From Adhaeribacter aerolatus (GTDB taxonomy: Bacteria > Bacteroidota > Bacteroidia > Cytophagales > Hymenobacteraceae), in the NCBI RefSeq assembly GCF_007991635.1, contig NZ_BJYS01000005.1, forward strand, positions 124,001 through 188,000: a stretch of DNA of 64,000 nt, written 5' to 3'. The position numbers and the translations under genes are program-made. Under the pieces are notes generated by a model that did no database searches, was not told where the DNA came from, and worked only from the letters and a program-made list of their open reading frames with translations. Positions 1-64,000 of this stretch are shown here, one piece after another (within the stretch, counting starts at the first letter, position 1; every line of letters starts with the position of its first letter).

Positions 1-2420
1 TACCGGATGGTCCACGACTCCCCAATAATGCCAGTGGACGCAGTGTCCGCTTTCAACCCGACCACCAAACACTCGAAATTGTATCGAGTAAGACCCAGTT
101 TGGACATACCTTCGATGCCTGGGGTAATTACTTCCTGGTTTCCAATGCTAATCATATTTTTCAGGAGGTAATAGCGGCACCTTATTTAAACCGTAACCCG
201 GATTTGCTGGTAGCTAATGCCACCCAATCGCTGTCGGACCACGAGAATGCGGCGGAGGTATTCCCAATTACGACTAATCCGGAAAGCCAACTGTTAACAG
301 ATCCAGGTGTCATAACTTCTGCCTGTGGCATCACTGCTTATTCCGGGGGCGCCTTTCCCCAAGAGTTTAACAGCGGGGTTACTTTTGTGGCCGAGCCGGT
401 GAGTAATCTGATTCATGTGGACCGGCTACAGGACAAAGGCGCCAGCTTTACGGCCAGCCGACTACGACCAAATAAAGAATTTTTAGCTTCTACCGATGCG
501 TGGTTCCGCCCGGTCAACATGTATATTGGCCCGGATGGGGCCTTGTATGTAGTCGATTATTACCGCCAGATTATTGAGCACCCGGAGTGGATGGCAGAAG
601 ACGTAGTAAAGTCCGGGGCTCTCTACAACGGCACCGATAAGGGACGCATCTACCGCATAAGTGCTACAAATGCCGCACCAGCTACCTGGATGAAGGGGTT
701 GACATTAGGAAAAGCAACGGATAAGCAACTGATTGAAAAGTTAGCCGATAATAATAGCTGGTGGCGGCGCAACGCCCAAAGATTATTGATTGACCGGCAG
801 GCTACCGCTGCCGTACCAGCCTTGGTCCAAATGGCGCAAAATCAAACATCATCCCTCGGGCGCCTGCATGCGCTCTGGACCCTGGAAGGCCTGAATAAAT
901 TAAACCCCTCCTTGATCGCCCAGGTTTTACGTGACCCGGAGGCGGGTATTCGGACCAACGCTATTAAACTGGCCGAACGACATTTAAAAACTTCTCCTGA
1001 GTTGGCTGAAACTTTACTCTCCTTGGCACAGGATTCTGACCCTAAGGTAAGATATCAATTACTTTGCACCTTGGGTTTTATCGATACACCTCAAGCCGCG
1101 CAGGTTCGGCAGCAACTCTTGTTTAAAGATGTAACCGATGAGTGGGTGCAGGTGGCAGCCCTATCTGCACCTTCCGCTCAGAAAGGCACCTTATTAACGG
1201 CAGTACTGGCCCAGTATAAGTCAGACGTGCCGGCCTATGCTTCCCTGGTGAAGCGTTTAAGCGCCATGATCGGCAACAGTTCGGATGAGCAGGTTATTCA
1301 CCAACTGCTGCAAAAAGCGGTAAAGCCGGTTCCGGGAAAGACGGGGGCCTGGCAAGCACCGGTACTGGAAGGCTTAGCCCAGGGCCTAAAAAATAAAAAA
1401 TTAGTACCGGGAGAACTGGCGGCTACGCAAAGTTTATTGGTCCGCACTTGTTTTACGCATCCGGAGGTTCCGGTACGCGAAAGTGCGCTGCATATTTTGC
1501 AGGTAATTGGCTTACCGGAGGATGCAAAAACCCAGGCCGCTATGAAGCAGGCTCGCCAAATGGCCGGCAATACCAGTTTACAAGAATCCCAAAGAGCCGC
1601 AGCCATTGATTTCCTCGGCCTGCAGAATCCAAAACCTTATGCGGAATTCCTACAGAGTTTAATGACACCACGGGAGCCCTTACCAGTTCAGTTGGCAGCA
1701 TTAAGAACACTTAGTGCCATACCCGACCAAACAGTGAGTATCTATATATTGGAGCAATGGTCCGCTCTTACCCCGGAAATCAGGGATGCGGCTATCAGCA
1801 CCTTTATGTCGCGTCCGGAACGGATTGCCTTACTGCTCGATGCCCTGGAAAAAGGAAATATTCAGCCGGCTAGTATAAGCTGGCCGCGACAGGTACGGCT
1901 CATGGCTCAGAGCGATGATAAACTCCGGAACCGGGCCCGGGCCTTACTGGCCAACAAAGAGCAGAAGCCGAATGAGGTTATCCAGGAGTATCAAACCGTT
2001 CTTGATATGAAAGGGAATAAGGTAAATGGGAAAACGGTGTACCAAAAGAATTGCGCAGTTTGTCATCAGATAAGAGGCACCATGGGGGTAGAATTTGGCC
2101 CTGACCTGGGAACAGTTCATAACTGGCTTCCCGAAGGTATTATGACCAATGTTTTGGATCCGAACCAATCGATTTCGGATGGATATGATTTATGGGATGT
2201 GACGCTTAACAATGGAGAGTCAGTGCAGGGAATAATAGCAACCGAAACTCCAACGGCGCTGACCCTGCGGAATGCCAACGGTCAAGTCACTACCATTGCC
2301 CGTCAGGATATTAAATCTTTGAAAGCTTTGGGATTATCCGCAATGCCTTCCGGTCTGGAAAAGCAGATGGATAAGCAGCAAATGGCGGATCTCCTGGCTT
2401 TCCTGCGGCAGGGAGAGTAG
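1..2420 (+). CDS. PVC-type membrane-bound dehydrogenase with HEAT-like repeats and C-terminal cytochrome c (5' partial)
   Basis: The reading frame is open from base 3 to the TAG at 2418-2420, so the gene begins upstream of the window. A TTG near 204 is only an internal leucine, because conserved sequence (SGRSVRF, QFGHTFDAWGNYF) lies before it. The first ~200 residues match the C-terminal half of the beta-propeller domain of PVC-type membrane-bound dehydrogenases, with the conserved blocks TDPGVITSACG, STDAWFRPVNMYIGPDGA and DYYRQIIEHPEWM. A central ~350-residue alpha-helical region has HEAT-like repeats. A C-terminal cytochrome c domain has the haem motif CAVCH at 2052-2066. Such proteins are exported and are thought to pass electrons from a sugar-type substrate to haem c. 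The substrate is unknown. It heads a same-strand run of exported proteins (49-base gap to the next gene). Confidence 0.9.
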   Translation, partial: PDGPRLPNNASGRSVRFQPDHQTLEIVSSKTQFGHTFDAWGNYFLVSNANHIFQEVIAAPYLNRNPDLLVANATQSLSDHENAAEVFPITTNPESQLLTDPGVITSACGITAYSGGAFPQEFNSGVTFVAEPVSNLIHVDRLQDKGASFTASRLRPNKEFLASTDAWFRPVNMYIGPDGALYVVDYYRQIIEHPEWMAEDVVKSGALYNGTDKGRIYRISATNAAPATWMKGLTLGKATDKQLIEKLADNNSWWRRNAQRLLIDRQATAAVPALVQMAQNQTSSLGRLHALWTLEGLNKLNPSLIAQVLRDPEAGIRTNAIKLAERHLKTSPELAETLLSLAQDSDPKVRYQLLCTLGFIDTPQAAQVRQQLLFKDVTDEWVQVAALSAPSAQKGTLLTAVLAQYKSDVPAYASLVKRLSAMIGNSSDEQVIHQLLQKAVKPVPGKTGAWQAPVLEGLAQGLKNKKLVPGELAATQSLLVRTCFTHPEVPVRESALHILQVIGLPEDAKTQAAMKQARQMAGNTSLQESQRAAAIDFLGLQNPKPYAEFLQSLMTPREPLPVQLAALRTLSAIPDQTVSIYILEQWSALTPEIRDAAISTFMSRPERIALLLDALEKGNIQPASISWPRQVRLMAQSDDKLRNRARALLANKEQKPNEVIQEYQTVLDMKGNKVNGKTVYQKNCAVCHQIRGTMGVEFGPDLGTVHNWLPEGIMTNVLDPNQSISDGYDLWDVTLNNGESVQGIIATETPTALTLRNANGQVTTIARQDIKSLKALGLSAMPSGLEKQMDKQQMADLLAFLRQGE

Positions 2421-2469
2421 GCTATAATATCAAATTCTAGTACCAAAGCACCTTAGTTATAATAATAGT

Positions 2470-3165
2470 ATGACCATAATCTTCAGTAAAGACAGTCAGA
2501 AGGATAAGAAATGGGCTGCCAGCTTCTTTTTATACAAAAGGCAGCTAGCTTTTTTTGTACTTACCTTTTTATTAAGCCAGCTTTTTCCCTCCCGGGTTTT
2601 TAGTTACCCCCAAGATAAACAAACTTCAACATTAGCTACCGAGCAGTCAACTACCTGGGAAGCGGTTATTGGCAATGTGTTAATATACCGGCCTGGGTAT
2701 GGAATAAAGAAAATAGAACTTAAAACAACAGATTCGCCGGAACCTGAATTAGTGGTGCCAGAAAAGGATGGGACGCTCCGCCTACTGGCGGAGAAGGGTC
2801 GGGGCCTTGGACCAAAAATTAAATACATGCCGGAATGGAAAGCATACGGCTGGTTCACCGCCGATGATCAGGTAGAATGGGAAGTGCAGGTAAAGAAAGG
2901 TAGCTACGACGTGTACTTGGAGTGGTCGGTGTCCGATCAGGAGGCCGGTAAGCCCTTTGTTTTTAAGGTCGGCGATCAGACTTTAACCGGAACAGTAGAA
3001 CCTTCCGGTTCCTGGGAGGATTTTAAAACGGTAAAAATTGGCCATCTGAAACTGCGCTCCGGACGACAGAAAATGGTTTTTAAACCAAATTCTAAGTTCG
3101 ATACAGGAGCTATTCTGGATTTAAGGGAAATAAAGCTGGTGCCGGCTAAGCCTACTAATCCTTAA
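2470..3165 (+). CDS. Exported protein with a carbohydrate-binding-like beta-sandwich domain
   Basis: 231 residues. The N-terminus is long and basic, followed by a hydrophobic stretch (about residues 25-45, FFVLTFLLSQLFPSRVFS) that reads as a signal peptide. The C-terminal half (about 125-228) has the pattern of a CBM6/CBM35-like galactose-binding sandwich: a 'VEWEVQVKKGSYDVYLEWS' strand pair, a central GxW-type SGSW segment, then 'GRQKMVFKP' and a terminal 'LDLREIKLVP' strand. Domains of this kind bind glycans and are often found with PVC-type dehydrogenases and trehalose-utilisation-like proteins. No catalytic motif is seen. It lies 49 bases after the dehydrogenase and 28 before the ceramidase-like gene, so co-transcription is likely. 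The domain assignment is by pattern only. Confidence 0.7.
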   Translation: MTIIFSKDSQKDKKWAASFFLYKRQLAFFVLTFLLSQLFPSRVFSYPQDKQTSTLATEQSTTWEAVIGNVLIYRPGYGIKKIELKTTDSPEPELVVPEKDGTLRLLAEKGRGLGPKIKYMPEWKAYGWFTADDQVEWEVQVKKGSYDVYLEWSVSDQEAGKPFVFKVGDQTLTGTVEPSGSWEDFKTVKIGHLKLRSGRQKMVFKPNSKFDTGAILDLREIKLVPAKPTNP

Positions 3166-3193
3166 TCTATCCTACTGCAATTTAAATTATTGA

Positions 3194-4618
3194 ATGCTCA
3201 CCACTCACCCTAAAGCCTTGAACCTGATGTTTAATCCCAAACCAACCACACTCCGCCGCTTTTGGCAAATAATGCCAGTACCTTCATTAATGTTATGGCT
3301 TTTATTTGTGCTTTGCTCTTTAAGTTCAAATAGTGTGAGTGGGGCTGAATTCCGGGCGGCAGTGGTGAAGATCGATATTACGCCGGATGATTTCCAAAAT
3401 TTACTGGGTTACGGCGCCCGAAAATCAACGGGTGTGCACGATCGGATTTTTCACAAGATTGTGGCCCTGGATGATGGCTCTACCCAATTTTTTTTAATCT
3501 CTTCCGACATTTGTCTTTTCTCACCATCCGAGTATGACCGCGTGGTGGCCCAACTTAAAAAGCAGATGGGCATTAAACCGGTAAATGTTTGGTGGACGGT
3601 AACCCATACCCACTCGGCACCGGAAATTGGCCCTCCCGGTATGTATGGTATTTACTTAGGCGATCGCGTGCAGCATGTAGTGGATGCGAAATATACGGCC
3701 ATGGCAGAACAGAAATTAATTGATGGCGTCAGGGAAGCCCGTCAGAAACTAGCGCCCGCCCGCCTTGGGGTAGGTTGGGGATTCTCTCAAGCCAATATCA
3801 ACCGCCGGGCCATTGACGTGGAAGGAAAAGCCTCTTTGGGCTTAAACCCGGATGGTCCTGTTGATCGCCGCATTGGGCTTTTGCGCCTGGAAAAAGCGGA
3901 TGGCAGCCCGCTGGCCCTGATTGCCAACTATCCCATTCATGGGACGGTGTTAGGGGGCACTAGCTTAGTAATCAGCGGCGATGCGCCCGGCATTGTATCG
4001 GAGTATGTGGAACAAAAGGTTGGCGCACCTGTGCTCTTTATTAATGGGGCGGCGGGTAATCTGGCTCCCATTTACAGCGTGTACCCTAGTCCGCAAGCGG
4101 GCCATTTATCCCAATTCAAAGTATTACTGGGAAACCGTATTCTGGAGGCTAATCAAAAGATTACCAACATGAATGACGAAGTTAAACTTCGGGCGGGAGC
4201 CTTAACCGTAGAAACGCCCAGAAAACCGGGCCTTGGTTGGCCCTCGGACTTAGGTAGCTATACCAACACCAACAAAGAAGGGACCAACATGGTGCTGCTT
4301 CCTATCCGTTTTCTGAAGATTAATGAAGAAGTGGCAATATGGAGTGCGCCGCTGGAATTATTCTGCGAGGTATCGAATGAGGTGCGTGATCGTTCTTCTT
4401 TCCCTTATACCTTCTATTTTGGCTACAGTAATGGCTGGCTAGGGTACCTGCCTACGGAGGCAGAGTGGGAATATGGTGGGTACGAGGTAGAAAGGGTTTC
4501 TCCTTTTACCCCTCAGGCTGCCAAGCAACTGACAGAATCAGTGGTCAATTACATGCAAGGCGAAATGCGCGACCAGAAATCAAACCGCTTTCGAATTCTG
4601 AAAAGAAAGAAAAATTAA
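3194..4618 (+). CDS. Neutral/alkaline ceramidase-like secreted protein
   Basis: 474 residues with a hydrophobic export signal (about residues 28-50). The body matches the N-terminal domain of neutral/alkaline non-lysosomal ceramidases: opening strand RAAVVKIDITPDD, the metal-ligand motif THTHSAPE (His138, His140), NYPIHG (His249) and the loop NGAAGNLAP (about 284-292). In characterised ceramidases this loop reads GDVSPN and holds the catalytic serine. Here Ser is replaced by Ala291 and Asp by Asn289. The C-terminal immunoglobulin-like domain of true ceramidases also appears to be missing (family about 650-700 residues). The fold and zinc site are likely, but ceramidase activity is doubtful. 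Related Bacteroidota and Planctomycetes proteins sit in sugar-oxidation loci, as this one does. The ATG at 3194 directly precedes the signal region. Confidence 0.82.
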   Translation: MLTTHPKALNLMFNPKPTTLRRFWQIMPVPSLMLWLLFVLCSLSSNSVSGAEFRAAVVKIDITPDDFQNLLGYGARKSTGVHDRIFHKIVALDDGSTQFFLISSDICLFSPSEYDRVVAQLKKQMGIKPVNVWWTVTHTHSAPEIGPPGMYGIYLGDRVQHVVDAKYTAMAEQKLIDGVREARQKLAPARLGVGWGFSQANINRRAIDVEGKASLGLNPDGPVDRRIGLLRLEKADGSPLALIANYPIHGTVLGGTSLVISGDAPGIVSEYVEQKVGAPVLFINGAAGNLAPIYSVYPSPQAGHLSQFKVLLGNRILEANQKITNMNDEVKLRAGALTVETPRKPGLGWPSDLGSYTNTNKEGTNMVLLPIRFLKINEEVAIWSAPLELFCEVSNEVRDRSSFPYTFYFGYSNGWLGYLPTEAEWEYGGYEVERVSPFTPQAAKQLTESVVNYMQGEMRDQKSNRFRILKRKKN

Positions 4619-4732
4619 ATTAGCTCCTTATACGCTACACAAAATATTGGTCATTAAAGCTTTTTGGGAAATAAGTAGCCCAGGAGGTTAATGTTTTAAT
4701 ACTAAGCTCAATATCTTAACGCTGATTTAATT

Positions 4733-5605
4733 ATGATGGAAACGAAACAATCAATATTTCTCTATTTACCTTCTTTTATAAAGATTCATTCTATTCCCCT
4801 CCGAATCTTTCTACTTACCCTGTTCATACAGGCGGGATCGTTTACTTTCGCTCAGACTAATGCGCCTACTTTTTCCTGGCCAAAAGGAAAGCAAGTGGCA
4901 GTTAGCCTCAGTTTTGATGATGCCCGCCCGAGCCAGGTAGATAAAGGTACCGCAGTATTGGATGAATATAATGTAAAGGCTACCTTTTATCTGGTACCTT
5001 CTACGGTGGAACAGCGCCTACCCGGATGGAAGAAGGCTGTTGCCAGCGGTCATGAAATGGGAAATCATTCTCTTAACCATCCTTGTACAGGTAACTTTCC
5101 TTGGTCAAGACAAAAAGCCCTGGAGGATTATACGTTAGAAAAGATGGATTCGGAGTTAACAGAAGCCAATAAACGACTTCAACAATTGCTGGGTGTAAAA
5201 CCGGAAGTCTTTGCTTATCCTTGTGGTCAAACCTTTGTAGGGCGGGGCGTGAATACCAAAAGCTATATTCCGGTAGTGGCCAAATTGTTCTCTTCTGGTC
5301 GCGGCTGGCTGGATGAGGGGCCAAACGATCCGACCTTTTGTGATATGGCTCAATTAACCGGCATCGAAATGGATGGCAAAGACTTTGAGCAGATATTGCC
5401 ATTGCTGGAAGAGGCAAAAAAAACCGGTAAATGGGTGGTGCTGGCCGGCCATGAAATGGGAGAATCCGGCTCACAAACCACACGCCTGTCCATGCTCCGT
5501 AAACTAATGGTTTATGCTCAGAATCCAGCAAATGGTATATGGCTTGCCCCTGTTGGAACCGTTGGCAAATATGTGCAGCAACAAAAAAGTAAAGCTTCCA
5601 ATTAG
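4733..5605 (+). CDS. Secreted polysaccharide deacetylase (NodB/CE4 fold)
   Basis: 290 residues. A signal peptide ends near residue 41 (FTFA/Q). The NodB homology domain covers about residues 50-220. Motif 1 is SFDDA, with the catalytic base and metal ligand Asp62-Asp63. Motif 2 is HSLNHP, with metal ligands His112 and His116. An 'FAYPCG' segment follows at the position of the RxPY/YP motif, and a C-terminal VVLAGHEMG supplies the late histidine. CE4 enzymes remove N- or O-acetyl groups from glycans such as chitin, peptidoglycan or xylan. The substrate cannot be told from the sequence. A 114-base gap separates it from the ceramidase-like gene, so it may be the last gene of the operon or have its own promoter. 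Confidence 0.88.
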   Translation: MMETKQSIFLYLPSFIKIHSIPLRIFLLTLFIQAGSFTFAQTNAPTFSWPKGKQVAVSLSFDDARPSQVDKGTAVLDEYNVKATFYLVPSTVEQRLPGWKKAVASGHEMGNHSLNHPCTGNFPWSRQKALEDYTLEKMDSELTEANKRLQQLLGVKPEVFAYPCGQTFVGRGVNTKSYIPVVAKLFSSGRGWLDEGPNDPTFCDMAQLTGIEMDGKDFEQILPLLEEAKKTGKWVVLAGHEMGESGSQTTRLSMLRKLMVYAQNPANGIWLAPVGTVGKYVQQQKSKASN

Positions 5606-5757
5606 GATGTTCGCAACCCAAATGGGTTAATTAATCAGGTTAGATAAGGGCTACTTTACCACCATTGTAGGAGCAAATATTTTTTTGCGACCGGATAGTT
5701 ACAATAGTTAAGGTGCGGTTGAAAAAGCCTGTTTGCTGGTGTTACACGAGGTACGGT

Positions 5758-6282
5758 TCAACAACTGGCCAGAAGGGCCTGTCTTTCCTCCAGTTCATCT
5801 ATAATACAGGCAGCTAAACCGGCCAGTAATTGTTCTTCATCCTTCGAAAATTCCCGCGGCTTCTTATCCGCAATGGCAATTACTCCAATGTTAAATCCAT
5901 CGGTTGTTTTGAGCGGAGCACCGGCATAAAATTCTAACCCAAACTCGCCATGTACCAGCGGGTTAGTTAAAAAACGGGGTTCCCGTTTGGCGTTCTCGAA
6001 TACAGTTACTTCATCTTTTAGAATAGCCAGCGAGCATAAACCTACTTCGCGCTTAACTTCACTTACCTCGTTAAAACCAACGCTTGCTTTTATCAGGATG
6101 TTTTGTTCATCCACAAAATTTACGAATGCCATGGGTACTTCAAATATACGGGCGGCCATGATGGCCACATGTTGGAAAGTTCCGGATTGTTCGTAAGCAT
6201 CAAGAACGTAGTAGCTTTTCAGCTTTGCGAGCCTTTCTTCCTCGTTGTCCGGAATATGCGGTCTACCCAAATAATTTTTCAT
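5758..6282 (-). CDS. GAF domain protein
   Basis: 174 residues, almost entirely one GAF domain (about residues 20-165). Visible blocks are 'EVPMAFVNFVDEQNILIKA', 'REVGLCSLAIL' and 'FYAGAPLKTTDGFNIGVIAI', followed by the terminal helix 'LLAGLAACIIDELEER'. The pattern 'L..YYVLD......FQHVAIMAARIF' at the start is typical of Bacteroidota GAF sensors otherwise fused to histidine kinases. No output domain or membrane segment is seen, so it is probably cytoplasmic. It lies 51 bases downstream of the stand-alone receiver gene on the same strand and is the likely last gene of the kinase-receiver-GAF operon. Its ligand is unknown. Confidence 0.85.
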   Translation of the reverse strand: MKNYLGRPHIPDNEEERLAKLKSYYVLDAYEQSGTFQHVAIMAARIFEVPMAFVNFVDEQNILIKASVGFNEVSEVKREVGLCSLAILKDEVTVFENAKREPRFLTNPLVHGEFGLEFYAGAPLKTTDGFNIGVIAIADKKPREFSKDEEQLLAGLAACIIDELEERQALLASC

Positions 6283-6333
6283 TTTTTATTTTATTCTATT
6301 TTTATACGGTATAATTACTTTCATTCAACCATT

Positions 6334-6717
6334 TTACATCTGCGGAGAAATAACCATCTGGATATCCTCCTGTTTAATAGGTTTATGAATAAAGCCGGAT
6401 ACCAAAGGATAATCTTTTATTTTAAGGATATCGGAATAATCGAGAGAAGAAGTTAAAATAAAGATCCGGCAATTTTGAGTTATTTTTTGGGCTATAGGAG
6501 CCAAGGCCTCTAAAAATTCCCATCCATCCATAATAGGCATATTTAAATCTAAAAATATAGCATCCGGCAAATCGGGCACCGCACTGGCCTGTAAGGTTTG
6601 CAAAGCCTCTTCGGCGCAAAGAAAAGTAGTAATATCCGGCGCGGCATTTTCTAACAACAACAGGTGTCTGGCAAAGAAAATACTTACCTCGTCATCATCA
6701 ATGATGAATATTTTCAT
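6334..6717 (-). CDS. Single-domain response regulator (CheY-like receiver)
   Basis: 127 residues, a receiver domain with no output domain. The acidic pocket is FIIDDDE (Asp7-Asp8-Asp9), the phosphoacceptor is Asp57 in IFLDLNMPIMDGWEF, the switch Thr/Ser is in FILTSS, and the conserved Lys is in FIHKPI. All are intact, so phosphorylation by the upstream kinase is expected. The start codon overlaps the 3' end of the kinase gene by 20 bases, implying translational coupling and a cognate pair. This compact receiver form (LFLDLNMP.MDGWEFL) is common in Bacteroidota and is thought to act through protein-protein contact or phosphorelay, not DNA binding. Confidence 0.95.
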   Translation of the reverse strand: MKIFIIDDDEVSIFFARHLLLLENAAPDITTFLCAEEALQTLQASAVPDLPDAIFLDLNMPIMDGWEFLEALAPIAQKITQNCRIFILTSSLDYSDILKIKDYPLVSGFIHKPIKQEDIQMVISPQM

Positions 6718-9262
6718 GCTGTAAATTAGGTAAATAAATTAAAAATCTGGTACCTAATCCTACCTGGCTGTTTACTTCTATATAACCACCCATTGCTTCT
6801 AAATGGGTTTTTACCAGGTACAAGCCTATGCCCCTCCCATTGTTGGTCGCATGGAAACGCTTGTACAACTTAAAAATATTATTTTTTGCCTTTTCTAAAT
6901 CGAAGCCCGATCCATTATCGGAGAAGGAAAGGAGTACACCTTTTTCCAGGTTACCGTAAGACTTAATTTTTACTTTAAGCGGACGGGCTTCGGAGCGGTA
7001 CTTAATGGCGTTGGATAGTAAATTGTAAAAAATACTGTATAAATAGGCTTTGTTGGCCCATACGCCAAGGTCTTCTGCCAGGTTGATGTGCACTTCGCCG
7101 TTACTTTGTTGAAGCGGTTCCTGTAAAGAAGCTAAGGCCTGTTGAATAACTAATTTAATATTTGCCTTTTCCAGCGTTACGTTACCTTGGCTATCCCGGA
7201 TACTTAAAATTGCATTTACGTCTTTTAATACAATATCTAATTGCTGAATGCTTTTCTGCAGATTAGCTACAGAAAGGTCGTAAACCTCGGAGGTTTTATC
7301 GGTTAGGGTTAAGAGTTGCGCCATTCCCAAGGCATTGGCCACCGGCGCTCTTAAGTTGTGCGAAACAATGTAAGTAAACTGCTGGAGGTCCCGGTTTTGC
7401 CGGTAAAGGTCCTGGGCTAACGTGGACAGTTCTAACTCCGAATTTTTTAAAGCCGTGATATCCGTTTCAACTTCAATAAAGCGCACTATGTCGCCATTTT
7501 CATCAAAAATGGCGGTTATTTCCAACGATATCCACACTTCTTCCCCATTCTTTTTTAGGTTGAGTATTTCATAAGAAATGGGTTCTCCCCTTAACAGTTT
7601 TTCCTCTAATGATTTATAAACAGTTGGATCGGTTTTAAAACTGTGCAGTAATACAGAAGGCCTCTTACCTATGGCTTCCTCCAAGGTATACCCGTAGAGC
7701 CGGGTAAAACCATTATTAACCCATTCAATGTGCCAATTTTTATCGGCTATTAATACCCCATTACTCGTTTTACTGGCCACCAGCGAGAGCTTTTCCAATT
7801 CCTGCTGATTTTTAATCCGCTGAGTAATATCGGTTTGGATGGTAATATATTTTTCTAATATCCCTTGGTCGTTAAAAATCGGGTTTACCTGAACTGAAAG
7901 CCAGATATCTGCTCCATCTTTGCGGGTGTTTCGGATTTCAAATGCAATGGGTTCTCCTTTTAACATTTTATGCTTTACAGCCTCAAATGCTTTTACTTCT
8001 GTACGCGGATTATGCAGAAATTCGGAGGGTATCCGGCCTTTAACCTCCTCCTTGCTATAGCCCGTTAGCCTGGTAAAACCCTCATTTACCCATTCAATCT
8101 CACGCTTACTATTGGTGATAATAACGCCATTGTTAGTATGACTGGCCACCAAAGAGAGTTTTTCAAGCTCCTCCCTGGCCCTCACCCGCTCCGTAATATC
8201 CTGAAAGTAAACAAATAAGCCTTCGGCCGAAGGATAGGCTCTTACCTCTACCCAGGCGTCGCCCCCTGCATAATAAGTCTCAAAATGTACCGGTTTGCCC
8301 GTTTCAAAAGCATCATGGTACTGCTTATAAAAAACGCCGTTCACTTCAGCAGGAAAAGCCTGCCAAATGTTTTTCCCAATAAGGTTGTCTTTATCCGGCA
8401 AATACAATTCGCTGGCTTTCTGGTTGATGAAGAGGAAATTCCAGTTCCGGCTTAACAGGTAGAAACCATCCGTAATGCTATCAAAGATGGTTTCCAGGGT
8501 ATTACTCTGGTCTTCAATGGTTTCCAGAGCTGTTTTCAAAGGTGTGCTATCCTTCCCAATGGTCTGCACCCCAATTACTTGCCCATCTGCCATAAGCGGA
8601 TATCTGGTTATCTCAAACACCTTCCGTTCTCCCCCTTTGGCAGGCAGTTGCAAATCAAATTGGGAAGTATTTCCCTGCAGCGCCGCTCTAAAATTCTGCT
8701 CACTTAAAGAAGCCATATCCGGCGACAGAAATGAGGTAAAGGGACGATTTACCACTTCTGTACTGGTCAGTCCCAACAAATTACAAAGGCTCTGGTTTGC
8801 CTCCGTAATCAACCCTTGCGGGCTTTCATGAAAAATTAAATCCGGATTAAGGTCGAACAGCAATTTAAATTGCTGTTCGCTTTTTGTTAACTTTAATATA
8901 TTTTGCTCGGTATCAGTTATTTCCCGGCCGGTTGCATAATAAAGATTATCTTCTTCCGCCCAGGCCAGCGACCATAGAAGAGGCACTACTTTGCCGTTCT
9001 GGTGAATAAAGCAGTTTTCAAAACTACCCAGATGCGTGCCTTCCTTTAAATCCTGCAATACGCGTTCCATAATTGCCCGGTATTCGGGAGAGAGAAATTC
9101 CGAATAGGCTCGGCCGCACAACGTTTCACGGCTATAACCTAAAACAGTAGCACTAGCCTCATTAACATAGATGAAGATGCCGTTTATATCAAAGGTGCAA
9201 AACAGATCTGGTGAAACCCGGATAAACCTTTCCCAAGCAGCCGTATTTAATCCTATCTCCAT
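6698..9262 (-). CDS. Multi-PAS sensor histidine kinase
   Basis: 854 residues with no transmembrane segment seen, so probably a cytoplasmic sensor. Five consecutive PAS domains occupy roughly residues 5-118, 125-245, 250-365, 370-490 and 493-615. The fourth and fifth are close copies of each other (both start LSLVAS and share IEWVN.GFTRL.GY). The kinase core follows: an H-box with SHNLRAPVANA near residue 640, an N-box FYNLLSNAIKYRS, G1 SDNGSGFDL and G2 GRGIGLYLVKTHLEAMGG. PAS domains usually bind haem, flavin or small ligands. No specific cofactor residue can be argued here. It overlaps the receiver gene by 20 bases and heads a three-gene minus-strand operon. The start at 9262 leaves no room for a signal peptide. 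Confidence 0.93.
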   Translation of the reverse strand: MEIGLNTAAWERFIRVSPDLFCTFDINGIFIYVNEASATVLGYSRETLCGRAYSEFLSPEYRAIMERVLQDLKEGTHLGSFENCFIHQNGKVVPLLWSLAWAEEDNLYYATGREITDTEQNILKLTKSEQQFKLLFDLNPDLIFHESPQGLITEANQSLCNLLGLTSTEVVNRPFTSFLSPDMASLSEQNFRAALQGNTSQFDLQLPAKGGERKVFEITRYPLMADGQVIGVQTIGKDSTPLKTALETIEDQSNTLETIFDSITDGFYLLSRNWNFLFINQKASELYLPDKDNLIGKNIWQAFPAEVNGVFYKQYHDAFETGKPVHFETYYAGGDAWVEVRAYPSAEGLFVYFQDITERVRAREELEKLSLVASHTNNGVIITNSKREIEWVNEGFTRLTGYSKEEVKGRIPSEFLHNPRTEVKAFEAVKHKMLKGEPIAFEIRNTRKDGADIWLSVQVNPIFNDQGILEKYITIQTDITQRIKNQQELEKLSLVASKTSNGVLIADKNWHIEWVNNGFTRLYGYTLEEAIGKRPSVLLHSFKTDPTVYKSLEEKLLRGEPISYEILNLKKNGEEVWISLEITAIFDENGDIVRFIEVETDITALKNSELELSTLAQDLYRQNRDLQQFTYIVSHNLRAPVANALGMAQLLTLTDKTSEVYDLSVANLQKSIQQLDIVLKDVNAILSIRDSQGNVTLEKANIKLVIQQALASLQEPLQQSNGEVHINLAEDLGVWANKAYLYSIFYNLLSNAIKYRSEARPLKVKIKSYGNLEKGVLLSFSDNGSGFDLEKAKNNIFKLYKRFHATNNGRGIGLYLVKTHLEAMGGYIEVNSQVGLGTRFLIYLPNLQHENIHH

Positions 9263-10094
9263 ATTATAAATGGGCTATATTTCGTCCCCCAAGACCTTAC
9301 TTCAAATAGTATAGTGCCGGGTAATTTTAAGCTTTACAAAATATTGACCAATTTATAATATTATAGCATTCCTTCTCTACTCTTATGATATATTAATAGA
9401 TTTATACAAATTCCGATTTATTAAATCATATCTGGCTAATAGAATTTATATGAGGAACTAAGGAGGTATTTGACCTACTGTTATCCTATAATCAGCAAGC
9501 CTGCTGTCTCGCTGGAATTATACGGGTACAGAAAGTAAAATCCGTTTTATTTCGCCATAAGTAAAGCTTTTAGTGGTTTTAATTAGCGAAGTACCTTGGC
9601 AAAACCTACCGACACAACTAAAATCTGGTGGCGACTGCTATAAAACAAGTTAAATCAGGATGGAATGGAAAGGCTTAAATGTACCGGAGGCTTTTCTTAA
9701 AAAGGCAAAAATTAGTCTGAACAAATAATACCCTTTCAAAAAAATATTGTTAAGAGCCGTCTGGCTGCTACAGGCCTTAAACTGGCAGAGAGGTATATTT
9801 TAGAGTAATATTTATCGGCACAAAAAGCTATGGCGGAATAGGGAAGCGTTGATACTTAAAACTGCTTAGGATAAGCGGTAAGCAGAGTGAAATATAAGGA
9901 CTGGACTGGTATGGCATCGTATGGCGTGGCTTTCCTGCTCACCGGCCAAGCTTTCAGAGGAGTTCTGGTATTACATTAATGCCTCGCAAACAGGGCGATA
10001 CAGCATTTTTTAAGGAGTACAGCTATAGCACCTTAAACCAGGTATAACACCAGTCTTATTTCTCCACTGCCAAACCCAAAATGCGGAAGCAAAT
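9263..10094. other. Long non-coding interval
   Basis: About 830 bases between the start of the multi-PAS kinase gene and the terminator of the PepSY lipoprotein gene. Only very short ORFs (about 22 codons) are present and none resembles a known protein. The part next to 9262 should hold the kinase promoter, but no clear TAnnTTTG box was identified. Base composition is AT-rich near the kinase and mixed further on. No repeat, tRNA or insertion-sequence end was recognised. Confidence 0.5.
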
Positions 10095-10133
10095 AAATAT
10101 AACGAGGGTACCAAGAGCACCCTTGTTATATTT
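10095..10133 (-). terminator. Intrinsic terminator of the PepSY-like lipoprotein gene
   Basis: A 15-base-pair stem with one G-T wobble: AAATATAACGAGGGT (10095-10109) pairs with ACCCTTGTTATATTT (10119-10133) around a 9-base loop. It lies about 40 bases beyond the stop codon of the minus-strand gene ending at 10175 and runs into AT-rich sequence. Confidence 0.75.
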
Positions 10134-10174
10134 ATCTAACCATAATCACTTCATGAAGCGGCTGCTTTTAACAC

Positions 10175-10801
10175 TTATTTATGCTTTTTGCCATGCCGGC
10201 CACCGCCTTTACCTTTTACCGTTACCTCACCGGTGAAGGTTCCATCAGCGGCAAAGGCAACACCAACTACACTGGCATCTGATTTTTTCACCACCACCAC
10301 ATAGTTGCCGCTGTCATTCTTCATGGCTTTGGCAATGGTAGCACCGCTGTAATTGCCCGCTACATAATTTGTTATTGTTACCGGCAAATCGGTTACGGCT
10401 ACCGGTGTTCCATGGTTTTTGGGGTGTGCTTTTTCGCTTACAAAGCTGCCGCTGGCATCAAATACTAAACCCACGTTAGTACCGTCGGCTTTTTTCAGGT
10501 GCACTAAGTAACCGCCGGCCTCTATTTTAGCAGCCCGCTCGATGGTAGCATTCGCGTAATTAGTAGTAATGTAAGTCGTAACGGCACTTGGTAAATCGGT
10601 AACGGCTACCTGGTTCAGGTTACAACCATTCTTGGTTTTAGTGGGGGTAGAAGTGGTCGTACCGCTGCCATCATCGGCCGTTGCCAGTAAGGCCAGTTCT
10701 ACCAGGGCGGCATCATCAGTAGGTTCTACTTCATTTTTTTCGCAGCTGTAGAAAGCCATCGATGCACTTAAAAGGATCGCTAAAAAATATCTTTTCTTCA
10801 T
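10175..10801 (-). CDS. Lipoprotein with two tandem PepSY-like domains
   Basis: 208 residues. A lipoprotein signal with lipobox-like SMAFYSC places Cys at about residue 20. After a short linker come two homologous ~60-residue repeats, each starting VAVTDLP, followed by a '..I..Y......I..A' helix and a 'GYLVHLKKADG' or 'NYVVVVKKSDA' beta pair. This is the PepSY-like (DUF2874) fold of Bacteroidota periplasmic proteins related to beta-lactamase-inhibitor-like proteins. The tail is Gly/Lys/His rich (GKGGGRHGKKHK), which might bind metal or anionic polymer. It is transcribed away from the ECF sigma factor gene at 11227 and is a candidate target of that sigma factor. The actual function of such proteins is unknown. 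Confidence 0.85.
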   Translation of the reverse strand: MKKRYFLAILLSASMAFYSCEKNEVEPTDDAALVELALLATADDGSGTTTSTPTKTKNGCNLNQVAVTDLPSAVTTYITTNYANATIERAAKIEAGGYLVHLKKADGTNVGLVFDASGSFVSEKAHPKNHGTPVAVTDLPVTITNYVAGNYSGATIAKAMKNDSGNYVVVVKKSDASVVGVAFAADGTFTGEVTVKGKGGGRHGKKHK

Positions 10802-11226
10802 GGTTGTTTTTTGTTTTAAATAAATTTTAAGACTCTAAGATTGAAAACAGGCAGTAAGCTGGCCAGCAGTACTGGTAAAAGTTAATTCATATGGTGTAAG
10901 TAAGGTGGTTTAAATATTTAAGTTGTTTTGGTATGGGCTTTAACTAACATTACGCTGCCCCGGAAAGCCGCCGTTGCCTGGCAATAATATTTATTTTTAC
11001 AGGCTGCGAAATGGTAGGACGGCAGCGTATTATAAGATGTGGGGCTTTTATATTAAAACCTTTTATTATAGGGGAAGGCAGCAGCAAGCGTTTTTCTTTT
11101 TTATGGTGGAATAAAAACACCTGCTAACATGTTAATAGCAAGGCACTCAAGCGCAAAATATACCTGGGTTTTGTCCCGGAAATTTTAACCTGATAATAGT
11201 GAACATATACCTTAGCCTGTTCCTGC
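10802..11226. other. Divergent intergenic region between PepSY lipoprotein and ECF sigma gene
   Basis: 425 bases separating divergent genes, so it should hold both promoters and any autoregulatory site of the sigma factor. No good match to TTG-N17-23-TAnnTTTG was found close to either start, which would fit recognition by an alternative sigma factor. No ORF worth calling. Confidence 0.45.
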
Positions 11227-11826
11227 GTGTTTTTTAGAAAAAACAGTAAGACCTTTAACTTGCCCGAAGTACTCGCCGGCTGCCTGAAAGGGAAGCAAAG
11301 TGCGCAACGGCAACTTTTTGAGCAATACTACAGCTTTGCCAAAAGTATTTGCCTGCGCTATGCTGCCAATACCGAAGAAGCCGAAGAAATGCTGAACGAT
11401 GGCTTTTTAAAAGTTTTAGCCAAATTGCCTTACTACGACCCCAGCCAGCCTTTCGAAGCCTGGTTCAGAACGGTTGTAGTCCGGACCAGCATTGATTATT
11501 ACCGCCGCAATCATTTAAGAATATCGATTATTGATATTCAGGATGCGCCCGAAATTCAGTTTGATGATGAACTTATCCAGAAATTATCGGCCGATGAAAT
11601 TATGGCCTTGGTACAGAAATTACCCCCGGCTTACCGAACAGCCTTCTCCCTTTATGTAGTAGATGGCTATTCCCATGCCGAAATAGCGGAGATGCTTGGT
11701 ATTAACGAAGGTACCTCCCGCTCTAATCTGGCTAAGGCCCGTTTAAAATTACAGGAATGGATTAGGCATAATTTGTCCGAAGCTACTCCTATAAAACCAG
11801 ATGACTATGTCCAGCGAACAGTTTGA
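11227..11826 (+). CDS. ECF-type RNA polymerase sigma factor
   Basis: 199 residues with a GTG start at 11227, no nearby upstream ATG, and sigma homology beginning about 20 residues in. Region 2 is recognisable as AQRQLFEQYYSFAKSIC followed by EEAEEMLNDGFLKVL and the region 2.4-like FRTVVVRTSIDYYRR. Region 4 reads LPPAYRTAFSLYVVDGYS followed by the helix-turn-helix HAEIAEMLGINEGTSRSNL. The length is normal for the group. The stop codon overlaps the start of the next gene by 26 bases, so the sigma factor and its membrane partner are translationally coupled. This overlap and the partner's architecture (next entry) indicate that the partner holds this sigma factor inactive. Confidence 0.95.
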   Translation: MFFRKNSKTFNLPEVLAGCLKGKQSAQRQLFEQYYSFAKSICLRYAANTEEAEEMLNDGFLKVLAKLPYYDPSQPFEAWFRTVVVRTSIDYYRRNHLRISIIDIQDAPEIQFDDELIQKLSADEIMALVQKLPPAYRTAFSLYVVDGYSHAEIAEMLGINEGTSRSNLAKARLKLQEWIRHNLSEATPIKPDDYVQRTV

Positions 11827-13198
11827 TAAACATATAAGAAAAAAACTGGAGTCGGTGCGGCCACCCTATCAGGAACAGGCCTGGCAGAACTTCAAAAACT
11901 TATTGCCCCAACCCTGGTACGTAACGTTTTTTAAAACTTACCAAGGATGGGTTTATGGTAGCTTAAGCACCCTGGCCGTGCTAACTACCTCTTATTTATA
12001 TTATCAGCAAAAAGAAGAAAACAAAAACTTGCATGAAACAATAGCTACCCTTCAGTCTCAGGATTTACAAACCCCAGATAATACCGCTGTTTTCCAGGAT
12101 AGTGTTTTAACGAAGCCTGCCCGTACAGATTCGGTAAAGATAGCACCACCAATACTCACTATCGCCAAAAATACTCCTGAAGTTGCAGTGGAAGACGCTT
12201 TGCCCCTGCCCGACCGGAAAATAGCTTTAGCCGAGCAACCTTTATCCCAAACGACAGAAACGGAGCGTATTCAGAAAAGCGAGAAGGCTATAGACACCCC
12301 ATCCCGCCAACCAGAAGTCTTACCTATTTTAATACAGGAGAAGGAAAGAAATATTACTCAAACCAACGTACCGGGCAATAGGAATACGGCTCTTCCGGGC
12401 TTTTCTGACACCGAGAAAACGCCTGTAAATAGTTCAGACACCAGCATTGCAAGCCCCCCCAATAGTTTAAGTAATAGCGTAAAAATACCCGCTCATACGC
12501 TAGCCTCTCCCGCTGCGAAAGCAATAATAGCGCAACAGCCGGATTCTGCCGGGGGCACCACCAGTCAAGCAACTAAACAGCAAAAACCGGGGGGCAATCT
12601 ATTAGCAGCCATGCAGATACGTTTGGGCTTAACTACCGATTTTAACGGGTTAAAAACCTTTGCCGCCGGTCCCGCGCTGGAACTATTCTGGAACGACCGT
12701 TTCAGCCTGAACGCAGCCCTTACCGTAGGTTCCCATTCACAGCTAAAACATGCAGGCCCGCCGGATTTTAACCGCGTTACCGGCAAAAGATTTGAAGATG
12801 TATACCGGCGGCATATTCCGCGCTACGACCGTATACGGGAAATTGAAGTAACAACTTCTTTAATCAGGCTACCGATTACCCTGAACTACTATTTACCAAC
12901 CAACAGTAATTTCTCTGTTATGCTTTCTGGAGGCACCAGCCTGAATTTATCGGCTAACCAATTGGTGGCGTTCCGCAGTACTTTCCAGGGAGAGGAGCGC
13001 TATAACCGGTTTGAAGCACGGCCTAAAACCAGCGCTTTCAATAGCCTGCGCTACGGGGTAGGCGTGCAATATAAGTATGGCCGCCTGGTTGGGCAGGTAA
13101 CGCCTTATCTTAAATCTTATTTTCGGCAGCCAGAATATTTCAATCCGGAACACAAGTTTGGTATAAACCTGGGCGTGAAATACGACTTGAGAAAATAA
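11801..13198 (+). CDS. Dual-membrane-spanning anti-sigma-like protein (inner-membrane helix plus outer-membrane barrel)
   Basis: 465 residues. The first ~48 residues are charged and cytoplasmic-looking (KHIRKKLESVRPPYQEQAW). One transmembrane helix follows at about 50-68 (WVYGSLSTLAVLTTSYLYY) with no cleavage site. A ~200-residue low-complexity Ser/Thr/Pro/Gln-rich stretch, long enough to cross the periplasm, comes next. From about residue 267 a beta-rich region has alternating hydrophobic/aromatic strands like PorT/OMP_b-brl barrels and ends in GINLGVKYDLRK. This is the layout of the Dma dual-membrane-spanning anti-sigma factors described in Bacteroides thetaiotaomicron. The gene overlaps its sigma gene; ATGs at 11801 and 11807 are both possible starts. 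The inferred role is to report outer-membrane state directly to the sigma factor. No biochemical site is visible. Confidence 0.82.
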   Translation: MTMSSEQFDKHIRKKLESVRPPYQEQAWQNFKNLLPQPWYVTFFKTYQGWVYGSLSTLAVLTTSYLYYQQKEENKNLHETIATLQSQDLQTPDNTAVFQDSVLTKPARTDSVKIAPPILTIAKNTPEVAVEDALPLPDRKIALAEQPLSQTTETERIQKSEKAIDTPSRQPEVLPILIQEKERNITQTNVPGNRNTALPGFSDTEKTPVNSSDTSIASPPNSLSNSVKIPAHTLASPAAKAIIAQQPDSAGGTTSQATKQQKPGGNLLAAMQIRLGLTTDFNGLKTFAAGPALELFWNDRFSLNAALTVGSHSQLKHAGPPDFNRVTGKRFEDVYRRHIPRYDRIREIEVTTSLIRLPITLNYYLPTNSNFSVMLSGGTSLNLSANQLVAFRSTFQGEERYNRFEARPKTSAFNSLRYGVGVQYKYGRLVGQVTPYLKSYFRQPEYFNPEHKFGINLGVKYDLRK

Positions 13199-13252
13199 TG
13201 AGAGGAAACAGGCAAACTTTAACAAGTTAATTAAATAGCCATTATTTGCTGC

Positions 13253-13870
13253 TTAGCGAGAAACAGAAGCGCTCTGCCGGTTTAAATCCAGGAGCTTTTG
13301 ATGCAAGGCCAGCACCTGCGGAATAACAGGTTGCTGATCGTCGTTGTAAATAATGTAGTCGGCGCGTTGCTGTCGTTCTTCTTCCGGAAGTTGCTTATCT
13401 ATAATTGCCTGTACCTCGGCCGGCTGGCGGTGCGCATCGCGCTGTAGCACCCGCGTTATGCGTATTTCCAGGGGAGCGCTTACGGTAATTACTTTCGTTA
13501 CCTGCTTGTAGGCGTTGCTTTCGTACATCAGGGCGGCCTCTTTTAAAATATAGGGGTAGTTTTGGTGGGCTGCAACCCAATTGGTGAAATCGTCTTTTAC
13601 CCGGGGGTGCACCAGGCTGTTTAATAAGGCGAGTTTAGCGGGTTGGTTAAATACCAGGCTGGCCAGGTAAGGCCGGTCCAGATCGCCGCCGGGGGTATAA
13701 GCTTTTTCGCCGAAAGTCTTTACCAGTTCCTGCCGCAGCCATTGGTCGTGGTGCATCACCCATTTCGCCCGGAAGTCAGAATCGTAGATGGGTACGCCCA
13801 GCAGCGCAAAAATCCGGCACACAATGGTTTTACCCGAACCGATACCGCCGGTTATTCCTATTTTCAGCAT
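13253..13870 (-). CDS. coaE: Dephospho-CoA kinase
   Basis: 205 residues, full length. It phosphorylates the 3' hydroxyl of dephospho-CoA in the last step of coenzyme A synthesis. The P-loop is GITGGIGSGKT (residues 5-15), followed by the substrate-binding PIYDSDFRAK with its conserved Asp, then HPRVKDDF and the lid region with Arg-rich TRVLQRDAHR. The gene lies one base after the YbbR-like gene, as the last member of the yajC-ybbR-coaE run often seen in Cytophagales. Nothing is odd. Confidence 0.97.
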   Translation of the reverse strand: MLKIGITGGIGSGKTIVCRIFALLGVPIYDSDFRAKWVMHHDQWLRQELVKTFGEKAYTPGGDLDRPYLASLVFNQPAKLALLNSLVHPRVKDDFTNWVAAHQNYPYILKEAALMYESNAYKQVTKVITVSAPLEIRITRVLQRDAHRQPAEVQAIIDKQLPEEERQQRADYIIYNDDQQPVIPQVLALHQKLLDLNRQSASVSR

Positions 13871-13871
13871 C

Positions 13872-14861
13872 TTACAGAGCCGGTAAAGCCGGTAATATTT
13901 TAACCCGGTTCGGTTTTAATATGAGTTGATGCACCTGTACTGGTTTCCGGGCAACTTCCACCGCTACCGTCGAATCGACCGGGTTCAGGTTGGCGTAGTT
14001 CAGGGTAAGACCAAATTGCTCCGGTGTAATGGCGGCGGCATTACTTTGCCGGTAACCGTACCGGATGCTAACCAACGGCGGCTGCAATTGCAACGGCGCA
14101 CCTTCAGGGGCATTTAACACCACGGGAACAACCATCTTTTCTTCCCAAATAAGCGGGCTTACGGCAAAGGACACTTCTACTTCGGGCACATTAGCCTTTA
14201 CCAAATCGCTATTACCAAATTCCACAGGAACAAACCGCTTGAAACTCCGGTCTATATTGGTAATAGGTAATTTAACCTGGAAAGGCGATGGCAATTTGCT
14301 CACCATAGAAGCCGGGCCGTCGAAAACAATTGAATCAGGAGTGATGGCAATCGGCGATGCTATTACGGTATTAGCGGCTGTTTTGATGGCCGCAGAATCT
14401 ACAGCTAAAGGAATTTTACGGCGCAAACGCCTATCGAAGCGAAAATGGATGGTATCGGTCAGAACAAAATTTAACTGGAGGCCATCCAGTACGCCCGAAA
14501 TACTGGGACGCAAAGCCGAGCCGGTTAAATAGGACTGCCGGGGCAAAGAATAAACCATTATTTCGGCTGGCCGAACATTCAGCATCAGGCTTTTCCGGAG
14601 CATTTTCCAGCCTTTACCGGTTACGTTTATATCTACCTCTTCAGGCAGAGGTTTTAACGGAATAAGCTTCTTTTCGTCGTAAACAAACTGGATGGGATAC
14701 GACGTCCGGATATTAGTATAGGTTTTATTTAGGGCGTTGAGAAACCAGAAGGTAGCGGCTGCCATAAAACACAGCAGCACTACTTTCCAGTATTGCTTAT
14801 CGTTTGAATAAAATGGTTTTAGCAACCATAATATAAAAAATTTTGCTTTCTCGGCCGGCAA
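13872..14861 (-). CDS. YbbR-like domain membrane protein
   Basis: 329 residues. A single N-terminal transmembrane helix (about 27-45, VVLLCFMAAATFWFLNALN) is followed by three or four extracytoplasmic YbbR-like beta repeats, e.g. 'PEEVDINVTGKGWKML' and 'PDSIVFDGPASMVSKL'. In Firmicutes the YbbR protein CdaR controls the cyclic-di-AMP synthase CdaA. In Bacteroidota the link is unproven and no cdaA is present in this window. It lies between yajC (11-base gap) and coaE (1-base gap), and the three are surely one transcript. The position suggests a housekeeping envelope role. Confidence 0.88.
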   Translation of the reverse strand: MPAEKAKFFILWLLKPFYSNDKQYWKVVLLCFMAAATFWFLNALNKTYTNIRTSYPIQFVYDEKKLIPLKPLPEEVDINVTGKGWKMLRKSLMLNVRPAEIMVYSLPRQSYLTGSALRPSISGVLDGLQLNFVLTDTIHFRFDRRLRRKIPLAVDSAAIKTAANTVIASPIAITPDSIVFDGPASMVSKLPSPFQVKLPITNIDRSFKRFVPVEFGNSDLVKANVPEVEVSFAVSPLIWEEKMVVPVVLNAPEGAPLQLQPPLVSIRYGYRQSNAAAITPEQFGLTLNYANLNPVDSTVAVEVARKPVQVHQLILKPNRVKILPALPAL

Positions 14862-14872
14862 ATCAATGGTTA

Positions 14873-15196
14873 TTATTTAGAAGTTATCTCGGGCGCAACT
14901 GCAGCCGTTTTTTCCGATGCAATCGCTGATTTCTCAAATGTCAGGCGCAAACCCCGATCTACCTCCAATACCACGGTGGTATCTTCTACGGCTACCACTT
15001 TCCCGTGCAAGCCGCCAACCGTAACAACATTGGCTCCTTTGGATAAAGATTCCCGGAATTTTTTCTGCTCCCGGATCTTTTTTTGCTGGGGGCGCACCAT
15101 AAAAAAATAAAACACCAGCACCATAGCTCCTATAAAAAGTAAAGAGGATATGTTGCTGCCGGCGGCCGGAGCCTGTAATAAAATCTGATGAAGCAT
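14873..15196 (-). CDS. yajC: Preprotein translocase subunit YajC
   Basis: 107 residues. The N-terminal transmembrane helix (about 19-37, SLLFIGAMVLVFYFFMVRP) ends in the family hallmark FFMVRPQQKK. A compact soluble domain follows with SLSKGANVVTVGGLHGKVV and VVLEVDRGLRLTFEKSAI. YajC associates with SecDF-SecYEG and modulates export at the inner membrane. It sits 12 bases downstream of the DUF1573 lipoprotein gene on the same strand and starts the yajC-ybbR-coaE run. Confidence 0.97.
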   Translation of the reverse strand: MLHQILLQAPAAGSNISSLLFIGAMVLVFYFFMVRPQQKKIREQKKFRESLSKGANVVTVGGLHGKVVAVEDTTVVLEVDRGLRLTFEKSAIASEKTAAVAPEITSK

Positions 15197-15208
15197 TTGG
15201 TTTATAAA

Positions 15209-15739
15209 TTAAGAACGGAAAGGCCCATTAGCGCCCGGACTTGGTTTAACATTAACTTTAATATTAACCTGGTTAATTTCGGGTTGGGTGTTAGCTTTTA
15301 CACTAATTACTTTCAGCACCTGCTGCCCGCCTTTACCGGCACTGTTAAATTCAACTTCTAATTTCCCCTCCGCACCCGGAGCAACCGGCTCTTTTGGCAC
15401 TTCGGGCACCGTGCAACCGCAGGTTGAGGTAGCACTTTCGATTACCAGCGGCGACTTACCGGTGTTGGTAAAAACAAAGGTATGCCTTACCACTTCACCG
15501 TCTTTAATGCTGCCAAAATCGTATTCTGTTTCTTTAAACGTCATTACCGGGGCATCGGCGTTAGCGGTAATTTCCTGCGGATTAGCCGTATTAGGGTTAT
15601 GAACAGTATTGTGGGCTACCTCCGAAGTAGCATTAGCCGATGCAGTTTGCTCTGTGCCGGCATCAGTACTGGCTTTCTGGTCGCAGCTCGTAGCAAAAAA
15701 TAATGCGGCTGCGGCAGCTATTATTATATTCTTTTTCAT
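15209..15739 (-). CDS. DUF1573 lipoprotein
   Basis: 176 residues. A lipoprotein signal with lipobox ALFFATSC (Cys at about 19) is followed by an Ala/Thr/Asn-rich linker. One DUF1573 immunoglobulin-like domain follows (about 65-165), with the diagnostic pattern 'EYDFGSIKDGEVVRHTFVF', 'NTGKSPLVI', 'TSTCGCTVPEVPKEPVAPG' and 'KVISVKANT'. The CGC motif with two cysteines is typical of the family. DUF1573 proteins are abundant exported proteins in Bacteroidota and their function is unknown. It lies 12 bases upstream of yajC. The 102-base gap before it suggests a promoter there. Confidence 0.93.
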   Translation of the reverse strand: MKKNIIIAAAAALFFATSCDQKASTDAGTEQTASANATSEVAHNTVHNPNTANPQEITANADAPVMTFKETEYDFGSIKDGEVVRHTFVFTNTGKSPLVIESATSTCGCTVPEVPKEPVAPGAEGKLEVEFNSAGKGGQQVLKVISVKANTQPEINQVNIKVNVKPSPGANGPFRS

Positions 15740-15841
15740 CTTTATAAAAATAATGTTTTAAAATCTATTATTTAGCTAATAATCCCAAAACGGGTAGGAT
15801 TGCTTAAAATTATTCAGATTTCCGGTAAACTAAAAATATGT

Positions 15842-16876
15842 TTATGCTTCCACGGCAATTCCGCCGGGCGCGTAAGCCGCTAAATTATCAATCACGTGCT
15901 GGGCAAACTCCATGGTGCTGGCTTTCCCGCCCAAATCGCCGGTGCATTGCTCTTTGTTCAGCAAGGTTTTTTCCAGGGCGGCTTCTATTCTAAAGGCCTG
16001 GCCATGCTCATCTATGTGGTGCAGCAGCATTAAGGCCGACCGTAAAATAGCCGTAGGGTTAGCAATACCTTTACCGGCAATATCCGGAGCCGAGCCGTGT
16101 ACCGCCTCAAAAATAGCCATGTCCCTGCCAATATTGGCCCCGGCCACTACACCCAAACCACCTACCAAGCCCGAGCATAAATCTGACAGAATATCGCCGA
16201 ACAGGTTAGTGGTTACCAGCACATCAAATTGCTCGGGACGGTCTACCAGTTGCATACACATGTTATCGATGATTTTATCTTCGAGCTTAATGTGTGGGAA
16301 CCGGGCGGCCGACTTAGCAGCGGCATCGAGCAATATTTTGCCGGCGGTTTTTAAAATATTGGCTTTATGAATAATAGTTACTTTTTTGCGGTTGTGCTTG
16401 TGGGCATACTCAAAGGCAGCATCACAAATTTTCTGGCAGCCAACGTGCGTAATGCGGGCTACTGAATCCGAGATACCTAAACGCTCGTCGTACATCTCTA
16501 AACCGGAATACAGACCCTCGGTATTTTCCCGGAACAGTACCAGGTCTACGTTGCCGTAGCGGGTTTTAATACCTTCGGTAGATTTAGCCGGCCGGATATT
16601 CTGGTATAAATCAAACTTCTGGCGCAACTGCACATTTATACTCTTAAACCCTTTGCCTACCGGTGTGGTAATTGGCGCTTTTAAAGCTACCCGGTTCTTA
16701 TTCAGCGAGTCTATCAGTGAGGCGGGTATTAATTCGTTACCGGCTTCCAGACTGGCTAAACCGGCGTTGTGCACATCCCATACTACCGGCACCTGCGCCG
16801 CCTCAAAAACTGCTTTCACAGCTTCTGTAATTTCCGGCCCTATCCCATCACCTGGAATCAGCGTTACGTGTTTCAT
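15842..16876 (-). CDS. NAD-type isocitrate dehydrogenase (isocitrate/isopropylmalate dehydrogenase family)
   Basis: 344 residues. It starts HVTLIPGDGIGPEIT, the family signature. The substrate region has APITTPVGKGFKSINVQLRQ (95-115), then QNIRPAKS, the 'LFRENTEGLYSGLE' block that favours isocitrate over isopropylmalate, and NLFGDILSDLCSGLVGG with the Mg-binding aspartates. Late sequence AVHGSAPDIAGKGIANP lies near the cofactor site. It is the short IDH type related to NAD-dependent and homoisocitrate enzymes, which oxidatively decarboxylates isocitrate to 2-oxoglutarate in the TCA cycle. It interrupts the otherwise conserved nusB-ytxH-DUF1573-yajC run. The upstream space carries an inverted heptad repeat. 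Confidence 0.9.
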   Translation of the reverse strand: MKHVTLIPGDGIGPEITEAVKAVFEAAQVPVVWDVHNAGLASLEAGNELIPASLIDSLNKNRVALKAPITTPVGKGFKSINVQLRQKFDLYQNIRPAKSTEGIKTRYGNVDLVLFRENTEGLYSGLEMYDERLGISDSVARITHVGCQKICDAAFEYAHKHNRKKVTIIHKANILKTAGKILLDAAAKSAARFPHIKLEDKIIDNMCMQLVDRPEQFDVLVTTNLFGDILSDLCSGLVGGLGVVAGANIGRDMAIFEAVHGSAPDIAGKGIANPTAILRSALMLLHHIDEHGQAFRIEAALEKTLLNKEQCTGDLGGKASTMEFAQHVIDNLAAYAPGGIAVEA

Positions 16877-16885
16877 ATTTTATTT

Positions 16886-17014
16886 TTAGTTGTTGGTTGC
16901 TAGTTGTCGGTTATCAGCGTTTATGCTACAAAAATCATAAATTGCTTCTTTTTCTGGTATACTAATTCAATAGAAGCAGCCAGTAACACCCGGCAACCAA
17001 CAACTGACAACTAA
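16886..17014. repeat. Inverted degenerate TTAGTTGTT-type repeat upstream of idh
   Basis: The left arm (16886-16917) is built of TTAGTTGTTGGTTGC-like units. The right arm (16991-17014) carries the same motif in reverse complement (CAACCAACAACTGACAACTAA). The pair brackets about 75 bases between ytxH and idh. It resembles the heptad-type repeats at 33226-33389 and 49593-49685. Confidence 0.6.
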
Positions 17015-17017
17015 TAT

Positions 17018-17326
17018 TTACACTTCTCTTTGTCTGTTAATCTGGTGGATGAGCGAATCTACATCGCCCAGCAATTTCTCGGCCTTATCTTTGGCGTCTT
17101 TGATAACGCGCTGACCTTCTGATTTGGCCGTAGAGGGCACATCTTCTTTGCCGTCGCGCAGGCTATCGGTTAAGTCGTTTAACATATCGCGGTAGCGGTA
17201 AAGCTGGTAGGTAAGGCGATCACGGGTTTCGCGGCCCTTATCGGGTGCATATAAAACACCAAAAGCGGCCCCGGTGGCTGCGCCGGATATAAAAGCCAAC
17301 AAAGTATTAAGAATTTTCTTACTCAT
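17018..17326 (-). CDS. YtxH domain protein
   Basis: 102 residues. It opens with a glycine/alanine-rich membrane helix (about 8-27, LAFISGAATGAAFGVLYAP) followed immediately by DKGRETRDRL, the YtxH hallmark. The rest is a charged, probably coiled helix. YtxH-type proteins are linked to general stress or envelope functions in other bacteria. The role here is unknown. It is 114 bases downstream of nusB on the same strand. Confidence 0.88.
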   Translation of the reverse strand: MSKKILNTLLAFISGAATGAAFGVLYAPDKGRETRDRLTYQLYRYRDMLNDLTDSLRDGKEDVPSTAKSEGQRVIKDAKDKAEKLLGDVDSLIHQINRQREV

Positions 17327-17440
17327 GCTAGTAGTTATATTATATTAAGGTAATGCAAGCCGGTTGCTTTCCAAACCCGGTTAATCGATTTATGTGAACG
17401 GCTTCTGCGCCATTCCTGGCTTATTAACTAATTTAGGAGG

Positions 17441-18616
17441 TTATTTATTATCTATTAACCCCCTACCCGATTTACGGATAGTCCCGTTTTCGGTTAATTC
17501 CTGGGCCAGCTTATCTAATACGCCGTTAATAAACTGCTTGCTTTTGGGCGTACTGTAAAGCTTCGATATTTCTATATACTCATTTATGGTTACTTTTACG
17601 GGAATGCTCCGGAAAATATGCATTTCGCAAAGCGCCATCTTCAGAATAATTTTATCGATTAAGGCTATCCGCTCCACATCCCAGTTCTGAATGTGGCTCA
17701 TAATCAGTTCTTCGTAGCGGGTATCGTCTTCCAGGGTTTTGTGATACAGTTCTTCAAAAAAAGCCCGGTCGTCTTCCCAGTTCGACGAAAGATCCAGCAG
17801 CATCAGGTTTTCGTCGCTTTCTTCGTCGAGGAGCTTTATGGTTTTATTTACCAGATTCTTTACAATTACCCGGTTTTCTTCCCAGTTCATATCCCGCTCT
17901 TCAAACAAAGATTGTAAGTTTTTATCTTTAAAAATAATGTTTTTAAAAATATGTTTAACGAGCTGGTGGTCCTCTTCGTAGGTATGTGCGCCACCCGAAA
18001 TATAGGTTAAAAAGGCCTCATCTTTGCGCAATACGGTTTTATACAGCTGCCGGATAACATCTAAATCCGCATCGGCCCACTTAATATTCCGCCGCACAAT
18101 ATAATCCTGGTACGATTTATTCGCCAGTAGTTTTTGCAGTACTTTGTTGCGTAAAAATGGCTCGGCGCTTTTCTCGGTGGTTTCGGTATAGCGTTTGGCC
18201 GTGCGCTGCTGCTCTTCCCCAATTAGCCTTACAAAAACATCCATTATCTGCAGGGTATTCAGGTAATGGTCGTAGATTTTCTCTACGGCCTGCAGCATTT
18301 GGGTGCCAAAATATTTAAAATCTTTTTTTAGCTGGTTCTGATAAAAAACAATGGCCTGGTTAACGGCCGTTTTTATTTCGGGGTCTGTTTCGTCGTGGTC
18401 GAGGCGGCGGGTTCCGTACCACTCTTTAAATGAGATGGCGGCTATTTCTTTCTGGCCCTGCAATTTATTGCGGTCCTGCGGCTCCATCGAATTTAAATCA
18501 GGCGCAAAGCGCTCTTCTATGCGGTCGAGGGCCATCAGGTAGTCCGAACCTTCGGCCTGCTGGTAGGCGTAAATGGCTTGCATGGCCTTTATTCGTAATG
18601 TTCTGCGGTTAAGCAT
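17441..18616 (-). CDS. nusB: Transcription antitermination factor NusB (long Bacteroidota form)
   Basis: 391 residues, more than twice the length of the Escherichia coli protein, as is usual in Bacteroidota. The first ~20 residues (MLNRRTLRIKAMQAIYAYQQ) are the start of the NusB fold. The C-terminal ~130 residues carry the rest, including NWDVERIALIDKIILKMALCE, 'PVKVTINEYIEISKLYSTPKS' split over the last helices, and FINGVLDKLAQEL. The middle is an extended helical insertion. NusB binds boxA RNA with S10 in rRNA antitermination. The gene is the first in the minus-strand run. A possible promoter is listed at 18821-18851. Confidence 0.95.
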   Translation of the reverse strand: MLNRRTLRIKAMQAIYAYQQAEGSDYLMALDRIEERFAPDLNSMEPQDRNKLQGQKEIAAISFKEWYGTRRLDHDETDPEIKTAVNQAIVFYQNQLKKDFKYFGTQMLQAVEKIYDHYLNTLQIMDVFVRLIGEEQQRTAKRYTETTEKSAEPFLRNKVLQKLLANKSYQDYIVRRNIKWADADLDVIRQLYKTVLRKDEAFLTYISGGAHTYEEDHQLVKHIFKNIIFKDKNLQSLFEERDMNWEENRVIVKNLVNKTIKLLDEESDENLMLLDLSSNWEDDRAFFEELYHKTLEDDTRYEELIMSHIQNWDVERIALIDKIILKMALCEMHIFRSIPVKVTINEYIEISKLYSTPKSKQFINGVLDKLAQELTENGTIRKSGRGLIDNK

Positions 18617-18755
18617 AAGCGATATGTGTAAGAACGTGTAATACTTTTAAGCGTACAGCAATTGGGGAATAAGGGTCAGCCAGTTTTAGTCTACCTGCCA
18701 TCCACGCAACCTGCCGTAATTTATTTATCTAAAAACTGTTACTAACCCAAACACC

Positions 18756-18783
18756 TTGTTTTCGGCGGCGGCTGTTATCTTTG
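18756..18783 (+). promoter_or_regulatory. Promoter for the ABC exporter gene at 18897
   Basis: TTG (18756-18758), 17-base spacer, TATCTTTG (18776-18783). This is a full match to the Bacteroidota housekeeping promoter TTG-N17-23-TAnnTTTG. Transcription would start near 18790, giving a leader of about 107 bases. Confidence 0.6.
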
Positions 18784-18820
18784 CGAGAATGTTTAAACGC
18801 AAGGCCACTAAATTGGGGTG

Positions 18821-18851
18821 CAAAATTACTGCTTTATTTTGAATAGCCCAA
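18821..18851 (-). promoter_or_regulatory. Possible promoter for nusB
   Basis: On the minus strand, TTG (18851-18849), 20-base spacer, TAATTTTG (18828-18821). It points to nusB, whose start is about 200 bases further. It lies downstream of the divergent plus-strand promoter at 18756-18783, so the two transcripts would overlap head to head. Confidence 0.4.
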
Positions 18852-18896
18852 TGCCGATTATTTACGTTTAACCGTTTTCTACTAAAACCCGCATTT

Positions 18897-20681
18897 GTGA
18901 AGTCTTTAAGCTATTTAAATAAATATTTATATAAGTACCGGTACCGGTTTTTGCTGGGCGTTTTGTTTGTAGTACTATCTAATATTTTCGCCATTATTCC
19001 GGCCCAGATAGTGCGGCACGCTTTCGATTTGGTAAAAGAAGGCATAACCCTGCACAACCTGTACTCCGGCCTAGACAAGCAACAGGATATTTACGATGTA
19101 TTTGCACGCAACGTAAGCCTCTACGCCGGTATTATTTTGGTAATGGCGCTCCTGAAAGGGGTTTTTACGTTTTACATGCGCCAGACCATTATTGTGATGT
19201 CCCGGTTAATAGAGAACGACCTTAAAAACGAGATTTACCACCATTACCAAACCCTGCCGCTGAGCTTTTACCGGAAAAACCGCACCGGCGATTTAATGGC
19301 CCGCATTTCGGAAGATGTGAGCCGGGTACGTATGTATTTAGGGCCGGCTATTATGTACGGCATTAACTTAATATCCTTGTTTTTGCTGGTGGTACCGTAT
19401 ATGTTTTCGGTTAATCCGCGCCTGACCCTTTATACCTTGTTGCCACTGCCTATTTTATCGGTGAGTATTTATTACGTTAACAGCATTATCGAGCGCAAGT
19501 CCGACGAAATTCAGAAAAGCCTTTCGGGCATTACTACGTTTGTGCAGGAAGCTTTTTCGGGCATCCGGGTTATTAAATCGTTTGTGCGCGAAGACGATTC
19601 GCACCAGAACTTTACCTTAGCCAGCAACCACTACAAAGATAAATCGCTGGAGCTAAACTTTGTAAATGCGCTTTTCTTTCCTCTTATTTTATTTCTGATT
19701 GGCATGAGCACCATTATTACGGTGTACATTGGCGGCAAAGAAGTAATAAACGGCAGCATTACCGCCGGCAATATTGCCGAGTTTTTGATTTACGTAAACA
19801 TGCTTACCTGGCCGGTAACCGCCCTCGGCTGGACCACCAGTCTGGTACAACGGGCGGCCGCCTCCCAGGAACGCATTAACGAGTTTTTACACACCAAAAC
19901 CGACATTGTTTCGCGGGCAAATATTAAAAAGGAACTCACCGGCGATGTAATTTTCCAGGATGTTAATTTTATTTACCCCGATACCAAAATTCACGCGCTG
20001 AAGAATCTGAGTTTTAAGATTAAGCATGGCGAGGCTTTGGCAGTAATTGGCAACACCGGTTCGGGCAAAAGCACCATTGCCAACCTGCTTTGCCGCCTTT
20101 ACGATGCCTCCAGCGGCGCTATCACCATCGACGGCACAGATATTCGCGATTTCGATATACCCACCTTGCGCAGCCAGATTGGTTATGTACCGCAGGATGT
20201 GTTTTTGTTTTCTGATACCATCCGGAACAATATTGGCTTTGGCATGGATGAACTCAGCGAAGAAAAAATGGTGCAGGCTGCCAAAGACGCTGACGTATAC
20301 GAAAATATTATGCGTTTCCCAGAGAAGTTTGAGACGAAATTGGGCGAACGGGGCATTACCCTATCCGGCGGGCAAAAGCAACGGGTTTCTATTGCCCGCG
20401 CCTTGGTTAAGGAACCGCGCATTTTAATTCTCGACGATTCGCTCTCGGCGGTAGATACCAAAACCGAAAATGCCATTCTGAATAATCTGCAGCGCATTAT
20501 GGATAACCGGACCACCATTATTATTTCGCACCGGGTATCATCGGCCAAACTTGCCGATCATATTCTGGTGCTCGACGATGGTGAAGTGGTGCAGCATGGT
20601 ACCCACGCCGATTTGCTGGCCCAGGAAGGCCTGTACAAAGCCCTCTACGAAAAACAATTACAAACAGAAGATATTGAGTAG
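18897..20681 (+). CDS. ABC exporter, fused permease and ATPase (MsbA/MdlB type)
   Basis: 594 residues with a GTG start at 18897; the sequence KSLSYLNKYLYKYRYRFLLG then leads directly into the first membrane helix. Six transmembrane helices cover about residues 18-320. The nucleotide-binding domain has Walker A GNTGSGKST, Q-loop IGYVPQDVFLF, signature LSGGQKQR, Walker B ILILDDS and the switch His in IISHR. The residue after Walker B is Asp-Ser instead of the usual catalytic Glu-Ala (DDSLSAVD). This variant, common in one half of heterodimeric exporters, may lower ATPase activity. The substrate is unknown. It has a good promoter and a ~107-base leader. Confidence 0.93.
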   Translation: MKSLSYLNKYLYKYRYRFLLGVLFVVLSNIFAIIPAQIVRHAFDLVKEGITLHNLYSGLDKQQDIYDVFARNVSLYAGIILVMALLKGVFTFYMRQTIIVMSRLIENDLKNEIYHHYQTLPLSFYRKNRTGDLMARISEDVSRVRMYLGPAIMYGINLISLFLLVVPYMFSVNPRLTLYTLLPLPILSVSIYYVNSIIERKSDEIQKSLSGITTFVQEAFSGIRVIKSFVREDDSHQNFTLASNHYKDKSLELNFVNALFFPLILFLIGMSTIITVYIGGKEVINGSITAGNIAEFLIYVNMLTWPVTALGWTTSLVQRAAASQERINEFLHTKTDIVSRANIKKELTGDVIFQDVNFIYPDTKIHALKNLSFKIKHGEALAVIGNTGSGKSTIANLLCRLYDASSGAITIDGTDIRDFDIPTLRSQIGYVPQDVFLFSDTIRNNIGFGMDELSEEKMVQAAKDADVYENIMRFPEKFETKLGERGITLSGGQKQRVSIARALVKEPRILILDDSLSAVDTKTENAILNNLQRIMDNRTTIIISHRVSSAKLADHILVLDDGEVVQHGTHADLLAQEGLYKALYEKQLQTEDIE

Positions 20682-20740
20682 CCAGTACCGGCCAGGCAGC
20701 AGAATTGAATATTAATAAAGAGATTTTGACAATGGGCTTT

Positions 20741-20768
20741 TTGGATTATTAAATTTTAATTAGTTTTG
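20741..20768 (+). promoter_or_regulatory. Promoter of tRNA-Pro
   Basis: TTG (20741-20743), 17-base spacer and TAGTTTTG (20761-20768), a match to the TAnnTTTG consensus. The start point would fall a few bases before the mature tRNA 5' end at 20778. Confidence 0.6.
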
Positions 20769-20777
20769 TAGCACGCT

Positions 20778-20851
20778 CGGGATGTAGCGTAGCCCGGTAT
20801 CGCGCCAGCATGGGGTGCTGGAGGTCGTCGGTTCAAATCCGGCCATCCCGA
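20778..20851 (+). tRNA. tRNA-Pro (anticodon GGG)
   Basis: 74 bases. The acceptor stem CGGGATG pairs fully with CATCCCG. The anticodon stem CCAGC/GCTGG encloses ATGGGGT, giving anticodon GGG. The T arm is GTCGG-TTCAAAT-CCGGC. The discriminator is A. The 3' CCA is not encoded (ACAG follows). Confidence 0.96.
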
Positions 20852-20854
20852 CAG

Positions 20855-20890
20855 AAAAAAGGCCTTTGAACACTGTTTAGAGGCCTTTTT
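20855..20890 (+). terminator. Terminator after tRNA-Pro
   Basis: AAAAAAGGCCT (20855-20865) and AGGCCTTTTT (20881-20890) form a stem with a 15-base loop. The second arm supplies the T run. It starts four bases after the tRNA. Confidence 0.85.
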
Positions 20891-21277
20891 GCTTTATATA
20901 AGCATACTTTTTTGCTTTAGCGGATTATTTTTCCCGTTTGTTCTTCCGGCTGCAAAACCCTGATCCACAAACAGTTGCTTTTCTATACTCTGCAACCCAG
21001 ACTTATACCACCTAAAATCCTTCTCACTCCTTTTGGGATATTCACCTCTTTTATTTTATTTATAAAAATTTGCAGTACCAAAATAAACCCAACGAAACGC
21101 TAAAGTTCGGGCAGGTTTAACCAAAAAGTACTCACAGGCTGAGCCTGCGAAGTTACCAGCAAACAAAAGAATGCGTTTTACTAAACTTAATTCTGCGGTG
21201 CAATAGAGGCCCTGTAATGCAAAATAAATCCGGTGGGCAGCAAGCATCTCAATATTTAAGGTTACATTCAGAAAAAT
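20891..21277. other. Non-coding interval after tRNA-Pro
   Basis: 387 bases with no credible gene. A hydrophobic minus-strand frame (21056-21346) runs through it but overlaps the better-supported plus-strand gene at 21278 and has no recognisable family. No duplicated tRNA 3' end was found that would mark an integration site. Confidence 0.5.
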
Positions 21278-21535
21278 ATGGTAAAAGACAATAAGCATGG
21301 CGTGCAAGCTAGTGTAAAGCCAGAAGAAGAAGACCTGGAACTTCATAACTTTAAACTACTGCCTTACTACGAACAATTAGACTGCCTGCTGGAGAACGGC
21401 ACTTACCTGGGTACGCGCTATTTTGAAGCCTATAAAATAAATACATACCACTTGCCTGCTTTTTTTGCTGAGGTTTGGTACGATAATAAATCGAATGAAG
21501 TAGCAGGTATCAGAGCTTTTACGAGCAGAGAATAG
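21278..21535 (+). CDS. Small conserved-looking hypothetical protein
   Basis: 85 residues, rich in acidic and aromatic residues. The body reads 'FKLLPYYEQLDCLLENGTYL', then 'GTRYFEAYKINTYHLPAFF', 'AEVWYDNKSNEVAGIRAFTS' and a terminal RE. It looks like a compact alpha-beta protein with a coherent composition, unlike a random frame, and resembles small hypothetical proteins in Hymenobacteraceae as far as can be recalled. No signal peptide, membrane segment or catalytic motif. The stop follows soon after the last strand, so a C-terminal truncation cannot be excluded. Function unknown. Confidence 0.6.
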   Translation: MVKDNKHGVQASVKPEEEDLELHNFKLLPYYEQLDCLLENGTYLGTRYFEAYKINTYHLPAFFAEVWYDNKSNEVAGIRAFTSRE

Positions 21536-22088
21536 CTAATTGTGGTCGATCGTTGTTAACCGCAACAAGCGCCTACCAGTAGATTTTAACGGCATTCTGC
21601 CCTTATACCCTTACGTACCTACCTTAATCAACCGGCACACGCGCTATTTCGGGCAGCCGCTGAATATAGCTCCGAAAATATCCCTCCCCCAATTACCTGC
21701 AAGCCTTTATGGCGCGGGCGTAAAAGCGCTTAAATATTTCTTTTTGTTTATAAAGCTGCATTTAAATCTGCCCTTTACCCGAAGATGGGCTTTAAATAAA
21801 TATTCTGTTATTCCATGGCCTCATTCCTGCTACAGCTAAATCCTTAACGTTTTGCCGGCTTGTTTTTCGCTGCTTTCTACCTGAGCGATTCCACTTTTTG
21901 AACTCTGTTTTAAGATTTTCCACTTTGTAGAAGCCTTTTTCCAGAATTTGGAAGTACCGGTTTTAACCCAATATTTTATATATAATTTTTTATATATTAA
22001 TAGCACTATATTACATATTTTATATAAACTTATAATATATAATGCTTTTGGTATATATATTGCCTTACTCCTGGCAAATGCATTCGTT
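21536..22088. other. Gene-poor interval in the accessory region
   Basis: 553 bases. A 99-codon frame at 21540-21839 starts only with TTG and has biased, non-protein-like composition. The section 21940-22080 is very AT-rich with repeated TATATAA-like runs and probably holds the promoter of the small membrane protein at 22089. Nothing else is supported. Confidence 0.4.
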
Positions 22089-22298
22089 ATGAAAATGGTA
22101 GCAGCTCTGGGATATTACATTGTATTTATATTATTGTTGGTTACCATAAGCTTGTGGGAATTGCACGAACTATGGATTAAAAGGAACAAAGCTGACAAGC
22201 GTAAAGTCCAGCAAAAAAGACGATTTCTCTGGCAGAAATATAGACAAAAAAGTGCCTCTGTAAATAATTACCCGGTCCCGAATCATAACCAGTATTAG
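22089..22298 (+). CDS. Possible small single-pass membrane protein
   Basis: 69 residues from the ATG at 22089. The frame can be extended upstream to a TTG at 21948, but that part translates AT-rich repeats. A hydrophobic helix at about 5-25 (AALGYYIVFILLLVTISLW) is followed by a strongly basic tail (WIKRNKADKRKVQQKRRFLW). It looks like a type II or N-in membrane-anchored peptide with a cytoplasmic basic tail. No known family. It lies 32 bases before the HigA-like fragment on the same strand. Confidence 0.4.
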   Translation: MKMVAALGYYIVFILLLVTISLWELHELWIKRNKADKRKVQQKRRFLWQKYRQKSASVNNYPVPNHNQY

Positions 22299-22330
22299 TA
22301 AAGTTTTTTCAGCCTTATTTTTAAAACCTT

Positions 22331-22522
22331 ATGAAACCGAACACCATCAAAAACAACCGCGATTACGATGCCATTGCCAAACGCCTAGAAGAATTGGTAG
22401 ATGCCGAACCCCGGACGCTCGGCGCATTAGAATTAAAAGAGCATATTTATGCTATAATTGCCTACGAACAAAAGCAAGTAAAGAGAGGAGGCACACCAAA
22501 ATCTCGGAACACAGGCTTGTAA
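22331..22522 (+). CDS. Truncated HigA-antitoxin-like N-terminal fragment
   Basis: 63 residues. The pattern 'IKNNRDYDAIAKRLEELVDA' followed by EPRTLGALELKEHIYAIIAYEQK matches the helical N-terminal segment of HigA-type antitoxins, where the equivalent 'DY..A...IE.L.DA.PGT.....EL..L..L...YE' precedes the helix-turn-helix. Here the helix-turn-helix is absent. The protein ends with a short basic tail and TAA at 22520-22522. No HigB toxin gene is next to it. It could be a degraded antitoxin or a small stand-alone protein. The ATG start and good codon composition argue that it is translated. Confidence 0.5.
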   Translation: MKPNTIKNNRDYDAIAKRLEELVDAEPRTLGALELKEHIYAIIAYEQKQVKRGGTPKSRNTGL

Positions 22523-23258
22523 CAACCCAATCGGCAAAGCACTAATATCCAAACCGGCTAATGCTTGCTTACAGGTAAACATACTTTTGTAGAAGAGATA
22601 AATCATTTTAACATGAATATTAGTTAACGGGCTAGCGTGGCGAACGATTAAGAATGTTTATTGCAATTTAATTGCCTACCTGCTTGCCGGATAATTACCG
22701 GCATGGACTTAAAAATTAATTGTTTTACAGTTTAATTGTAAGATGCCTCTAGTACAAACAAACCAGCGCAAGCCGCCGAAACTTAATTTTACAAGACTTA
22801 TAGCAAGTGCATGGGAATTCCTGTGCCTCTGCGGCTTCTTTAAATTAACAAGTTACTGGCGAAAATACCCCGCAAAGGTAACCAGCGCCTAGGATTCTAT
22901 GATGCAGTTTATTTTGTTTTATCTAAATGAATAATTAGCGAAGTAGCAATTCTCCGTTTTTAATAATAACAGGACAAAACCAGCAAAGTAAAATTACGCG
23001 ACCATAGGTTAATTTGAATAAAATGCTGCATTATAAAACATTAATAAAAGCAGTACCCTTAACTTAAAGTAACTTATAATAAAAATTTTCAATAGTGCAA
23101 TACATTCCTTGAAATAATACCAGTTCAAAATAAACTTGGTGCCGTATAAATTTTCGGTCGGTAACCTACTACTCTAATCGGTTATGTGCGGCTATGTTCA
23201 ATTGTCAGGCTTTACAAAATCAGGTTTGGCTATTCTTTTACCTTAAAAGTATATTCTC
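22523..23258. other. Long gene-poor interval in the accessory region
   Basis: 736 bases, AT-rich. The best frame is a 49-codon ORF at 22743-22892, cysteine- and lysine-rich without a recognisable pattern. No tRNA, repeat or insertion-sequence terminus is seen. The low coding density suggests decayed or laterally acquired DNA. Confidence 0.4.
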
Positions 23259-23429
23259 ATGAAAAAAGGAATAAGATTACCTTCAGAATTAAGTTACAGC
23301 AACCGGTTAAAAAACGACTTAACACCCCGCATTATATATAATAAAGAAGTAAAAGCCAGCGATACTAACCGGTTTTATGCCTATATTATTATCCCGGACT
23401 TCGGCCTTTATTCTTTCTCCGAAAATTAA
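23259..23429 (+). CDS. Orphan 56-residue protein
   Basis: ATG at 23259, TAA at 23427-23429. The product begins MKKGIRLPSELSYSNRLKN, is basic in the first half, and ends with a hydrophobic-aromatic stretch (FYAYIIIPDFGLYSFSEN). A convincing intrinsic terminator follows 55 bases after the stop, which supports a real transcription unit. The match to any family is unknown. The spacing and compact layout suggest a small regulatory or toxin-like protein, but this is only inference. Confidence 0.4.
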   Translation: MKKGIRLPSELSYSNRLKNDLTPRIIYNKEVKASDTNRFYAYIIIPDFGLYSFSEN

Positions 23430-23484
23430 TTTTAGCTGCTGCCGGTTCTCCGTTTAACAGTTTATAATTATTTAATCTTTGTGT

Positions 23485-23513
23485 AGCCTGGTTATTGCCG
23501 GGCTTTTCTGTTT
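23485..23513 (+). terminator. Intrinsic terminator after the 56-residue ORF
   Basis: AGCCTGG (23485-23491) pairs with CCGGGCT (23498-23504, one G-T pair) around TTATTG, followed by TTTCTGTTT. Confidence 0.65.
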
Positions 23514-23696
23514 ATACCCGTACAGCAAATAACCCGAATTTAATTCGACCGGTTAAACTACTTGGCTACCTGCGCACGTATAATAAGGGCAAGGTTATAG
23601 CCGGATTAGTTTTTGTAATAGTTAAGAGAATATAATATGGTGATTTCCTGCTTAAAAAATAACTCCGGTATAATTAAACAGTTTTAGAAAAAACAG

Positions 23697-24098
23697 ATGG
23701 CGGCAAATTTAGAACAGATAGGAACCCGGCTTCGCTTTTTTATGAAAATTAAAGGCATGGATATTTTTGCCTTGGGCGAATTTACCAACACCTCTGCCAT
23801 TTTAATTTCGAATATTATTGCCGGCAAGAATTATTGCATGGATGATTTATTGTCGGTACTTAACAATATACCCGAACTAAACCCGCATTGGGTTATTTAT
23901 GGTGAAGGCAATATTTTTAAATCGGAAACGACACCAGCCGACACCGATACTGCTACCATGCAAAAAAACCGGCTTAAGCACCTGCAGGAAATGCAGCAAT
24001 TGCTGGAAACGCTGGATGCCATTGAAAAATCAAAGGAAAACAAGTCGCAGATTGATAACCTGAAAGCCCGAATTACCGAGTTGACGCGTAAACTTTAG
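23697..24098 (+). CDS. XRE/CI-like helix-turn-helix regulator
   Basis: 133 residues. The first ~70 residues form a Cro/CI-type helix-turn-helix: 'IGTRLRFFMKIKGMDIFALG', 'EFTNTSAILISNIIAGKNYC', then DDLLSVLNNIPELNPHWVIYGEG. The NPxWVIYGEG ending is characteristic of Bacteroidota phage-type and XRE repressors. The C-terminal ~55 residues are a charged coiled coil (EMQQLLETLDAIEKSKENKS), probably for dimerisation. It is a DNA-binding regulator that could be a remnant of a mobile element, since it lies among orphan genes. No partner toxin or integrase is next to it. A strong terminator follows. Confidence 0.85.
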   Translation: MAANLEQIGTRLRFFMKIKGMDIFALGEFTNTSAILISNIIAGKNYCMDDLLSVLNNIPELNPHWVIYGEGNIFKSETTPADTDTATMQKNRLKHLQEMQQLLETLDAIEKSKENKSQIDNLKARITELTRKL

Positions 24099-24187
24099 CC
24101 ATATAACTGACCATAAATGCTTACGTCAGGTGGCCCACTCATATCAACTTGCCTGAACCAGTATTATAAACCTGCCTTATAAAACCA

Positions 24188-24227
24188 AAAGCCGGTCCGT
24201 TTAATCTAAGTTAAACGGGCCGGCTTT
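24188..24227. terminator. Strong bidirectional terminator
   Basis: AAAGCCGGTCCGTTTAA (24188-24204) pairs with TTAAACGGGCCGGCTTT (24211-24227) with one mismatch-type pair in the middle and a 6-base loop. T-rich sequence lies on both sides. It ends the XRE regulator transcript on the plus strand and would end any minus-strand transcript coming from the small ORFs at 24231-24569. Confidence 0.85.
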
Positions 24228-24230
24228 GTT

Positions 24231-24305
24231 TTATAATAAATCAGCCAGGCGGGCAAAATCCTTGGGCGGCCTCTTTATTACGGGCTCTTCAGGAGAGAGA
24301 GCCAT
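24231..24305 (-). CDS. Very small ORF (24 residues) before the terminator
   Basis: ATG at 24305-24303, TAA at 24233-24231. The product, MALSPEEPVIKRPPKDFARL followed by ADLL, is acidic then proline-rich and basic. It has no recognisable family. It follows the 51-residue ORF on the same strand and ends only four bases before the strong bidirectional terminator. That position is the main reason for listing it. Confidence 0.25.
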   Translation of the reverse strand: MALSPEEPVIKRPPKDFARLADLL

Positions 24306-24413
24306 TTTAGTTGATTAAATCTTTTATTCTAACCACATAAAATTTAAATGGCTAAAAAGGTGTTTTTTAAGATTCCTGTTAGTGTAAGTGTAATAAATAA
24401 GCTAAATTTTTAA

Positions 24414-24569
24414 TTAAGAAACCTGGTACTGTACTGACCCGCTACTGGATGAAGAATTTTTTGACTTAGATCCAGTGTAACCTCCCTGACTGGCAGGCAC
24501 TTTTACTTCTTCTTTTCTCTGCTTCTTTTCTGCTACAATATAGCTTAAGAAATTACCTTTTGTTTTCAT
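24414..24569 (-). CDS. Small 51-residue ORF with serine-rich tail
   Basis: ATG at 24569-24567, TAA at 24416-24414. The N-terminal half is basic and helical (MKTKGNFLSYIVAEKKQRKE). The C-terminal half is Gly/Ser/Lys/Gln-rich (QGGYTGSKSKNSSSSSGSV). The split into a helical 'leader' and a Ser/Gly-rich 'core' resembles a RiPP precursor, but no modification enzyme, peptidase or exporter gene lies beside it. It is transcribed in the same direction as the LuxR-type regulator upstream (24749-25384), with a 179-base AT-rich gap that could hold its promoter. Function unknown. Confidence 0.4.
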   Translation of the reverse strand: MKTKGNFLSYIVAEKKQRKEEVKVPASQGGYTGSKSKNSSSSSGSVQYQVS

Positions 24570-24748
24570 ACGCGTTTAAAGTTTATGTGTGTTAGATACA
24601 ATTTATTTAGTTCGGCTTTAATTATTTTATTAATTTTTATAAATATTACGAAATAAAGTTACAAGCTTTTGTGCATAATGTCAACTACATATTTGGGTAG
24701 GTTAAATTAAATTTTTTCTAATTTATTTTCTATAAAATTTCGATAGGT

Positions 24749-25384
24749 TTAAAGCCCTATTTCACCGGTAATTACCTTACTTATCACCTGCGATTTACTG
24801 TGCACGTTTAATTTCTTGTAAATATTGCGTAAATGATACCGCACCGTATCTAAGGCTACATCCAGGTTAAAAGCGATCAGTTTATAACTCATTCCTTCTA
24901 CCAGGCACTGTACAATTTCCTTTTCACGTTCTGTCAGCACATCTTCCAGGTCTTCCTGCGACCGGAAATAATCCAACATCTTCCGCACCATTACCGGCAT
25001 AATGTAAGCCCCTCCCTGGCAAATACCCAGAATAGCTTCCTTTAATTCTTCCGGAGAAGTATGCCGGGGCAAATACCCAACTACGCCGGCCCGCAACAAG
25101 GTGATAACTTTCTTTGTTTCAACGCTATCGGCCAAAACCAATATCTCCGTTGCCGGCTGGGTTTCTTTAATCTTTCTTAACTGTGCCGGCGAAAGCTTAC
25201 TTAAATTCTTGTCACTCACGCTAATAATTATTACCTGCACGGTACTGTTATTAGCTATCAGATTTAATACTTCTGTTACCGAAGCGCCCACGCAAGCGCA
25301 TTTTAATTCTCGCTGCGCATCAATAAAATTTTTATAGGCCAGTTTATGCTGGTCATCTTCATCAATAATAGCAACCTTAACCAT
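24749..25384 (-). CDS. LuxR/NarL-type regulator with a degenerate receiver domain
   Basis: 211 residues. The N-terminal ~125 residues fold as a receiver domain, with an intact acidic cluster (IIDEDD, residues 6-11). The phosphoacceptor position is Ser55 (VIIISVS) instead of Asp, the switch Thr is Ala85, and the conserved Lys is Arg107 (GYLPRHT). Phosphorylation control is therefore unlikely. The C-terminal LuxR helix-turn-helix is complete: LTEREKEIVQCLVEGMSYKL followed by DTVRYHLRNIYKKLNVHSKS. It probably binds DNA constitutively or responds to a ligand or protein partner. It is an orphan with no kinase gene nearby. Two small ORFs lie downstream on the same strand. Confidence 0.9.
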   Translation of the reverse strand: MVKVAIIDEDDQHKLAYKNFIDAQRELKCACVGASVTEVLNLIANNSTVQVIIISVSDKNLSKLSPAQLRKIKETQPATEILVLADSVETKKVITLLRAGVVGYLPRHTSPEELKEAILGICQGGAYIMPVMVRKMLDYFRSQEDLEDVLTEREKEIVQCLVEGMSYKLIAFNLDVALDTVRYHLRNIYKKLNVHSKSQVISKVITGEIGL

Positions 25385-25557
25385 TCGTCAACTGCTTATG
25401 TATCTATCCGGAAACCGATTGGTTGCTCTCAGCCAACTCTTCTTTTCTTATTTTGATATAATTTATTATAATTATTATAAAAACAAGGCTATCCCTGCTT
25501 CTGTTTCGGCCGGGATATAATATTTAGTTCAAATTTACTTTTAAAAAAAATATTAGA

Positions 25558-25579
25558 AAATACCCAATTTTGGGTATTT
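25558..25579 (-). terminator. Terminator of the TEX264/GyrI-like gene
   Basis: AAATACCCAA and TTGGGTATTT form a 10-base-pair perfect inverted repeat with a minimal loop. On the minus strand it is followed by a T-rich tract (25539-25557). It lies 43 bases past the stop at 25623. Its symmetry would also allow an operator role. Confidence 0.6.
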
Positions 25580-25622
25580 AATAGGAAGATAATACTTAAT
25601 AATATGTTTTAAGGAAGTACTT

Positions 25623-26141
25623 CTAGGGGATAATTTCGGCCTGAACAATGGCCGTACGATCGGTGGGAAATATTTCGAGGTAAGTTTGTTTTGTTTTTAG
25701 CTTCTCCATTTTCAGATAATCAAAAAGGGCTGGATAGAGTTTCTTCGGCGATAGCATATAATGGGCATTAACCGAAGCCTGTACTACTTTGCCTCCAGCC
25801 ACTTTCTGCAACTTATACCCGGCCGGTAATTGGGCAGTACTATCTTCTATCATAATGCCAATGAATGCTTTCAGGCTGTCGGATTGCTTTTCGGGGTTGT
25901 TGTAGTAAATATTAGCCAATACTCCCGGCACTTCTTTTTTCTCTAAAACTTCGGCTGCTTGCCGGAAAAGCTGGCCCAGTTGTTCTCCTTCTACGGGGCC
26001 GGCATAATAATTACCCGCCAGGTACCGGGTTTTAACATTAGTAACTTTTATTTCGGGTGTGCTAAAACCACCTAAGTAAGCATAAACAGAAAAACCGAAA
26101 CCCAGCACTATTAATGCTATTAATAAAAATTTTTTATTCAC
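25623..26141 (-). CDS. Membrane-anchored GyrI-like (TEX264-like) small-molecule-binding protein
   Basis: 172 residues. An N-terminal membrane helix (about 5-24, FLLIALIVLGFGFSVYAYLG) is followed by one GyrI-like/SOUL-type domain. Visible blocks are 'YLAGNYYAGPVEGEQLGQLF', 'VPGVLANIYYNNPEKQSDSL', 'FIGIMIED', 'YKLQKVAGGKVVQASVNAHY' and a final 'TYLEIFPTD'. Similar domain plus membrane anchor occurs in human TEX264 and many Bacteroidota proteins. GyrI-like domains bind small hydrophobic ligands or act as hydrolases. It has no DNA-binding part. The 65-base gap to the ABC exporter gene suggests co-transcription. Confidence 0.75.
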   Translation of the reverse strand: MNKKFLLIALIVLGFGFSVYAYLGGFSTPEIKVTNVKTRYLAGNYYAGPVEGEQLGQLFRQAAEVLEKKEVPGVLANIYYNNPEKQSDSLKAFIGIMIEDSTAQLPAGYKLQKVAGGKVVQASVNAHYMLSPKKLYPALFDYLKMEKLKTKQTYLEIFPTDRTAIVQAEIIP

Positions 26142-26206
26142 GTTTTAAAATATTGGTTGTAAGCTTTTAATTAATTTCAAGTTAAGGCCCGCCTAATCTT
26201 ACGGTA

Positions 26207-27976
26207 TTAACTCAGCACATCTTTGTATTGCATTTGGTATAATTGCGCATAATAACCCTGCTGCTGTAGCAATTCTTCGTGGTTACCAACTTCTTTTATC
26301 TCGCCTTTGTCCAGCACAATAATTTTGTCGGCCTTTTGGATGGTTGATAACCGGTGCGCAATAACGATAGAAGTGCGGCCCTGCATTAATTGGTCGATGG
26401 CGTAGCGAATCAGTTCTTCCGTTTCAGAATCGACAGATGAAGTAGCTTCGTCGAGAATAATAATACGAGGATTGTACACCATGGCCCGGACAAACGAAAT
26501 TAATTGCCGCTGCCCCACCGATAAAGTAGCGCCCCGTTCCATTACTTTGTAATCCAAACCTTCGGGCAGGCGTTCTATAAATTTACGGGCACCTACCATT
26601 TCGGCGGCTTCCCAAATCTGCTCGCGCGTAATATGGGGGTTACCCAAACTAATATTATCGGCAATAGAACCCGAAAACAAAAATACATCTTGCAACACTA
26701 CGCCAATGTGGCGCCGCAGTACATCCAGATCGTACTCTTTCAGATCTACGCCATCAACGTTAATTGTGCCTTTGTTAATTTCGTAAAACCGGCTTAATAA
26801 ATTAATGATAGAGGTTTTGCCCGCACCCGTGGCGCCCACAAAAGCTACGGTTTGCCCGGCATTTACCTCAAAAGAAATATCGCGCAGCACGTACTCCTCG
26901 TTGTTATAGGCAAACCAGACATTTTTAAACGATACATCGCCCCGGATAGTAGCCGGTGCATAGGTGCCCGTATCGGAAATTAATTCTTTAGAATCGAGCA
27001 GGCGCACAATGCGTTCGGTACTTACCACGCCTAGTTGCAGCGTGTTAAACCGGTCGGCAATTTGCCGGATGGGCCGGAAAAACATGGCGATGTACATAAT
27101 AAAGGCAATGAGCGTACCCAGCGTTACCTCTTCGTTAATAACACCCCGCGCACCGTACCAAACCAGCAAGCCGGTACCGGTGGCGCCAATTACTTCGGCC
27201 ACCGGAAAATATATAGAATAATACATTACCGACCGGATCTGGGCGCGTGTATGTTCCTGGTTAATTTTCTGGAATTTCTTTTCTTCGCGGGCTTCGTTGT
27301 TAAATATTTGCACAATGTTCATACCGGTAATATGTTCCTGCACAAACGCATTTAAATTGGCTACCGCCGTGCGCACTTCCTGAAAAGAAACTTTTACTTT
27401 TTCTTTGAAAATATAGGTACTGATAAACAAAAAAGGGAAAGTAGCCAGACTTACCAGGGTCAGTTTCCAATCGATATAAAGCATGTAGCCCAGAATAAAT
27501 ACGAGCTGTAAAATATCGCCCGACATTGCGGCCAAACCTTCGGAAAAAACATCCGATAACTGCTCTACATCCGATACGTTACGGGTAACCAGCGTGCCAA
27601 TAGGTGTGCGATCGTAGAATTTAAGCCGGAGTTTTAAGATGTGCCGGTACAGCAGCACCCGGATATCGCGCACAATATGCTGACCCAGCCAGCCGGCAAA
27701 ATAGGTATGTAAATATTCAACTCCCGTATGTACCACCAGCAACATGCCCAACCCGATAAACATCTTAGTCAGGCCTTCTAAATCGCCTACCATAATGTGG
27801 TTATCTACGGTGTACTGCACCAGAAAGGGACGCAGCGCCGCCAGAATAGCCGATGCAACGGTAAGAAATATAATAAAATAGAATACGCGCTTATAAGGTT
27901 TAACAAAAGCATACAGGCGCTTCAGGGTTGTTAAATCGAAGGCGCTGCCTGCCTGTTTACCTGTTTTCTGTTCCAA
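26207..27976 (-). CDS. ABC exporter, fused permease and ATPase (MsbA/MdlB type)
   Basis: 589 residues. Six transmembrane helices cover about 35-325. The ATPase domain carries Walker A GATGAGKTS, Q-loop HIGVVLQDVFLF, signature LSVGQRQL, Walker B IIILDEATSSVD with the catalytic Glu present, and switch IVIAHR. The signature LSVGQ is slightly unusual (LSGGQ consensus). It is catalytically complete, unlike the exporter at 18897-20681, which has Asp in the catalytic position. The substrate is unknown; lipid or multidrug export is typical for the family. Part of a minus-strand run with the GyrI-like protein downstream and truA upstream. Confidence 0.94.
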   Translation of the reverse strand: MEQKTGKQAGSAFDLTTLKRLYAFVKPYKRVFYFIIFLTVASAILAALRPFLVQYTVDNHIMVGDLEGLTKMFIGLGMLLVVHTGVEYLHTYFAGWLGQHIVRDIRVLLYRHILKLRLKFYDRTPIGTLVTRNVSDVEQLSDVFSEGLAAMSGDILQLVFILGYMLYIDWKLTLVSLATFPFLFISTYIFKEKVKVSFQEVRTAVANLNAFVQEHITGMNIVQIFNNEAREEKKFQKINQEHTRAQIRSVMYYSIYFPVAEVIGATGTGLLVWYGARGVINEEVTLGTLIAFIMYIAMFFRPIRQIADRFNTLQLGVVSTERIVRLLDSKELISDTGTYAPATIRGDVSFKNVWFAYNNEEYVLRDISFEVNAGQTVAFVGATGAGKTSIINLLSRFYEINKGTINVDGVDLKEYDLDVLRRHIGVVLQDVFLFSGSIADNISLGNPHITREQIWEAAEMVGARKFIERLPEGLDYKVMERGATLSVGQRQLISFVRAMVYNPRIIILDEATSSVDSETEELIRYAIDQLMQGRTSIVIAHRLSTIQKADKIIVLDKGEIKEVGNHEELLQQQGYYAQLYQMQYKDVLS

Positions 27977-28091
27977 TAGTAATTTCCTTTTTTTAACCGG
28001 CCGGAAGGCTACCGGCTAAACGTTGCTGCTGAATAATTATAACGGCAAAAATACTACTTTTATTCGTAGCCCACAGCCTAAGGTGTAACTG

Positions 28092-28883
28092 CTAAAGCAA
28101 GGCAGAGGTTTTATCTTGCATAAATTTTTCTTTTTGTTCCGAAAAAAAGTCTTTCGGGTAGGTAACCTGGGTTAAAAATAAGCCGGCTGCCGGTGCGGCA
28201 CCGCTGGCCCGGCGCCGGTCTTGGGCGGTTAATATATTTATAAAATCTGTCGGTGATATTTTCCCGGTGCCTACATCTAATAAAGTACCTACTATCAGGC
28301 GCACCATCCCCCGCAAAAACCGGTTGGCCCGGATGGTAAAGCGTAAGCCATTCTCCGTTTCTTCCCAGTAGGCAGCATGCATCTGGCAGCGGTAATGCAA
28401 CGTATCGCCTTTAACTTTCGAGAAAGTAGTAAAATCCTCAAAATTTAATAATTGAGCAGCCGCTTCGTTTAGCAGCTTTATATTAACTGGGCGGTTGAGG
28501 TAATGAGCGTATCGTTGCAGAAACGGATTTTTAAGCTGGGTAATACGATACTCGTAGGTGCGGGCTACCGCATCAAAACGGGCATGCGCTTCCGGGCCCA
28601 CCGGGTAAAGTTTTATAGCGCTAATATCGGCGGGTAATAAGCGGTTGAGCCGGTAATACAAGCTATCCACCTCGGGTAAAGCCTGGGCCAGTTCGAAATG
28701 TACAAATTGCTGAGCCGCGTGTACGCCGGTATCCGTCCGGCCGCTGCCTACCGTTTCGATGGTTTGCTGCAAAATAGTAGCAAGGCATTTATCTAATATT
28801 TCCTGCACCGTTCGGGCATTGGGCTGGGTTTGCCAGCCATGGTAATCGGTGCCGTCGTAGGCCAACTCTAAAAAATATCGCAT
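28092..28883 (-). CDS. truA: tRNA pseudouridine(38-40) synthase TruA
   Basis: 263 residues, normal length. The catalytic motif GSGRTDTGVHA has the nucleophile Asp51. Other family blocks are LAYDGTDYHGWQTQP at the start, LPADISAIK, FDAVARTYEYRI and the C-terminal FTIRANRFLRGMVRLIVGTL. It converts uridines 38-40 of the tRNA anticodon arm to pseudouridine. It is separated by 115 bases from the exporter gene and by 139 from the thiolase gene. Confidence 0.97.
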   Translation of the reverse strand: MRYFLELAYDGTDYHGWQTQPNARTVQEILDKCLATILQQTIETVGSGRTDTGVHAAQQFVHFELAQALPEVDSLYYRLNRLLPADISAIKLYPVGPEAHARFDAVARTYEYRITQLKNPFLQRYAHYLNRPVNIKLLNEAAAQLLNFEDFTTFSKVKGDTLHYRCQMHAAYWEETENGLRFTIRANRFLRGMVRLIVGTLLDVGTGKISPTDFINILTAQDRRRASGAAPAAGLFLTQVTYPKDFFSEQKEKFMQDKTSALL

Positions 28884-29022
28884 TTATTTAAGGTGCTGTT
28901 TTTTTAATGTGCAGATTATTTAATGTGCTTATGTGCTAATTAGGCTTAAAGCAGGAAGCAATTATTTAGGCAAACAAAGAGTAGCGCTTGTAGCTTATAA
29001 CTTAATATTTACAACTCTAAAC

Positions 29023-30225
29023 CTAACACTTCTCGTAAATAACGGCTGCACCTTGTCCTACCCCTACGCACATAGTAGCCAGTCCGTAGCGAACATTTGG
29101 GCGTCTTTGCATTTCGTGGATGAGCGTAGCCGAAATACGGGTGCCACTAGCGCCCAACGGATGACCAAGAGCAATAGCCCCGCCATTTACATTTACTTTC
29201 TCCGGGGCCAGGTTCAGGTCGTGCATACACGCTAGCGCCTGCGCCGCAAACGCCTCGTTCAATTCAATTAAATCTAAATTATTAACGGTTAAGCCGGCTT
29301 GCTTTAAAGCTTTCCGGGTAGCCGGTACCGGGCCTATACCCATAATATCCGGCGAAACCCCGGCCACTGCCGAAGAGACAATCCGGGCCAGCGGCTTTAA
29401 ATTATAGCGGGTCAGCATATTTTCGCTCACCACCAAACAAGCTGCCGCGCCATCGTTTATGCCCGACGAATTACCGGCCGTAACCGTTCCCCCTTCGGGC
29501 AGAAAAGCCGGTTTAAGGGCAGCTAACTTTTCGGAACTGGTTAAACGGGGATGTTCATCAACAGAAAACACAATAGGTTCGCCGTCTTTCTGGGGTATTG
29601 TTACGGGTACCAGTTCTGAATTAAAAGCACCTTGCTTTGCAGCCTGCTGGTATTTTTGTTGCGAATTACAAGCAAATTCATCCTGTTGTTCGCGGGTAAT
29701 CTGCCATTGGCGGGCTACATTCTCGGCGGTTTCACCCATTGAATAAGGGTGGTGCAGTTGCGCTAATTTCTTATTGATAAAGCGCCAGCCCATGGTCGTA
29801 TCAAAAACCTGCGGGTCGCGGGAGAAAGAGGCTTCGGCTTTGGCCATTACAAAAGGCGCGCGGGTCATGCTTTCTACGCCACCGGCAATAAATACCTCCC
29901 CATCGCCGCTCCGGATAGCCCGACTGGCATCTATAATGGCTTGCAAGCCGGAAGCGCACAACCGGTTTACAGTTACGCCCGGCACTTCTACCGGTAAACC
30001 AGCCAGCAAAGACGCCATGCGGGCAACATTGCGGTTATCTTCGCCGGCCTGGTTGGCCGCACCTAATATTACATCGTCTATTAGTTCAGGTTCAACAGCG
30101 GGATTACGGGCCAGCAATTCCTTTATCACATGCGCCGCCAGGTCGTCAGGACGTACCGTACTCAGGGCTCCGCCTAACTTTCCGATAGGTGTCCGCACTA
30201 AATCCACAATATATGCTGCCTGCAT
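29023..30225 (-). CDS. Thiolase (3-oxoadipyl-CoA / acetyl-CoA acyltransferase type)
   Basis: 400 residues. The nucleophile is Cys90 in TVNRLCASGLQAI. Other motifs are EVFIAGGVESMTRAPFVM, the NEAFA motif in LIELNEAFAAQAL, the His in GGAIALGHPLGASG and the acid-base Cys in LATMCVGVGQGAA. All catalytic residues are present. The early sequence 'VDLVRTPIGKLGGALS' and RPDDLAAHVI resembles PcaF/PaaJ-type 3-oxoadipyl-CoA thiolases, but acetoacetyl-CoA or fatty-acid thiolase activity is equally possible. No pca or paa partners are in this window; an acyl-CoA dehydrogenase is encoded at 60139-61278. Cytoplasmic. Confidence 0.93.
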   Translation of the reverse strand: MQAAYIVDLVRTPIGKLGGALSTVRPDDLAAHVIKELLARNPAVEPELIDDVILGAANQAGEDNRNVARMASLLAGLPVEVPGVTVNRLCASGLQAIIDASRAIRSGDGEVFIAGGVESMTRAPFVMAKAEASFSRDPQVFDTTMGWRFINKKLAQLHHPYSMGETAENVARQWQITREQQDEFACNSQQKYQQAAKQGAFNSELVPVTIPQKDGEPIVFSVDEHPRLTSSEKLAALKPAFLPEGGTVTAGNSSGINDGAAACLVVSENMLTRYNLKPLARIVSSAVAGVSPDIMGIGPVPATRKALKQAGLTVNNLDLIELNEAFAAQALACMHDLNLAPEKVNVNGGAIALGHPLGASGTRISATLIHEMQRRPNVRYGLATMCVGVGQGAAVIYEKC

Positions 30226-30250
30226 GGTTTTACTTTCGGATAGGTTTACC

Positions 30251-30258
30251 TAATTTTG
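30251..30258 (+). promoter_or_regulatory. Minus-7 box of the DUF4293 gene
   Basis: TAATTTTG fits TAnnTTTG. No clear TTG lies at the proper distance upstream. Transcription would begin near 30265, 24 bases before the ATG at 30289. The alternative TTG start at 30256 lies within this box and is thus excluded. Confidence 0.4.
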
Positions 30259-30288
30259 CAATTCATTTGCAAGTTAATTAACGATAAT

Positions 30289-30786
30289 ATGATCCAAAGA
30301 ATTCAAAGCGTATTTCTACTAATATTGGTTATTGCCATGATAAGCCTGCTGTTTTTGCCTTTATGGGCGAAGACTAATCCGGATAACAACCAGGAAGTTG
30401 TTTTAACGGCTTTCTCTTTAAGTTCTCAGGCGGCTACTCCCACCGATGCCGTAAGCACCATGGGCGCTATTAATGAAAACACCATGGTTATAGGCGGTTT
30501 AGCAATTATTATTGCGTTGGTAGCGCTGTACGAAATATTCCAGTACAAAAACCGCTTTACCCAAATTAAATTAGGACTGCTCAATTCCTTATTATTGGCG
30601 GCCCTGCTGGGTACTATTTTTTATTATTCGTCGTACGTAGGCGATGCTTTGGTAAAAACCACTACTCCCGGTGACTACCAGGCTGGCTTCTATCTGCCCA
30701 TTCTGGGGCTAATTGTGAACTCCCTGGCTAATCGGTTTATTAAACGCGATGAGGATTTGGTCCGTTCGGTAGACCGGTTGCGGTAA
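30289..30786 (+). CDS. DUF4293 integral membrane protein
   Basis: 165 residues from the ATG at 30289. A longer frame from a TTG at 30256 would overlap the promoter. Typical start MIQRIQSVFLLILVIAMI. Four transmembrane helices are evident: about 5-23, 64-84, 97-118 and 127-147, with a periplasmic loop after the first. DUF4293 is restricted to Bacteroidota and its function is unknown. It is divergent from the thiolase gene and followed by a strong terminator. Confidence 0.93.
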   Translation: MIQRIQSVFLLILVIAMISLLFLPLWAKTNPDNNQEVVLTAFSLSSQAATPTDAVSTMGAINENTMVIGGLAIIIALVALYEIFQYKNRFTQIKLGLLNSLLLAALLGTIFYYSSYVGDALVKTTTPGDYQAGFYLPILGLIVNSLANRFIKRDEDLVRSVDRLR

Positions 30787-30823
30787 GATTATTATCTTAT
30801 CCCTACCCCAAAAAGAATCTAAA

Positions 30824-30869
30824 ATACAAACAGAAGCCCCGCCTAATAAGATGGGGCTTCTGTTTGTAT
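30824..30869. terminator. Bidirectional terminator between DUF4293 and DUF4476 genes
   Basis: A perfect 17-base-pair stem: ATACAAACAGAAGCCCC (30824-30840) with GGGGCTTCTGTTTGTAT (30853-30869), 12-base loop. It lies between convergent genes ending at 30786 (+) and 30898 (-). Confidence 0.85.
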
Positions 30870-30897
30870 GCCTATATCAATCTCAATTTTTACAATA

Positions 30898-31632
30898 TTA
30901 CCTGGCTAACTCGTTCATGTATCTCTCTAATTCCCGCGCGCTGGATTCAAAGGTAAATGCATCGTATACCACGTAAAAATTGCGGCGGTCGCACACGTTG
31001 TTGTAGGCGAACTTAGCTAAATCACTTTTCCGGTTATCAAAGCTAAACTGCTTCATTACCCGCTTTAAGTCCTCGGCGTAAATAGTGCTCTGGCCGATTA
31101 CCTGCTTGGCCAACGACAGCTTATCATCATCGAAAGGGCGGCTAGCCAATGTATTAAAGAAACGCTCAAATTCTGCGCCGGCCAGTAAATCAGGGCAGGC
31201 ATTATCGCGGTCGCGGTCGTTATCCCGGTCGGGGTAATCCGGACGGGGCCGAGGCGGTTCAGGAACCGGATATGGCGGCGGCACAATGCCCCCGTTAATG
31301 GGGTAACGACGAACCTGATTCAGAACTACCCGCGGCCGGCGACCAACTACCTGCACAACATATTCGGTTTCATAGCCAGGCTCCAGAAAAAGGCGGGCCC
31401 GGTGTACCAATGCGCCATAGCGGTCCGGGAAACGAATTTCCGCATCGTGATAGCCGGCCGGAATATCGTTTAACCGAAAACGGTTGGTAGGACGATGATT
31501 GATTAAGCGACCGTCGATGGCTACCAGAAAGGGCTCTCCGTGTTTGGAGGCAAAAGATACACTGGCACGACTGGCAAAGGCTTGTTGGGTCCAGAGGAGC
31601 ATTCCGAAGAATAAGACCACTAAAGGTTTCAT
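30898..31632 (-). CDS. Exported DUF4476 protein
   Basis: 244 residues. The signal peptide (1-20) ends at QAFA/S. A beta-rich first domain (about 22-110) has SVSFASKHGEPFLVAIDGR and LFLEPGYETEYVVQVVGR. A proline-arginine-aspartate linker (PPRPRPDYPDRDNDRDRD) joins it to a C-terminal helical DUF4476 domain (about 145-244), with FERFFNTLASRPFDDDKLSL, 'FDNRKSDLAKFAYNNVCDRR' and 'VYDAFTFESSARELERYM'. DUF4476 is common in Bacteroidota exported proteins of unknown function. Confidence 0.92.
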   Translation of the reverse strand: MKPLVVLFFGMLLWTQQAFASRASVSFASKHGEPFLVAIDGRLINHRPTNRFRLNDIPAGYHDAEIRFPDRYGALVHRARLFLEPGYETEYVVQVVGRRPRVVLNQVRRYPINGGIVPPPYPVPEPPRPRPDYPDRDNDRDRDNACPDLLAGAEFERFFNTLASRPFDDDKLSLAKQVIGQSTIYAEDLKRVMKQFSFDNRKSDLAKFAYNNVCDRRNFYVVYDAFTFESSARELERYMNELAR

Positions 31633-32058
31633 AGGGGTAAGTGTTAGGTGTAAAGGTTATATCATACTTACCCAAAGCCAATTATTATGCCAGATATTCT
31701 ATATTTATGCTCCTATATTGTTTAGTTCAGACGAACGACAAGTTACAGCGACAAGCAGGTAAAATCGGTGTAAGAAAGAAGAAAAGTATATTCACTGGTG
31801 TGGAAGGCACTTACTTTTTTCATTCCGGAGATTAATCCTTCCGCCCTCCGGGCACCTTCCCTAAACTAGGGAAGGAGTTTCCAAAGAACCAAGGCTAATT
31901 AAACTCGCTAACTGAATAATTATAATAAAATACACATTGCCTGCTGCAGCTCATTATTAAAGATAAGCTGTAGCTACAGGGAGCTCCCCTCCTTGGATAA
32001 GGAGGGGCAGGGGTGTTTTGATTTAAATTGCTTAACAAACCACAATTAAAATAACCCA
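31633..32058. repeat. Intergenic block of palindromic repeats
   Basis: 426 bases without a gene. Three hairpins stand out. CCTTCCCTA/TAGGGAAGG lies at 31855-31875 inside a longer CCTTCCGCCCTCC context. A 12-base perfect palindrome CTGTAGCTACAG is at 31968-31979. CCCCTCCTT/AAGGAGGGG with loop GGAT is at 31986-32007, followed by CAGGGGTG. The G/C-rich CCCCTCCTTGG..AAGGAGGGGCAGGGG form is reminiscent of dispersed intergenic repeats in Bacteroidota genomes, but a genome-wide count is needed. The last hairpin could also help terminate transcription. Confidence 0.6.
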
Positions 32059-33222
32059 TTAATATTCAAACTGGCCGTAGGGGCTTGTAATAGTTAAGCG
32101 GTTTGTTTCGGAAGCTTCTACGCGGCCTACTATTTGGGCATTAATATTAAAGCCGGCAGCAATATTTATTAAATCCTGGGCATACTGTTCCGGCAGGTAT
32201 ATTTCCAGGCGGTGGCCCATGTTGAACACTTTGTACATCTCCTGCCAACTGGTCTGGCTTTCTTCCTGAATAATGCGGAACAAAGGCGGGATGGGGAAAA
32301 GATTATCTTTAATAATATGTACCTGCTCGGTAAAATGCAGTACTTTGGTTTGAGCCCCACCACTGCAATGCACCAAGCCGTGAATATTGGCCCGGTGTTG
32401 CTGCAATATTGCACGGACAACCGGAGCATACGTGCGGGTAGGCGATAATACCAGTTTACCCATGGTAACCCCTACTTCGGGTACTACATCGGTGAGTTTG
32501 TATTGGCCGGAATAAACCAAATCAGCGGGGACGCCGGGGTCAAAACTTTCGGGGTATTGCTGGGCCAGGTATTTGGCAAATACATCGTGGCGGGCCGAGG
32601 TGAGGCCGTTGCTGCCCATGCCGCCATTATACTCGGTTTCGTAAGTAGCCTGTCCATCCGAAGCAAAACCTACAATTACATCGCCGGGTTGAATGGTGTG
32701 GTTCGAAATTACTTCGTCGCGGCGCATCCGGGCGGTAACCGTGCTATCCACAATAATGGTGCGGACCAAATCGCCTACATCAGCCGTTTCACCGCCAGTG
32801 CTGTAAATGCCCATGCCGTTATCCCGTAGCAGTTGCAATATTCCCTCGGTACCGTTAATAATAGCGGCAATTACTTCGCCGGGTACCAAATTTTTATTCC
32901 GGCCAATAGTAGACGAAAGCAAAATATTATCCACCGCGCCTACACACAGCAAATCGTCTACGTTCATGATAATGGCGTCCTGGGCAATCCCTTTCCAGAC
33001 CGATAAATCGCCGGTTTCTTTCCAATACAAGTAAGCCAGCGCCGATTTGGTACCGGCACCGTCGGCGTGCATAATATTGCAGTAATCGGGATCGCCGGCT
33101 AATAAATCGGGAATAATTTTGCAGAATGCCTTCGGGAATAAGCCTTTATCGATATTTTTAATAGCAGCGTGTACGTCTTCTTTCGAGGCCGATACGCCCC
33201 GCCGGAGATAGCGATTTTCCAT
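32059..33222 (-). CDS. purM: Phosphoribosylformylglycinamidine cyclo-ligase (AIR synthetase), long Bacteroidota form
   Basis: 387 residues, longer than the ~345 of E. coli but usual for Bacteroidota. N-terminal MENRYLRRGVSASKEDVHAA, then the ATP/Mg segment MHADGAGTKSALAYLYWKE, QDAIIMNVDDLLCVGA, GTEGILQLLRDNGMGIYSTG with GGETADVGD, and IVGFASDGQATYE. C-terminal GLVHCSGGAQTKVLHF and FNMGHRLEIYLPE. It forms 5-aminoimidazole ribonucleotide from FGAM in purine synthesis, in the cytoplasm. It stands alone here with no other pur genes. Confidence 0.94.
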   Translation of the reverse strand: MENRYLRRGVSASKEDVHAAIKNIDKGLFPKAFCKIIPDLLAGDPDYCNIMHADGAGTKSALAYLYWKETGDLSVWKGIAQDAIIMNVDDLLCVGAVDNILLSSTIGRNKNLVPGEVIAAIINGTEGILQLLRDNGMGIYSTGGETADVGDLVRTIIVDSTVTARMRRDEVISNHTIQPGDVIVGFASDGQATYETEYNGGMGSNGLTSARHDVFAKYLAQQYPESFDPGVPADLVYSGQYKLTDVVPEVGVTMGKLVLSPTRTYAPVVRAILQQHRANIHGLVHCSGGAQTKVLHFTEQVHIIKDNLFPIPPLFRIIQEESQTSWQEMYKVFNMGHRLEIYLPEQYAQDLINIAAGFNINAQIVGRVEASETNRLTITSPYGQFEY

Positions 33223-33225
33223 GAT

Positions 33226-33389
33226 TTCGTTGTTCGTTGTTCGTTATTCGTTGGTCAATTTCGTTAATTTAAAATCTGCAACGCTCACGACAGTGCAAAA
33301 ATAAGAAAGCCGCTTTAATAAGCGGCTTTCCGGCAGGAGTTTCCTCAAAGATAATCTTAAAACATTTTTTCGAATAACGAACAACGAAA
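33226..33389. repeat. Inverted TTCGTTGTTCGTT heptad repeat flanking the ompA-purM spacer
   Basis: The left arm 33226-33254 consists of four 7-base units of the form CGTTGTT/CGTTATT. The right arm 33371-33389 carries the reverse complement (CGAATAACGAACAACGAA). The arms bracket the terminator at 33305-33330. The right arm ends at the ompA stop codon and the left arm begins at the purM start. Confidence 0.65.
33305..33330 (-). terminator. Terminator of the OmpA-family gene
   Basis: GAAAGCCGCT (33305-33314) pairs with AGCGGCTTTC (33321-33330), loop TTAATA. On the minus strand it is followed by TTATTTTTGC. It separates the OmpA gene from purM. Confidence 0.8.
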
Positions 33390-35315
33390 TTATTCCGCTA
33401 TCCGGGTAACTTTAAACTCGGTACGGCGGTTGCGCTGGTGTTCTTCTTCGGTTTTAGCGTTTTTCACAATTAACCGGGTTTCGCCGTAGCCTTTAGCGGT
33501 TACCCGTTTGGGATCGATGCCTTTGGAAATAATATAGGCCACCGCCGATTTAGCCCGCCGGTCCGATAAATCTAAGTTATAGGCATCTTTGCCACGTACG
33601 TCAGTATGTGAGCTTAATTCAATCGTAATTTTCGGGTTATCTACCAGCGTTTGCACCAGTTTATCCAGTTCCAGGGCCGCATCCGGACGAATATCGGCTT
33701 TGTCTAAATCGTAGTAAATATTCTCGACCACAATCGGCTTGTTCTTCACAATCTTAGACAGGGTTAATGTAGCTGATAACCGAATATCAGTTAAAGGTTT
33801 GGTAAGCGAGGCCTGCGGCGGTGTTTTCCCCACCGTTGTTATGGCCTGACGGGCGGCAAAATAGCCGGGCCGCTGGGCAATAATAGAATAGGTGCTGGCT
33901 GTATCGAGGGCAAAACTTAAAACACCGGCTTCATTGGTCAATTCATCTTCCAGCCGTTTGCCTTGGGCATCCTGCAGCGTTACCCGGATGTTATTGATGG
34001 GCTTGGTACCGGCATTGCCTTCGAGTTGCTCCAGTACTTTTACATCCAGGAAGAAAGCCACCAATTTAGGCTGGTTCTTTTTGAAGAAGTAAATATCATC
34101 GCTGCCTTTGCCCCCTTCGCGCTCCGAAGAAAATAACCCGGATTCGGCGCTTAACGGGTAAATACCGAAATCGTCACCAGTGGAGTTAATCTCCGGCCCC
34201 AGGTTTACGACTTTATTCTCTACTACCTTAAAAATATCGAGCTTACCTAAACCAGGGTGACCATCCGAAGCAAAATAGAAAGTACCATCTTCGCCTACGG
34301 CCGGAAAGCTTTCGTTACCAGGTGTATTGATAGGTGCCCCCAGGTTTTCGGGTGCCGAGAAGTTACCGGCATTATCAAGGGTAGCTTTGTAGATATCGGT
34401 ACCGCCCTGGCCGCCTTTTCGGTCGGAGGCGAAATAAAGGGTTTTGCCGTCGGGCGCTAAAAATGGCGTAGAATCCCAGGCATCGGTTTTGTTCAGCCGA
34501 ATGAGGCGGGGCTCCGACCAGGCACCGGATCTAAACCTGGAAATAAACAAATCTACATTCTCTCTACCTTTTTTGGTGCCTTCGTTGCCGCGGGCAAATA
34601 TTACGGTTTTGCCGTCGGGCGTAAAGGTGGCTACCGCATCGTGAATGCCAGATAAGTTCAGCAGGGCTTCGTATTTGCGCACCGAACCGGCACTCAGCAT
34701 ATCGTTGGGGTTGCTGGGTTTAAAGGCGTATAAATCGGTGAAACCCTGGCCGTTGCCTTTAAAGGTAGCACCACCACCACGCGACGAGGCAAAAATAACT
34801 TCGCCTTCGGCCATGGCTATCCCGAAATCTGCTGCCTCCGTATTTATTTGTTCCAGCGGCGTTATTTCAAAATAGTTTTTGGCTTTCAGCACCTGCGGCA
34901 ATTCGGCCAGATTAGCGACTTCACGCTTAGCCCGTTCTACAGCAACTTTGTTAGCCCCTACCTGAATATATTTGCTTAGTTCGGTGCTGGCTTCGTTGTA
35001 TTTGCCATTTGCTTGCAGGGCTAAGCCATAATTCAGAAAAACATCATCTTTTTTGTAGCCATTATCCAGGGCCGCTTTGTAAAAAGGCTCCGCCAGTTGA
35101 ATGCGGTTAGACAAACGATACGCTTCGGCCAGTTTATAATTTAGTTCGGCGTTGGTTTCTTTTCCTTTTAACGCTTTCTGGTAAAGTGCAATAGCAGGCT
35201 GGTATTCTTCGCGGGCAAAAAGCTTATCGGCTTTGCCAGCTTTATCAACCACGGCGCAGGCCGCCAGCGACAGGAACAGAAAACTATAAAGGAGCGTGTA
35301 TATTTTTTGCTTCAT
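33390..35315 (-). CDS. OmpA-family lipoprotein with TPR and PD40 propeller repeats
   Basis: 641 residues. The lipobox SLAAC puts the lipidated Cys at 20. TPR-like repeats follow (about 25-140, e.g. 'AIALYQKALKGKETNAELNY'), then PD40/WD40-like propeller blades (about 165-400, with GKTVIFARGNEG, GKTLYFASDRKGGQGGTDIY and DGTFYFASDG). A carboxypeptidase-regulatory-like domain (about 420-500) precedes a C-terminal OmpA domain (about 525-641) with YYDLDKADIRPDAALELDKL, SSHTDVRGKDAYNLDLSDRR and the peptidoglycan-binding Asp/Arg pair. This architecture is shared with PorE and Pal-like proteins of the type IX secretion and gliding systems. It anchors outer-membrane complexes to peptidoglycan. Confidence 0.93.
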   Translation of the reverse strand: MKQKIYTLLYSFLFLSLAACAVVDKAGKADKLFAREEYQPAIALYQKALKGKETNAELNYKLAEAYRLSNRIQLAEPFYKAALDNGYKKDDVFLNYGLALQANGKYNEASTELSKYIQVGANKVAVERAKREVANLAELPQVLKAKNYFEITPLEQINTEAADFGIAMAEGEVIFASSRGGGATFKGNGQGFTDLYAFKPSNPNDMLSAGSVRKYEALLNLSGIHDAVATFTPDGKTVIFARGNEGTKKGRENVDLFISRFRSGAWSEPRLIRLNKTDAWDSTPFLAPDGKTLYFASDRKGGQGGTDIYKATLDNAGNFSAPENLGAPINTPGNESFPAVGEDGTFYFASDGHPGLGKLDIFKVVENKVVNLGPEINSTGDDFGIYPLSAESGLFSSEREGGKGSDDIYFFKKNQPKLVAFFLDVKVLEQLEGNAGTKPINNIRVTLQDAQGKRLEDELTNEAGVLSFALDTASTYSIIAQRPGYFAARQAITTVGKTPPQASLTKPLTDIRLSATLTLSKIVKNKPIVVENIYYDLDKADIRPDAALELDKLVQTLVDNPKITIELSSHTDVRGKDAYNLDLSDRRAKSAVAYIISKGIDPKRVTAKGYGETRLIVKNAKTEEEHQRNRRTEFKVTRIAE

Positions 35316-35400
35316 TAATTTTTCGGCAGCAGTTTATAAAACAGGGTAATAAAAAGGAATAAAAGCAATATTACAACGATTATCTCCTTTATATATTATT

Positions 35401-35883
35401 TTAAAAATAACGCGCCAACCAGGTTTCTTTAGCCGGTTTGGGCCAGTTATTAAATATATGGCCGGCGGTAGATACAGTATTATCAAAATACAAGCTTTCC
35501 GCTGCCAACTCGCCGGTGCTAATCTTTTCTTTAATGGCTTTTAGCGGTACTACTTCTACCCCGTTATCCTTTAAAAAGGCTAATTGGGTGCGGTCGAAGA
35601 ATGAAACGTTTAACTGTTCTTCGAGTTGTTTTACAAACCGCACCGAAGCATCTATGGAGCAGCCGCTCGGCGAGTTTACGTCTTCGTTATTGGCCAGCAC
35701 CAAAAAACGGTTATGGAATATTTGTGCTGAAGCCTGCAGCATCTCGCCGTGGCTGGTCCACTCGGTTGAAAACCGGGAAAGTAACGGATGAACGGCTTCT
35801 ACTTCGGCATTGGTAAGGGTACGGCTGGCCTGGTAAATCCAAACGCGGGCATTTTCCGGCAATTGGTTAAATGGAATATACAT
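35401..35883 (-). CDS. Conserved Bacteroidota protein, unknown function
   Basis: 160 residues. Opens MYIPFNQLPENARVWIYQAS, then SRFSTEWTSHGEMLQASAQI, 'FLVLANNEDVNSPSGCSIDA' and SVRFVKQLEEQLNVSFFDRT, and closes ETWLARYF. The 'SGCSIDASV' block is strongly conserved in this family as recalled. Homologues are often labelled 'ABC transporter ATPase', but there is no Walker A, signature or Walker B motif, so that name is wrong. No signal peptide or membrane segment. Cytoplasmic. 85 bases upstream of ompA in the same orientation. Confidence 0.8.
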   Translation of the reverse strand: MYIPFNQLPENARVWIYQASRTLTNAEVEAVHPLLSRFSTEWTSHGEMLQASAQIFHNRFLVLANNEDVNSPSGCSIDASVRFVKQLEEQLNVSFFDRTQLAFLKDNGVEVVPLKAIKEKISTGELAAESLYFDNTVSTAGHIFNNWPKPAKETWLARYF

Positions 35884-36563
35884 TATTAATCTGTATTTGT
35901 TTGTTTATGATTACTTTTAGAGTCTATGTTTAAGTAAGGGTTGATATACTTAGCCGTTAGTCCATGGTAAATTATATTGATTATCAGACTTCTTACTCAA
36001 AAAAACGATGAGCAGGTTGTCAATATTTCGTTGCACTAACATTGTTGTGTATAACAAAAGCAGTTATAAAGTTTTAAGAAAACGAATAATTTTTAAATTA
36101 TTTAAATTTAGGTTTGCCGGTACATTATAAAACGCTTCGAGCCCAAACAGCAATTCAGGCTTCCGGACCGGTTAACAAAACTTTACGCGGTGTTTAATAT
36201 TTAACGTGCTTCTGTTTTTCAAGCAAAGCAAAGATAGGCAATTTGGCTATGCTCTTGGTATGGCTATTTCTGCAAAGGCCTTCGTGGTTGCTTCGATAAT
36301 AGTTGGTACGCAAAATTTTCAGCCGCCAATAGCACCCTAACTGCAGCATTTACCCACTTTCCGCAAGTGCGGCAACTATTTATTATCAGGAAAGCTTACC
36401 GGGAAATTGTCTTTAATTTTAGCCGCGTTTAAAAGTGGCGTAGCCGAATAAAGTAGACCTTACTGGTTACCCGCGTTCCCGTTGGTTATCTATTTGGGCT
36501 GAATATCGTAAATACTTATTCTTTGTATTTTATCGTTATAGCAGCAAACCAAGAATTTAACTA
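35884..36563. other. Long divergent intergenic region
   Basis: 680 bases between divergent genes. No credible ORF, RNA gene or perfect repeat was recognised. AT-rich runs (36060-36120) and an ACTTATTCTTTG stretch at about 36516 could belong to the promoter of the membrane protein gene at 36564, but the spacing of boxes is not clean. Confidence 0.4.
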
Positions 36564-36926
36564 ATGAATCTGGAGCTTAAAAGTTGGGAATATTATTTAG
36601 AACTCATATCCGAAAAGCTAAAAAACTGGGATTATTTTTTAAATCTTATTTACCAAAATAAGCTGATTGTGGCAGCCTCCGTTTTATTGTTGCTACTGCT
36701 TTATTGGCTGGCCAAGAGGCATTACATAAAAACCATCCGGTACTTCCGTTCCGGCGATATTATTCAGATCTGGAAATTAACCGGTAAAACCCGATCGGGC
36801 ATTTTATCCAGGTTCGATAAAAACAATATTTACTTTATCCCGAATAATGGCTACCACATTGTGCAACGGAAATGGTACTGGTTCTTTTTTATGGAAAATG
36901 TTTCGTTGGAGGAAAGAGAAAGATGA
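36564..36926 (+). CDS. Small membrane-anchored protein, member of a local paralogue family (copy 1)
   Basis: 120 residues. An amphipathic N-terminal stretch (LKSWEYYLELISEKLKNWDY) leads to one membrane helix (about 34-49, IVAASVLLLLLLYWLA). A ~70-residue cytoplasmic domain follows: 'YFRSGDIIQIWKLTGKTRSG', LSRFDKNNIYFIPNNGYHIV and RKWYWFFFMENVSLEERER. The soluble part aligns along its length with the product of 50799-51071 (FRSGDLIQ, GKSRTATLSKFD, YIPDNGFDLIHRRWYWFYLI). No known family. The strand-like 'GDIIQIWKL..KTRSGILSRF' pattern suggests a small beta-barrel such as SH3 or KOW, but that is inference. Confidence 0.7.
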   Translation: MNLELKSWEYYLELISEKLKNWDYFLNLIYQNKLIVAASVLLLLLLYWLAKRHYIKTIRYFRSGDIIQIWKLTGKTRSGILSRFDKNNIYFIPNNGYHIVQRKWYWFFFMENVSLEERER

Positions 36927-37000
36927 ATTCCGGGGTAAGTGACTTAAGTTAACAAGCCCAAATAAAAACCAAATTGAATTACGGTTATAATAGTCTGTAG

Positions 37001-37042
37001 AAGCACAAAACCTCCCCGGTTTGCCGAAGAGGTTTTGTGCTT
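37001..37042. terminator. Bidirectional terminator between convergent genes
   Basis: AAGCACAAAACCTC (37001-37014) and GAGGTTTTGTGCTT (37029-37042) form a perfect 14-base-pair stem with a 14-base loop. It separates the gene ending at 36926 (+) from the PhoX-type gene ending at 37079 (-). Confidence 0.85.
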
Positions 37043-37078
37043 TGTGCTTCTCGCGTATTATTGAATGCTCTTTGCTTT

Positions 37079-38485
37079 TTAAGCCGTACGGGTATGCCAC
37101 GGGCCTGTGATAGCTACCGTTAGGCCGGCCGCTTGTAAATTTACAAAGTAAGTTTCGCCGGTTGGTGAAAATACGCCGCCGGCAAATTCGCTGGCAGAAC
37201 CTATATTTTGCGCCAGTTTGTAAAACTCACCTTTGGGGGTTATACCTACTACAAAAGGCGCCGCATTATCTTCACATAAAATTAAATCGCCCCAGGCCGA
37301 TACCGTCATGTTATCGCAGGCGTTGGCAATAGTAGAATCGTGCGATTCTACAAAAAGCTCTAATTTACCGGGTTGTTTCGCCTCATCGGGTTTGCCTTCG
37401 TACATACTTGGCGTATACCTAAATACTTGTCCGTAGGATAATTTACCGCCGTTGGTACAGGCAAAATAGACCTCATTGTTGCCAAACCACATGCCTTCGC
37501 CACGCGCAAAACGGGCAGCGCCTTTATCGTAACCCTGCAACCGCAAGTCGTTCTCCGGCGACTCCACATTCTCAATATCTATCCAGGCTACATCAAAGGC
37601 CTGACCAATAGGCATGGGCGGAGTAGTTAATTTGGCCCAGTTGCGGGTATCCATACTTTTCTGCTCGCGTATTACCAGCGCCTGCAGTTTGCCGCCTTTT
37701 AATAATTTGCCGTTCTTTTTCGGAATAAACCGGTAAATTAAGCTGTCCGAGGTATCTTCGGTCATGTAAACAATGCCGGTCCGCGGGTCTACCGAAACGG
37801 CTTCGTGGTTCATGCGGCCCATTGCTTTTATCGGCACTGCCTTGGTAAGCTGCATTTTATCGCTGGCCGGCACTTCAAAATTATAACCGTGCTCTTTTTC
37901 ACAAGCGTTTTCCGCATTGGGCTTTAACACCGATTCTTCGCAGGTTATCCAGGTATTCCAGGGGGTCAGGCCGCCGGCACAATTGCGGGTAGTACCTACT
38001 AAGCTCAAAAATTCTTTTTCTACTTCGCCGGTAGCCGGGTTGTAAACAACGGTAGTAGTGCCCCCTAACTGCGGATCGCCCTTACCAAAATCATAAACTT
38101 TATCTTTGTCTATTTTCGAAAGCATTTCGTTTTGCGCCCCAAAAGCGCCACTGCCCGGGGTGGCACTCAGCTCGTGGTTGCGAACCAGAATAACGCGTCC
38201 TTTCGGACCCTTAAATGCCGCCATCCCATCCGGCGCGCCCGGCACTAATAAGCCATCGCTCATCTGGTTACCCTTTTTAGAAATAATTTTGTAGGAGAAA
38301 CCTTGGGGCAAACTAAGCAAGCCCTTCGGGTCGGGCACCAGCGGGCCGTAACCTATTTTGGCGGCAGGGCTTTCGGCAGCCAATAAAGGATTGCGAACAA
38401 AATGATGTAAGCCCATAAACCCCAGCGAGGCCATACCGGTTAATTTAAGAAAGTCGCGTCTGGAGGTGTTTTGGTTTCGGCTCAT
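37079..38485 (-). CDS. PhoX-type phosphatase / DUF839 protein with Tat signal
   Basis: 468 residues. A twin-arginine signal (SRRDFLKLTGMASLGFMGL) is present, so export of a folded, metal-bound protein is expected. The body has the PhoX/DUF839 beta-propeller blocks: RVILVRNHELSATPGSGAFG, GGTTTVVYNPATGEVEKEF, 'STRNCAGG'-type GTTRNCAGGLTPWNTWITCE and GRMNHEAVSVDPRTGIVYMT. PhoX enzymes are calcium- and iron-dependent phosphomonoesterases. The ligand residues cannot be verified without alignment. It lies 268 bases downstream of the phytase gene on the same strand, next to a SusCD locus. A phosphorus-acquisition role fits that context, but many DUF839 proteins have no proven activity. Confidence 0.85.
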   Translation of the reverse strand: MSRNQNTSRRDFLKLTGMASLGFMGLHHFVRNPLLAAESPAAKIGYGPLVPDPKGLLSLPQGFSYKIISKKGNQMSDGLLVPGAPDGMAAFKGPKGRVILVRNHELSATPGSGAFGAQNEMLSKIDKDKVYDFGKGDPQLGGTTTVVYNPATGEVEKEFLSLVGTTRNCAGGLTPWNTWITCEESVLKPNAENACEKEHGYNFEVPASDKMQLTKAVPIKAMGRMNHEAVSVDPRTGIVYMTEDTSDSLIYRFIPKKNGKLLKGGKLQALVIREQKSMDTRNWAKLTTPPMPIGQAFDVAWIDIENVESPENDLRLQGYDKGAARFARGEGMWFGNNEVYFACTNGGKLSYGQVFRYTPSMYEGKPDEAKQPGKLELFVESHDSTIANACDNMTVSAWGDLILCEDNAAPFVVGITPKGEFYKLAQNIGSASEFAGGVFSPTGETYFVNLQAAGLTVAITGPWHTRTA

Positions 38486-38753
38486 AACTGTTTAATATTT
38501 AATGTTTTCTAATTTTTCTAATTTATGAGGAATAATTATTTAATAAAAATTGAATGAAGAAAAATTCTCACTCAAAACAATGCCTTATGAAAAACTTATT
38601 TACAGATTTGCCTGCCTTTATCCCCGTTTTCAGTTGGGTAGAGTAGCAATTTTTAACAAGCCATTACTTAATTTCTTATTAAGTTTGAAGCTTTATTGAT
38701 TTAAAAATCAAATTATTTTATCTATAAGTTACCGGGCTGAATAAAACATTAAA

Positions 38754-39830
38754 TTATTTCTCTATGATATCCTGCCAGGAATAATATTGAAAGGTTTTAT
38801 CATCTGACATGGCCACGAACAGGCCTTTAGGAAACTTCTCATTTAATGCAACAGAGGTAACTTCACTCCCATCACTACTTATGGTAGAAACATCAATTAC
38901 TTTGACCAGGCGATGATCGTGCGGATTATTTTTTGTTCCTTCCCGGGTAAATATATGGAATTTATTTGCCTGCTGATCTGACACGATAATATAGCCGGTT
39001 TTATCTTTTTTGGTATAAATACTAACTCCTTCATGGTCTTCGGTAAAACCGGAGGTCGCAAATAAAGCCAGTTCTACGTTGGCACTATCCGGGTCGGCAT
39101 AATATTTTCTTACGCCAATGGTTTCGTCAGAATAATAAACATAGCCCAGTTCAGCATCTACGGCTATCGACTCTATTTCTTTGTTGCCACTATACTTCCC
39201 AAATTCCCTCACTTTCCGGCCTTTGATATTACCAGATTTATCTTCTTCCAATAAATATTGCCACAGGTAAGTACCGTTTCGGGGACCATCTTTTCTGCCA
39301 ACTATGGCGTAAATATTGCCATCAGACGGCCGTTTGTACAGGGAAATGCCCATTGGAGCCCTTTGTTTCTCCCCTGCAAATACATCAATACCCCCATTAT
39401 CTATCGGCTGCATTTCCGGCAGGCGATAGATTCTGATTTTATTCGTCAGCCGCTCGGTTGTTACAGCAAAATCTATGAGTTGACCGCGCAATTTAAAGCC
39501 ATAAGCAATATCTACATTATTGGGTCTTTTTAGTCCGGTTACTACTTTCTCCTTTATTATCTTTCCTTCCAGATCATAAACATATAATGCCCCCTCCTGA
39601 TTCTTATCTGTACCAATAATTAAACTTTTGGCCGGGTCCTGCGGATTAATCCAGATGGCCGGATCATCGGTATCGTGGGCGGCAGGCTCCGTTACTACCA
39701 AGGGCGCGATTTTAGCAGCGTTGCTTATTTTTGGGTTAACCGATAAGGACTCCTGGTTTTTCTGGGGAGTCTGGTTACAAGCGCCAAGGATGAAAAAAAG
39801 TAACAATAAAGGGAGCAGGGTAGATTTCAT
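38754..39830 (-). CDS. Beta-propeller phytase lipoprotein
   Basis: 358 residues. Lipobox FILGAC gives lipidated Cys18, so the enzyme is probably on the cell surface or periplasmic face of a membrane. The beta-propeller phytase (3-phytase) motifs are DTDDPAIWINPQDPAKSLII, GTDKNQEGALYVYDLEGK, NNVDIAYGF, 'IESIAVDAELGYVYYSDETI', GVRKYY, DHEGVSIY and YIIVSDQQANKF. These carry the acidic calcium ligands typical of the fold. BPP enzymes cleave inositol hexakisphosphate to lower inositol phosphates and phosphate. It begins 111 bases after the susD stop on the same strand. A hairpin sits between them, so it is likely the third gene of the susC-susD operon. Confidence 0.93.
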   Translation of the reverse strand: MKSTLLPLLLLFFILGACNQTPQKNQESLSVNPKISNAAKIAPLVVTEPAAHDTDDPAIWINPQDPAKSLIIGTDKNQEGALYVYDLEGKIIKEKVVTGLKRPNNVDIAYGFKLRGQLIDFAVTTERLTNKIRIYRLPEMQPIDNGGIDVFAGEKQRAPMGISLYKRPSDGNIYAIVGRKDGPRNGTYLWQYLLEEDKSGNIKGRKVREFGKYSGNKEIESIAVDAELGYVYYSDETIGVRKYYADPDSANVELALFATSGFTEDHEGVSIYTKKDKTGYIIVSDQQANKFHIFTREGTKNNPHDHRLVKVIDVSTISSDGSEVTSVALNEKFPKGLFVAMSDDKTFQYYSWQDIIEK

Positions 39831-39859
39831 GAATTAATAGAAGTTTCGGGAATTAAATA

Positions 39860-39899
39860 AGCTAAACAGCCCTCCTGATTTTTAGAAGGCTATTTAGCT
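39860..39899 (-). promoter_or_regulatory. Intercistronic hairpin between susD and phytase
   Basis: AGCTAAA (39860-39866) pairs with TTTAGCT (39893-39899) and AGCC with GGCT inside, giving a bulged stem over a 40-base interval. Without a T run it is more likely a processing or attenuation element that lets phytase be expressed at a lower level than SusCD. Reading is by eye only. Confidence 0.4.
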
Positions 39900-39941
39900 A
39901 ATATCATAAATTTAAAAGTTTGCTCAACAACTATATTCAAT

Positions 39942-41591
39942 CTAAAACCCTGGGTTTTGCGGCATCTTCTCTGTTAAGTTAGCATCAATAACCGATTGCG
40001 GGATGGGGAACAGGGTGTCTCTTTCTTTTACATTTTGCCCGCCAAAAGTATTATACTTTCGCGTCCTTTCCAGCCACTTGCCGGTTCGTAATAAGGTGTA
40101 GCGGCGGTATTCCTCGTTAAATAATTCCCGCGAACGCTCGTCTAGGATAAAATCAATATTTATATCACTTGCTTTTACATCGCTGGCATTAGACCTTCTT
40201 CTGATAATATTTATGGTTTCGGCCGCCCCAGCGGCATTGCCGAGTTTAAACTGGGCCTCTGCTTTTAACAAATAAGTATCGGCCAGCCTTACCGCAATGT
40301 AATCGTCGTAATTAAAATCCGAGGCAACGTCATCCGGAATACTGCCTTCGTGTTTCCGGGAATAGGGCCAATCGTTTCGTTCCCAGGTGGCAGCGGTTAG
40401 GGGCCTGCTCCAGTTTAATTTCAGGGTATCGCCATAAGCATAACCTTTCGGTAACCGGTCGGCAGGGTGCGGGGCATTGGCCGCTGCATTATTAAGAATG
40501 AAATACTTTCTTAAGGCATGATTGCTGGCCCGGTCATCCTGGGGTTCATAAGACTCTATCCACCATTTGGTGGGTGCGGTATAGGCTTTGCCCCGGCCGC
40601 CTCTGGCGAAAGTAATCTGCAAAGGCTGCACCCCGCCAATGCTAATATCCATATACCTTTGCAGGTGCATAGCCCGGGGCCGGGGGTTGGTACCACCGCC
40701 AACTACCTGAAAACCGAATTGCCACACCCATAAGGCTTCGGTATTGCCTTGCTCCCGGTTTTTGTTACCTTCATAAAACATATCCATAAACGGAACGCCC
40801 GGTTTGCTTGCATTTACCCCGTATCGTTTGGTAATAAGTTTGTACTGTGGGGTATTAATTACTTTATCGGCATATTGCAAAGCTTTTTGCGGTTCCTCCA
40901 TTACCAGGTACATCTCGGCCAGATAATGCTGAATAACGCCTTTGCTCATTCGCCCCGCAATGGGCTGCACCGGAATATATTGCTCGGCAAACAAAAGATC
41001 TTCTACAATTTGCGCCCTTACTTCTTTAACCGGGGTCCGGGCCCAATTTGTTTTAATAGAGTTGCCCGACGATTCTGTTAACGACAAAGGCACATCGCCC
41101 CAGAGATAAGTAAGGTGGCGGTATGCCCAGGCTCTTATGGCCCTGGCTTCTGCTATTACAAAATTCTTGTTAGCTGTTTCATCTCCCGCTCCTCCTTTCC
41201 AGTTTACCGTTTCTCCTTCGGCCCGATCGATGATGGTATTGGTAGCATTTACAATGCCGTAGAGCCAAGAAAACACATCCCGGAGTGTAGAATTTTCCGA
41301 ATTATTAACGTCGCCCCATTTAGAAGCCAGGTTACCAAAGCCGGAAATATAATTGGGGCTCATGTTATCGGTGCCATTTACAAATACCTGGAAAGGCATA
41401 CTGGCATCGCGGATTTCGTTTCGGATTTCGGAATAAGCACCATTAATGCCGGTTTGAAACCCGGCATAATCTGTATAGAGTTTATCGGAGGTAATTAAAT
41501 GTGGCGGGTCTTCATTTAAAGGGTCATTTAAGTCACAACCTGAAAACAGGGTTAAGGTTAAGGATATAGCTGCTATTTTATATAATTTCAT
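39942..41591 (-). CDS. SusD/RagB family outer-membrane nutrient-binding lipoprotein
   Basis: 549 residues. Lipobox LFSGC puts the lipidated Cys at 19. The N-terminal SusD-like domain begins 'DPLNEDPPHLITSDKLYTDY' with AGFQTGINGAYSEIRNE, then NATNTIIDRAEGE, TPR-like 'IAEARAIRAWAYRHLTYLWG', PLSLTESS and VIQHYLAEMYLVM. C-terminal RagB sequence includes DDYIAVRLADTYLLKAEAQF, 'INIIRRRS' and the closing LLRTGKWLERTRKYN. SusD forms the lid on the SusC channel and binds the substrate at the surface. It is 44 bases after susC. The ligand type cannot be read from the sequence, but the neighbouring phytase suggests an inositol phosphate or other organophosphate. Confidence 0.96.
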   Translation of the reverse strand: MKLYKIAAISLTLTLFSGCDLNDPLNEDPPHLITSDKLYTDYAGFQTGINGAYSEIRNEIRDASMPFQVFVNGTDNMSPNYISGFGNLASKWGDVNNSENSTLRDVFSWLYGIVNATNTIIDRAEGETVNWKGGAGDETANKNFVIAEARAIRAWAYRHLTYLWGDVPLSLTESSGNSIKTNWARTPVKEVRAQIVEDLLFAEQYIPVQPIAGRMSKGVIQHYLAEMYLVMEEPQKALQYADKVINTPQYKLITKRYGVNASKPGVPFMDMFYEGNKNREQGNTEALWVWQFGFQVVGGGTNPRPRAMHLQRYMDISIGGVQPLQITFARGGRGKAYTAPTKWWIESYEPQDDRASNHALRKYFILNNAAANAPHPADRLPKGYAYGDTLKLNWSRPLTAATWERNDWPYSRKHEGSIPDDVASDFNYDDYIAVRLADTYLLKAEAQFKLGNAAGAAETINIIRRRSNASDVKASDINIDFILDERSRELFNEEYRRYTLLRTGKWLERTRKYNTFGGQNVKERDTLFPIPQSVIDANLTEKMPQNPGF

Positions 41592-41635
41592 GGTAGTACT
41601 TTTTAGATGTAAAAGAATTATTCAAGAAGCCGCAA

Positions 41636-44600
41636 TCATAGCCCTACTTGCAAGCCGAAAACATATTCACGTTGCAAAGGAATAGACCGTTGGTTGTCCA
41701 ACTCCGGATCCATACCCCGCCAATCGGTTAGCATAAGTAAGTTTCGCCCGGTAGCATAAACCCGGAACCGGTTGCCGCCTACTTTCTGGATTAAATTTTT
41801 TGGCAGGTCATAAGCAAGCGTAATGTCTTTTAAGCGGACAAAGCTGGCATTTTCATAAATATTGGTAGTAACACCGGCCATCCGGTTGGCATCTACGTGG
41901 TTCATATACCACTCATTGCTCGGGTTATCCGGAGTCCACCAGTTTTTTACAATGGTGCTCTGCCGAACGCCGGAAGTTACAACCTGATCATCCATTAAGA
42001 TATTCTGTTTGGTTACGCCATGTACTCCGTGGATAAAAGCCGTTAAGCTAAAGTTGCCGTAAGAAAAGGTGTTGGTTAAGCCCCAGTTTAATTTAGGATC
42101 CTGCTGACCGATTATTTGCCGGTCGTCGGGCGTAATCTTACCATCGCCGTTTAAATCTTTAATTTTTATATAGCCGGGTTTTGTCTTCCATTCTGCCGCT
42201 TTAGCGGCTTCGTCTAACTGCCACACGCCATCAAATACATAATCATAGTTAACCCGGATGGGCTGTCCGATAAACCATTTGTTGTTAATATCGTCCAGCC
42301 CGTTGCCATATAAATCCACTATCTTATTATGCACGTAGCCAATATTCCCGAAGGTGGACCAGGTAAATTTCTTGGTGGATATATTTCTGGTATTAAGAGA
42401 AAATTCTACCCCCTGGTTTTCAGTTTCTCCGATATTTTGTAAAATAGAAGTAATACCATGCACCGAAGAAATAGACCGGTGCAGCAGCAGATCATAAGTA
42501 TTTGTGTGAAAGGCATTAATAACACCCGATACCCGGTTACCCCAAATGCCAAAATCTAAACCAATATTGGTGGAACGGGAGCTTTCCCAGCCAAGCGCTT
42601 CCTGCCCCAGGGTGCTCGGAAAATAGCCCGGCATGGTGGTGTTGCCCGACAGGTAGTTCTCTTCTGCTAAACGGGCCATTGATTGATAAGAACCCACTGC
42701 CTGGTTACCATTTAAACCGTAAGAGCCGCGCAGTTTCAGTTCATTAAATAATTCTTTCCAGGGGAAAAATGCTTCGTTACTGATATTCCAGCCTAAGGCT
42801 ACGGAGGGAAATATTCCCCATTTAGAGTCGGCGCCAAATCCGGAGAAGCCATCGCGGCGGCCGGTTAAGGTTAAGAGATAACGACTGTTATAAGCATAGT
42901 TTAACCGCAGCATCTGCGATACCAGCCGGGAATCGGTATAATCAAAAGATGGCTTCACCAAATCGGCCTGTCCGCCGGCAAACCAACCTAATAAATCGTT
43001 CGGGAAGCCGCCCATTTCGGTGCTCTCCGAGTTATATGAATCTTTTTGAATACTATAAACCGCCGTGGCAAAGAGCGAATGTAGGCCTAACGTTTTATTA
43101 TATGAGAGAATATTTTCTAGGACTGTATTATTAACATTATCCTTGCGTAAACTGGCACTGCCCTGGGCAACCAATCCATCTAAGGTATTTCGGCCGCGGT
43201 AAGTATTGGCTTCCGTTATTCTATCCATTAATCCATAATTAAACCGGAAGGTTAGCCCTGGAACAAACCGCTCGAAATCGACAATGGCGAAATTATTAGT
43301 TACTACCTGCCGTGATTTATCTTTATTGTCGAATAAGGTGGCCTGCAAGGGATTGCCGCGGGCCGGATCATCTTTAACCGGAATAATGGCCAAGGTGCCG
43401 TCCGGATTGTAAGGCACGGCCAGCGGATTGGCCAGAAAAATATCGTTCATATTGGGCGCAACGCCGCTTTGGTCAGAAAAGGTTAACTGGGTGCGGGTGC
43501 CGATAGTAAGCCAATTGGCTATTTTGGTATCAATATTAAACCGGCTGGTTCCTCGGAAATAATCATCGTTAACCACAATACCCTTAACATTCATTACCCC
43601 GCCCGAAATATAATAGGAGGTTTTGCCAAAGCCTCCGGACACTGCCAAGTTGTGTTGGTTGCTAATACCGGCTCGTATCGAATGGTCCATCCAGTTTACC
43701 CATTCACCGGCATCGTAAACGGCCTGTTCCGATGCCGTTACCCCGGCGGTTAGACGGTCTTTTTTAAACTTATAAAACCCTGGCCCGTCTAAGTATTCCG
43801 GCAGGTTGGCCAATTTCTGAATCGAAACAAACCCATCGTACGAAATTTTAGGAGAACCATCTTTACCTAGCTTGGTGGTAACCAAAATAACGCCATTCGC
43901 ACCTCGCGACCCGTAAATAGCCGCCGAGGAAGCATCTTTTAGAACTTCGATGGATTCAACATCATTCGGATTAATGTCGGATAAATTTCCGCCGTACGGC
44001 ACCCCATCAACCACTACTAGCGGCGAATTATTAGCCCCAATGGAGTTACGCCCCCTTACCATAATTTCCTGGTTGGGAACCGCACCGGCAGAGGTATTCT
44101 GCACCATTACGCCTGGTATAGCCCCTTGTATGGCCTGCGCAATATTTATATTAGGCACCATTTCCAGCCTTTCTTTCGGCAGAGAAGCAACCGACCCAGT
44201 TATGTCGCTTTTCTTCTGGCTCCCATACCCTACTACTACCACTTCTTCCAGAGCCTTGGCATCTGCCGCCATGGTAATATTAAGTGTGGCAGCGTTACCC
44301 ACTATTACTTCTTTGGCCAGAAAACCAATGTAAGAGTAAACCAATGTTCCACCATTGTCCGGCACTTCTATCGAATAATTACCCGCTACATCGGTACTGG
44401 TGCCCGTAGTGGTACCTTTTAAAACAACGGTTACCCCAATTAGCGGCTCACCTGTTTCGGCGGTAACTTTACCGGTTATAGGTCTGGCCGCTAAATTATC
44501 AGTTACTTTTAAATCTGTTTGGTGCAACGGAACGGCCGCCTTTGGTTTATCCAGGGCTTTACCGGCCGGTACATGGCGGTTAATAAAATAAGAACCATCT

Positions 44601-44926
44601 TTTGCTTTTTTAAACCCAAGCCCCAAAGGTTTCAGAACTGCTTTTAAATTTGCTTCCAGGGAGCTTTTAAGATTGACAACATCAGGCGAGGTGGAATAAC
44701 CGGCTACCATCTGGTCAGAAAATAAAATATCTACCTTGTAATGCACTCTTAAATCATATAATACATCTTTCACCTTTCTGGTAGCAGAGTTATTTTGGGT
44801 AGTAACCGGATTATTTTGTTTTTTCTGCCCCATGGCCAGGGTTTGAGCCTGGCACAATGGCTGGCAAGCGAGCATAATAATTATGGGTAAGCTGCAGGCA
44901 TTTAATTGGCGTATTCTTTTCTTCAT
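41636..44926 (-). CDS. SusC/RagA TonB-dependent receptor with N-terminal STN signalling domain
   Basis: 1096 residues with a signal peptide. An STN (secretin/TonB short N-terminal) domain follows at about 50-115 (YDLRVHYKVDILFSDQMVAG). This domain marks receptors that signal to FecR-type anti-sigma factors. Next come a carboxypeptidase-regulatory-like domain at about 150-230 ('ITGKVTAETGEPLIGVTVVL'), the TonB-box area, and a plug at about 235-355 with NIAQAIQGAIPGVMVQNTS and 'DVESIEVLKDASSAAIYGSR'. The 22-strand barrel runs to a C-terminus 'QREYVFGLQVGL'. It imports the ligand captured by SusD across the outer membrane using TonB energy. It lies 224 bases after fecR in a sigma-fecR-susC-susD-phytase order. 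Confidence 0.97.
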   Translation of the reverse strand: MKKRIRQLNACSLPIIIMLACQPLCQAQTLAMGQKKQNNPVTTQNNSATRKVKDVLYDLRVHYKVDILFSDQMVAGYSTSPDVVNLKSSLEANLKAVLKPLGLGFKKAKDGSYFINRHVPAGKALDKPKAAVPLHQTDLKVTDNLAARPITGKVTAETGEPLIGVTVVLKGTTTGTSTDVAGNYSIEVPDNGGTLVYSYIGFLAKEVIVGNAATLNITMAADAKALEEVVVVGYGSQKKSDITGSVASLPKERLEMVPNINIAQAIQGAIPGVMVQNTSAGAVPNQEIMVRGRNSIGANNSPLVVVDGVPYGGNLSDINPNDVESIEVLKDASSAAIYGSRGANGVILVTTKLGKDGSPKISYDGFVSIQKLANLPEYLDGPGFYKFKKDRLTAGVTASEQAVYDAGEWVNWMDHSIRAGISNQHNLAVSGGFGKTSYYISGGVMNVKGIVVNDDYFRGTSRFNIDTKIANWLTIGTRTQLTFSDQSGVAPNMNDIFLANPLAVPYNPDGTLAIIPVKDDPARGNPLQATLFDNKDKSRQVVTNNFAIVDFERFVPGLTFRFNYGLMDRITEANTYRGRNTLDGLVAQGSASLRKDNVNNTVLENILSYNKTLGLHSLFATAVYSIQKDSYNSESTEMGGFPNDLLGWFAGGQADLVKPSFDYTDSRLVSQMLRLNYAYNSRYLLTLTGRRDGFSGFGADSKWGIFPSVALGWNISNEAFFPWKELFNELKLRGSYGLNGNQAVGSYQSMARLAEENYLSGNTTMPGYFPSTLGQEALGWESSRSTNIGLDFGIWGNRVSGVINAFHTNTYDLLLHRSISSVHGITSILQNIGETENQGVEFSLNTRNISTKKFTWSTFGNIGYVHNKIVDLYGNGLDDINNKWFIGQPIRVNYDYVFDGVWQLDEAAKAAEWKTKPGYIKIKDLNGDGKITPDDRQIIGQQDPKLNWGLTNTFSYGNFSLTAFIHGVHGVTKQNILMDDQVVTSGVRQSTIVKNWWTPDNPSNEWYMNHVDANRMAGVTTNIYENASFVRLKDITLAYDLPKNLIQKVGGNRFRVYATGRNLLMLTDWRGMDPELDNQRSIPLQREYVFGLQVGL

Positions 44927-45150
44927 GGTGCGGTAATAATTAAGGATAAGGATGTTGGAATTGGAATAATAAGGGCAAAGGATTTCCAGGCTATAAAAAT
45001 ATAGCTGCTACGAAGGGCTTAAAAATTATAAGATTGAGGAAGAAAAGATTCAGGCAGGTTTTTAATTATTCTAACGTCAACCCTTTTCAACCTGCTTCTA
45101 ACACGGTACTATTTTTTTCATTTGGCGCTTAATTATGTGGTGGATATAGG

Positions 45151-46158
45151 TTATTTGTTAAACAGAATAACATGATTGTTTTGCCGGTTTACATTAATTT
45201 CCAGCACTTCCGAAATTCCCTCCAGAAACTCATCGGCATTTTCGGCTTTAAAGGAGCCCGACAAGGTTTGGGCAGCTAAATTGGGGCCCGACAGTTCCAC
45301 TTCCAAGCCATAATTTTCGCGCAAAATATTTTTAATTTCTTCCAGCGAGGTGTTTTCAAAAACAAACCGGTTTTGCTGCCAGGCGGCATAATTTTCCGGC
45401 TGTACCACTTTTTCTATCTGTGGTTTTGCTGTTTTTTTATCCAGTGTAGCCAAATCCCCTGGGGCCATGGTTAGCAGCTTACGGCTTTCCGAACCATAAT
45501 ACAACTTTACTTTTCCTTTTAATAAAACTACTTTGGTTTCCCGGGGCCGGGCAAAAACATTAAACTCCGTTCCCAGTACTTCTACTTTAAAAGCAGAATC
45601 TGTTTGCACTACAAAACGCTTGTGTTCAGGGGTATGTACTACTGAAAAATGCGCTTCGCCTTTTAAAAATACCTGTCGGCTATTCCGGCCAAACCCAAAG
45701 CGCGGTACTTGCAACGAAGAGTTAGTATTTAGTATTACTTTACTGCCATCCGGCAGATTTATAGCTTGTGTTTGTCCGTAGCCAGTGGCGTAAGTTTTTA
45801 ATAAAATAACATTCCTTGAAAAATAGCCGCTTATCCCCATTATTAGAATAATAGCAGCGGCGGCAACCCATCTTTGCCAGGTTACCCTGGTAATAAATTG
45901 CGGTTCTGCCAATCCGGAAGGTTTGGAGGAAGCCGGTTCTGTATTTATAAGTTTATCATTAAAGTCGGCTATGGCTTTGTTTATATCAACCTGGTACTGC
46001 AAATTATTTTTTTCCCAATTAAACAAGCAGGCATAAAAAAATTCTTCGTTTTCCGGTTCTTCTGCCCATTTCTGAATTAGCTGCTTTTGCAAGGGCGTAA
46101 CCCGGCCCGCAAAATAAGAAAACAATAATTCTTCGGTAATGGGAGTATGTAACGACAT
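45151..46158 (-). CDS. FecR family anti-sigma factor
   Basis: 335 residues. The cytoplasmic N-terminal sigma-binding part is EELLFSYFAGRVTPLQKQLI followed by QKWAEEPENEEFF. One transmembrane helix (about 98-120, WVAAAAIILIMGISGYF) separates it from the periplasmic FecR domain (YGQTQAINLPDGSKVILNTN, then FKVEVLGTEFNVFARP) and the C-terminal DUF4974 domain (about 265-335, FVFENTSLEEIKNILRENYG). DUF4974 contacts the STN domain of the partner SusC. It therefore relays ligand binding by the receiver at 41636-44926 to the ECF sigma factor at 46603-47247. The order sigma-fecR-susC is usual. Confidence 0.96.
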   Translation of the reverse strand: MSLHTPITEELLFSYFAGRVTPLQKQLIQKWAEEPENEEFFYACLFNWEKNNLQYQVDINKAIADFNDKLINTEPASSKPSGLAEPQFITRVTWQRWVAAAAIILIMGISGYFSRNVILLKTYATGYGQTQAINLPDGSKVILNTNSSLQVPRFGFGRNSRQVFLKGEAHFSVVHTPEHKRFVVQTDSAFKVEVLGTEFNVFARPRETKVVLLKGKVKLYYGSESRKLLTMAPGDLATLDKKTAKPQIEKVVQPENYAAWQQNRFVFENTSLEEIKNILRENYGLEVELSGPNLAAQTLSGSFKAENADEFLEGISEVLEINVNRQNNHVILFNK

Positions 46159-46602
46159 TCCTGAAAGTACCCTTGTATGGTTTGATATAGGTTAGACAAG
46201 TAACCAACAAAAAACCCTTACGCTAAGAATTATTTTTTTAAATAATTTTTCTTAAAGGTTTTATAAGCGCAAAAAAGAAAATTGTCCTCATCATTCACGC
46301 TTGGTTTAGCTTACTGGCATTAAGAATCCACTGAATCAAACAGGCTATTATATTTAGCCCGAATATTTAGTTTAACTGCCTGCATATTCGGTTCGCCTAA
46401 AACCATGAAATAGGTAATATTGGTTAAAAGCCTAAACATGAAGCAATTTAACCACCATAACCACAGTAGAAATTAATGCTAAACTACCATTGGGTGGCGC
46501 TCCCTAATTTAATATGGGCTTTAATGAAATCTGCGAAAACTAAGCTAAAAAAGCTGGTTTAAATAAGCAGGACGAGTAAAGAGAGAGGTATAATGCAGAT
46601 GA
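46159..46602. other. Interval between fecR and the ECF sigma gene
   Basis: 444 bases, AT-rich, no credible ORF. It should carry the fecR promoter. A TAnnTTTG box at a sensible distance from the fecR start was not found, which agrees with control by an alternative sigma factor. No strong hairpin. Confidence 0.4.
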
Positions 46603-47247
46603 TTAAGCTAAACAGACAAGTAAGGTAAGCAGCAGCCACTTTTGGCGTAATATCTCTTTTAAAAAAAGGCTCGCCTTTCTGATTTGAGCTTCGACAGTTC
46701 GGGGTGAAAGCTGTAGCTCTGTCGCAATTTCAGCGTATTTCTTGTTTTCGAAGCGGTGCATTAAATAAATTTTACGGCACTGAGACGGCAAAGAATCAAT
46801 GGCAGCCTCTACATCCTGGTACAATTCTTCGTACTGAACAATAGCATCCGGCTGCTGACACACCAAATCCGAAATATCCGCACAGGCTTCTAATTCAACC
46901 GAACGGTTAGCTTCCCAACGCAAATAATTATAAGCACTATTTCTAACGGCTTTATATAGGTAAGCCCGGTAAGAAGAAGTAATTTGTTTATACGTTTCTT
47001 TTTTATAAAACTGGTAAAATATTTCTGAAACGATATCTTCGGCAATTGCTTTGGCGTAAAGAAACCGCACGGCATGACTGCATAAGGATTGATAATAATG
47101 GTGGAAAAGCAATTCGCACCCTTGCCGCGGGTCTACTTCAAAAGCTTGCCTGATAAAAGCTTCATTATCAGTAACTATTGCCTCCTGTTTAACTAACAAA
47201 GCTTTCGGATCTTCCTGCTCTAAAACGGTTTCCAATTCCAGCTTCAT
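46603..47247 (-). CDS. ECF sigma factor (Bacteroidota SusCD-type)
   Basis: 214 residues. Region 2 appears as CELLFHHYYQSLCSHAVRFL and AEDIVSEIFYQFYKKE, followed by the region 2.4 helix 'AYLYKAVRNSAYNYLR'. Region 4 is DSLPSQCRKIYLMHRFENKK followed by the helix-turn-helix YAEIATELQLSPRTVEAQIR. The C-terminus ends in a hydrophobic tail (KWLLLTLLVCLA), a feature of many SusCD-linked ECF sigma factors that may help membrane recruitment or turnover. It is expected to be held by the FecR product of 45151-46158 and to activate the susC-susD-phytase operon. Confidence 0.94.
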   Translation of the reverse strand: MKLELETVLEQEDPKALLVKQEAIVTDNEAFIRQAFEVDPRQGCELLFHHYYQSLCSHAVRFLYAKAIAEDIVSEIFYQFYKKETYKQITSSYRAYLYKAVRNSAYNYLRWEANRSVELEACADISDLVCQQPDAIVQYEELYQDVEAAIDSLPSQCRKIYLMHRFENKKYAEIATELQLSPRTVEAQIRKASLFLKEILRQKWLLLTLLVCLA

Positions 47248-47978
47248 TATTTACCTAGATTAATGGTGTAGTTATTATATTATAAAATATTTCAAATTTT
47301 ATGCTGGAGCGTTACAGATTGTAGATGCAGGAAATGCTTAAATAATTAAGAGAAAATTATTAACTCCTGAATAGCTGTTTGGCTTGTCTGGATAATTTTT
47401 TCAGATCTAAGACTTATGTAAATTTTATGTTTCTAAATATAAAAAATTAATTTTAAAGTGCAAGTCACAGATAATGCTAAATAATATTTTCGCAGACTAG
47501 TCAAATAAGATAAAGAAGATAAAAAGGGGTAGAAATCAGGGAAGGGGAATAGCAATGAAGGAGTTCCAGAGGTGTACGATGCATTTTTGTTCAGTACATT
47601 GGTTAATTAACGTTACAGCTACATAACCGAAGCCATAACCTTATGCTGCCAGACGAATTGCATTGTCACGAAGCCGAACGAGAGAGGCGTAAGCGGGTTA
47701 GGCTGCAACAGTTTCCGGACGGAAGACATCGTAACCAATAATGTAGCACCAGGGTCTGTTCAACCTGTTAAAGAATATTGCTGCCTAAGGTGGTGGATGG
47801 AGCAGTTTCCTAGAAAAAGAAAGCTGCTAACCGACAACGCTCGGCTGAACCAGGCTCAAGAGCCTGAGATACGGAGAAACAATTTATCAGCTAAAAAAGA
47901 CTCGTCCTATATCTTTGCCAGCAATTAACAAATCTCAGATGTCTTTTTTCGACTTTGCGAAAGTATCAACAAAAAAAA
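47248..47978. other. Long interval with an unexplained structured-looking segment
   Basis: 731 bases. The first 230 are AT-rich and likely hold the sigma gene promoter. From about 47560 to 47880 the composition rises and changes. The segment has GAGGCGTAAGCGGG, a TTCC-GGAC-GGAA hairpin (about 47712), ACCAGGGTCTG, and a perfect hairpin CAGGCTC-AA-GAGCCTG at 47851-47866. No protein frame longer than ~40 codons without stops is credible there. It may be a fragment of a structured RNA or decayed mobile element. No family could be assigned. Confidence 0.35.
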
Positions 47979-48011
47979 CCCGTAACAAGCTTCGATTTAG
48001 CTTGCTACGGG
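47979..48011 (-). terminator. Terminator after tRNA-Phe
   Basis: CCCGTAACAAGCT (47979-47991) and AGCTTGCTACGGG (47999-48011) form a 13-base-pair stem with one mismatch. On the minus strand it is followed by eight T (47978-47971). Confidence 0.88.
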
Positions 48012-48017
48012 CTATGC

Positions 48018-48093
48018 TGGTGGTGATGATTGGAATCGAACCAACGACACAAGGATTTTCAGTCCTTTGCTCTACCGACTGAGCTACATCACC
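48018..48093 (-). tRNA. tRNA-Phe (anticodon GAA)
   Basis: 76 bases including encoded CCA. The acceptor stem GGTGATG pairs with CATCACC. The D arm is GCTC-AGTCGGTA-GAGC. The anticodon stem AAGGA/TCCTT holds the loop CTGAAAA with anticodon GAA. The T arm contains GGTTCGATTCC. Discriminator A, then CCA at 48020-48018. Confidence 0.97.
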
Positions 48094-48117
48094 AGCACCT
48101 TTTGATTAAAAAGTATG

Positions 48118-48148
48118 CAAAAGTATGTATTCTGATTTGACTACGCAA
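48118..48148 (-). promoter_or_regulatory. Promoter of tRNA-Phe
   Basis: On the minus strand, TTG (48148-48146), 20-base spacer, TACTTTTG (48125-48118). It is an exact fit to TTG-N17-23-TAnnTTTG, about 18 bases upstream of the predicted start and 25 before the mature 5' end at 48093. Confidence 0.65.
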
Positions 48149-48185
48149 TAGATTGGCAAAATAATTTTTACTAAAAGATATAGTT

Positions 48186-48193
48186 TACTTTTG
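48186..48193 (+). promoter_or_regulatory. Minus-7 box upstream of the HdrC-like gene
   Basis: TACTTTTG fits TAnnTTTG and lies 43 bases before the ATG at 48237. A TTG at the usual distance is not seen, so this is only a half-site. Confidence 0.35.
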
Positions 48194-48236
48194 TTATCAT
48201 TACGTAACGGTATTCAAAACCCCAACCTGTTATTGC

Positions 48237-49595
48237 ATGGTTAGTAATATAATCTTCCTGTTGGTAGCTATTGCCGGTATTGGCCTTTTTGCATGGCAAG
48301 TCCGGAAAATAAGCAAGAATATAAACCTGGGCCGCGACAAGGCTATTGCGGGTAACCCGGCGGAGCGCATTAATAAATTGTTGCTGGTGGCTTTTGGGCA
48401 GCAGAAAATGTTTAAACGGCCCTGGCCGGCCATTTTGCACGCGGTGGTATACGTGGGCTTTCTGGTAATAAATATTGAGGTGCTGGAAATATTAATAGAC
48501 GGCATTTTCGGTACACACCGGGTGCTGAGTTTCCTGGGACCCGTTTACAGCGCCTTAATGGCCGTGAACGAAATATTGGCTTTCCTGGTAATAATAGCCT
48601 GCGTTATTTTCCTGGCCCGCCGCAATATTACCAAAGTGCCCCGCTTAGCCCGCGGCCCTGAGATGCGGGCCTGGCCCAAGCTGGATGCCAATATTATTCT
48701 GGTGGTAGAGATTGTGCTGATGCTGGCTTTGTTTGCCTTTAATATTGCCGATTTAAAAATGTACGCGCAGCGCGGCGAAGAACTGGCAGGCAGTTTTCCG
48801 ATTAGCCAATTATTTGTAAATATTTTTGGCAGCGATACAGCTACGCTGGAAGTAATCCGGGCGACAGGCTGGTGGATACATATTCTGGGTATTCTGGCTT
48901 TCCTCAATTATTTGCCCAGCTCCAAGCACTTCCACATTATTATGGCATTCCCCAACGTATATTATTCGCGCCTGGAGCCCAAGGGCCAGTTTACTACCAA
49001 CGAGAGTATTACCCATGAGATAAAGGCCATGCTGGACCCCAGCTACCAGGTGCCGGTACTGCCCGAAGGAGTTGAACCGCAAAAGTTTGGGGCGAAAGAT
49101 GTAGAAGACCTGACCTGGAAGCAACTAATGGATGCCTACACTTGTACCGAATGCGGCCGCTGTACCGATGTTTGTCCGGCTAATATTACCGGCAAGTTGT
49201 TGTCGCCGCGCAAAATTGTAATGGATACCCGCGACCGGCTGGAAGAGAAAGGTGAACATCCGGCAATATTCCGGCCCAATCATTATAAAGAACAAGGCGA
49301 AGAACGGGTAAAGACCACCGGAGAAAAAACGTTGCTGCGCGGCTACGTAACTCCCGAAGAACTCTGGGCCTGTACTACCTGCAACGCCTGCGTAGAAGCC
49401 TGTCCGGTAAATATCGACCAGCTTTCGTCAATTATGGACATGCGGCGGTACCTGGTGCTGGAAGAATCGGCAGCGCCCAATGCCCTCAACAGCATGTTTA
49501 CCAATATCGAAAACAACGGTGCCCCCTGGGCCTTCTCCCCATCTGACCGGCTGAACTGGGCCAATAATTTGTTTATAGAAGAAAAAAGTAGTTAG
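48237..49595 (+). CDS. Membrane-bound HdrC/GlpC-like iron-sulphur protein
   Basis: 452 residues. An N-terminal membrane domain of about five helices (residues 2-20, 58-78, 98-122, 148-172, 208-228) resembles nitrate-reductase gamma/HdrE. It is followed by two 4Fe-4S clusters: CTECGRCTDVCPANITGK and CTTCNACVEACPVNIDQ. It likely takes electrons from a quinone and passes them to the CCG-domain partner encoded downstream (49687-50487), 91 bases away. Together they form an HdrBC-like complex of unknown donor/acceptor. In other Bacteroidota this gene pair is widely conserved. There is no flavoprotein or glycerol-3-phosphate dehydrogenase gene here to indicate the reaction. Confidence 0.92.
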   Translation: MVSNIIFLLVAIAGIGLFAWQVRKISKNINLGRDKAIAGNPAERINKLLLVAFGQQKMFKRPWPAILHAVVYVGFLVINIEVLEILIDGIFGTHRVLSFLGPVYSALMAVNEILAFLVIIACVIFLARRNITKVPRLARGPEMRAWPKLDANIILVVEIVLMLALFAFNIADLKMYAQRGEELAGSFPISQLFVNIFGSDTATLEVIRATGWWIHILGILAFLNYLPSSKHFHIIMAFPNVYYSRLEPKGQFTTNESITHEIKAMLDPSYQVPVLPEGVEPQKFGAKDVEDLTWKQLMDAYTCTECGRCTDVCPANITGKLLSPRKIVMDTRDRLEEKGEHPAIFRPNHYKEQGEERVKTTGEKTLLRGYVTPEELWACTTCNACVEACPVNIDQLSSIMDMRRYLVLEESAAPNALNSMFTNIENNGAPWAFSPSDRLNWANNLFIEEKSS

Positions 49596-49685
49596 CTGTT
49601 AGTTATTAGTGGTTAAAGAAATCTTCCACTACTCCATTTATCATTACTAAAACTAAAAGCTAATTACTAAAGACTAATTACTAAA
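49593..49685. repeat. TTAGTTATTAGT-type inverted repeat in the iron-sulphur gene spacer
   Basis: The left arm (about 49592-49613) is made of TTAGCTGTTAGTTATTAGTGG. The right arm (about 49645-49685) consists of CTAATTACTAAAG-like units in the opposite sense. It fills the whole spacer between two co-directional genes. Third instance of this repeat style in the window. Confidence 0.55.
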
Positions 49686-49686
49686 A

Positions 49687-50487
49687 ATGAAAAGACAAAT
49701 AACGGTACCCACCATGGCCGATTACATGGCCCGCGGCGAAATGCCCGAAATATTGTTTTGGGTGGGTTGTGCCGGCGCTTTCGATGATCGTTATAAAAAC
49801 GTGACGCGGGCTTTTGTGCGGATATTGGAACACGTGGGCATTAAATACGCGGTGTTGGGTTTAGAAGAAAGCTGCACCGGCGATCCGGCCAAGCGGGCAG
49901 GCAACGAGTTTCTGTTTCAGATGCAGGCCATGACCAATATTCAGGTACTCGATGGCTACGGCATCAAAAAAATTGTAACGGCTTGTCCGCATTGTTTTAA
50001 CACCATCAAAAACGAATATCCGGCATTAGGCGGTAATTACGAGGTTATCCACCACAGCACGTTTTTGCAGCAACTCATTAACGAGGGCAAAGTACGCCTG
50101 GCCGATGGCGGCAGCTTTAAAGGAAAGCGCATTACCTTCCACGACTCCTGCTACCTGGGGCGGGCCAATGGCATTTACGAGGCGCCCCGCGAAGTAATTG
50201 CTGCTTTGGATGTAGATTTAGTAGAAATGAAGCGGAGCCGGGCCAATGGTTTGTGCTGCGGTGCAGGCGGTGCCCAGATGTGGAAAGAGCCCGAACCTGG
50301 CCGCAAAGACATCAACATCGAACGCACCGAAGAAGCTCTGGCTCTGGAACCTGCCATCATAGCCTCGGCCTGTCCGTTTTGTATGACGATGTTATCAGAC
50401 GGGGTTAAGAACAAAGACCGGGAACAGGATGTACAAGTATTTGATATTGCTGAATTGATTGCTTCGGCCGAAGGACTTAATGCTTAA
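49687..50487 (+). CDS. CCG-domain iron-sulphur protein (HdrB/LutA-like)
   Basis: 266 residues with no membrane segment. Two CCG-like cysteine-rich domains: the first has FWVGCAGAFDDRYKN, LEESCTGDPAKRAG and ACPHCFNTIKNEYP; the second has FHDSCYLGRANG, GLCCGAGGAQMW and ACPFCMTMLSDGV. Such domains bind non-cubane 4Fe-4S clusters in HdrB and related proteins and form the electron-accepting or thiol-reducing site. Note the first domain's reduced cysteine content relative to the second. It pairs with the membrane iron-sulphur protein at 48237-49595. Confidence 0.93.
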   Translation: MKRQITVPTMADYMARGEMPEILFWVGCAGAFDDRYKNVTRAFVRILEHVGIKYAVLGLEESCTGDPAKRAGNEFLFQMQAMTNIQVLDGYGIKKIVTACPHCFNTIKNEYPALGGNYEVIHHSTFLQQLINEGKVRLADGGSFKGKRITFHDSCYLGRANGIYEAPREVIAALDVDLVEMKRSRANGLCCGAGGAQMWKEPEPGRKDINIERTEEALALEPAIIASACPFCMTMLSDGVKNKDREQDVQVFDIAELIASAEGLNA

Positions 50488-50798
50488 ACTTATTGTATAA
50501 CAGTAGACCTGCTACGGGCTGCGCCAAAATATTCTTTTTGATAACCTGAGTACCAATAAAGAAGCTTTAATATTATTGGTGCTGTAATGGTTAGTTATAT
50601 AAAAAGAGGCTTAAACCTTTAATTCTTTTAGACTTTCACTGCAATATGCTTTCTGGTTCGAGCAATATTTGCCGCCATTGGCGGTATTATCACCGCCAAA
50701 TATAAAGGTTCTGTCAAACTACTTTCTGGCGAAAACACGCAGCAAGAGTAGTGGTTCCAGCTAATCTATAGAATATTAAACAGCTTCTCTGGAGAATT
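50488..50798. other. Interval after the iron-sulphur pair with a possible gene remnant
   Basis: 311 bases. An 8-base-pair hairpin ACCAATAA/TTATTGGT lies at 50552-50580. A frame ending in a TAG at 50749-50751 reads FLVRAIFAAIGGIITAKYKG, like part of a small membrane protein, but has no start codon. It may be a decayed gene. Nothing else supported. Confidence 0.35.
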
Positions 50799-51071
50799 CT
50801 ACTTCATTCGCTCGTTAAACGAAATATTTTTAATCAAATAGAACCAGTACCACCGGCGATGAATTAAATCAAACCCATTATCCGGAATATAGGATAACCG
50901 CTCTTCATCAAACTTCGACAATGTAGCGGTGCGGCTTTTCCCGAATAGGCTACGCTCCTGAATTAAATCGCCGGATCGGAAAAGAATAATTTTGCGCTTG
51001 TAATACCATTTTGCGAAAGCGAAGCCAATTATTAGAAAGAGAACTAAAGCGAAGAAGAAATAAAAATTCAT
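50799..51071 (-). CDS. Small membrane-anchored protein, member of a local paralogue family (copy 2)
   Basis: 90 residues. One membrane helix at about 3-22 (FYFFFALVLFLIIGFAFAKW) is followed by the ~65-residue domain found also in the product of 36564-36926: 'LFRSGDLIQERSLFGKSRTA', TLSKFDEERLSYIPDNGFDL and HRRWYWFYLIKNISFNERMK. The two proteins share about half of these positions. Copy 2 lacks the ~25-residue N-terminal extension. No known family or motif. The conserved RxWYWF..(I/E)N(I/V)S..ER ending and the FRSGD start are the most conserved blocks. Confidence 0.7.
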   Translation of the reverse strand: MNFYFFFALVLFLIIGFAFAKWYYKRKIILFRSGDLIQERSLFGKSRTATLSKFDEERLSYIPDNGFDLIHRRWYWFYLIKNISFNERMK

Positions 51072-51168
51072 AAACTACTTGCGGGTTAAGTACTTCTATT
51101 AGCAATTAGCAGCCGGGCGCTACTCACTTCCTGAACAACTTGGCTCCTATGCTCTTGCATTAATTAAT

Positions 51169-51975
51169 TTATTTAGCTGGACTCTCGGTTATAAAAGCAA
51201 TCATTCGCAAGGGTCCACCGCTGCCACCTTTTATTTTCAGGGGCAAAGCAATTACCTGCGCGCCCACAGCAGGTACCTGGTCCAGGTTAGCTACATTTTC
51301 GAAAGCGGGTATATTCTGCTCCATTAGGGCTACATGGCTACCGTAGTTCTGCGATTGCCCGAAATCGATACTGGCCGTATCAATACCTACGGCTTTTATC
51401 CGGCGGTTTTGTATTAGCCATATTGCTGCTGCCGGAGCCAGGCCCGGAAAGTGGAGCGCGGCGACGCCGGCTGCGCCCCGCTTATCTGTTCCCAAATATT
51501 TAGTTGGATCGGGCCAATATTTTCCAAACTCAGTATACAACAACACAATACTGCTATCCGGTATGCGGCCATGCTGCGCCTCCCAATCCAGCAAATCTCT
51601 TACGGTAATCTGGTAATCGCGGTTGGCAGCTACACGGCCGGATATATCTATTTTTACGGCCGGGCCAATTAATTGGCTTAAAGGAATCTGGTCTACCGTT
51701 CTTCGGTTTTCTGCAAAGTGAATAGGCGCGTCGAGGTGTGTACCGCCATGTTCTGAACCACAGAAATTAAACGCCGAATAATAATAGCCTTTTTCTGTTC
51801 GGCCCGCCGCCACCGTATCCAGCCGAAAAGGTTCTGAAGTAGGCCAGGTAATTGTTTGGGCCGAAAGGTCGTACGATAAATCTATCCACTGTCCCGCCGG
51901 GAAGTTGGTTGATTGGCTGCAGCCAACGCCTAATAACCAGATGATGAATACAATACAGGATGATAAAGTTTTCAT
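51169..51975 (-). CDS. Cyclase-family (kynurenine-formamidase-like) lipoprotein
   Basis: 268 residues. Lipobox WLLGVGC places the lipidated Cys near 19. The body has the cyclase/formamidase family metal motif HGGTHLDAPIHF and the downstream GIDTASIDFGQSQNYGSHVA and LENIPAFENVANLDQVP-like segments (QNIPAFENVANLDQVPA). These enzymes hydrolyse amide or lactone bonds, such as N-formylkynurenine, or act as isatin hydrolases. An extracytoplasmic lipoprotein form is unusual for a tryptophan-pathway enzyme and suggests another substrate. It stands alone between the small membrane protein and the pectate-lyase-like gene. Confidence 0.88.
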   Translation of the reverse strand: MKTLSSCIVFIIWLLGVGCSQSTNFPAGQWIDLSYDLSAQTITWPTSEPFRLDTVAAGRTEKGYYYSAFNFCGSEHGGTHLDAPIHFAENRRTVDQIPLSQLIGPAVKIDISGRVAANRDYQITVRDLLDWEAQHGRIPDSSIVLLYTEFGKYWPDPTKYLGTDKRGAAGVAALHFPGLAPAAAIWLIQNRRIKAVGIDTASIDFGQSQNYGSHVALMEQNIPAFENVANLDQVPAVGAQVIALPLKIKGGSGGPLRMIAFITESPAK

Positions 51976-52135
51976 AGGCTTTCGGTTAAATTTCAGTTCA
52001 GTCGGTTAAGAGGCCCCTCCCGCGCCGCAACTGGCCAGTATCTAACCAGCCAGCGGCTTCTTTAATTTACCATAAAAAGCAAGTATTTACAACTTACAAG
52101 CTAACCCGAGGCTATAATTGCCTGAGCAGGCTTGC

Positions 52136-54478
52136 CTAGTTTTTATTTTTATAGAATAATTGTTCGCCTAAGCCGGCTACTTCCTGCTTGTCTGCTTTAA
52201 ACTGGTTATGTTCGTAAATAATCATGTTCAGTAAAGCCGCTCCGGCTTTAGGCACTTCGTTTACCACATCATTCATAACTGAACCTTGGGCCACATTATT
52301 CCGGTAAATAACGCCAAACATAAATGGCCCCTGGGTAGCTACTTTTTTGCCGCCGTTCGGGAAAGCCCAATTCTTAATGGCCCACCGGCAGTTTATAAAT
52401 TTATTATTCAAATACAGGTGGAAGAAGTTAGGATCGTGGCCGATATTATGCTGAATGGCAAAATTGGCAATGCCGGCCCGTAAACTTTGCAAAGTATTTT
52501 CAGCTGCTATAAAATTCAGCACGCCGCCAAAGGGCTCAATGCCGGCAGCAGCGGTATGCTCCTCCGACATTACCGCCCGGGTTTTGCCATCCAGAAAATT
52601 CTTATAAACCACAATGCGGTCGTGGAAATCGCCGATTACCAGATAGCTGCTGGCATCGGGCACCACCCGCCAGGGCTGGTGCAGGGTAATGACGCCATTT
52701 TCGTTCCGGATAATACGCCGGGATTGCCCAAAACCTTTCCCTTTGGTGATAACCGCATATTGAATATCAGGAACTTTCTGATCGTAGCCTGCAATAGTAA
52801 CCGTATTTTCGGTAGCTGCCTTCACGAATCCAGCCCATTTACCTTCCCCGCCTTCCCACATAAATTGCTCACCCGAGTTCTGGTCCGGGTCTTCGCCGTG
52901 CCGGATAGGGTTATGCGCCGGCCTAACGGTTAAGTCGGTGGTAGTATTTTGGCCCAAGTAGGTGTTCCGGCAACTGCCCCAAATACCGTTGCCGGTAAAA
53001 AAACGCCCTTTGCCCCACCCGGCGCCACTATCCAGGTCGCGGTTGTCTAAATCCTGACAGGTATTGTGGGTTAAGCTAATGCCCACCCCGCCCCAGCTAT
53101 GCAGGGCCATATCGGTATCGTTGGTTAGTTTAAAGCTGTTGCCATCGTAAAATAACTGCGAGCCCTTCCCTAAAAACGACGATTTGCCAATAAACTCACA
53201 CCCGCTAAAGAAAATATACCGGCAGTTGTGTAAATCAAATAAATCGTAGCCCTGGCAAGAGAAACCCACGTTTTGAAATTTTACCTGGGTACTGTGCCGC
53301 ATAAAAAAAGGCTTGTCAGCGGCTCCTCTAAAATTCTGGTTGGTATCGAAAGTTAAATTACTTACCCAAAAGTTTTTTACCGCACCCGAAAGCATGCCTT
53401 GCGCCGATTTAGAAAAGCTGGCCGCACATTTTATAAAGGTTTTATCTTGGCCGGCGCCGCGCCACCTGGCATTGGCACTAGCCGGTAAATAATCGCTGAT
53501 ATAATACGTACCGGCCGGAAAAACTACTGTAGCTCCCGGGGCATTTTTAGCGGCATCAATGGCTTTCCGGATGGCAGTTGTGTTGGCTTCCGGCGAAGCA
53601 GTAGGCGAAGCACCAAAATCCCGCACGTTCAATTCTTTACCCGTAAATTTAAATTCTTTTTTTACGGTAAGTTGCTGGGGAGCGGCCCAGCCAAAATTAC
53701 TGCCTTGCCCGTTATATACCCATACTTCGTATTCGCCGGGGGGTACAACAGCTGGTATTATAAAATCTACTTTGTAAGGATTAACTTCTTTTACATTGGC
53801 CCAATAGCCTTTGCCGTTATTCGAAGTCAGGTAAACGTAAGCTGCCAAAGCTCCCCGGCCATTGTTCTGGGCCAGATTGCACCCGTACACCGACGTAGTT
53901 TGCCCCGGACTGGCTGTGTCGGGTCCCACCCACCAAGTTTCGGTTTTGTTTACGGGCACCGGCAAGCCGTAACCCGCTTCATTAACCGGCCACAACAGGT
54001 ACATCTGCCATTTGGGTAAATCTTTGGGCAACGTAATAATGGCCCGATCGGGTAAAATCCGCTGAATAACAGCATCTTTTATCTGGTCGTGGGCATACAC
54101 CACAAAGCGGGTATTCTGGGTAAAATTTACGCCCGTCAGCACCACCGACTCATCGGGGCCGGCAGTTCGGGTCCATTCAGCAATTTCAGGAGTATTAATA
54201 CCGGTAGTTTGGGGTGCTGGAGGAGTAAAAGGTTTACCCGGTGTGACTGGCGTCGGCTTAGGCTGGCTTACTTTTAAAGTTGCCGGATAGGTTTTAGTTT
54301 TCTGTAAAGTAATATTGTTCTCTGTTCCCGTCTCGGCGCAGGCGGCAAAAGAAGGTTTTACCAGCGAATCAGCGCCAAAAGTATTAGATTGTTTTGGTAT
54401 AACCGGCGAAATGCCCGGCAATAAATTAGCTGCTGCAAACTGCGGTTGTAAACTAAAATCTGTTTTTTCTTTTGCCAT
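52136..54478 (-). CDS. Pectate-lyase-superfamily beta-helix protein with an IPT/TIG-like domain
   Basis: 780 residues. A polar, proline-rich N-terminus (about 1-95, QPKPTPVTPGKPFTPPAPQT) contains no hydrophobic signal. Two IPT/TIG-like immunoglobulin segments (about 100-275: GPDESVVLTGVNFTQNTRFV; 'PGEYEVWVYNGQGSNFG') follow. Then a right-handed beta-helix of the pectate lyase superfamily runs from about 285 ('LNVRDFGASPTASPEANTTA', TAIRKAIDAAKNAPGATVVF, PAGTYYIS) to the end. Such proteins cleave or bind acidic polysaccharides. The catalytic residues cannot be assigned. The lack of a signal peptide is odd for this class (see findings). Confidence 0.85.
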   Translation of the reverse strand: MAKEKTDFSLQPQFAAANLLPGISPVIPKQSNTFGADSLVKPSFAACAETGTENNITLQKTKTYPATLKVSQPKPTPVTPGKPFTPPAPQTTGINTPEIAEWTRTAGPDESVVLTGVNFTQNTRFVVYAHDQIKDAVIQRILPDRAIITLPKDLPKWQMYLLWPVNEAGYGLPVPVNKTETWWVGPDTASPGQTTSVYGCNLAQNNGRGALAAYVYLTSNNGKGYWANVKEVNPYKVDFIIPAVVPPGEYEVWVYNGQGSNFGWAAPQQLTVKKEFKFTGKELNVRDFGASPTASPEANTTAIRKAIDAAKNAPGATVVFPAGTYYISDYLPASANARWRGAGQDKTFIKCAASFSKSAQGMLSGAVKNFWVSNLTFDTNQNFRGAADKPFFMRHSTQVKFQNVGFSCQGYDLFDLHNCRYIFFSGCEFIGKSSFLGKGSQLFYDGNSFKLTNDTDMALHSWGGVGISLTHNTCQDLDNRDLDSGAGWGKGRFFTGNGIWGSCRNTYLGQNTTTDLTVRPAHNPIRHGEDPDQNSGEQFMWEGGEGKWAGFVKAATENTVTIAGYDQKVPDIQYAVITKGKGFGQSRRIIRNENGVITLHQPWRVVPDASSYLVIGDFHDRIVVYKNFLDGKTRAVMSEEHTAAAGIEPFGGVLNFIAAENTLQSLRAGIANFAIQHNIGHDPNFFHLYLNNKFINCRWAIKNWAFPNGGKKVATQGPFMFGVIYRNNVAQGSVMNDVVNEVPKAGAALLNMIIYEHNQFKADKQEVAGLGEQLFYKNKN

Positions 54479-54779
54479 TATACCTGTTAAAACCTGAAGA
54501 TACCCTATATATTATAATATTAGCAAATTAAAATATTATAGCCAAATACAGACTACAGAAGCTATCCTGCTGGTGGTGCCTGGACCTGTTCCCTTCTAAG
54601 CCGCCTTCTAAAAAGGAATATTCTCCGGTTTATTTCGCCGGATTTATACCTGCCAGCTTAAAAAAGGCGGTTTTACGGAGGGTATTTTCCGTATTTATTC
54701 CGGAACGCCTTTCGGTAACAAGCGTACTACTTTCGCAGGTGTTTTAACAAAAATATTCCCGTTGTAACTTTAGTTTATC
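54479..54779. other. Divergent promoter region
   Basis: 301 bases between divergent genes. A TAACTTTA near-match to TAnnTTTG lies at about 54764-54771, shortly before the isoaspartyl-peptidase start. Short imperfect hairpins such as ACGGA/TCCGT near 54675 occur. No ORF. Confidence 0.4.
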
Positions 54780-55694
54780 ATGATAGAGAATTTTGCAATT
54801 GTAATCCACGGCGGCGCCGAAGACAAAAGTCGTGCAGAAATAGGTCCGGAAAAAGAGGCTGGTTACCGGAAAGGCCTGGCCGATGCCCTGGAGGCCGGTT
54901 GGAATATTTTAAATAATGGCGGCTCGGCGGTAGAGGCTGTAGAAGCGGCCGTCCGGAGTATGGAAGACAACCCGTTATTTAACGCAGCCCGGGGCGGGGC
55001 TCTTACCATAGAAGGAGAACATCAATTTGATGCGGCTATTATGGATGGGAAAACGTTGCAGGCCGGCTCGGTTGCCGGCGTAAAAAGTGTAAAGTACCCC
55101 ATTAGCCTAGCCCGAGCCATTATGGAGCGCAGCGAGCATGTAATACTCAGCGGTGAAGGGGCCAAAGCATTTGCTAAAAAAGAGAAGCTGGAGTTGGTGC
55201 AAAACGATAGCTATTTTACCACTGCCGAAAAGGTAGAAGAGTTAGAAAAAGAAAAAGAGCAAAAACTGGAAGAGGTGACAAAAGACACCGTAGGGGCGGT
55301 AGCCCTGGATAAGCAAGGCAATTTGGCAGCGGCCACGTCTACCGGCGGACTGACCGGCCAGCACAAAGGCCGCATTGGCGACAGCCCGTTAATTGGCTGC
55401 GGAACTTATGCCAACAACGAAGTTTGCGCGGTTTCATGTACCGGCGACGGCGAAAGTATTACCCGGGCCGTTATTGCCCACGAAGTTTACGCCCTGATGA
55501 AGTACAAAGAATTACCTATTGCCGAAGCAGCCCGGCAAGCCCGCGAAATGTACCACGATAAAATAGAAAAGGATCGCAACCTGGTGGCCATTGACCCGCA
55601 AGGCAATATTGCGTTGGAGTACGAAACCCAATTAATGTTTAGAGGCTACCGCCAAAACAATCAGGAGCCTTTCGTAGCCATTTGGGAAGACTAG
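54780..55694 (+). CDS. Isoaspartyl peptidase / plant-type L-asparaginase
   Basis: 304 residues, no signal peptide. An Ntn-hydrolase that self-cleaves before the nucleophile Thr170 in the sequence KDTVGAVALDKQGNLAAATS. The following substrate loop TGGLTGQHKGRIGDSPLIG matches the plant-type family, and the start GGAEDKSR fits the N-terminal alpha subunit. It hydrolyses isoaspartyl dipeptides and asparagine. It is cytoplasmic, as usual for bacterial members. A short acidic Glu/Lys-rich stretch before the cleavage site (KVEELEKEKEQKLEEV) is longer than average but belongs to the flexible linker. Confidence 0.95.
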   Translation: MIENFAIVIHGGAEDKSRAEIGPEKEAGYRKGLADALEAGWNILNNGGSAVEAVEAAVRSMEDNPLFNAARGGALTIEGEHQFDAAIMDGKTLQAGSVAGVKSVKYPISLARAIMERSEHVILSGEGAKAFAKKEKLELVQNDSYFTTAEKVEELEKEKEQKLEEVTKDTVGAVALDKQGNLAAATSTGGLTGQHKGRIGDSPLIGCGTYANNEVCAVSCTGDGESITRAVIAHEVYALMKYKELPIAEAARQAREMYHDKIEKDRNLVAIDPQGNIALEYETQLMFRGYRQNNQEPFVAIWED

Positions 55695-55789
55695 CACTAA
55701 ACGTAAGCAACAGGAGAATAACGAACACCTGCAGAATAGGCAACCGGTACAAACAGGTTATTGCGGTGCGTTAACTATTCGATAAAATT

Positions 55790-56902
55790 TTAGGGAGCAC
55801 TGGCGGCATCGGTGTCACGGCAATACCGTTGAATATCTCCCATAGCGGACTGATAGCCCAGGTTGAAAGCTTTTTCGAAATTCTGGCAGGCCGCGGCGGT
55901 GCTGTCAATTTCTACCTGCACTTTACCAATCAGGAAATAGACCCGGGCATTTTCTTTATCCTGCCTTAATACTTGCCGGTAATCTTGTAGCGCCGCATTA
56001 TTCTGCAACGTAAGGTAATAACTAAAGCCCCGGTAATACAAAGCATCTTTGCGCATGGCGGCTTCCGGTAAACCTAATCTCAGGCTTTGGGTAAAGTCTT
56101 TAATGGCCTCCGGAAACTTATTTAACAGGCGGGCCCGTAGCATGCCCCGGTCGTAAAAAGCCTGGGTAAAATTTCTGTTAATTTGAATAGCATTGGTTAA
56201 ATCTGCCTCGGCACTAGTATAATTCCGCAGTTCCTGAAAACACTTGCTTCGCAGATAATACATTTTAGCGGTTTTTACCTCGGCATTCTCAATAGTAGCG
56301 TCTAAATCGGCCAGAGCAGCCGGGTAATCCTGCCGCACCTCCATTTCAATATACGCCCTTTGCATATAAGCCGCCGCGTAAGAAGGTTTAAAATAAATAG
56401 CTTCGGTTAAATGGGCGTGCGCCGAACTCCAGCGCTCCTCTCCTATTTCAACAAGGGCCTTTTCGTAATTATCTACTGCGGTCACGTGGTCCATTATTAG
56501 TTTCAGAATAAGACTGAAAATAATGATGCCGCCAAATATGGACCCAACAATGTACCAGTCTTTTTTAATAAACTGCGATTGGGGAATGGGGCGGTAATGC
56601 CGTTCCGAAACCGAAGAAGGCCGGCGGACCGGGCCCTGGTAGCGGTATTGCTGATGCCCAGCTTGCTGGTGCATTTTTAACTGCAGCAAATATTGCAATT
56701 TCAGATCGTAAGCAGCACGTTTATGCGGGTCCGACAAAACCTGGTAGGCTTCGTTTACCTGTTTAAACTTTTCTTCAAAATAAGTGTTCCCCTGGTGTTT
56801 ATCCGGATGGTACTGGATGGCCAGCTTTTTATAAGCCAGCTTTATCTCCCGTACGGTAGCGGAGGCCGAAACACCCAGAGTATGATAGTAATTCAAATGC
56901 AA
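55790..56902 (-). CDS. DnaJ-domain membrane protein with TPR repeats
   Basis: 370 residues. The J domain (3-66) carries the catalytic HPD at 32-34 (QYHPDKHQ) and '[19 protein letters not shown]'. A basic linker follows, then a membrane helix at about 117-137 ([20 protein letters not shown]) and five to six TPR repeats (about 150-350, e.g. [20 protein letters not shown]). The J domain stays cytoplasmic, where it stimulates DnaK, and the TPR part lies outside the inner membrane if the topology is N-in. This J-TM-TPR design is frequent in Bacteroidota. The substrate is unknown. Confidence 0.92.
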
Positions 56903-57096
56903 GAAGGTATAACCTGGAACTATTAAATATTTTTAATTACGTAAAAACTCAGACCATCTGTTTTCTTTTTCGTAATACAATTTTTGAATATTATAGTATT
57001 TATCTAATATATTCTAAAACCCATAAACCTGTTTGTTAACGAACCTGTAAAATATATTATAATGTTCCCGAATTTTTAAATAAAAGAAATAAAATT

Positions 57097-57471
57097 ATGA
57101 TGAATGAAGAAAAAAACTCACGAACGGATAGCATGATAAGCAACCTGATGGGGTATATTGATACGCGCCTCGACCTGATAAAGCTGGAACTGCAAATGAA
57201 GTTAAAAAGCGGCTTTATTGGTTTGTTGCACGCTATTCTGTTAGGTTTTGCCGCCTTTATGGCGCTCATCTTTTTTAATATCTTCCTGGGTCTGTTACTG
57301 AATGACTTACTCGACAGCCCTTTTTGGGGATTTGGTATTTTAACGCTCTTTTACGTAGTTTTACTCGTAATTCTGGTAATGGGCGTCGATAAAAAGGTAT
57401 TCCAGGGCATTGCCGATAAAACCTTTGACAATACAATTTATAAACACGATAAACGAAACGAGCCACTATGA
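57097..57471 (+). CDS. Phage-holin-family / DUF1469-like membrane protein
   Basis: 124 residues. A charged N-terminal helix (ISNLMGYIDTRLDLIKLELQ) is followed by two transmembrane helices (about 40-67 and 76-96) and a short basic tail. This is the layout of the phage holin superfamily III / DUF1469 group, chromosomal proteins with no link to lysis. It starts a tightly packed trio: the next gene overlaps by four bases (ATGA), and the third by eleven. Unknown function; membrane organisation is likely. Confidence 0.85.
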   Translation: MMNEEKNSRTDSMISNLMGYIDTRLDLIKLELQMKLKSGFIGLLHAILLGFAAFMALIFFNIFLGLLLNDLLDSPFWGFGILTLFYVVLLVILVMGVDKKVFQGIADKTFDNTIYKHDKRNEPL

Positions 57472-58061
57472 GCGAACTGAACAATCCCCTGTTTGAAGAT
57501 CAGAAAGAATTCCTGGAGCGACAAAAACAAGAATATAAAAATGCTTTGCTGAATGATGTAACGGATCTGAAGCAGCAATCGCAGAAAATAGGTAAAACTG
57601 TGCTGATTGCTGGCGGCGCCCTGGCAGGCGTTTGGTTGGTAAGTACGATGTTTCGAGGTAAAAAAAAAAGCAGTAAACGTCTGAAAACCGGCAAGGCCCC
57701 CTTATTGCTAAGTCCGCCGGCTTACAAGTCGGCCGATGACGTGGTACAGCCGGATGGCAGCCTGAATTACGCCGATGCGCTACACCAGGCACCAGGTAAT
57801 ATTAATACCACCGCCGAGTATGCCAAAGCACATACCACGCAAACCCATGAGCCTTCTGCCCTGGTAGATATTGCCAATGCTTTTTTCCAGTCGGATATGG
57901 CGAAGGCGCTTACGCAGCAATTAACGGCATTTTTACTGGTATATCTTACTAAAAAAGCCGAAGAATACCTGCAAGAACCTAAAAATAGCGATATTGCTGT
58001 TTCGAATGAACCCGAAACCAGAGATATTGATTTCTCCTACCACGAAGAGGATGCCGTTTAG
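57468..58061 (+). CDS. Unknown protein coupled to the holin-family gene
   Basis: 197 residues. A coiled N-terminal part (EDQKEFLERQKQEYKNALLN) and a short hydrophobic segment at about 44-61 (VLIAGGALAGVWLVSTMF) are followed by the basic RGKKKSSKRLKTG, a Pro/Ser-rich stretch and a last amphipathic helix (about 130-165, LTQQLTAFLLVYLTKKAEEY). It overlaps the holin-family gene by 4 bases (ATGA), which is usual for partners made in similar amounts. No known family. The basic stretch may bind membranes or nucleic acids. This is inference. Confidence 0.7.
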   Translation: MSELNNPLFEDQKEFLERQKQEYKNALLNDVTDLKQQSQKIGKTVLIAGGALAGVWLVSTMFRGKKKSSKRLKTGKAPLLLSPPAYKSADDVVQPDGSLNYADALHQAPGNINTTAEYAKAHTTQTHEPSALVDIANAFFQSDMAKALTQQLTAFLLVYLTKKAEEYLQEPKNSDIAVSNEPETRDIDFSYHEEDAV

Positions 58062-58815
58062 CCTTTTAGATCAGAAACATACGCCTAAAAATACAACCGG
58101 ACGGAAAGCCTTTGCCGTCCTTCTGGATCCAGACAACCTTGACGAAAAGGGTTGTCTGGATTTAATTCAGCGTTGCAACACCCACGCCGTAGATTATATA
58201 TTAGTAGGCGGCAGCCTCGTAACGCAAACCAATCAAACCGCCTTAATCCGGCTCATTAAAAAGAATACGGCTATTCCGGTAATATTATTTCCGAGCAGCA
58301 CCCTGCATATAGATGTGCAAGCCGATGGTATTCTGTTTCTATCGCTTATTTCGGGTCGCAATCCTGAGTTTTTAATTGGGCAACACGTTATTGCCGCCCC
58401 CCTGCTTAAAGCCAGCAAGCTTAAAGTTATTCCTACGGGTTATATGCTGGTAGATTCGGGTCGGCAAACCACGGCATCTTACATGAGTGGCACCACTCCT
58501 TTGCCTTACGATAAGCCTGCTATTGCCGCCAGCACCGCTTTGGCTGGTGAGTTGCTGGGCTTACAGGTAATTTACCTCGATGCCGGTAGCGGCGCGCAAT
58601 ATCCAATTACGCCCGAAATGATTGCAGCTGTTAGGCAATCCATTAATATACCTTTAATCGTAGGTGGTGGCATAAATAACGTTCAAAAAGCGGCTGCGGC
58701 TTTAGCTGCTGGTGCTGATATTATTGTGGTAGGTAATCATATAGAAAATGACCCCATATTTATAGGTAAAATAGCTCAATTAGTGCGGGAGTATAATAAT
58801 GAAATAGCGTTATAA
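58051..58815 (+). CDS. Geranylgeranylglyceryl phosphate synthase-like prenyltransferase (PcrB/GGGPS family)
   Basis: 254 residues from the ATG at 58051. A TTG at 57994 would add 19 residues with no homology. A TIM barrel with the family's phosphate-binding signature: FAVLLDPDNLDEKGCLDLIQ, DYILVGGSLVTQTN, FPSSTLHIDVQADGILFLSL, SGRNPEFLIGQHV, YLDAGSGAQYPITPEMIAAV and PLIVGGGINNVQKAAAALAA followed by GADIIVVGNHIE. These enzymes join a polyprenyl chain to glycerol-1-phosphate, the first step in archaeal ether-lipid synthesis. Members of Bacteroidota are known as 'group II' homologues. The chain length and physiological product here are unknown. It overlaps the preceding gene by 11 bases. Confidence 0.93.
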   Translation: MPFSLLDQKHTPKNTTGRKAFAVLLDPDNLDEKGCLDLIQRCNTHAVDYILVGGSLVTQTNQTALIRLIKKNTAIPVILFPSSTLHIDVQADGILFLSLISGRNPEFLIGQHVIAAPLLKASKLKVIPTGYMLVDSGRQTTASYMSGTTPLPYDKPAIAASTALAGELLGLQVIYLDAGSGAQYPITPEMIAAVRQSINIPLIVGGGINNVQKAAAALAAGADIIVVGNHIENDPIFIGKIAQLVREYNNEIAL

Positions 58816-59000
58816 TCAGCTATTTTAATGTTTTTACGTTCGTATCTATACAATATTAAAACTTGTATATATTTACTTTGTTTTCATCTGTCCGGAAAAC
58901 CTGATATAATAATAAAGTCCTAAATATATATTTTTACTATTCATGCTTTAATTATATATTTTATTTGAAAAAAAAATATTTATTTTTTTTAGCTATGTAA

Positions 59001-59038
59001 AACAAAAAGCCCCGGCCATAAGACCAGGGCTTTTTGTT
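59001..59038. terminator. Bidirectional terminator between convergent genes
   Basis: AACAAAAAGCCC (59001-59012) pairs with GGGCTTTTTGTT (59027-59038). Each arm supplies an A- or T-run for one strand. It lies between the GGGPS-like gene (ending 58815) and the AraC gene (ending 59056). Confidence 0.85.
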
Positions 59039-59055
59039 AATAAATTTCGCCTTTT

Positions 59056-59979
59056 CTATTCATTCATTGCCGACTCCCGGCGTCTCATCTTACCGGCCGG
59101 TATACCAAACATCATCTTAAAACGACGACAAAAGTAAGCGGTATCTTTGTACCCAACTTCTTTGCCAATTTCGCGGATGCTCTTTTTGGTAGTACGCAAC
59201 AGGAATACGGCCCGCTCCATACGTTGATACTCGATATAATCCTGCGGATTAATACCGGTTAGCATTTTAAAATATTGCCCTACGTAATCTTCAGAAACGT
59301 TAGCAACATTCGATAATACTTTATTCGATAGGTCCCCGCCAATATTTTCTTTAATGTAGTTGAACAGGTCTATCAAACGCGGATCCTTAAAGTAAGTACT
59401 GTTGGTGGCCAACTGCTCCACAAACATTTTGTTCCGTAAGATGTAACGAACAATTTCTACTACAATATTCTCGGTGTAAATATTTATTAGGCGTTCTTTG
59501 CCCGGTAAATCCTGCATACTCTCCTCAATAACCTTGATTATCAGGTTAGCAAGTTTAGAATTTCCCGAAATTAAAAAAGCTGGCACATCCAGCGACGCAA
59601 AGAAGTTAACAGAATCAAACACTTTTGCTTCAAAGCTCACCAAACTATGGCTGTCATCCGCATCGCCGATTAAGTCTAATTCGTTGTTGCTCTTAAAGAA
59701 TTTATCACGGTTGGTAATTAAATCGTCGTTCGAAATAGTACGCCCATCTAATTCGCCGTAATAAACTTTAGTGCTGCGCCCACCTGGAATAAAGAGCATT
59801 TCGCCTTCTTCAACAACCTGTTGTTCATCGCCGAAAGCAATCATGCCTTTATGCAGTAATATAAGATTGTTCCCTACATCATAAAAGTTACGCACCATAA
59901 ATGGCTGTTGCAGAACTTGGTTCTTAGATTTGATATATCGTACGCCGAGCGACTCAATCACCTTATTGTAATCTTCCAT
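59056..59979 (-). CDS. AraC-family transcriptional regulator
   Basis: 307 residues. The N-terminal ~180 residues are a cupin-like sensor (FMVRNFYDVGNNLILLHKGM, GEMLFIPGGRSTKVYYG). A helical connector and the C-terminal AraC double helix-turn-helix follow (about 210-300): SNVANVSEDYVGQYFKMLTG, DYIEYQRMERAVFLLRTTKK, SIREIGKEVGYKDTAYFCRR. The sensor's ligand is unknown. It is transcribed in the same direction as the acyl-CoA dehydrogenase gene upstream (159-base gap), and might not control it directly. Confidence 0.93.
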   Translation of the reverse strand: MEDYNKVIESLGVRYIKSKNQVLQQPFMVRNFYDVGNNLILLHKGMIAFGDEQQVVEEGEMLFIPGGRSTKVYYGELDGRTISNDDLITNRDKFFKSNNELDLIGDADDSHSLVSFEAKVFDSVNFFASLDVPAFLISGNSKLANLIIKVIEESMQDLPGKERLINIYTENIVVEIVRYILRNKMFVEQLATNSTYFKDPRLIDLFNYIKENIGGDLSNKVLSNVANVSEDYVGQYFKMLTGINPQDYIEYQRMERAVFLLRTTKKSIREIGKEVGYKDTAYFCRRFKMMFGIPAGKMRRRESAMNE

Positions 59980-60138
59980 GATGTTTTAAATTTATTTTTT
60001 TCCCTTAAAGTTATATTTTTCGATGTAAAGCTACCACAATTCTTTTAATAATTCAAATTAAATTGAAGAATTTTCACAATAGCGAGTTTTTACACCTAAT
60101 TTACAGTTAACAGAATACTCCAACATCCCAAATTTTTC

Positions 60139-61278
60139 TTATTTTAAAATTTCTCTCGAAATTACAATTTTCTGAATTTCAGAGGTTCCTTCGTAAATTT
60201 GGGTTATTTTGGCATCGCGCATTAACCTTTCTACGTGGTACTCTTTTACGAACCCGTAGCCGCCGTGTATCTGCACCGCTTCTATGGTAGTTTCCATAGC
60301 TACCCGGGATGCATAAAGCTTAGCCATAGCCCCAGATTTAGCGTAATCACGACCGGCATCTTTATCTGAAGCCGCCTGCAAACATAACAAACGGGCTGCC
60401 TCAATGTTTGTAACCATTTCGGCTAATTTAAACTGAATTGCCTGGTGCTGAGCTATTTCTACGCCAAAGGTTTTACGCTGCTTGGCATAGTTAAGCGCTA
60501 GTTCATACGCGCCCGAGGCAATACCCAGGGCCTGCGAGGCAATGCCAATCCGGCCGCCATTTAGCACACTCATAGCAAATTTAAACCCAAAGCCATCTTC
60601 GCCTATCCGGTTCTCCTTCGGCACCTTCACATCCGTAAACATTAACGAATGTGTATCGGAGCCGCGTATACCCATTTTATTTTCTTTTGGTCCGATTTCA
60701 AATCCTGGCATGTCGCGCTCCACAATCAGGGCGTTAATTCCTTTATGCCTCAGTTCGGGATGCGTTTGAGCAATAACCAGGTAAACCGAAGCCGTGCTAC
60801 CGTTGGTAATCCAGTTTTTGGTGCCATTCAGTAAGTAATAATCGCCTTTATCTTCGGCGGTGGTGCGCTGCATGGTCGCATCCGAACCGGCTTCGGGCTC
60901 CGACAAACAGAAGGCCCCGATTATCTCCCCGGCCGCCAAACGGGTTAAATATTTCTGCTTTTGGGCTTCGGTACCGTATTTCTCCAGGCCCCAGCACACC
61001 AGCGAATTATTAACCGACATAACCACCGAAGCCGAAGCATCTACTTTAGATATTTCTTCCATAGCCAGCACATAAGAAACGGTATCCATGCCGCCGCCAT
61101 TGTATTCCGGACTCACCATCATGCCTAAAAAGCCCAACTCTCCCATTTTTTTTATTTCTTCCGCCGGAAACTTCTGGTGTTCGTCGCGTTCTATTACACC
61201 CGGCAGCAACTCAGTTTGGGCAAAATCACGGGCTGCTTCCTGTACTGCCAAATGTTCTTCCGTAAGCTCGAAATTCAT
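60139..61278 (-). CDS. Acyl-CoA dehydrogenase (short/medium-chain type)
   Basis: 379 residues. FAD-binding signatures AFCLSEPEAGSDATMQRTTA and LNGTKNWITNG, then PKENRIGEDGFGFKFAMSVL, RKTFGVEIAQHQAIQFKLAE and KLYASRVAMETTIEAVQIHG. The catalytic base is Glu363 in IYEGTSEIQKIVISREIL. This position is typical of short-chain and butyryl-CoA dehydrogenases. It oxidises acyl-CoA to trans-2-enoyl-CoA and passes electrons to ETF. No ETF genes are beside it. Confidence 0.96.
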   Translation of the reverse strand: MNFELTEEHLAVQEAARDFAQTELLPGVIERDEHQKFPAEEIKKMGELGFLGMMVSPEYNGGGMDTVSYVLAMEEISKVDASASVVMSVNNSLVCWGLEKYGTEAQKQKYLTRLAAGEIIGAFCLSEPEAGSDATMQRTTAEDKGDYYLLNGTKNWITNGSTASVYLVIAQTHPELRHKGINALIVERDMPGFEIGPKENKMGIRGSDTHSLMFTDVKVPKENRIGEDGFGFKFAMSVLNGGRIGIASQALGIASGAYELALNYAKQRKTFGVEIAQHQAIQFKLAEMVTNIEAARLLCLQAASDKDAGRDYAKSGAMAKLYASRVAMETTIEAVQIHGGYGFVKEYHVERLMRDAKITQIYEGTSEIQKIVISREILK

Positions 61279-61403
61279 AGGACTCTCTATATTTAGGTAG
61301 ACGTTAAGTTAAGTGCCTGAAATTTAGCAAAGTAAATATTAGTATGCAAGCATACCATTAAAACGCTTACGTATAGCTTAAAGTACACTATATTCACAAA
61401 AAA

Positions 61404-61435
61404 GCGCTGCATCCGATATTATTCAGATGCAGCGC
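61404..61435 (-). terminator. Terminator at the end of the panD-to-zinc-peptidase run
   Basis: GCGCTGCATC (61404-61413) pairs with GATGCAGCGC (61426-61435). On the minus strand TTTTTTGTG follows. It lies about 32 bases past the stop at 61467. Confidence 0.85.
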
Positions 61436-61466
61436 CTGTTAAGTTTTATTTAATTGGTAAAGGTTA

Positions 61467-62153
61467 TTATTCGCGCCGGCCGCCACCCAGTAATAAAGAG
61501 GCATAGTACAGCAAAGATGCCAATGAACCAAGCGCTGCCACTACGTACGTCATAGCCGCCCACTTAAGCGAATCTTTCGCCATAGCATGCTCCTGGGTGG
61601 TTACAATACCGCGGGTATCCATCCAGGCCAGTGCCCGGCGGCTGGCATCAAACTCAACCGGTAAGGTAATAAAGCTAAACAAAGTAGTTAAGGCAAACAA
61701 AGCCACCCCAATTGCCAAAGGAATCAGCGTAGTCTGAATCATAATAATACCAATCAGCAGTATCCATTGCATGTACCGCGAAGCCACACTCAGCGCCGGC
61801 ACCATGGCCGACCGGAATTTAAGCATGCTGTAAGCTGTAGCGTGCTGTACGGCGTGACCACATTCGTGGGCCGCTACGGCTGCCGCAGCAGCACTCCGCG
61901 AAGCGTAAACCCCTTCACTCAGGTTAACTGTTTTGTTCGTTGGGTCATAATGGTCAGTCAGCATACCTTCGGTAGAAATAACCCGCACGTCGGTAATATT
62001 ATTGTCGGCCAACATCATTTCGGCCACTTCTCTACCACTTAAACCCGAGCGCAAACCTATTTCGGAATATTTCCGGAATTTACTTTTTAGTGTCCAACTC
62101 ACCGCCATGCTCGCCAGCATGAAGATGATCATAATTATATATATACCACCCAT
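61467..62153 (-). CDS. Membrane zinc metallopeptidase (Zn_peptidase_2 family)
   Basis: 228 residues. Membrane helix at about 2-20; zinc-binding AAHECGHAVQH with HExGH at 96-100; then helices about 125-150, 153-177 and 200-225. The text 'EMMLADNNITDVRVISTEG' and DHYDPTNKTVNLSEGVYASR before the catalytic helix is diagnostic of the family. It is an integral membrane protease of the YugP type. The substrate is unknown. Last gene of a minus-strand run (panD, flippase-like, rfaE2, zinc peptidase), with a 20-base gap upstream. Confidence 0.93.
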   Translation of the reverse strand: MGGIYIIMIIFMLASMAVSWTLKSKFRKYSEIGLRSGLSGREVAEMMLADNNITDVRVISTEGMLTDHYDPTNKTVNLSEGVYASRSAAAAAVAAHECGHAVQHATAYSMLKFRSAMVPALSVASRYMQWILLIGIIMIQTTLIPLAIGVALFALTTLFSFITLPVEFDASRRALAWMDTRGIVTTQEHAMAKDSLKWAAMTYVVAALGSLASLLYYASLLLGGGRRE

Positions 62154-62173
62154 TTTCTTTTATCCTTATTTAA

Positions 62174-62650
62174 TTATCGTCTTATTTTATCTACTATTCC
62201 TGATGTTGAATACCCTTTTACGAGCGGAATGGTTTTAACTTCGCCGCCATTTTGTAAAACGATGTCATGGCCCACTATATTTTCAAGGGCGTAATCATCT
62301 CCTTTTACCAATATATCGGGCATTACCGCTTTAATAAGCTCGTAAGGCGTTTCTTCATCAAATAATACTACGGTGTCTACAAACAATAAGGATGCCATAA
62401 TACGGGCACGTGACATTTCGTCTTGCAAGGGTCTTTCGGGGCCTTTTAAGCGGCTTACCGAGGCATCGGTATTAACGGCCACCAGCAATTTGTCACCCAA
62501 TTGCTTTGCTTTTTCTAAATAATCAATGTGCCCCAGGTGCAGCAAATCAAAGCAGCCGTTGGTAAAAACCACGCACAGCCCTTGAGCCTTCCAATCGTTT
62601 ACCTGCTGCACCAGTTCAGAACGGGTCAATATTTTATCGATGGATTTCAT
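62174..62650 (-). CDS. D-glycero-beta-D-manno-heptose-1-phosphate adenylyltransferase (RfaE2 type)
   Basis: 158 residues from the ATG at 62650. A TTG at 62665 would give five more residues within the overlap with the previous gene. Nucleotidyltransferase signature GCFDLLHLGHIDYLEKAKQ with the HxGH (HLGH) ATP site, then 'VAVNTDASVSRLKGPERPLQ' and DILVKGDDYALENIVGHDIV, closing KTIPLVKGYSTSGIVDKIRR. It forms ADP-heptose for lipopolysaccharide cores, but the family also includes other glycerol- or sugar-phosphate adenylyl- and cytidylyltransferases. The heptose assignment rests on the RfaE2-like ending. No kinase domain is fused. Confidence 0.88.
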   Translation of the reverse strand: MKSIDKILTRSELVQQVNDWKAQGLCVVFTNGCFDLLHLGHIDYLEKAKQLGDKLLVAVNTDASVSRLKGPERPLQDEMSRARIMASLLFVDTVVLFDEETPYELIKAVMPDILVKGDDYALENIVGHDIVLQNGGEVKTIPLVKGYSTSGIVDKIRR

Positions 62651-63686
62651 TGGGCGTGGCAACAATATTTATAACAGTATTGGGGTTATTCTTTTTTGAT
62701 AAGCTAATAATGAAACTAATACCACCCAGCAACACGACCATCAGGGTTTGGGAAGTATGATTAATAAGGGCAAAGGCCATTCCGGCTTCCTTGGCTACGC
62801 CGTATAACAGCAACGTATTAGTCACCATCATGTGGAACACGCCAATACCGCCCTGCACCGGCACACTCATGCCTAAGCTACCAATAACCAACACCGCAAA
62901 AGCCGCCATCGGGCTTAACCCAGCCGTAGCGGGCAAGGCAAAAAAGGACAAGTAACCCATCAGGTAATAAGTAAGCCAGACAAACAAAGTGTGCGCAATA
63001 AAAACCGGTTTGTTATCTAATTTGGCAATGCTAAATATACCGTTCAGAAAACCTCTTACCAACGCTTCTACTTTAAGGTAAAACTTGTTTTGCCGCAGGC
63101 TATTCAAGAAAAATACCAGTGTAATTATTAAAGCTAACCCTCCTACTACAAACAATCCTACTACCACATAAATAAGGGTACTATTCTGCTGCACGGAGTT
63201 ATAGCGGTCGGTAAGTAAACCCAGAAAATACGTGTGCAAGCGGTCGAACTCCACCATAAAGGCAATTCCCATCAGCGATAAAAGCATGACCATATCTATT
63301 AACCTCTCGGTAATTACGGTGCCAAACGAAGCCTGAATTGGAATATCGCTACTTCTTTTAAGAATCGAACACCGGAATACTTCGCCCATGCGGGGCAAAA
63401 CCAAATTAGCCAGGTACCCAATCATCATGGCGTGGTAAGTATTAGTAAAAGTTACTTTTGGGTTTATTGGCTGTAGTTGCATTTTCCAGCGGTAAGCCCG
63501 GCTCAGAAAACCCGACAGAGCAATAGTAAGCGATAATCCCAGCCAGTAAAAATTAGTCTGATATAATTGCGCCCGGAGCAAATCAAAGTTTATACCTTTT
63601 AGGGCATACCACATTAAAAAAACCGACAGGCTTAAAACCACTACATACTTAACAATATCCAGCAGTTTTTTTAGTAGTGGGCTCAT
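62634..63686 (-). CDS. Lysylphosphatidylglycerol-synthase-TM / flippase-like integral membrane protein
   Basis: 350 residues with about eight transmembrane helices. YbhN/AglD-family marks include [18 protein letters not shown], '[20 protein letters not shown]', [20 protein letters not shown] and [10 protein letters not shown], then [20 protein letters not shown]. Proteins of this family are thought to flip lipids or lipid-linked sugars, and lack the catalytic domain of MprF. It overlaps panD by 4 bases and the RfaE2 gene by 17, so these genes are translationally coupled. The same order is frequent in Cytophagales. Confidence 0.92.
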
Positions 63687-64000
63687 ACTAATCGGTTATG
63701 CTGATCGGGAAATACCAGGGTGGGCTGGTGTTCTTTGGCTTTACTGAATTCTATCTGGCAGTAAGAGAATATTATCACCACATCGCCCACCTGTACTTTG
63801 CGGGCCGCCGGGCCGTTGAGGCAAATAGTACCCGTACCGCGCGCTCCTTTTATTACGTACGTTTCAAAACGCTCCCCATTATTTATATTTACAATGGTAA
63901 CTTTCTCGTTTTCCACCATATTGGCGGCATCAATCAGGTCTTCGTCAATCGTTACGCTTCCCACATAATGCAGCTCCGCCTGTGTAACTTTTACTCGGTG
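63683..64000 (-). CDS. panD: Aspartate 1-decarboxylase precursor (5' partial)
   Basis: The frame remains open to base 64000. The visible part starts [20 protein letters not shown], so about ten residues (the usual beginning of PanD) are missing. A GTG within YVGS near 63964 is not the start. The Gly-Ser self-cleavage site, which yields the pyruvoyl group, is in YVGSVTID; the rest has [15 protein letters not shown]-like ([15 protein letters not shown]), [20 protein letters not shown] and YCQIEF. It makes beta-alanine for pantothenate. Pantothenate serves CoA synthesis, whose last enzyme coaE is in this window. Confidence 0.95.

Follow-up and report, generated by a model that had tools for sequence, protein, structure and literature searches.

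A SusCD locus with phytase and PhoX phosphatase cargo in Adhaeribacter aerolatus and its possible role in phosphorus acquisition

Phytate is an abundant, hard-to-use form of soil phosphorus. In the window (the whole stretch of 64,000 nucleotides of Adhaeribacter aerolatus DNA analysed here), a phytase and a PhoX-type phosphatase stand behind a SusC/SusD pair with its own sigma factor and FecR regulator. Does this locus acquire phosphorus, as a sequence-only reading had proposed, or does it import a carbohydrate, or are its enzymes chance neighbours of the transporter? The concept of a phosphorus-directed SusCD was published in 2020 as the 'phosphate utilisation systems' (PUS) of Flavobacterium (PMC8115612).

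Gene content and regulatory parts of the unit

The sequence-only reading had listed six genes between positions 37079 and 47247, and all six open reading frames were recovered at their coordinates with matching families, on the minus strand and with no foreign gene between them. The order begins with an ECF sigma factor of the Bacteroidetes FecI-like type (46603..47247; Sigma70_r4_2, 8e-15; Sig70_bacteroi1, 1.1e-38) and a FecR sigma regulator (45151..46158; FecR, 3.8e-18), which among the loci compared are closest, at 58% and 48% identity respectively, to those of one locus of the same genome (L174). Profiles confirm the pair that follows, a SusC/RagA TonB-dependent transporter with an N-terminal extension (41636..44926; TIGR04056, 2.4e-257) and a SusD-like lipoprotein (39942..41591; SusD_RagB, 1.5e-27, and tree placement). 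The last two genes encode a beta-propeller phytase with a lipoprotein signal, LGAC (38754..39830; PF02333, 1.2e-47; 1cvm, 2.4e-36), and a PhoX-family alkaline phosphatase with a Tat-type signal, SRRDFLK (37079..38485; PF05787, 4.4e-80). These phosphate-releasing enzymes are the only hydrolases of the region, as had been claimed, and the Pfam scan found no glycoside hydrolase, lyase or carbohydrate esterase among its genes.

The gap between susD and the phytase gene measures 111 bases, in agreement with the earlier reading, and that between the phytase and PhoX genes 268 bases. The first gap holds a strong predicted RNA hairpin (39860..39899, minus strand; fold z = -3.88, with 0 of 200 shuffles equally stable), a possible terminator or attenuator that the earlier reading did not include. 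Since a scan for terminator-like sites gave 8 sites against 13.9 in shuffles, which is not above chance, the hairpin rests on the fold and not on the scan. Promoter prediction gave 28 sites where shuffles gave 24.1 and was set aside, and an Rfam search of the whole window returned two tRNAs only.

An STN signalling domain had also been attributed to SusC. Pfam made no such call on the window protein; what stood is an STN-like domain at about residues 50-118 (44573..44779, minus strand), recognised by alignment and model, in a transporter accompanied by a profile-identified ECF sigma factor and FecR. Among five homologous SusCs, Pfam detected STN above the cut-off in one (L144) and below it in three (L208, L136, L159), with no match in the fifth (L169), and the window SusC aligns with L144 across the Pfam-positive region. 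The AlphaFold model of residues 1-148 has a mean pLDDT of 61; 7 of its 8 best Foldseek matches are signalling domains of PupR, FoxA, FecA and PupB, at E-values of 0.15-0.87, none significant, and the remaining one is the methylesterase BT1017.

Both enzymes keep many residues of their families. The phytase, the only PF02333 match of the genome, carries the DDPAIW and NNVD stretches in addition to the family profile. It was compared with a Bacillus phytase at 22 positions, which we take to be residues of the calcium/phosphate site: 14 are identical, including D55, D56, K76, R122, K179, E211, E227, D258, E260, Q279 and D314, and 8 differ, including Tyr159 (here Met) and Asp308 (here Ser). Met occupies the Tyr159 position in all 44 aligned Bacteroidota phytases. 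The window PhoX has the family profile, the Tat signal and a conserved cysteine, and it shares with the Pseudomonas enzyme the NC..TCEE and HE blocks, which presumably include metal ligands.

Cargo of related SusCD pairs

In the collections scanned, only two SusDs are more than 65% identical to that of the window. One, at 75%, belongs to Indibacter alkaliphilus (L136), whose SusC is 76% identical over window residues 150-1096; its pair is followed by Porin_O_P, a PhoA with a twin-arginine-like signal and a protein whose N-terminal domain is of the purple-acid-phosphatase type, and a two-component system lies upstream. In a more distant relative (G408; SusD 59%), the order is FecR-SusC-SusD-PhoA, preceded by a sigma-like gene that was read from sequence only. 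Metallophosphoesterases are carried by SusD relatives of 58-60% identity at two further loci (L137, L139) and by two paralogues on contig C7 of the own genome.

The surroundings of the same clade also lend some weight to a different reading, namely that the SusCD imports a carbohydrate, perhaps a uronic or phosphorylated glycan, from which the phosphatases only strip the phosphate, the locus being a polysaccharide utilisation locus (PUL) with phosphatase cargo. The SusD clade, of 21 members, has mixed cargo: GH88, alginate lyase, GH2 and rhamnosidase occur in its sister group and in several of its wider members. Behind the nearest SusD of all (L135, 76%) lies an SGL/cupin protein and no phosphatase, the paralogous C7 loci mix their phosphoesterases with GSDH, GH2 and sugar-isomerase-like proteins, and one PhoX homologue (G009) lies between two SusCDs adjoining GH95. 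However, the window unit holds no carbohydrate-active enzyme, and in G408 PhoA is the sole same-strand gene between susD and the strand change. We consider the carbohydrate reading unlikely.

Counts of phosphatase cargo depend on where the comparison is cut. Phosphatases follow 7 of 9 close relatives against at least 2 of 22 control SusDs (p = 0.0004, with the window included and the cut chosen post hoc), and 7 of 15 in a 15-row clade that again includes the window (p = 0.017). With the window left aside, the count is 6 of 20 against at least 2 of 22 (p = 0.12), or p = 0.42 when only the 15 control SusDs having any cargo are taken. Two of the positive cases are the neighbouring copies on C7, and the local model used to count metallophosphoesterases derives from four case proteins, a bias towards the cases. 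Pfam covered 37 of the 74 case cargo frames. The 53 control frames were searched together (25 of 61 families listed) and 10 of them singly, so that the control count, to which Pfam added a second SusD followed by a type I phosphodiesterase, is a lower bound. Contig ends closed some neighbourhoods, at 3.9 kb (L143), 9.0 kb (L140) and 6.5 kb (L230). On the SusD tree, from which the short fragment at position 1 of L159 was omitted and in which L182 was labelled a control, the phosphatase label requires 6 changes against 6.7 in shuffles, with 131 of 500 shuffles as low, and its clustering is thus not above chance. The charge of SusD as a hint of phosphate binding gave no signal either, with a pI of 6.7 for the window protein (not basic) and 4.7 for that of Indibacter.

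Neighbourhoods of the phytase and of PhoX

The phytase itself is not a shared part of these loci. Conservation of the order sigma-fecR-susC-susD-phytase in relatives had been suggested as a check, and a lack of phytase beside most homologous SusCD pairs had been named as evidence to the contrary; the latter is what we found, as no phytase appeared in the stretches read around the remaining 20 SusDs of this clade. Conversely, a SusD lies within 6 kb in 1 of 74 other Bacteroidota phytase loci, whereas a plain TonB receptor is near 63 of the 74. These neighbourhoods include 40 of the 42 strong phylum-level matches outside the own genome; both strong matches of G338, all partial ones of up to 62 bits and, at family level, a partial match in G197 were left out. 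A conserved phytase-SusCD link was therefore rejected.

Homologues of PhoX at 63% identity come directly after sigma-FecR-SusC-SusD in two genomes (G088, G096), ahead of a GDPD/PhoA fusion; in G088, Pfam joins PhoA to a GDPD_2 region and places an Exo_endo_phos protein next. Of 111 genomes assigned to genus g19 (probably Flavobacterium), 17 have a SusD of the G088 family; in each of the 15 loci read, SusC and SusD are followed by the start of the GDPD/PhoA fusion. This arrangement matches Fjoh_3252-3249 of Flavobacterium johnsoniae (FecR-PusC2-PusD2-PhoA1 with pf13653), or PUSII, which is induced by phosphate depletion according to Table 1 of PMC8115612. The connection to PUSII is drawn through the PhoX homologues instead of SusCD orthology. 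Orthology of the window pair to Flavobacterium PusCD found no support in a separate comparison: of the candidates scored across 81 genomes of g19 (at most 17 per genome), only two SusDs were better than E 1e-40, with identities of 34 and 35%, and none exceeded 35%. PusD is described as polyphyletic in PMC8115612.

At the site itself, the locus was not found in any of the seven congeners, in which tRNA-Phe and the flanking genes are present (on a 6.5-kb contig in G006). One congener (G007) has a PhoX 87% identical to that of the window, and a phytase/TonB-receptor pair lies about 9 kb away from it. The unit thus looks like a mosaic of regulators of one kind, an Indibacter-like transporter, a PhoX of the genus and a phytase outside its usual TonB-receptor context.

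Such a composition raises the question of whether phytase and PhoX are chance neighbours that ended up downstream of an unrelated SusCD, in a variable region next to tRNA-Phe, and are expressed independently. That the locus was not found at this site in the congeners would fit, as would the hairpin after susD, the long intergenic gaps, a phytase linked to a window-type SusCD in no other genome examined, and 8 of 11 PhoX relatives with no SusC or SusD match in the stretches read. Yet PhoA also follows related SusCDs in two other genomes, PhoX homologues stand behind other sigma-FecR-SusCD sets, and the six genes share a strand with nothing between them; we judge chance association unlikely. That the unit scavenges iron or calcium held by phytate, its phosphatases only breaking the chelate, is very improbable: STN-FecR-sigma circuits are classic for iron carriers, both FecR and the modelled STN domain look like components of iron signalling and phytic acid also chelates iron (PMC3400609), but the unit has a SusCD and not a siderophore-type receptor, and the F. 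johnsoniae PusCDs are reported (PMC8115612) as induced under phosphate depletion only.

Interpretation and comparison with known systems

The locus is probably a phosphorus-acquisition SusCD unit of PUS type. Of what the sequence-only reading had proposed, a phosphorus-directed SusCD under STN-FecR-sigma control is the likeliest account, given that related SusCDs have phosphatases of other kinds as cargo and that PhoX homologues stand behind sigma-FecR-SusCD in PUSII-type loci; the phytase part is not conserved. Gene content, order, protein families, many conserved site residues and the repeated pairing of SusCD with PhoX or another phosphatase form its basis, and from these we infer the substrate, import, signalling and co-expression of the unit. 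In such a unit, SusC-SusD would bind and import a phosphate ester or a phosphorylated organic molecule. The phytase lipoprotein, judged by its family, would dephosphorylate inositol phosphates at the envelope, perhaps along with other esters, and the Tat-exported PhoX would complete phosphate release on monoesters in the periplasm. Substrate on SusC may signal through the STN domain to FecR, activating the sigma factor and with it the transport genes.

More tentatively, the pair may be a dedicated inositol-phosphate importer with selfish uptake of partly dephosphorylated forms, switched on by the ester itself through STN-FecR-sigma as well as by phosphate shortage; PUS-type units would then have been assembled repeatedly by slotting PhoX, PhoA, purple acid phosphatases or phytase behind sigma-FecR-SusCD. 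Should the window SusCD prove to import inositol phosphates, it would have no precedent in the open-access literature searched, in which we found no description of a SusCD with a phytase, and it would make it possible to test directly whether the 'selfish' uptake that Bacteroidota practise on glycans extends to organic phosphorus. What is new here is the pairing of phytase with SusCD, the phosphorus-directed SusCD itself being already known.

ECF-sigma/anti-sigma PULs (PMC7782687) have in common with the window the SusCD pair, an STN-bearing SusC and sigma/anti-sigma regulators; they are defined by carbohydrate-active enzymes, whereas the window unit has no glycoside hydrolase, lyase or carbohydrate esterase. 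The Indibacter locus shares orthologous SusC and SusD, an upstream FecR and phosphatase cargo, but its phosphatases are non-homologous, it adds a phosphate-selective porin and a two-component system, and no phytase or PhoX was found there. In F. johnsoniae, a phytase of the same family and the adjoining outer-membrane TonB-dependent importer (Fjoh_1367/1368) are both induced by phosphate depletion, and an induced PhoX appears in the same table (PMC8115612); that importer has no SusD, whereas the window phytase follows SusC and SusD with their own sigma factor and FecR. PUSII resembles the window in its FecR-linked SusCD, its phosphatase cargo and the signalling-type N-terminal domain of its SusC (pf16344 in Table 1 of PMC8115612), and the related G088/G096 type carries the 63% identical PhoX, but the PUSII SusCD belongs to another clade and its cargo is a GDPD/PhoA fusion instead of phytase and PhoX. 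A PUS is recognised by a SusC-like and SusD-like pair, by cargo of phosphomono- or diesterases in place of carbohydrate enzymes and by induction under phosphate depletion; the window unit has such a pair and such cargo. Phosphorus-directed SusCD loci, described in Flavobacterium, are thereby indicated in Cytophagales in other combinations, a caution against assuming glycan uptake wherever a SusCD is seen.

Gene order and genomic site of the locus

The six genes recognized by the sequence-only reading at 37079-47247 on the minus strand, encoding an ECF sigma factor, FecR, SusC, SusD, a beta-propeller phytase and PhoX, were confirmed in position, on one strand with nothing intervening, and each matched its family. 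The gaps computed from the gene coordinates are 444 bases (sigma-fecR), 224 bases (fecR-susC), 44 bases (susC-susD) and 268 bases (phytase-phoX), and the susD-phytase gap is the 111 bases originally noted. A stable hairpin between susD and the phytase gene (fold z -3.88; 0/200 shuffles) might reduce or block read-through.

The locus appears to be a mosaic. Among the loci compared, its sigma factor (58% identity), FecR (48%) and SusC N-terminus (45%) most resemble those of L174, a locus on the same contig. The nearest counterparts of the SusC barrel and SusD are in Indibacter alkaliphilus and locus L135 (76% each), that of PhoX is in a congener (87%), and the phytase has several at 60-62%. L174 (G000:C5:111400-131300) shares the window's type of regulators, but its cargo consists of ceramidase-like and DUF7133/cytochrome c proteins.

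All seven congeners have tRNA-Phe, a pair of iron-sulfur oxidoreductase genes and the two genes found left of the window's locus side by side, and none of the six locus proteins has a match at this site (20 kb covered; 6.5 kb in G006). In the window, these two genes lie across the oxidoreductase pair, on the opposite side compared to the congeners, in an inversion-like manner. The rearranged site beside tRNA-Phe spans 33390-35883 and 48018-50487, the locus splitting genes that are contiguous in the congeners. The arrangement looks as after an inversion with insertion. The locus was gained at the tRNA-Phe site, or else lost there by the seven congeners.

Probable signalling extension of SusC and cargo of related SusCDs

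The window SusC is extended at its N-terminus by about 148 residues, in which Pfam calls no STN domain; among five SusC homologues, Pfam places STN above the cut-off in L144, below it in three, and finds none in L169. The AlphaFold model of this region (mean pLDDT 61) is good only around residues 50-118. Seven of its best eight matches are signalling domains of PupR, FoxA, FecA and PupB, with probabilities of 0.77-0.99, yet E-values of 0.15-0.87. In polysaccharide utilisation loci controlled by sigma/anti-sigma pairs, the SusCs have STN domains, which signal, according to PMC7782687.

The own genome has 75 SusD_RagB matches (profile search, 6.7 Mb, 95 contigs). The window SusD forms a clade with 20 others. 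Ten relatives come from the named genome collection and others from family, phylum and order searches with strict E-values, scoring at most 7, 3 and 3 candidates per genome; relatives occur in at least 7/200, 4/395 and 6/390 genomes, respectively, own included. The expectation that homologous SusCD loci keep a phytase failed, none being found in the stretches covered around the 20 other SusDs.

Genome G820, assigned to the window's order, carries its SusD at contig coordinates identical to those of the Indibacter locus L136, which places the window in Cytophagales with Indibacter. The Indibacter locus (SusD 75%) carries Porin_O_P, PhoA and a purple-acid-phosphatase N-terminal domain, and in G408 (59%) a sigma-like gene, FecR, SusC and SusD are followed only by PhoA until the strand changes. 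Metallophosphoesterases are the cargo of L137 and L139 (58-59%), in L139 as the second gene. Contig C7 of the own genome encodes three SusD paralogues (58-60%): metallophosphoesterases bearing purple-acid-phosphatase domains accompany two of them, amid MauG, GSDH and GH2, whereas GSDH and weak GH matches accompany the third. This cluster of three SusCDs (L158 and L159, G000:C7:140000-179800) contains two purple-acid-phosphatase-like proteins together with MauG/imelysin, GSDH and xylose-isomerase-like proteins. L135 (76%) carries an SGL/cupin protein, and remoter clade members GH2, GH88, alginate lyase, rhamnosidase and esterases.

In the SusD tree, the window, L135 and Indibacter form a fully supported group within a 15-row clade (96/92), which holds all seven phosphatase-bearing SusDs; the phosphatase label is scattered and shows no clustering. 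Phosphoesterase cargo also accompanies at least 2 of 22 control SusDs (15 loci of the same genome), and the excess over controls is clear only among close relatives. Cargo is thus swapped often, and the SusCD by itself is no proof of a phosphorus substrate.

Two further observations concern SusD genes elsewhere. The window's contig has a second SusCD area of phosphorus type (L182, G000:C5:50300-70200), with SusDs at 3027 and 9722; a purple acid phosphatase follows one of them and a type I phosphodiesterase follows the other. A SusD gene also occurs in L143 (PWMI01000040.1), a contig assigned to an archaeal MAG (Diapherotrites) and probably misbinned Bacteroidota DNA.

The phytase and its usual neighbour

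The window phytase, the sole PF02333 match of its genome, has an LGAC lipobox and aligns over residues 48-344 to the Bacillus beta-propeller phytase. Of 22 positions compared with the Bacillus enzyme, whose numbering is offset from the printed chain, 14 are identical and 8 different; Tyr159 is replaced by Met, as in all 44 other aligned Bacteroidota phytases.

Phytases occur in 33/200 family and 51/395 phylum genomes, own included. Reading 74 phytase surroundings of up to 20 kb, own genome excluded, did not bear out a conserved phytase-SusCD link: one of the 74 (L129, where a TonB receptor is also present) has a SusD within 6 kb, and 63 have a TonB receptor within that distance, in 38 of them on the same strand and less than 600 bases away. 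These receptors belong to a single family with a length near 940 residues and show weak similarity at best to the window SusC. The partner of the window phytase differs from the usual TonB receptor. Pairs of phytase and TonB transporter or receptor are described in Flavobacterium johnsoniae, induced by phosphate depletion (PMC8115612), and in Citromicrobium (PMC3400609).

Among these surroundings, four loci (L035, L046, L062, L063) have two or three phytase-family frames side by side, of great length (up to about 1290 residues), and no TonB receptor of the usual kind within 6 kb. At L215:2674-4740 (G264), one frame joins a purple-acid-phosphatase/metallophosphoesterase part to a polysaccharide lyase part; it is flanked by a TonB receptor and a phytase, with a SusCD after the latter.

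PhoX-bearing SusCDs and phosphate utilisation systems

The window PhoX begins with a Tat-type signal (SRRDFLK) and shares the NC..TCEE and HE blocks with Pseudomonas PhoX. Homologues occur in 12/200 family genomes, own included, and in 7/8 genus genomes. Among 11 neighbourhoods read, G088 and G096 show the window's order, sigma-FecR-SusC-SusD-PhoX, on one strand, with SusCDs only distantly related to the window's (SusD called by Pfam in G088, by position and look in G096). In G009, two SusCDs flank PhoX with an adjoining GH95. The other eight had no SusC or SusD match near PhoX in the stretches covered; one of them, the congener G007, has a phytase/TonB-receptor pair about 9 kb from PhoX. PhoX is the stronger link.

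In G088, PhoX is followed by PhoA fused to a GDPD_2 region (PF13653, 1.1e-5, slightly below cut-off) and by an Exo_endo_phos protein. Of 111 genomes of genus g19, which is probably Flavobacterium by its phytase frequency and gene order, 17 have G088-type SusDs; all 15 listed loci run SusC-SusD and continue into the first part of a GDPD/PhoA homologue. This arrangement matches Fjoh_3251-3249 of PUSII, with FecR as Fjoh_3252, as described in PMC8115612; its Table 1 gives fold changes upon phosphate depletion of 9.03 for PusC2, 8.94 for PusD2, 7.40 for PhoA1 and 9.88 for FecR. Two distinct sigma-FecR-SusCD sets thus seem to have acquired PhoX, and one of them is of a kind for which induction by phosphate depletion is reported.

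The unit would most likely import a phosphate ester and remove its phosphates, most likely under substrate-sensing control. Given the phytase, the foremost candidate substrates are phytate or lower inositol phosphates, with a phosphorylated sugar as a possible alternative. No description of a phytase and PhoX joined to a SusCD was found in the literature searched; the general idea of a phosphorus-directed SusCD is already in print as the phosphate utilisation system (PUS) of Flavobacterium.
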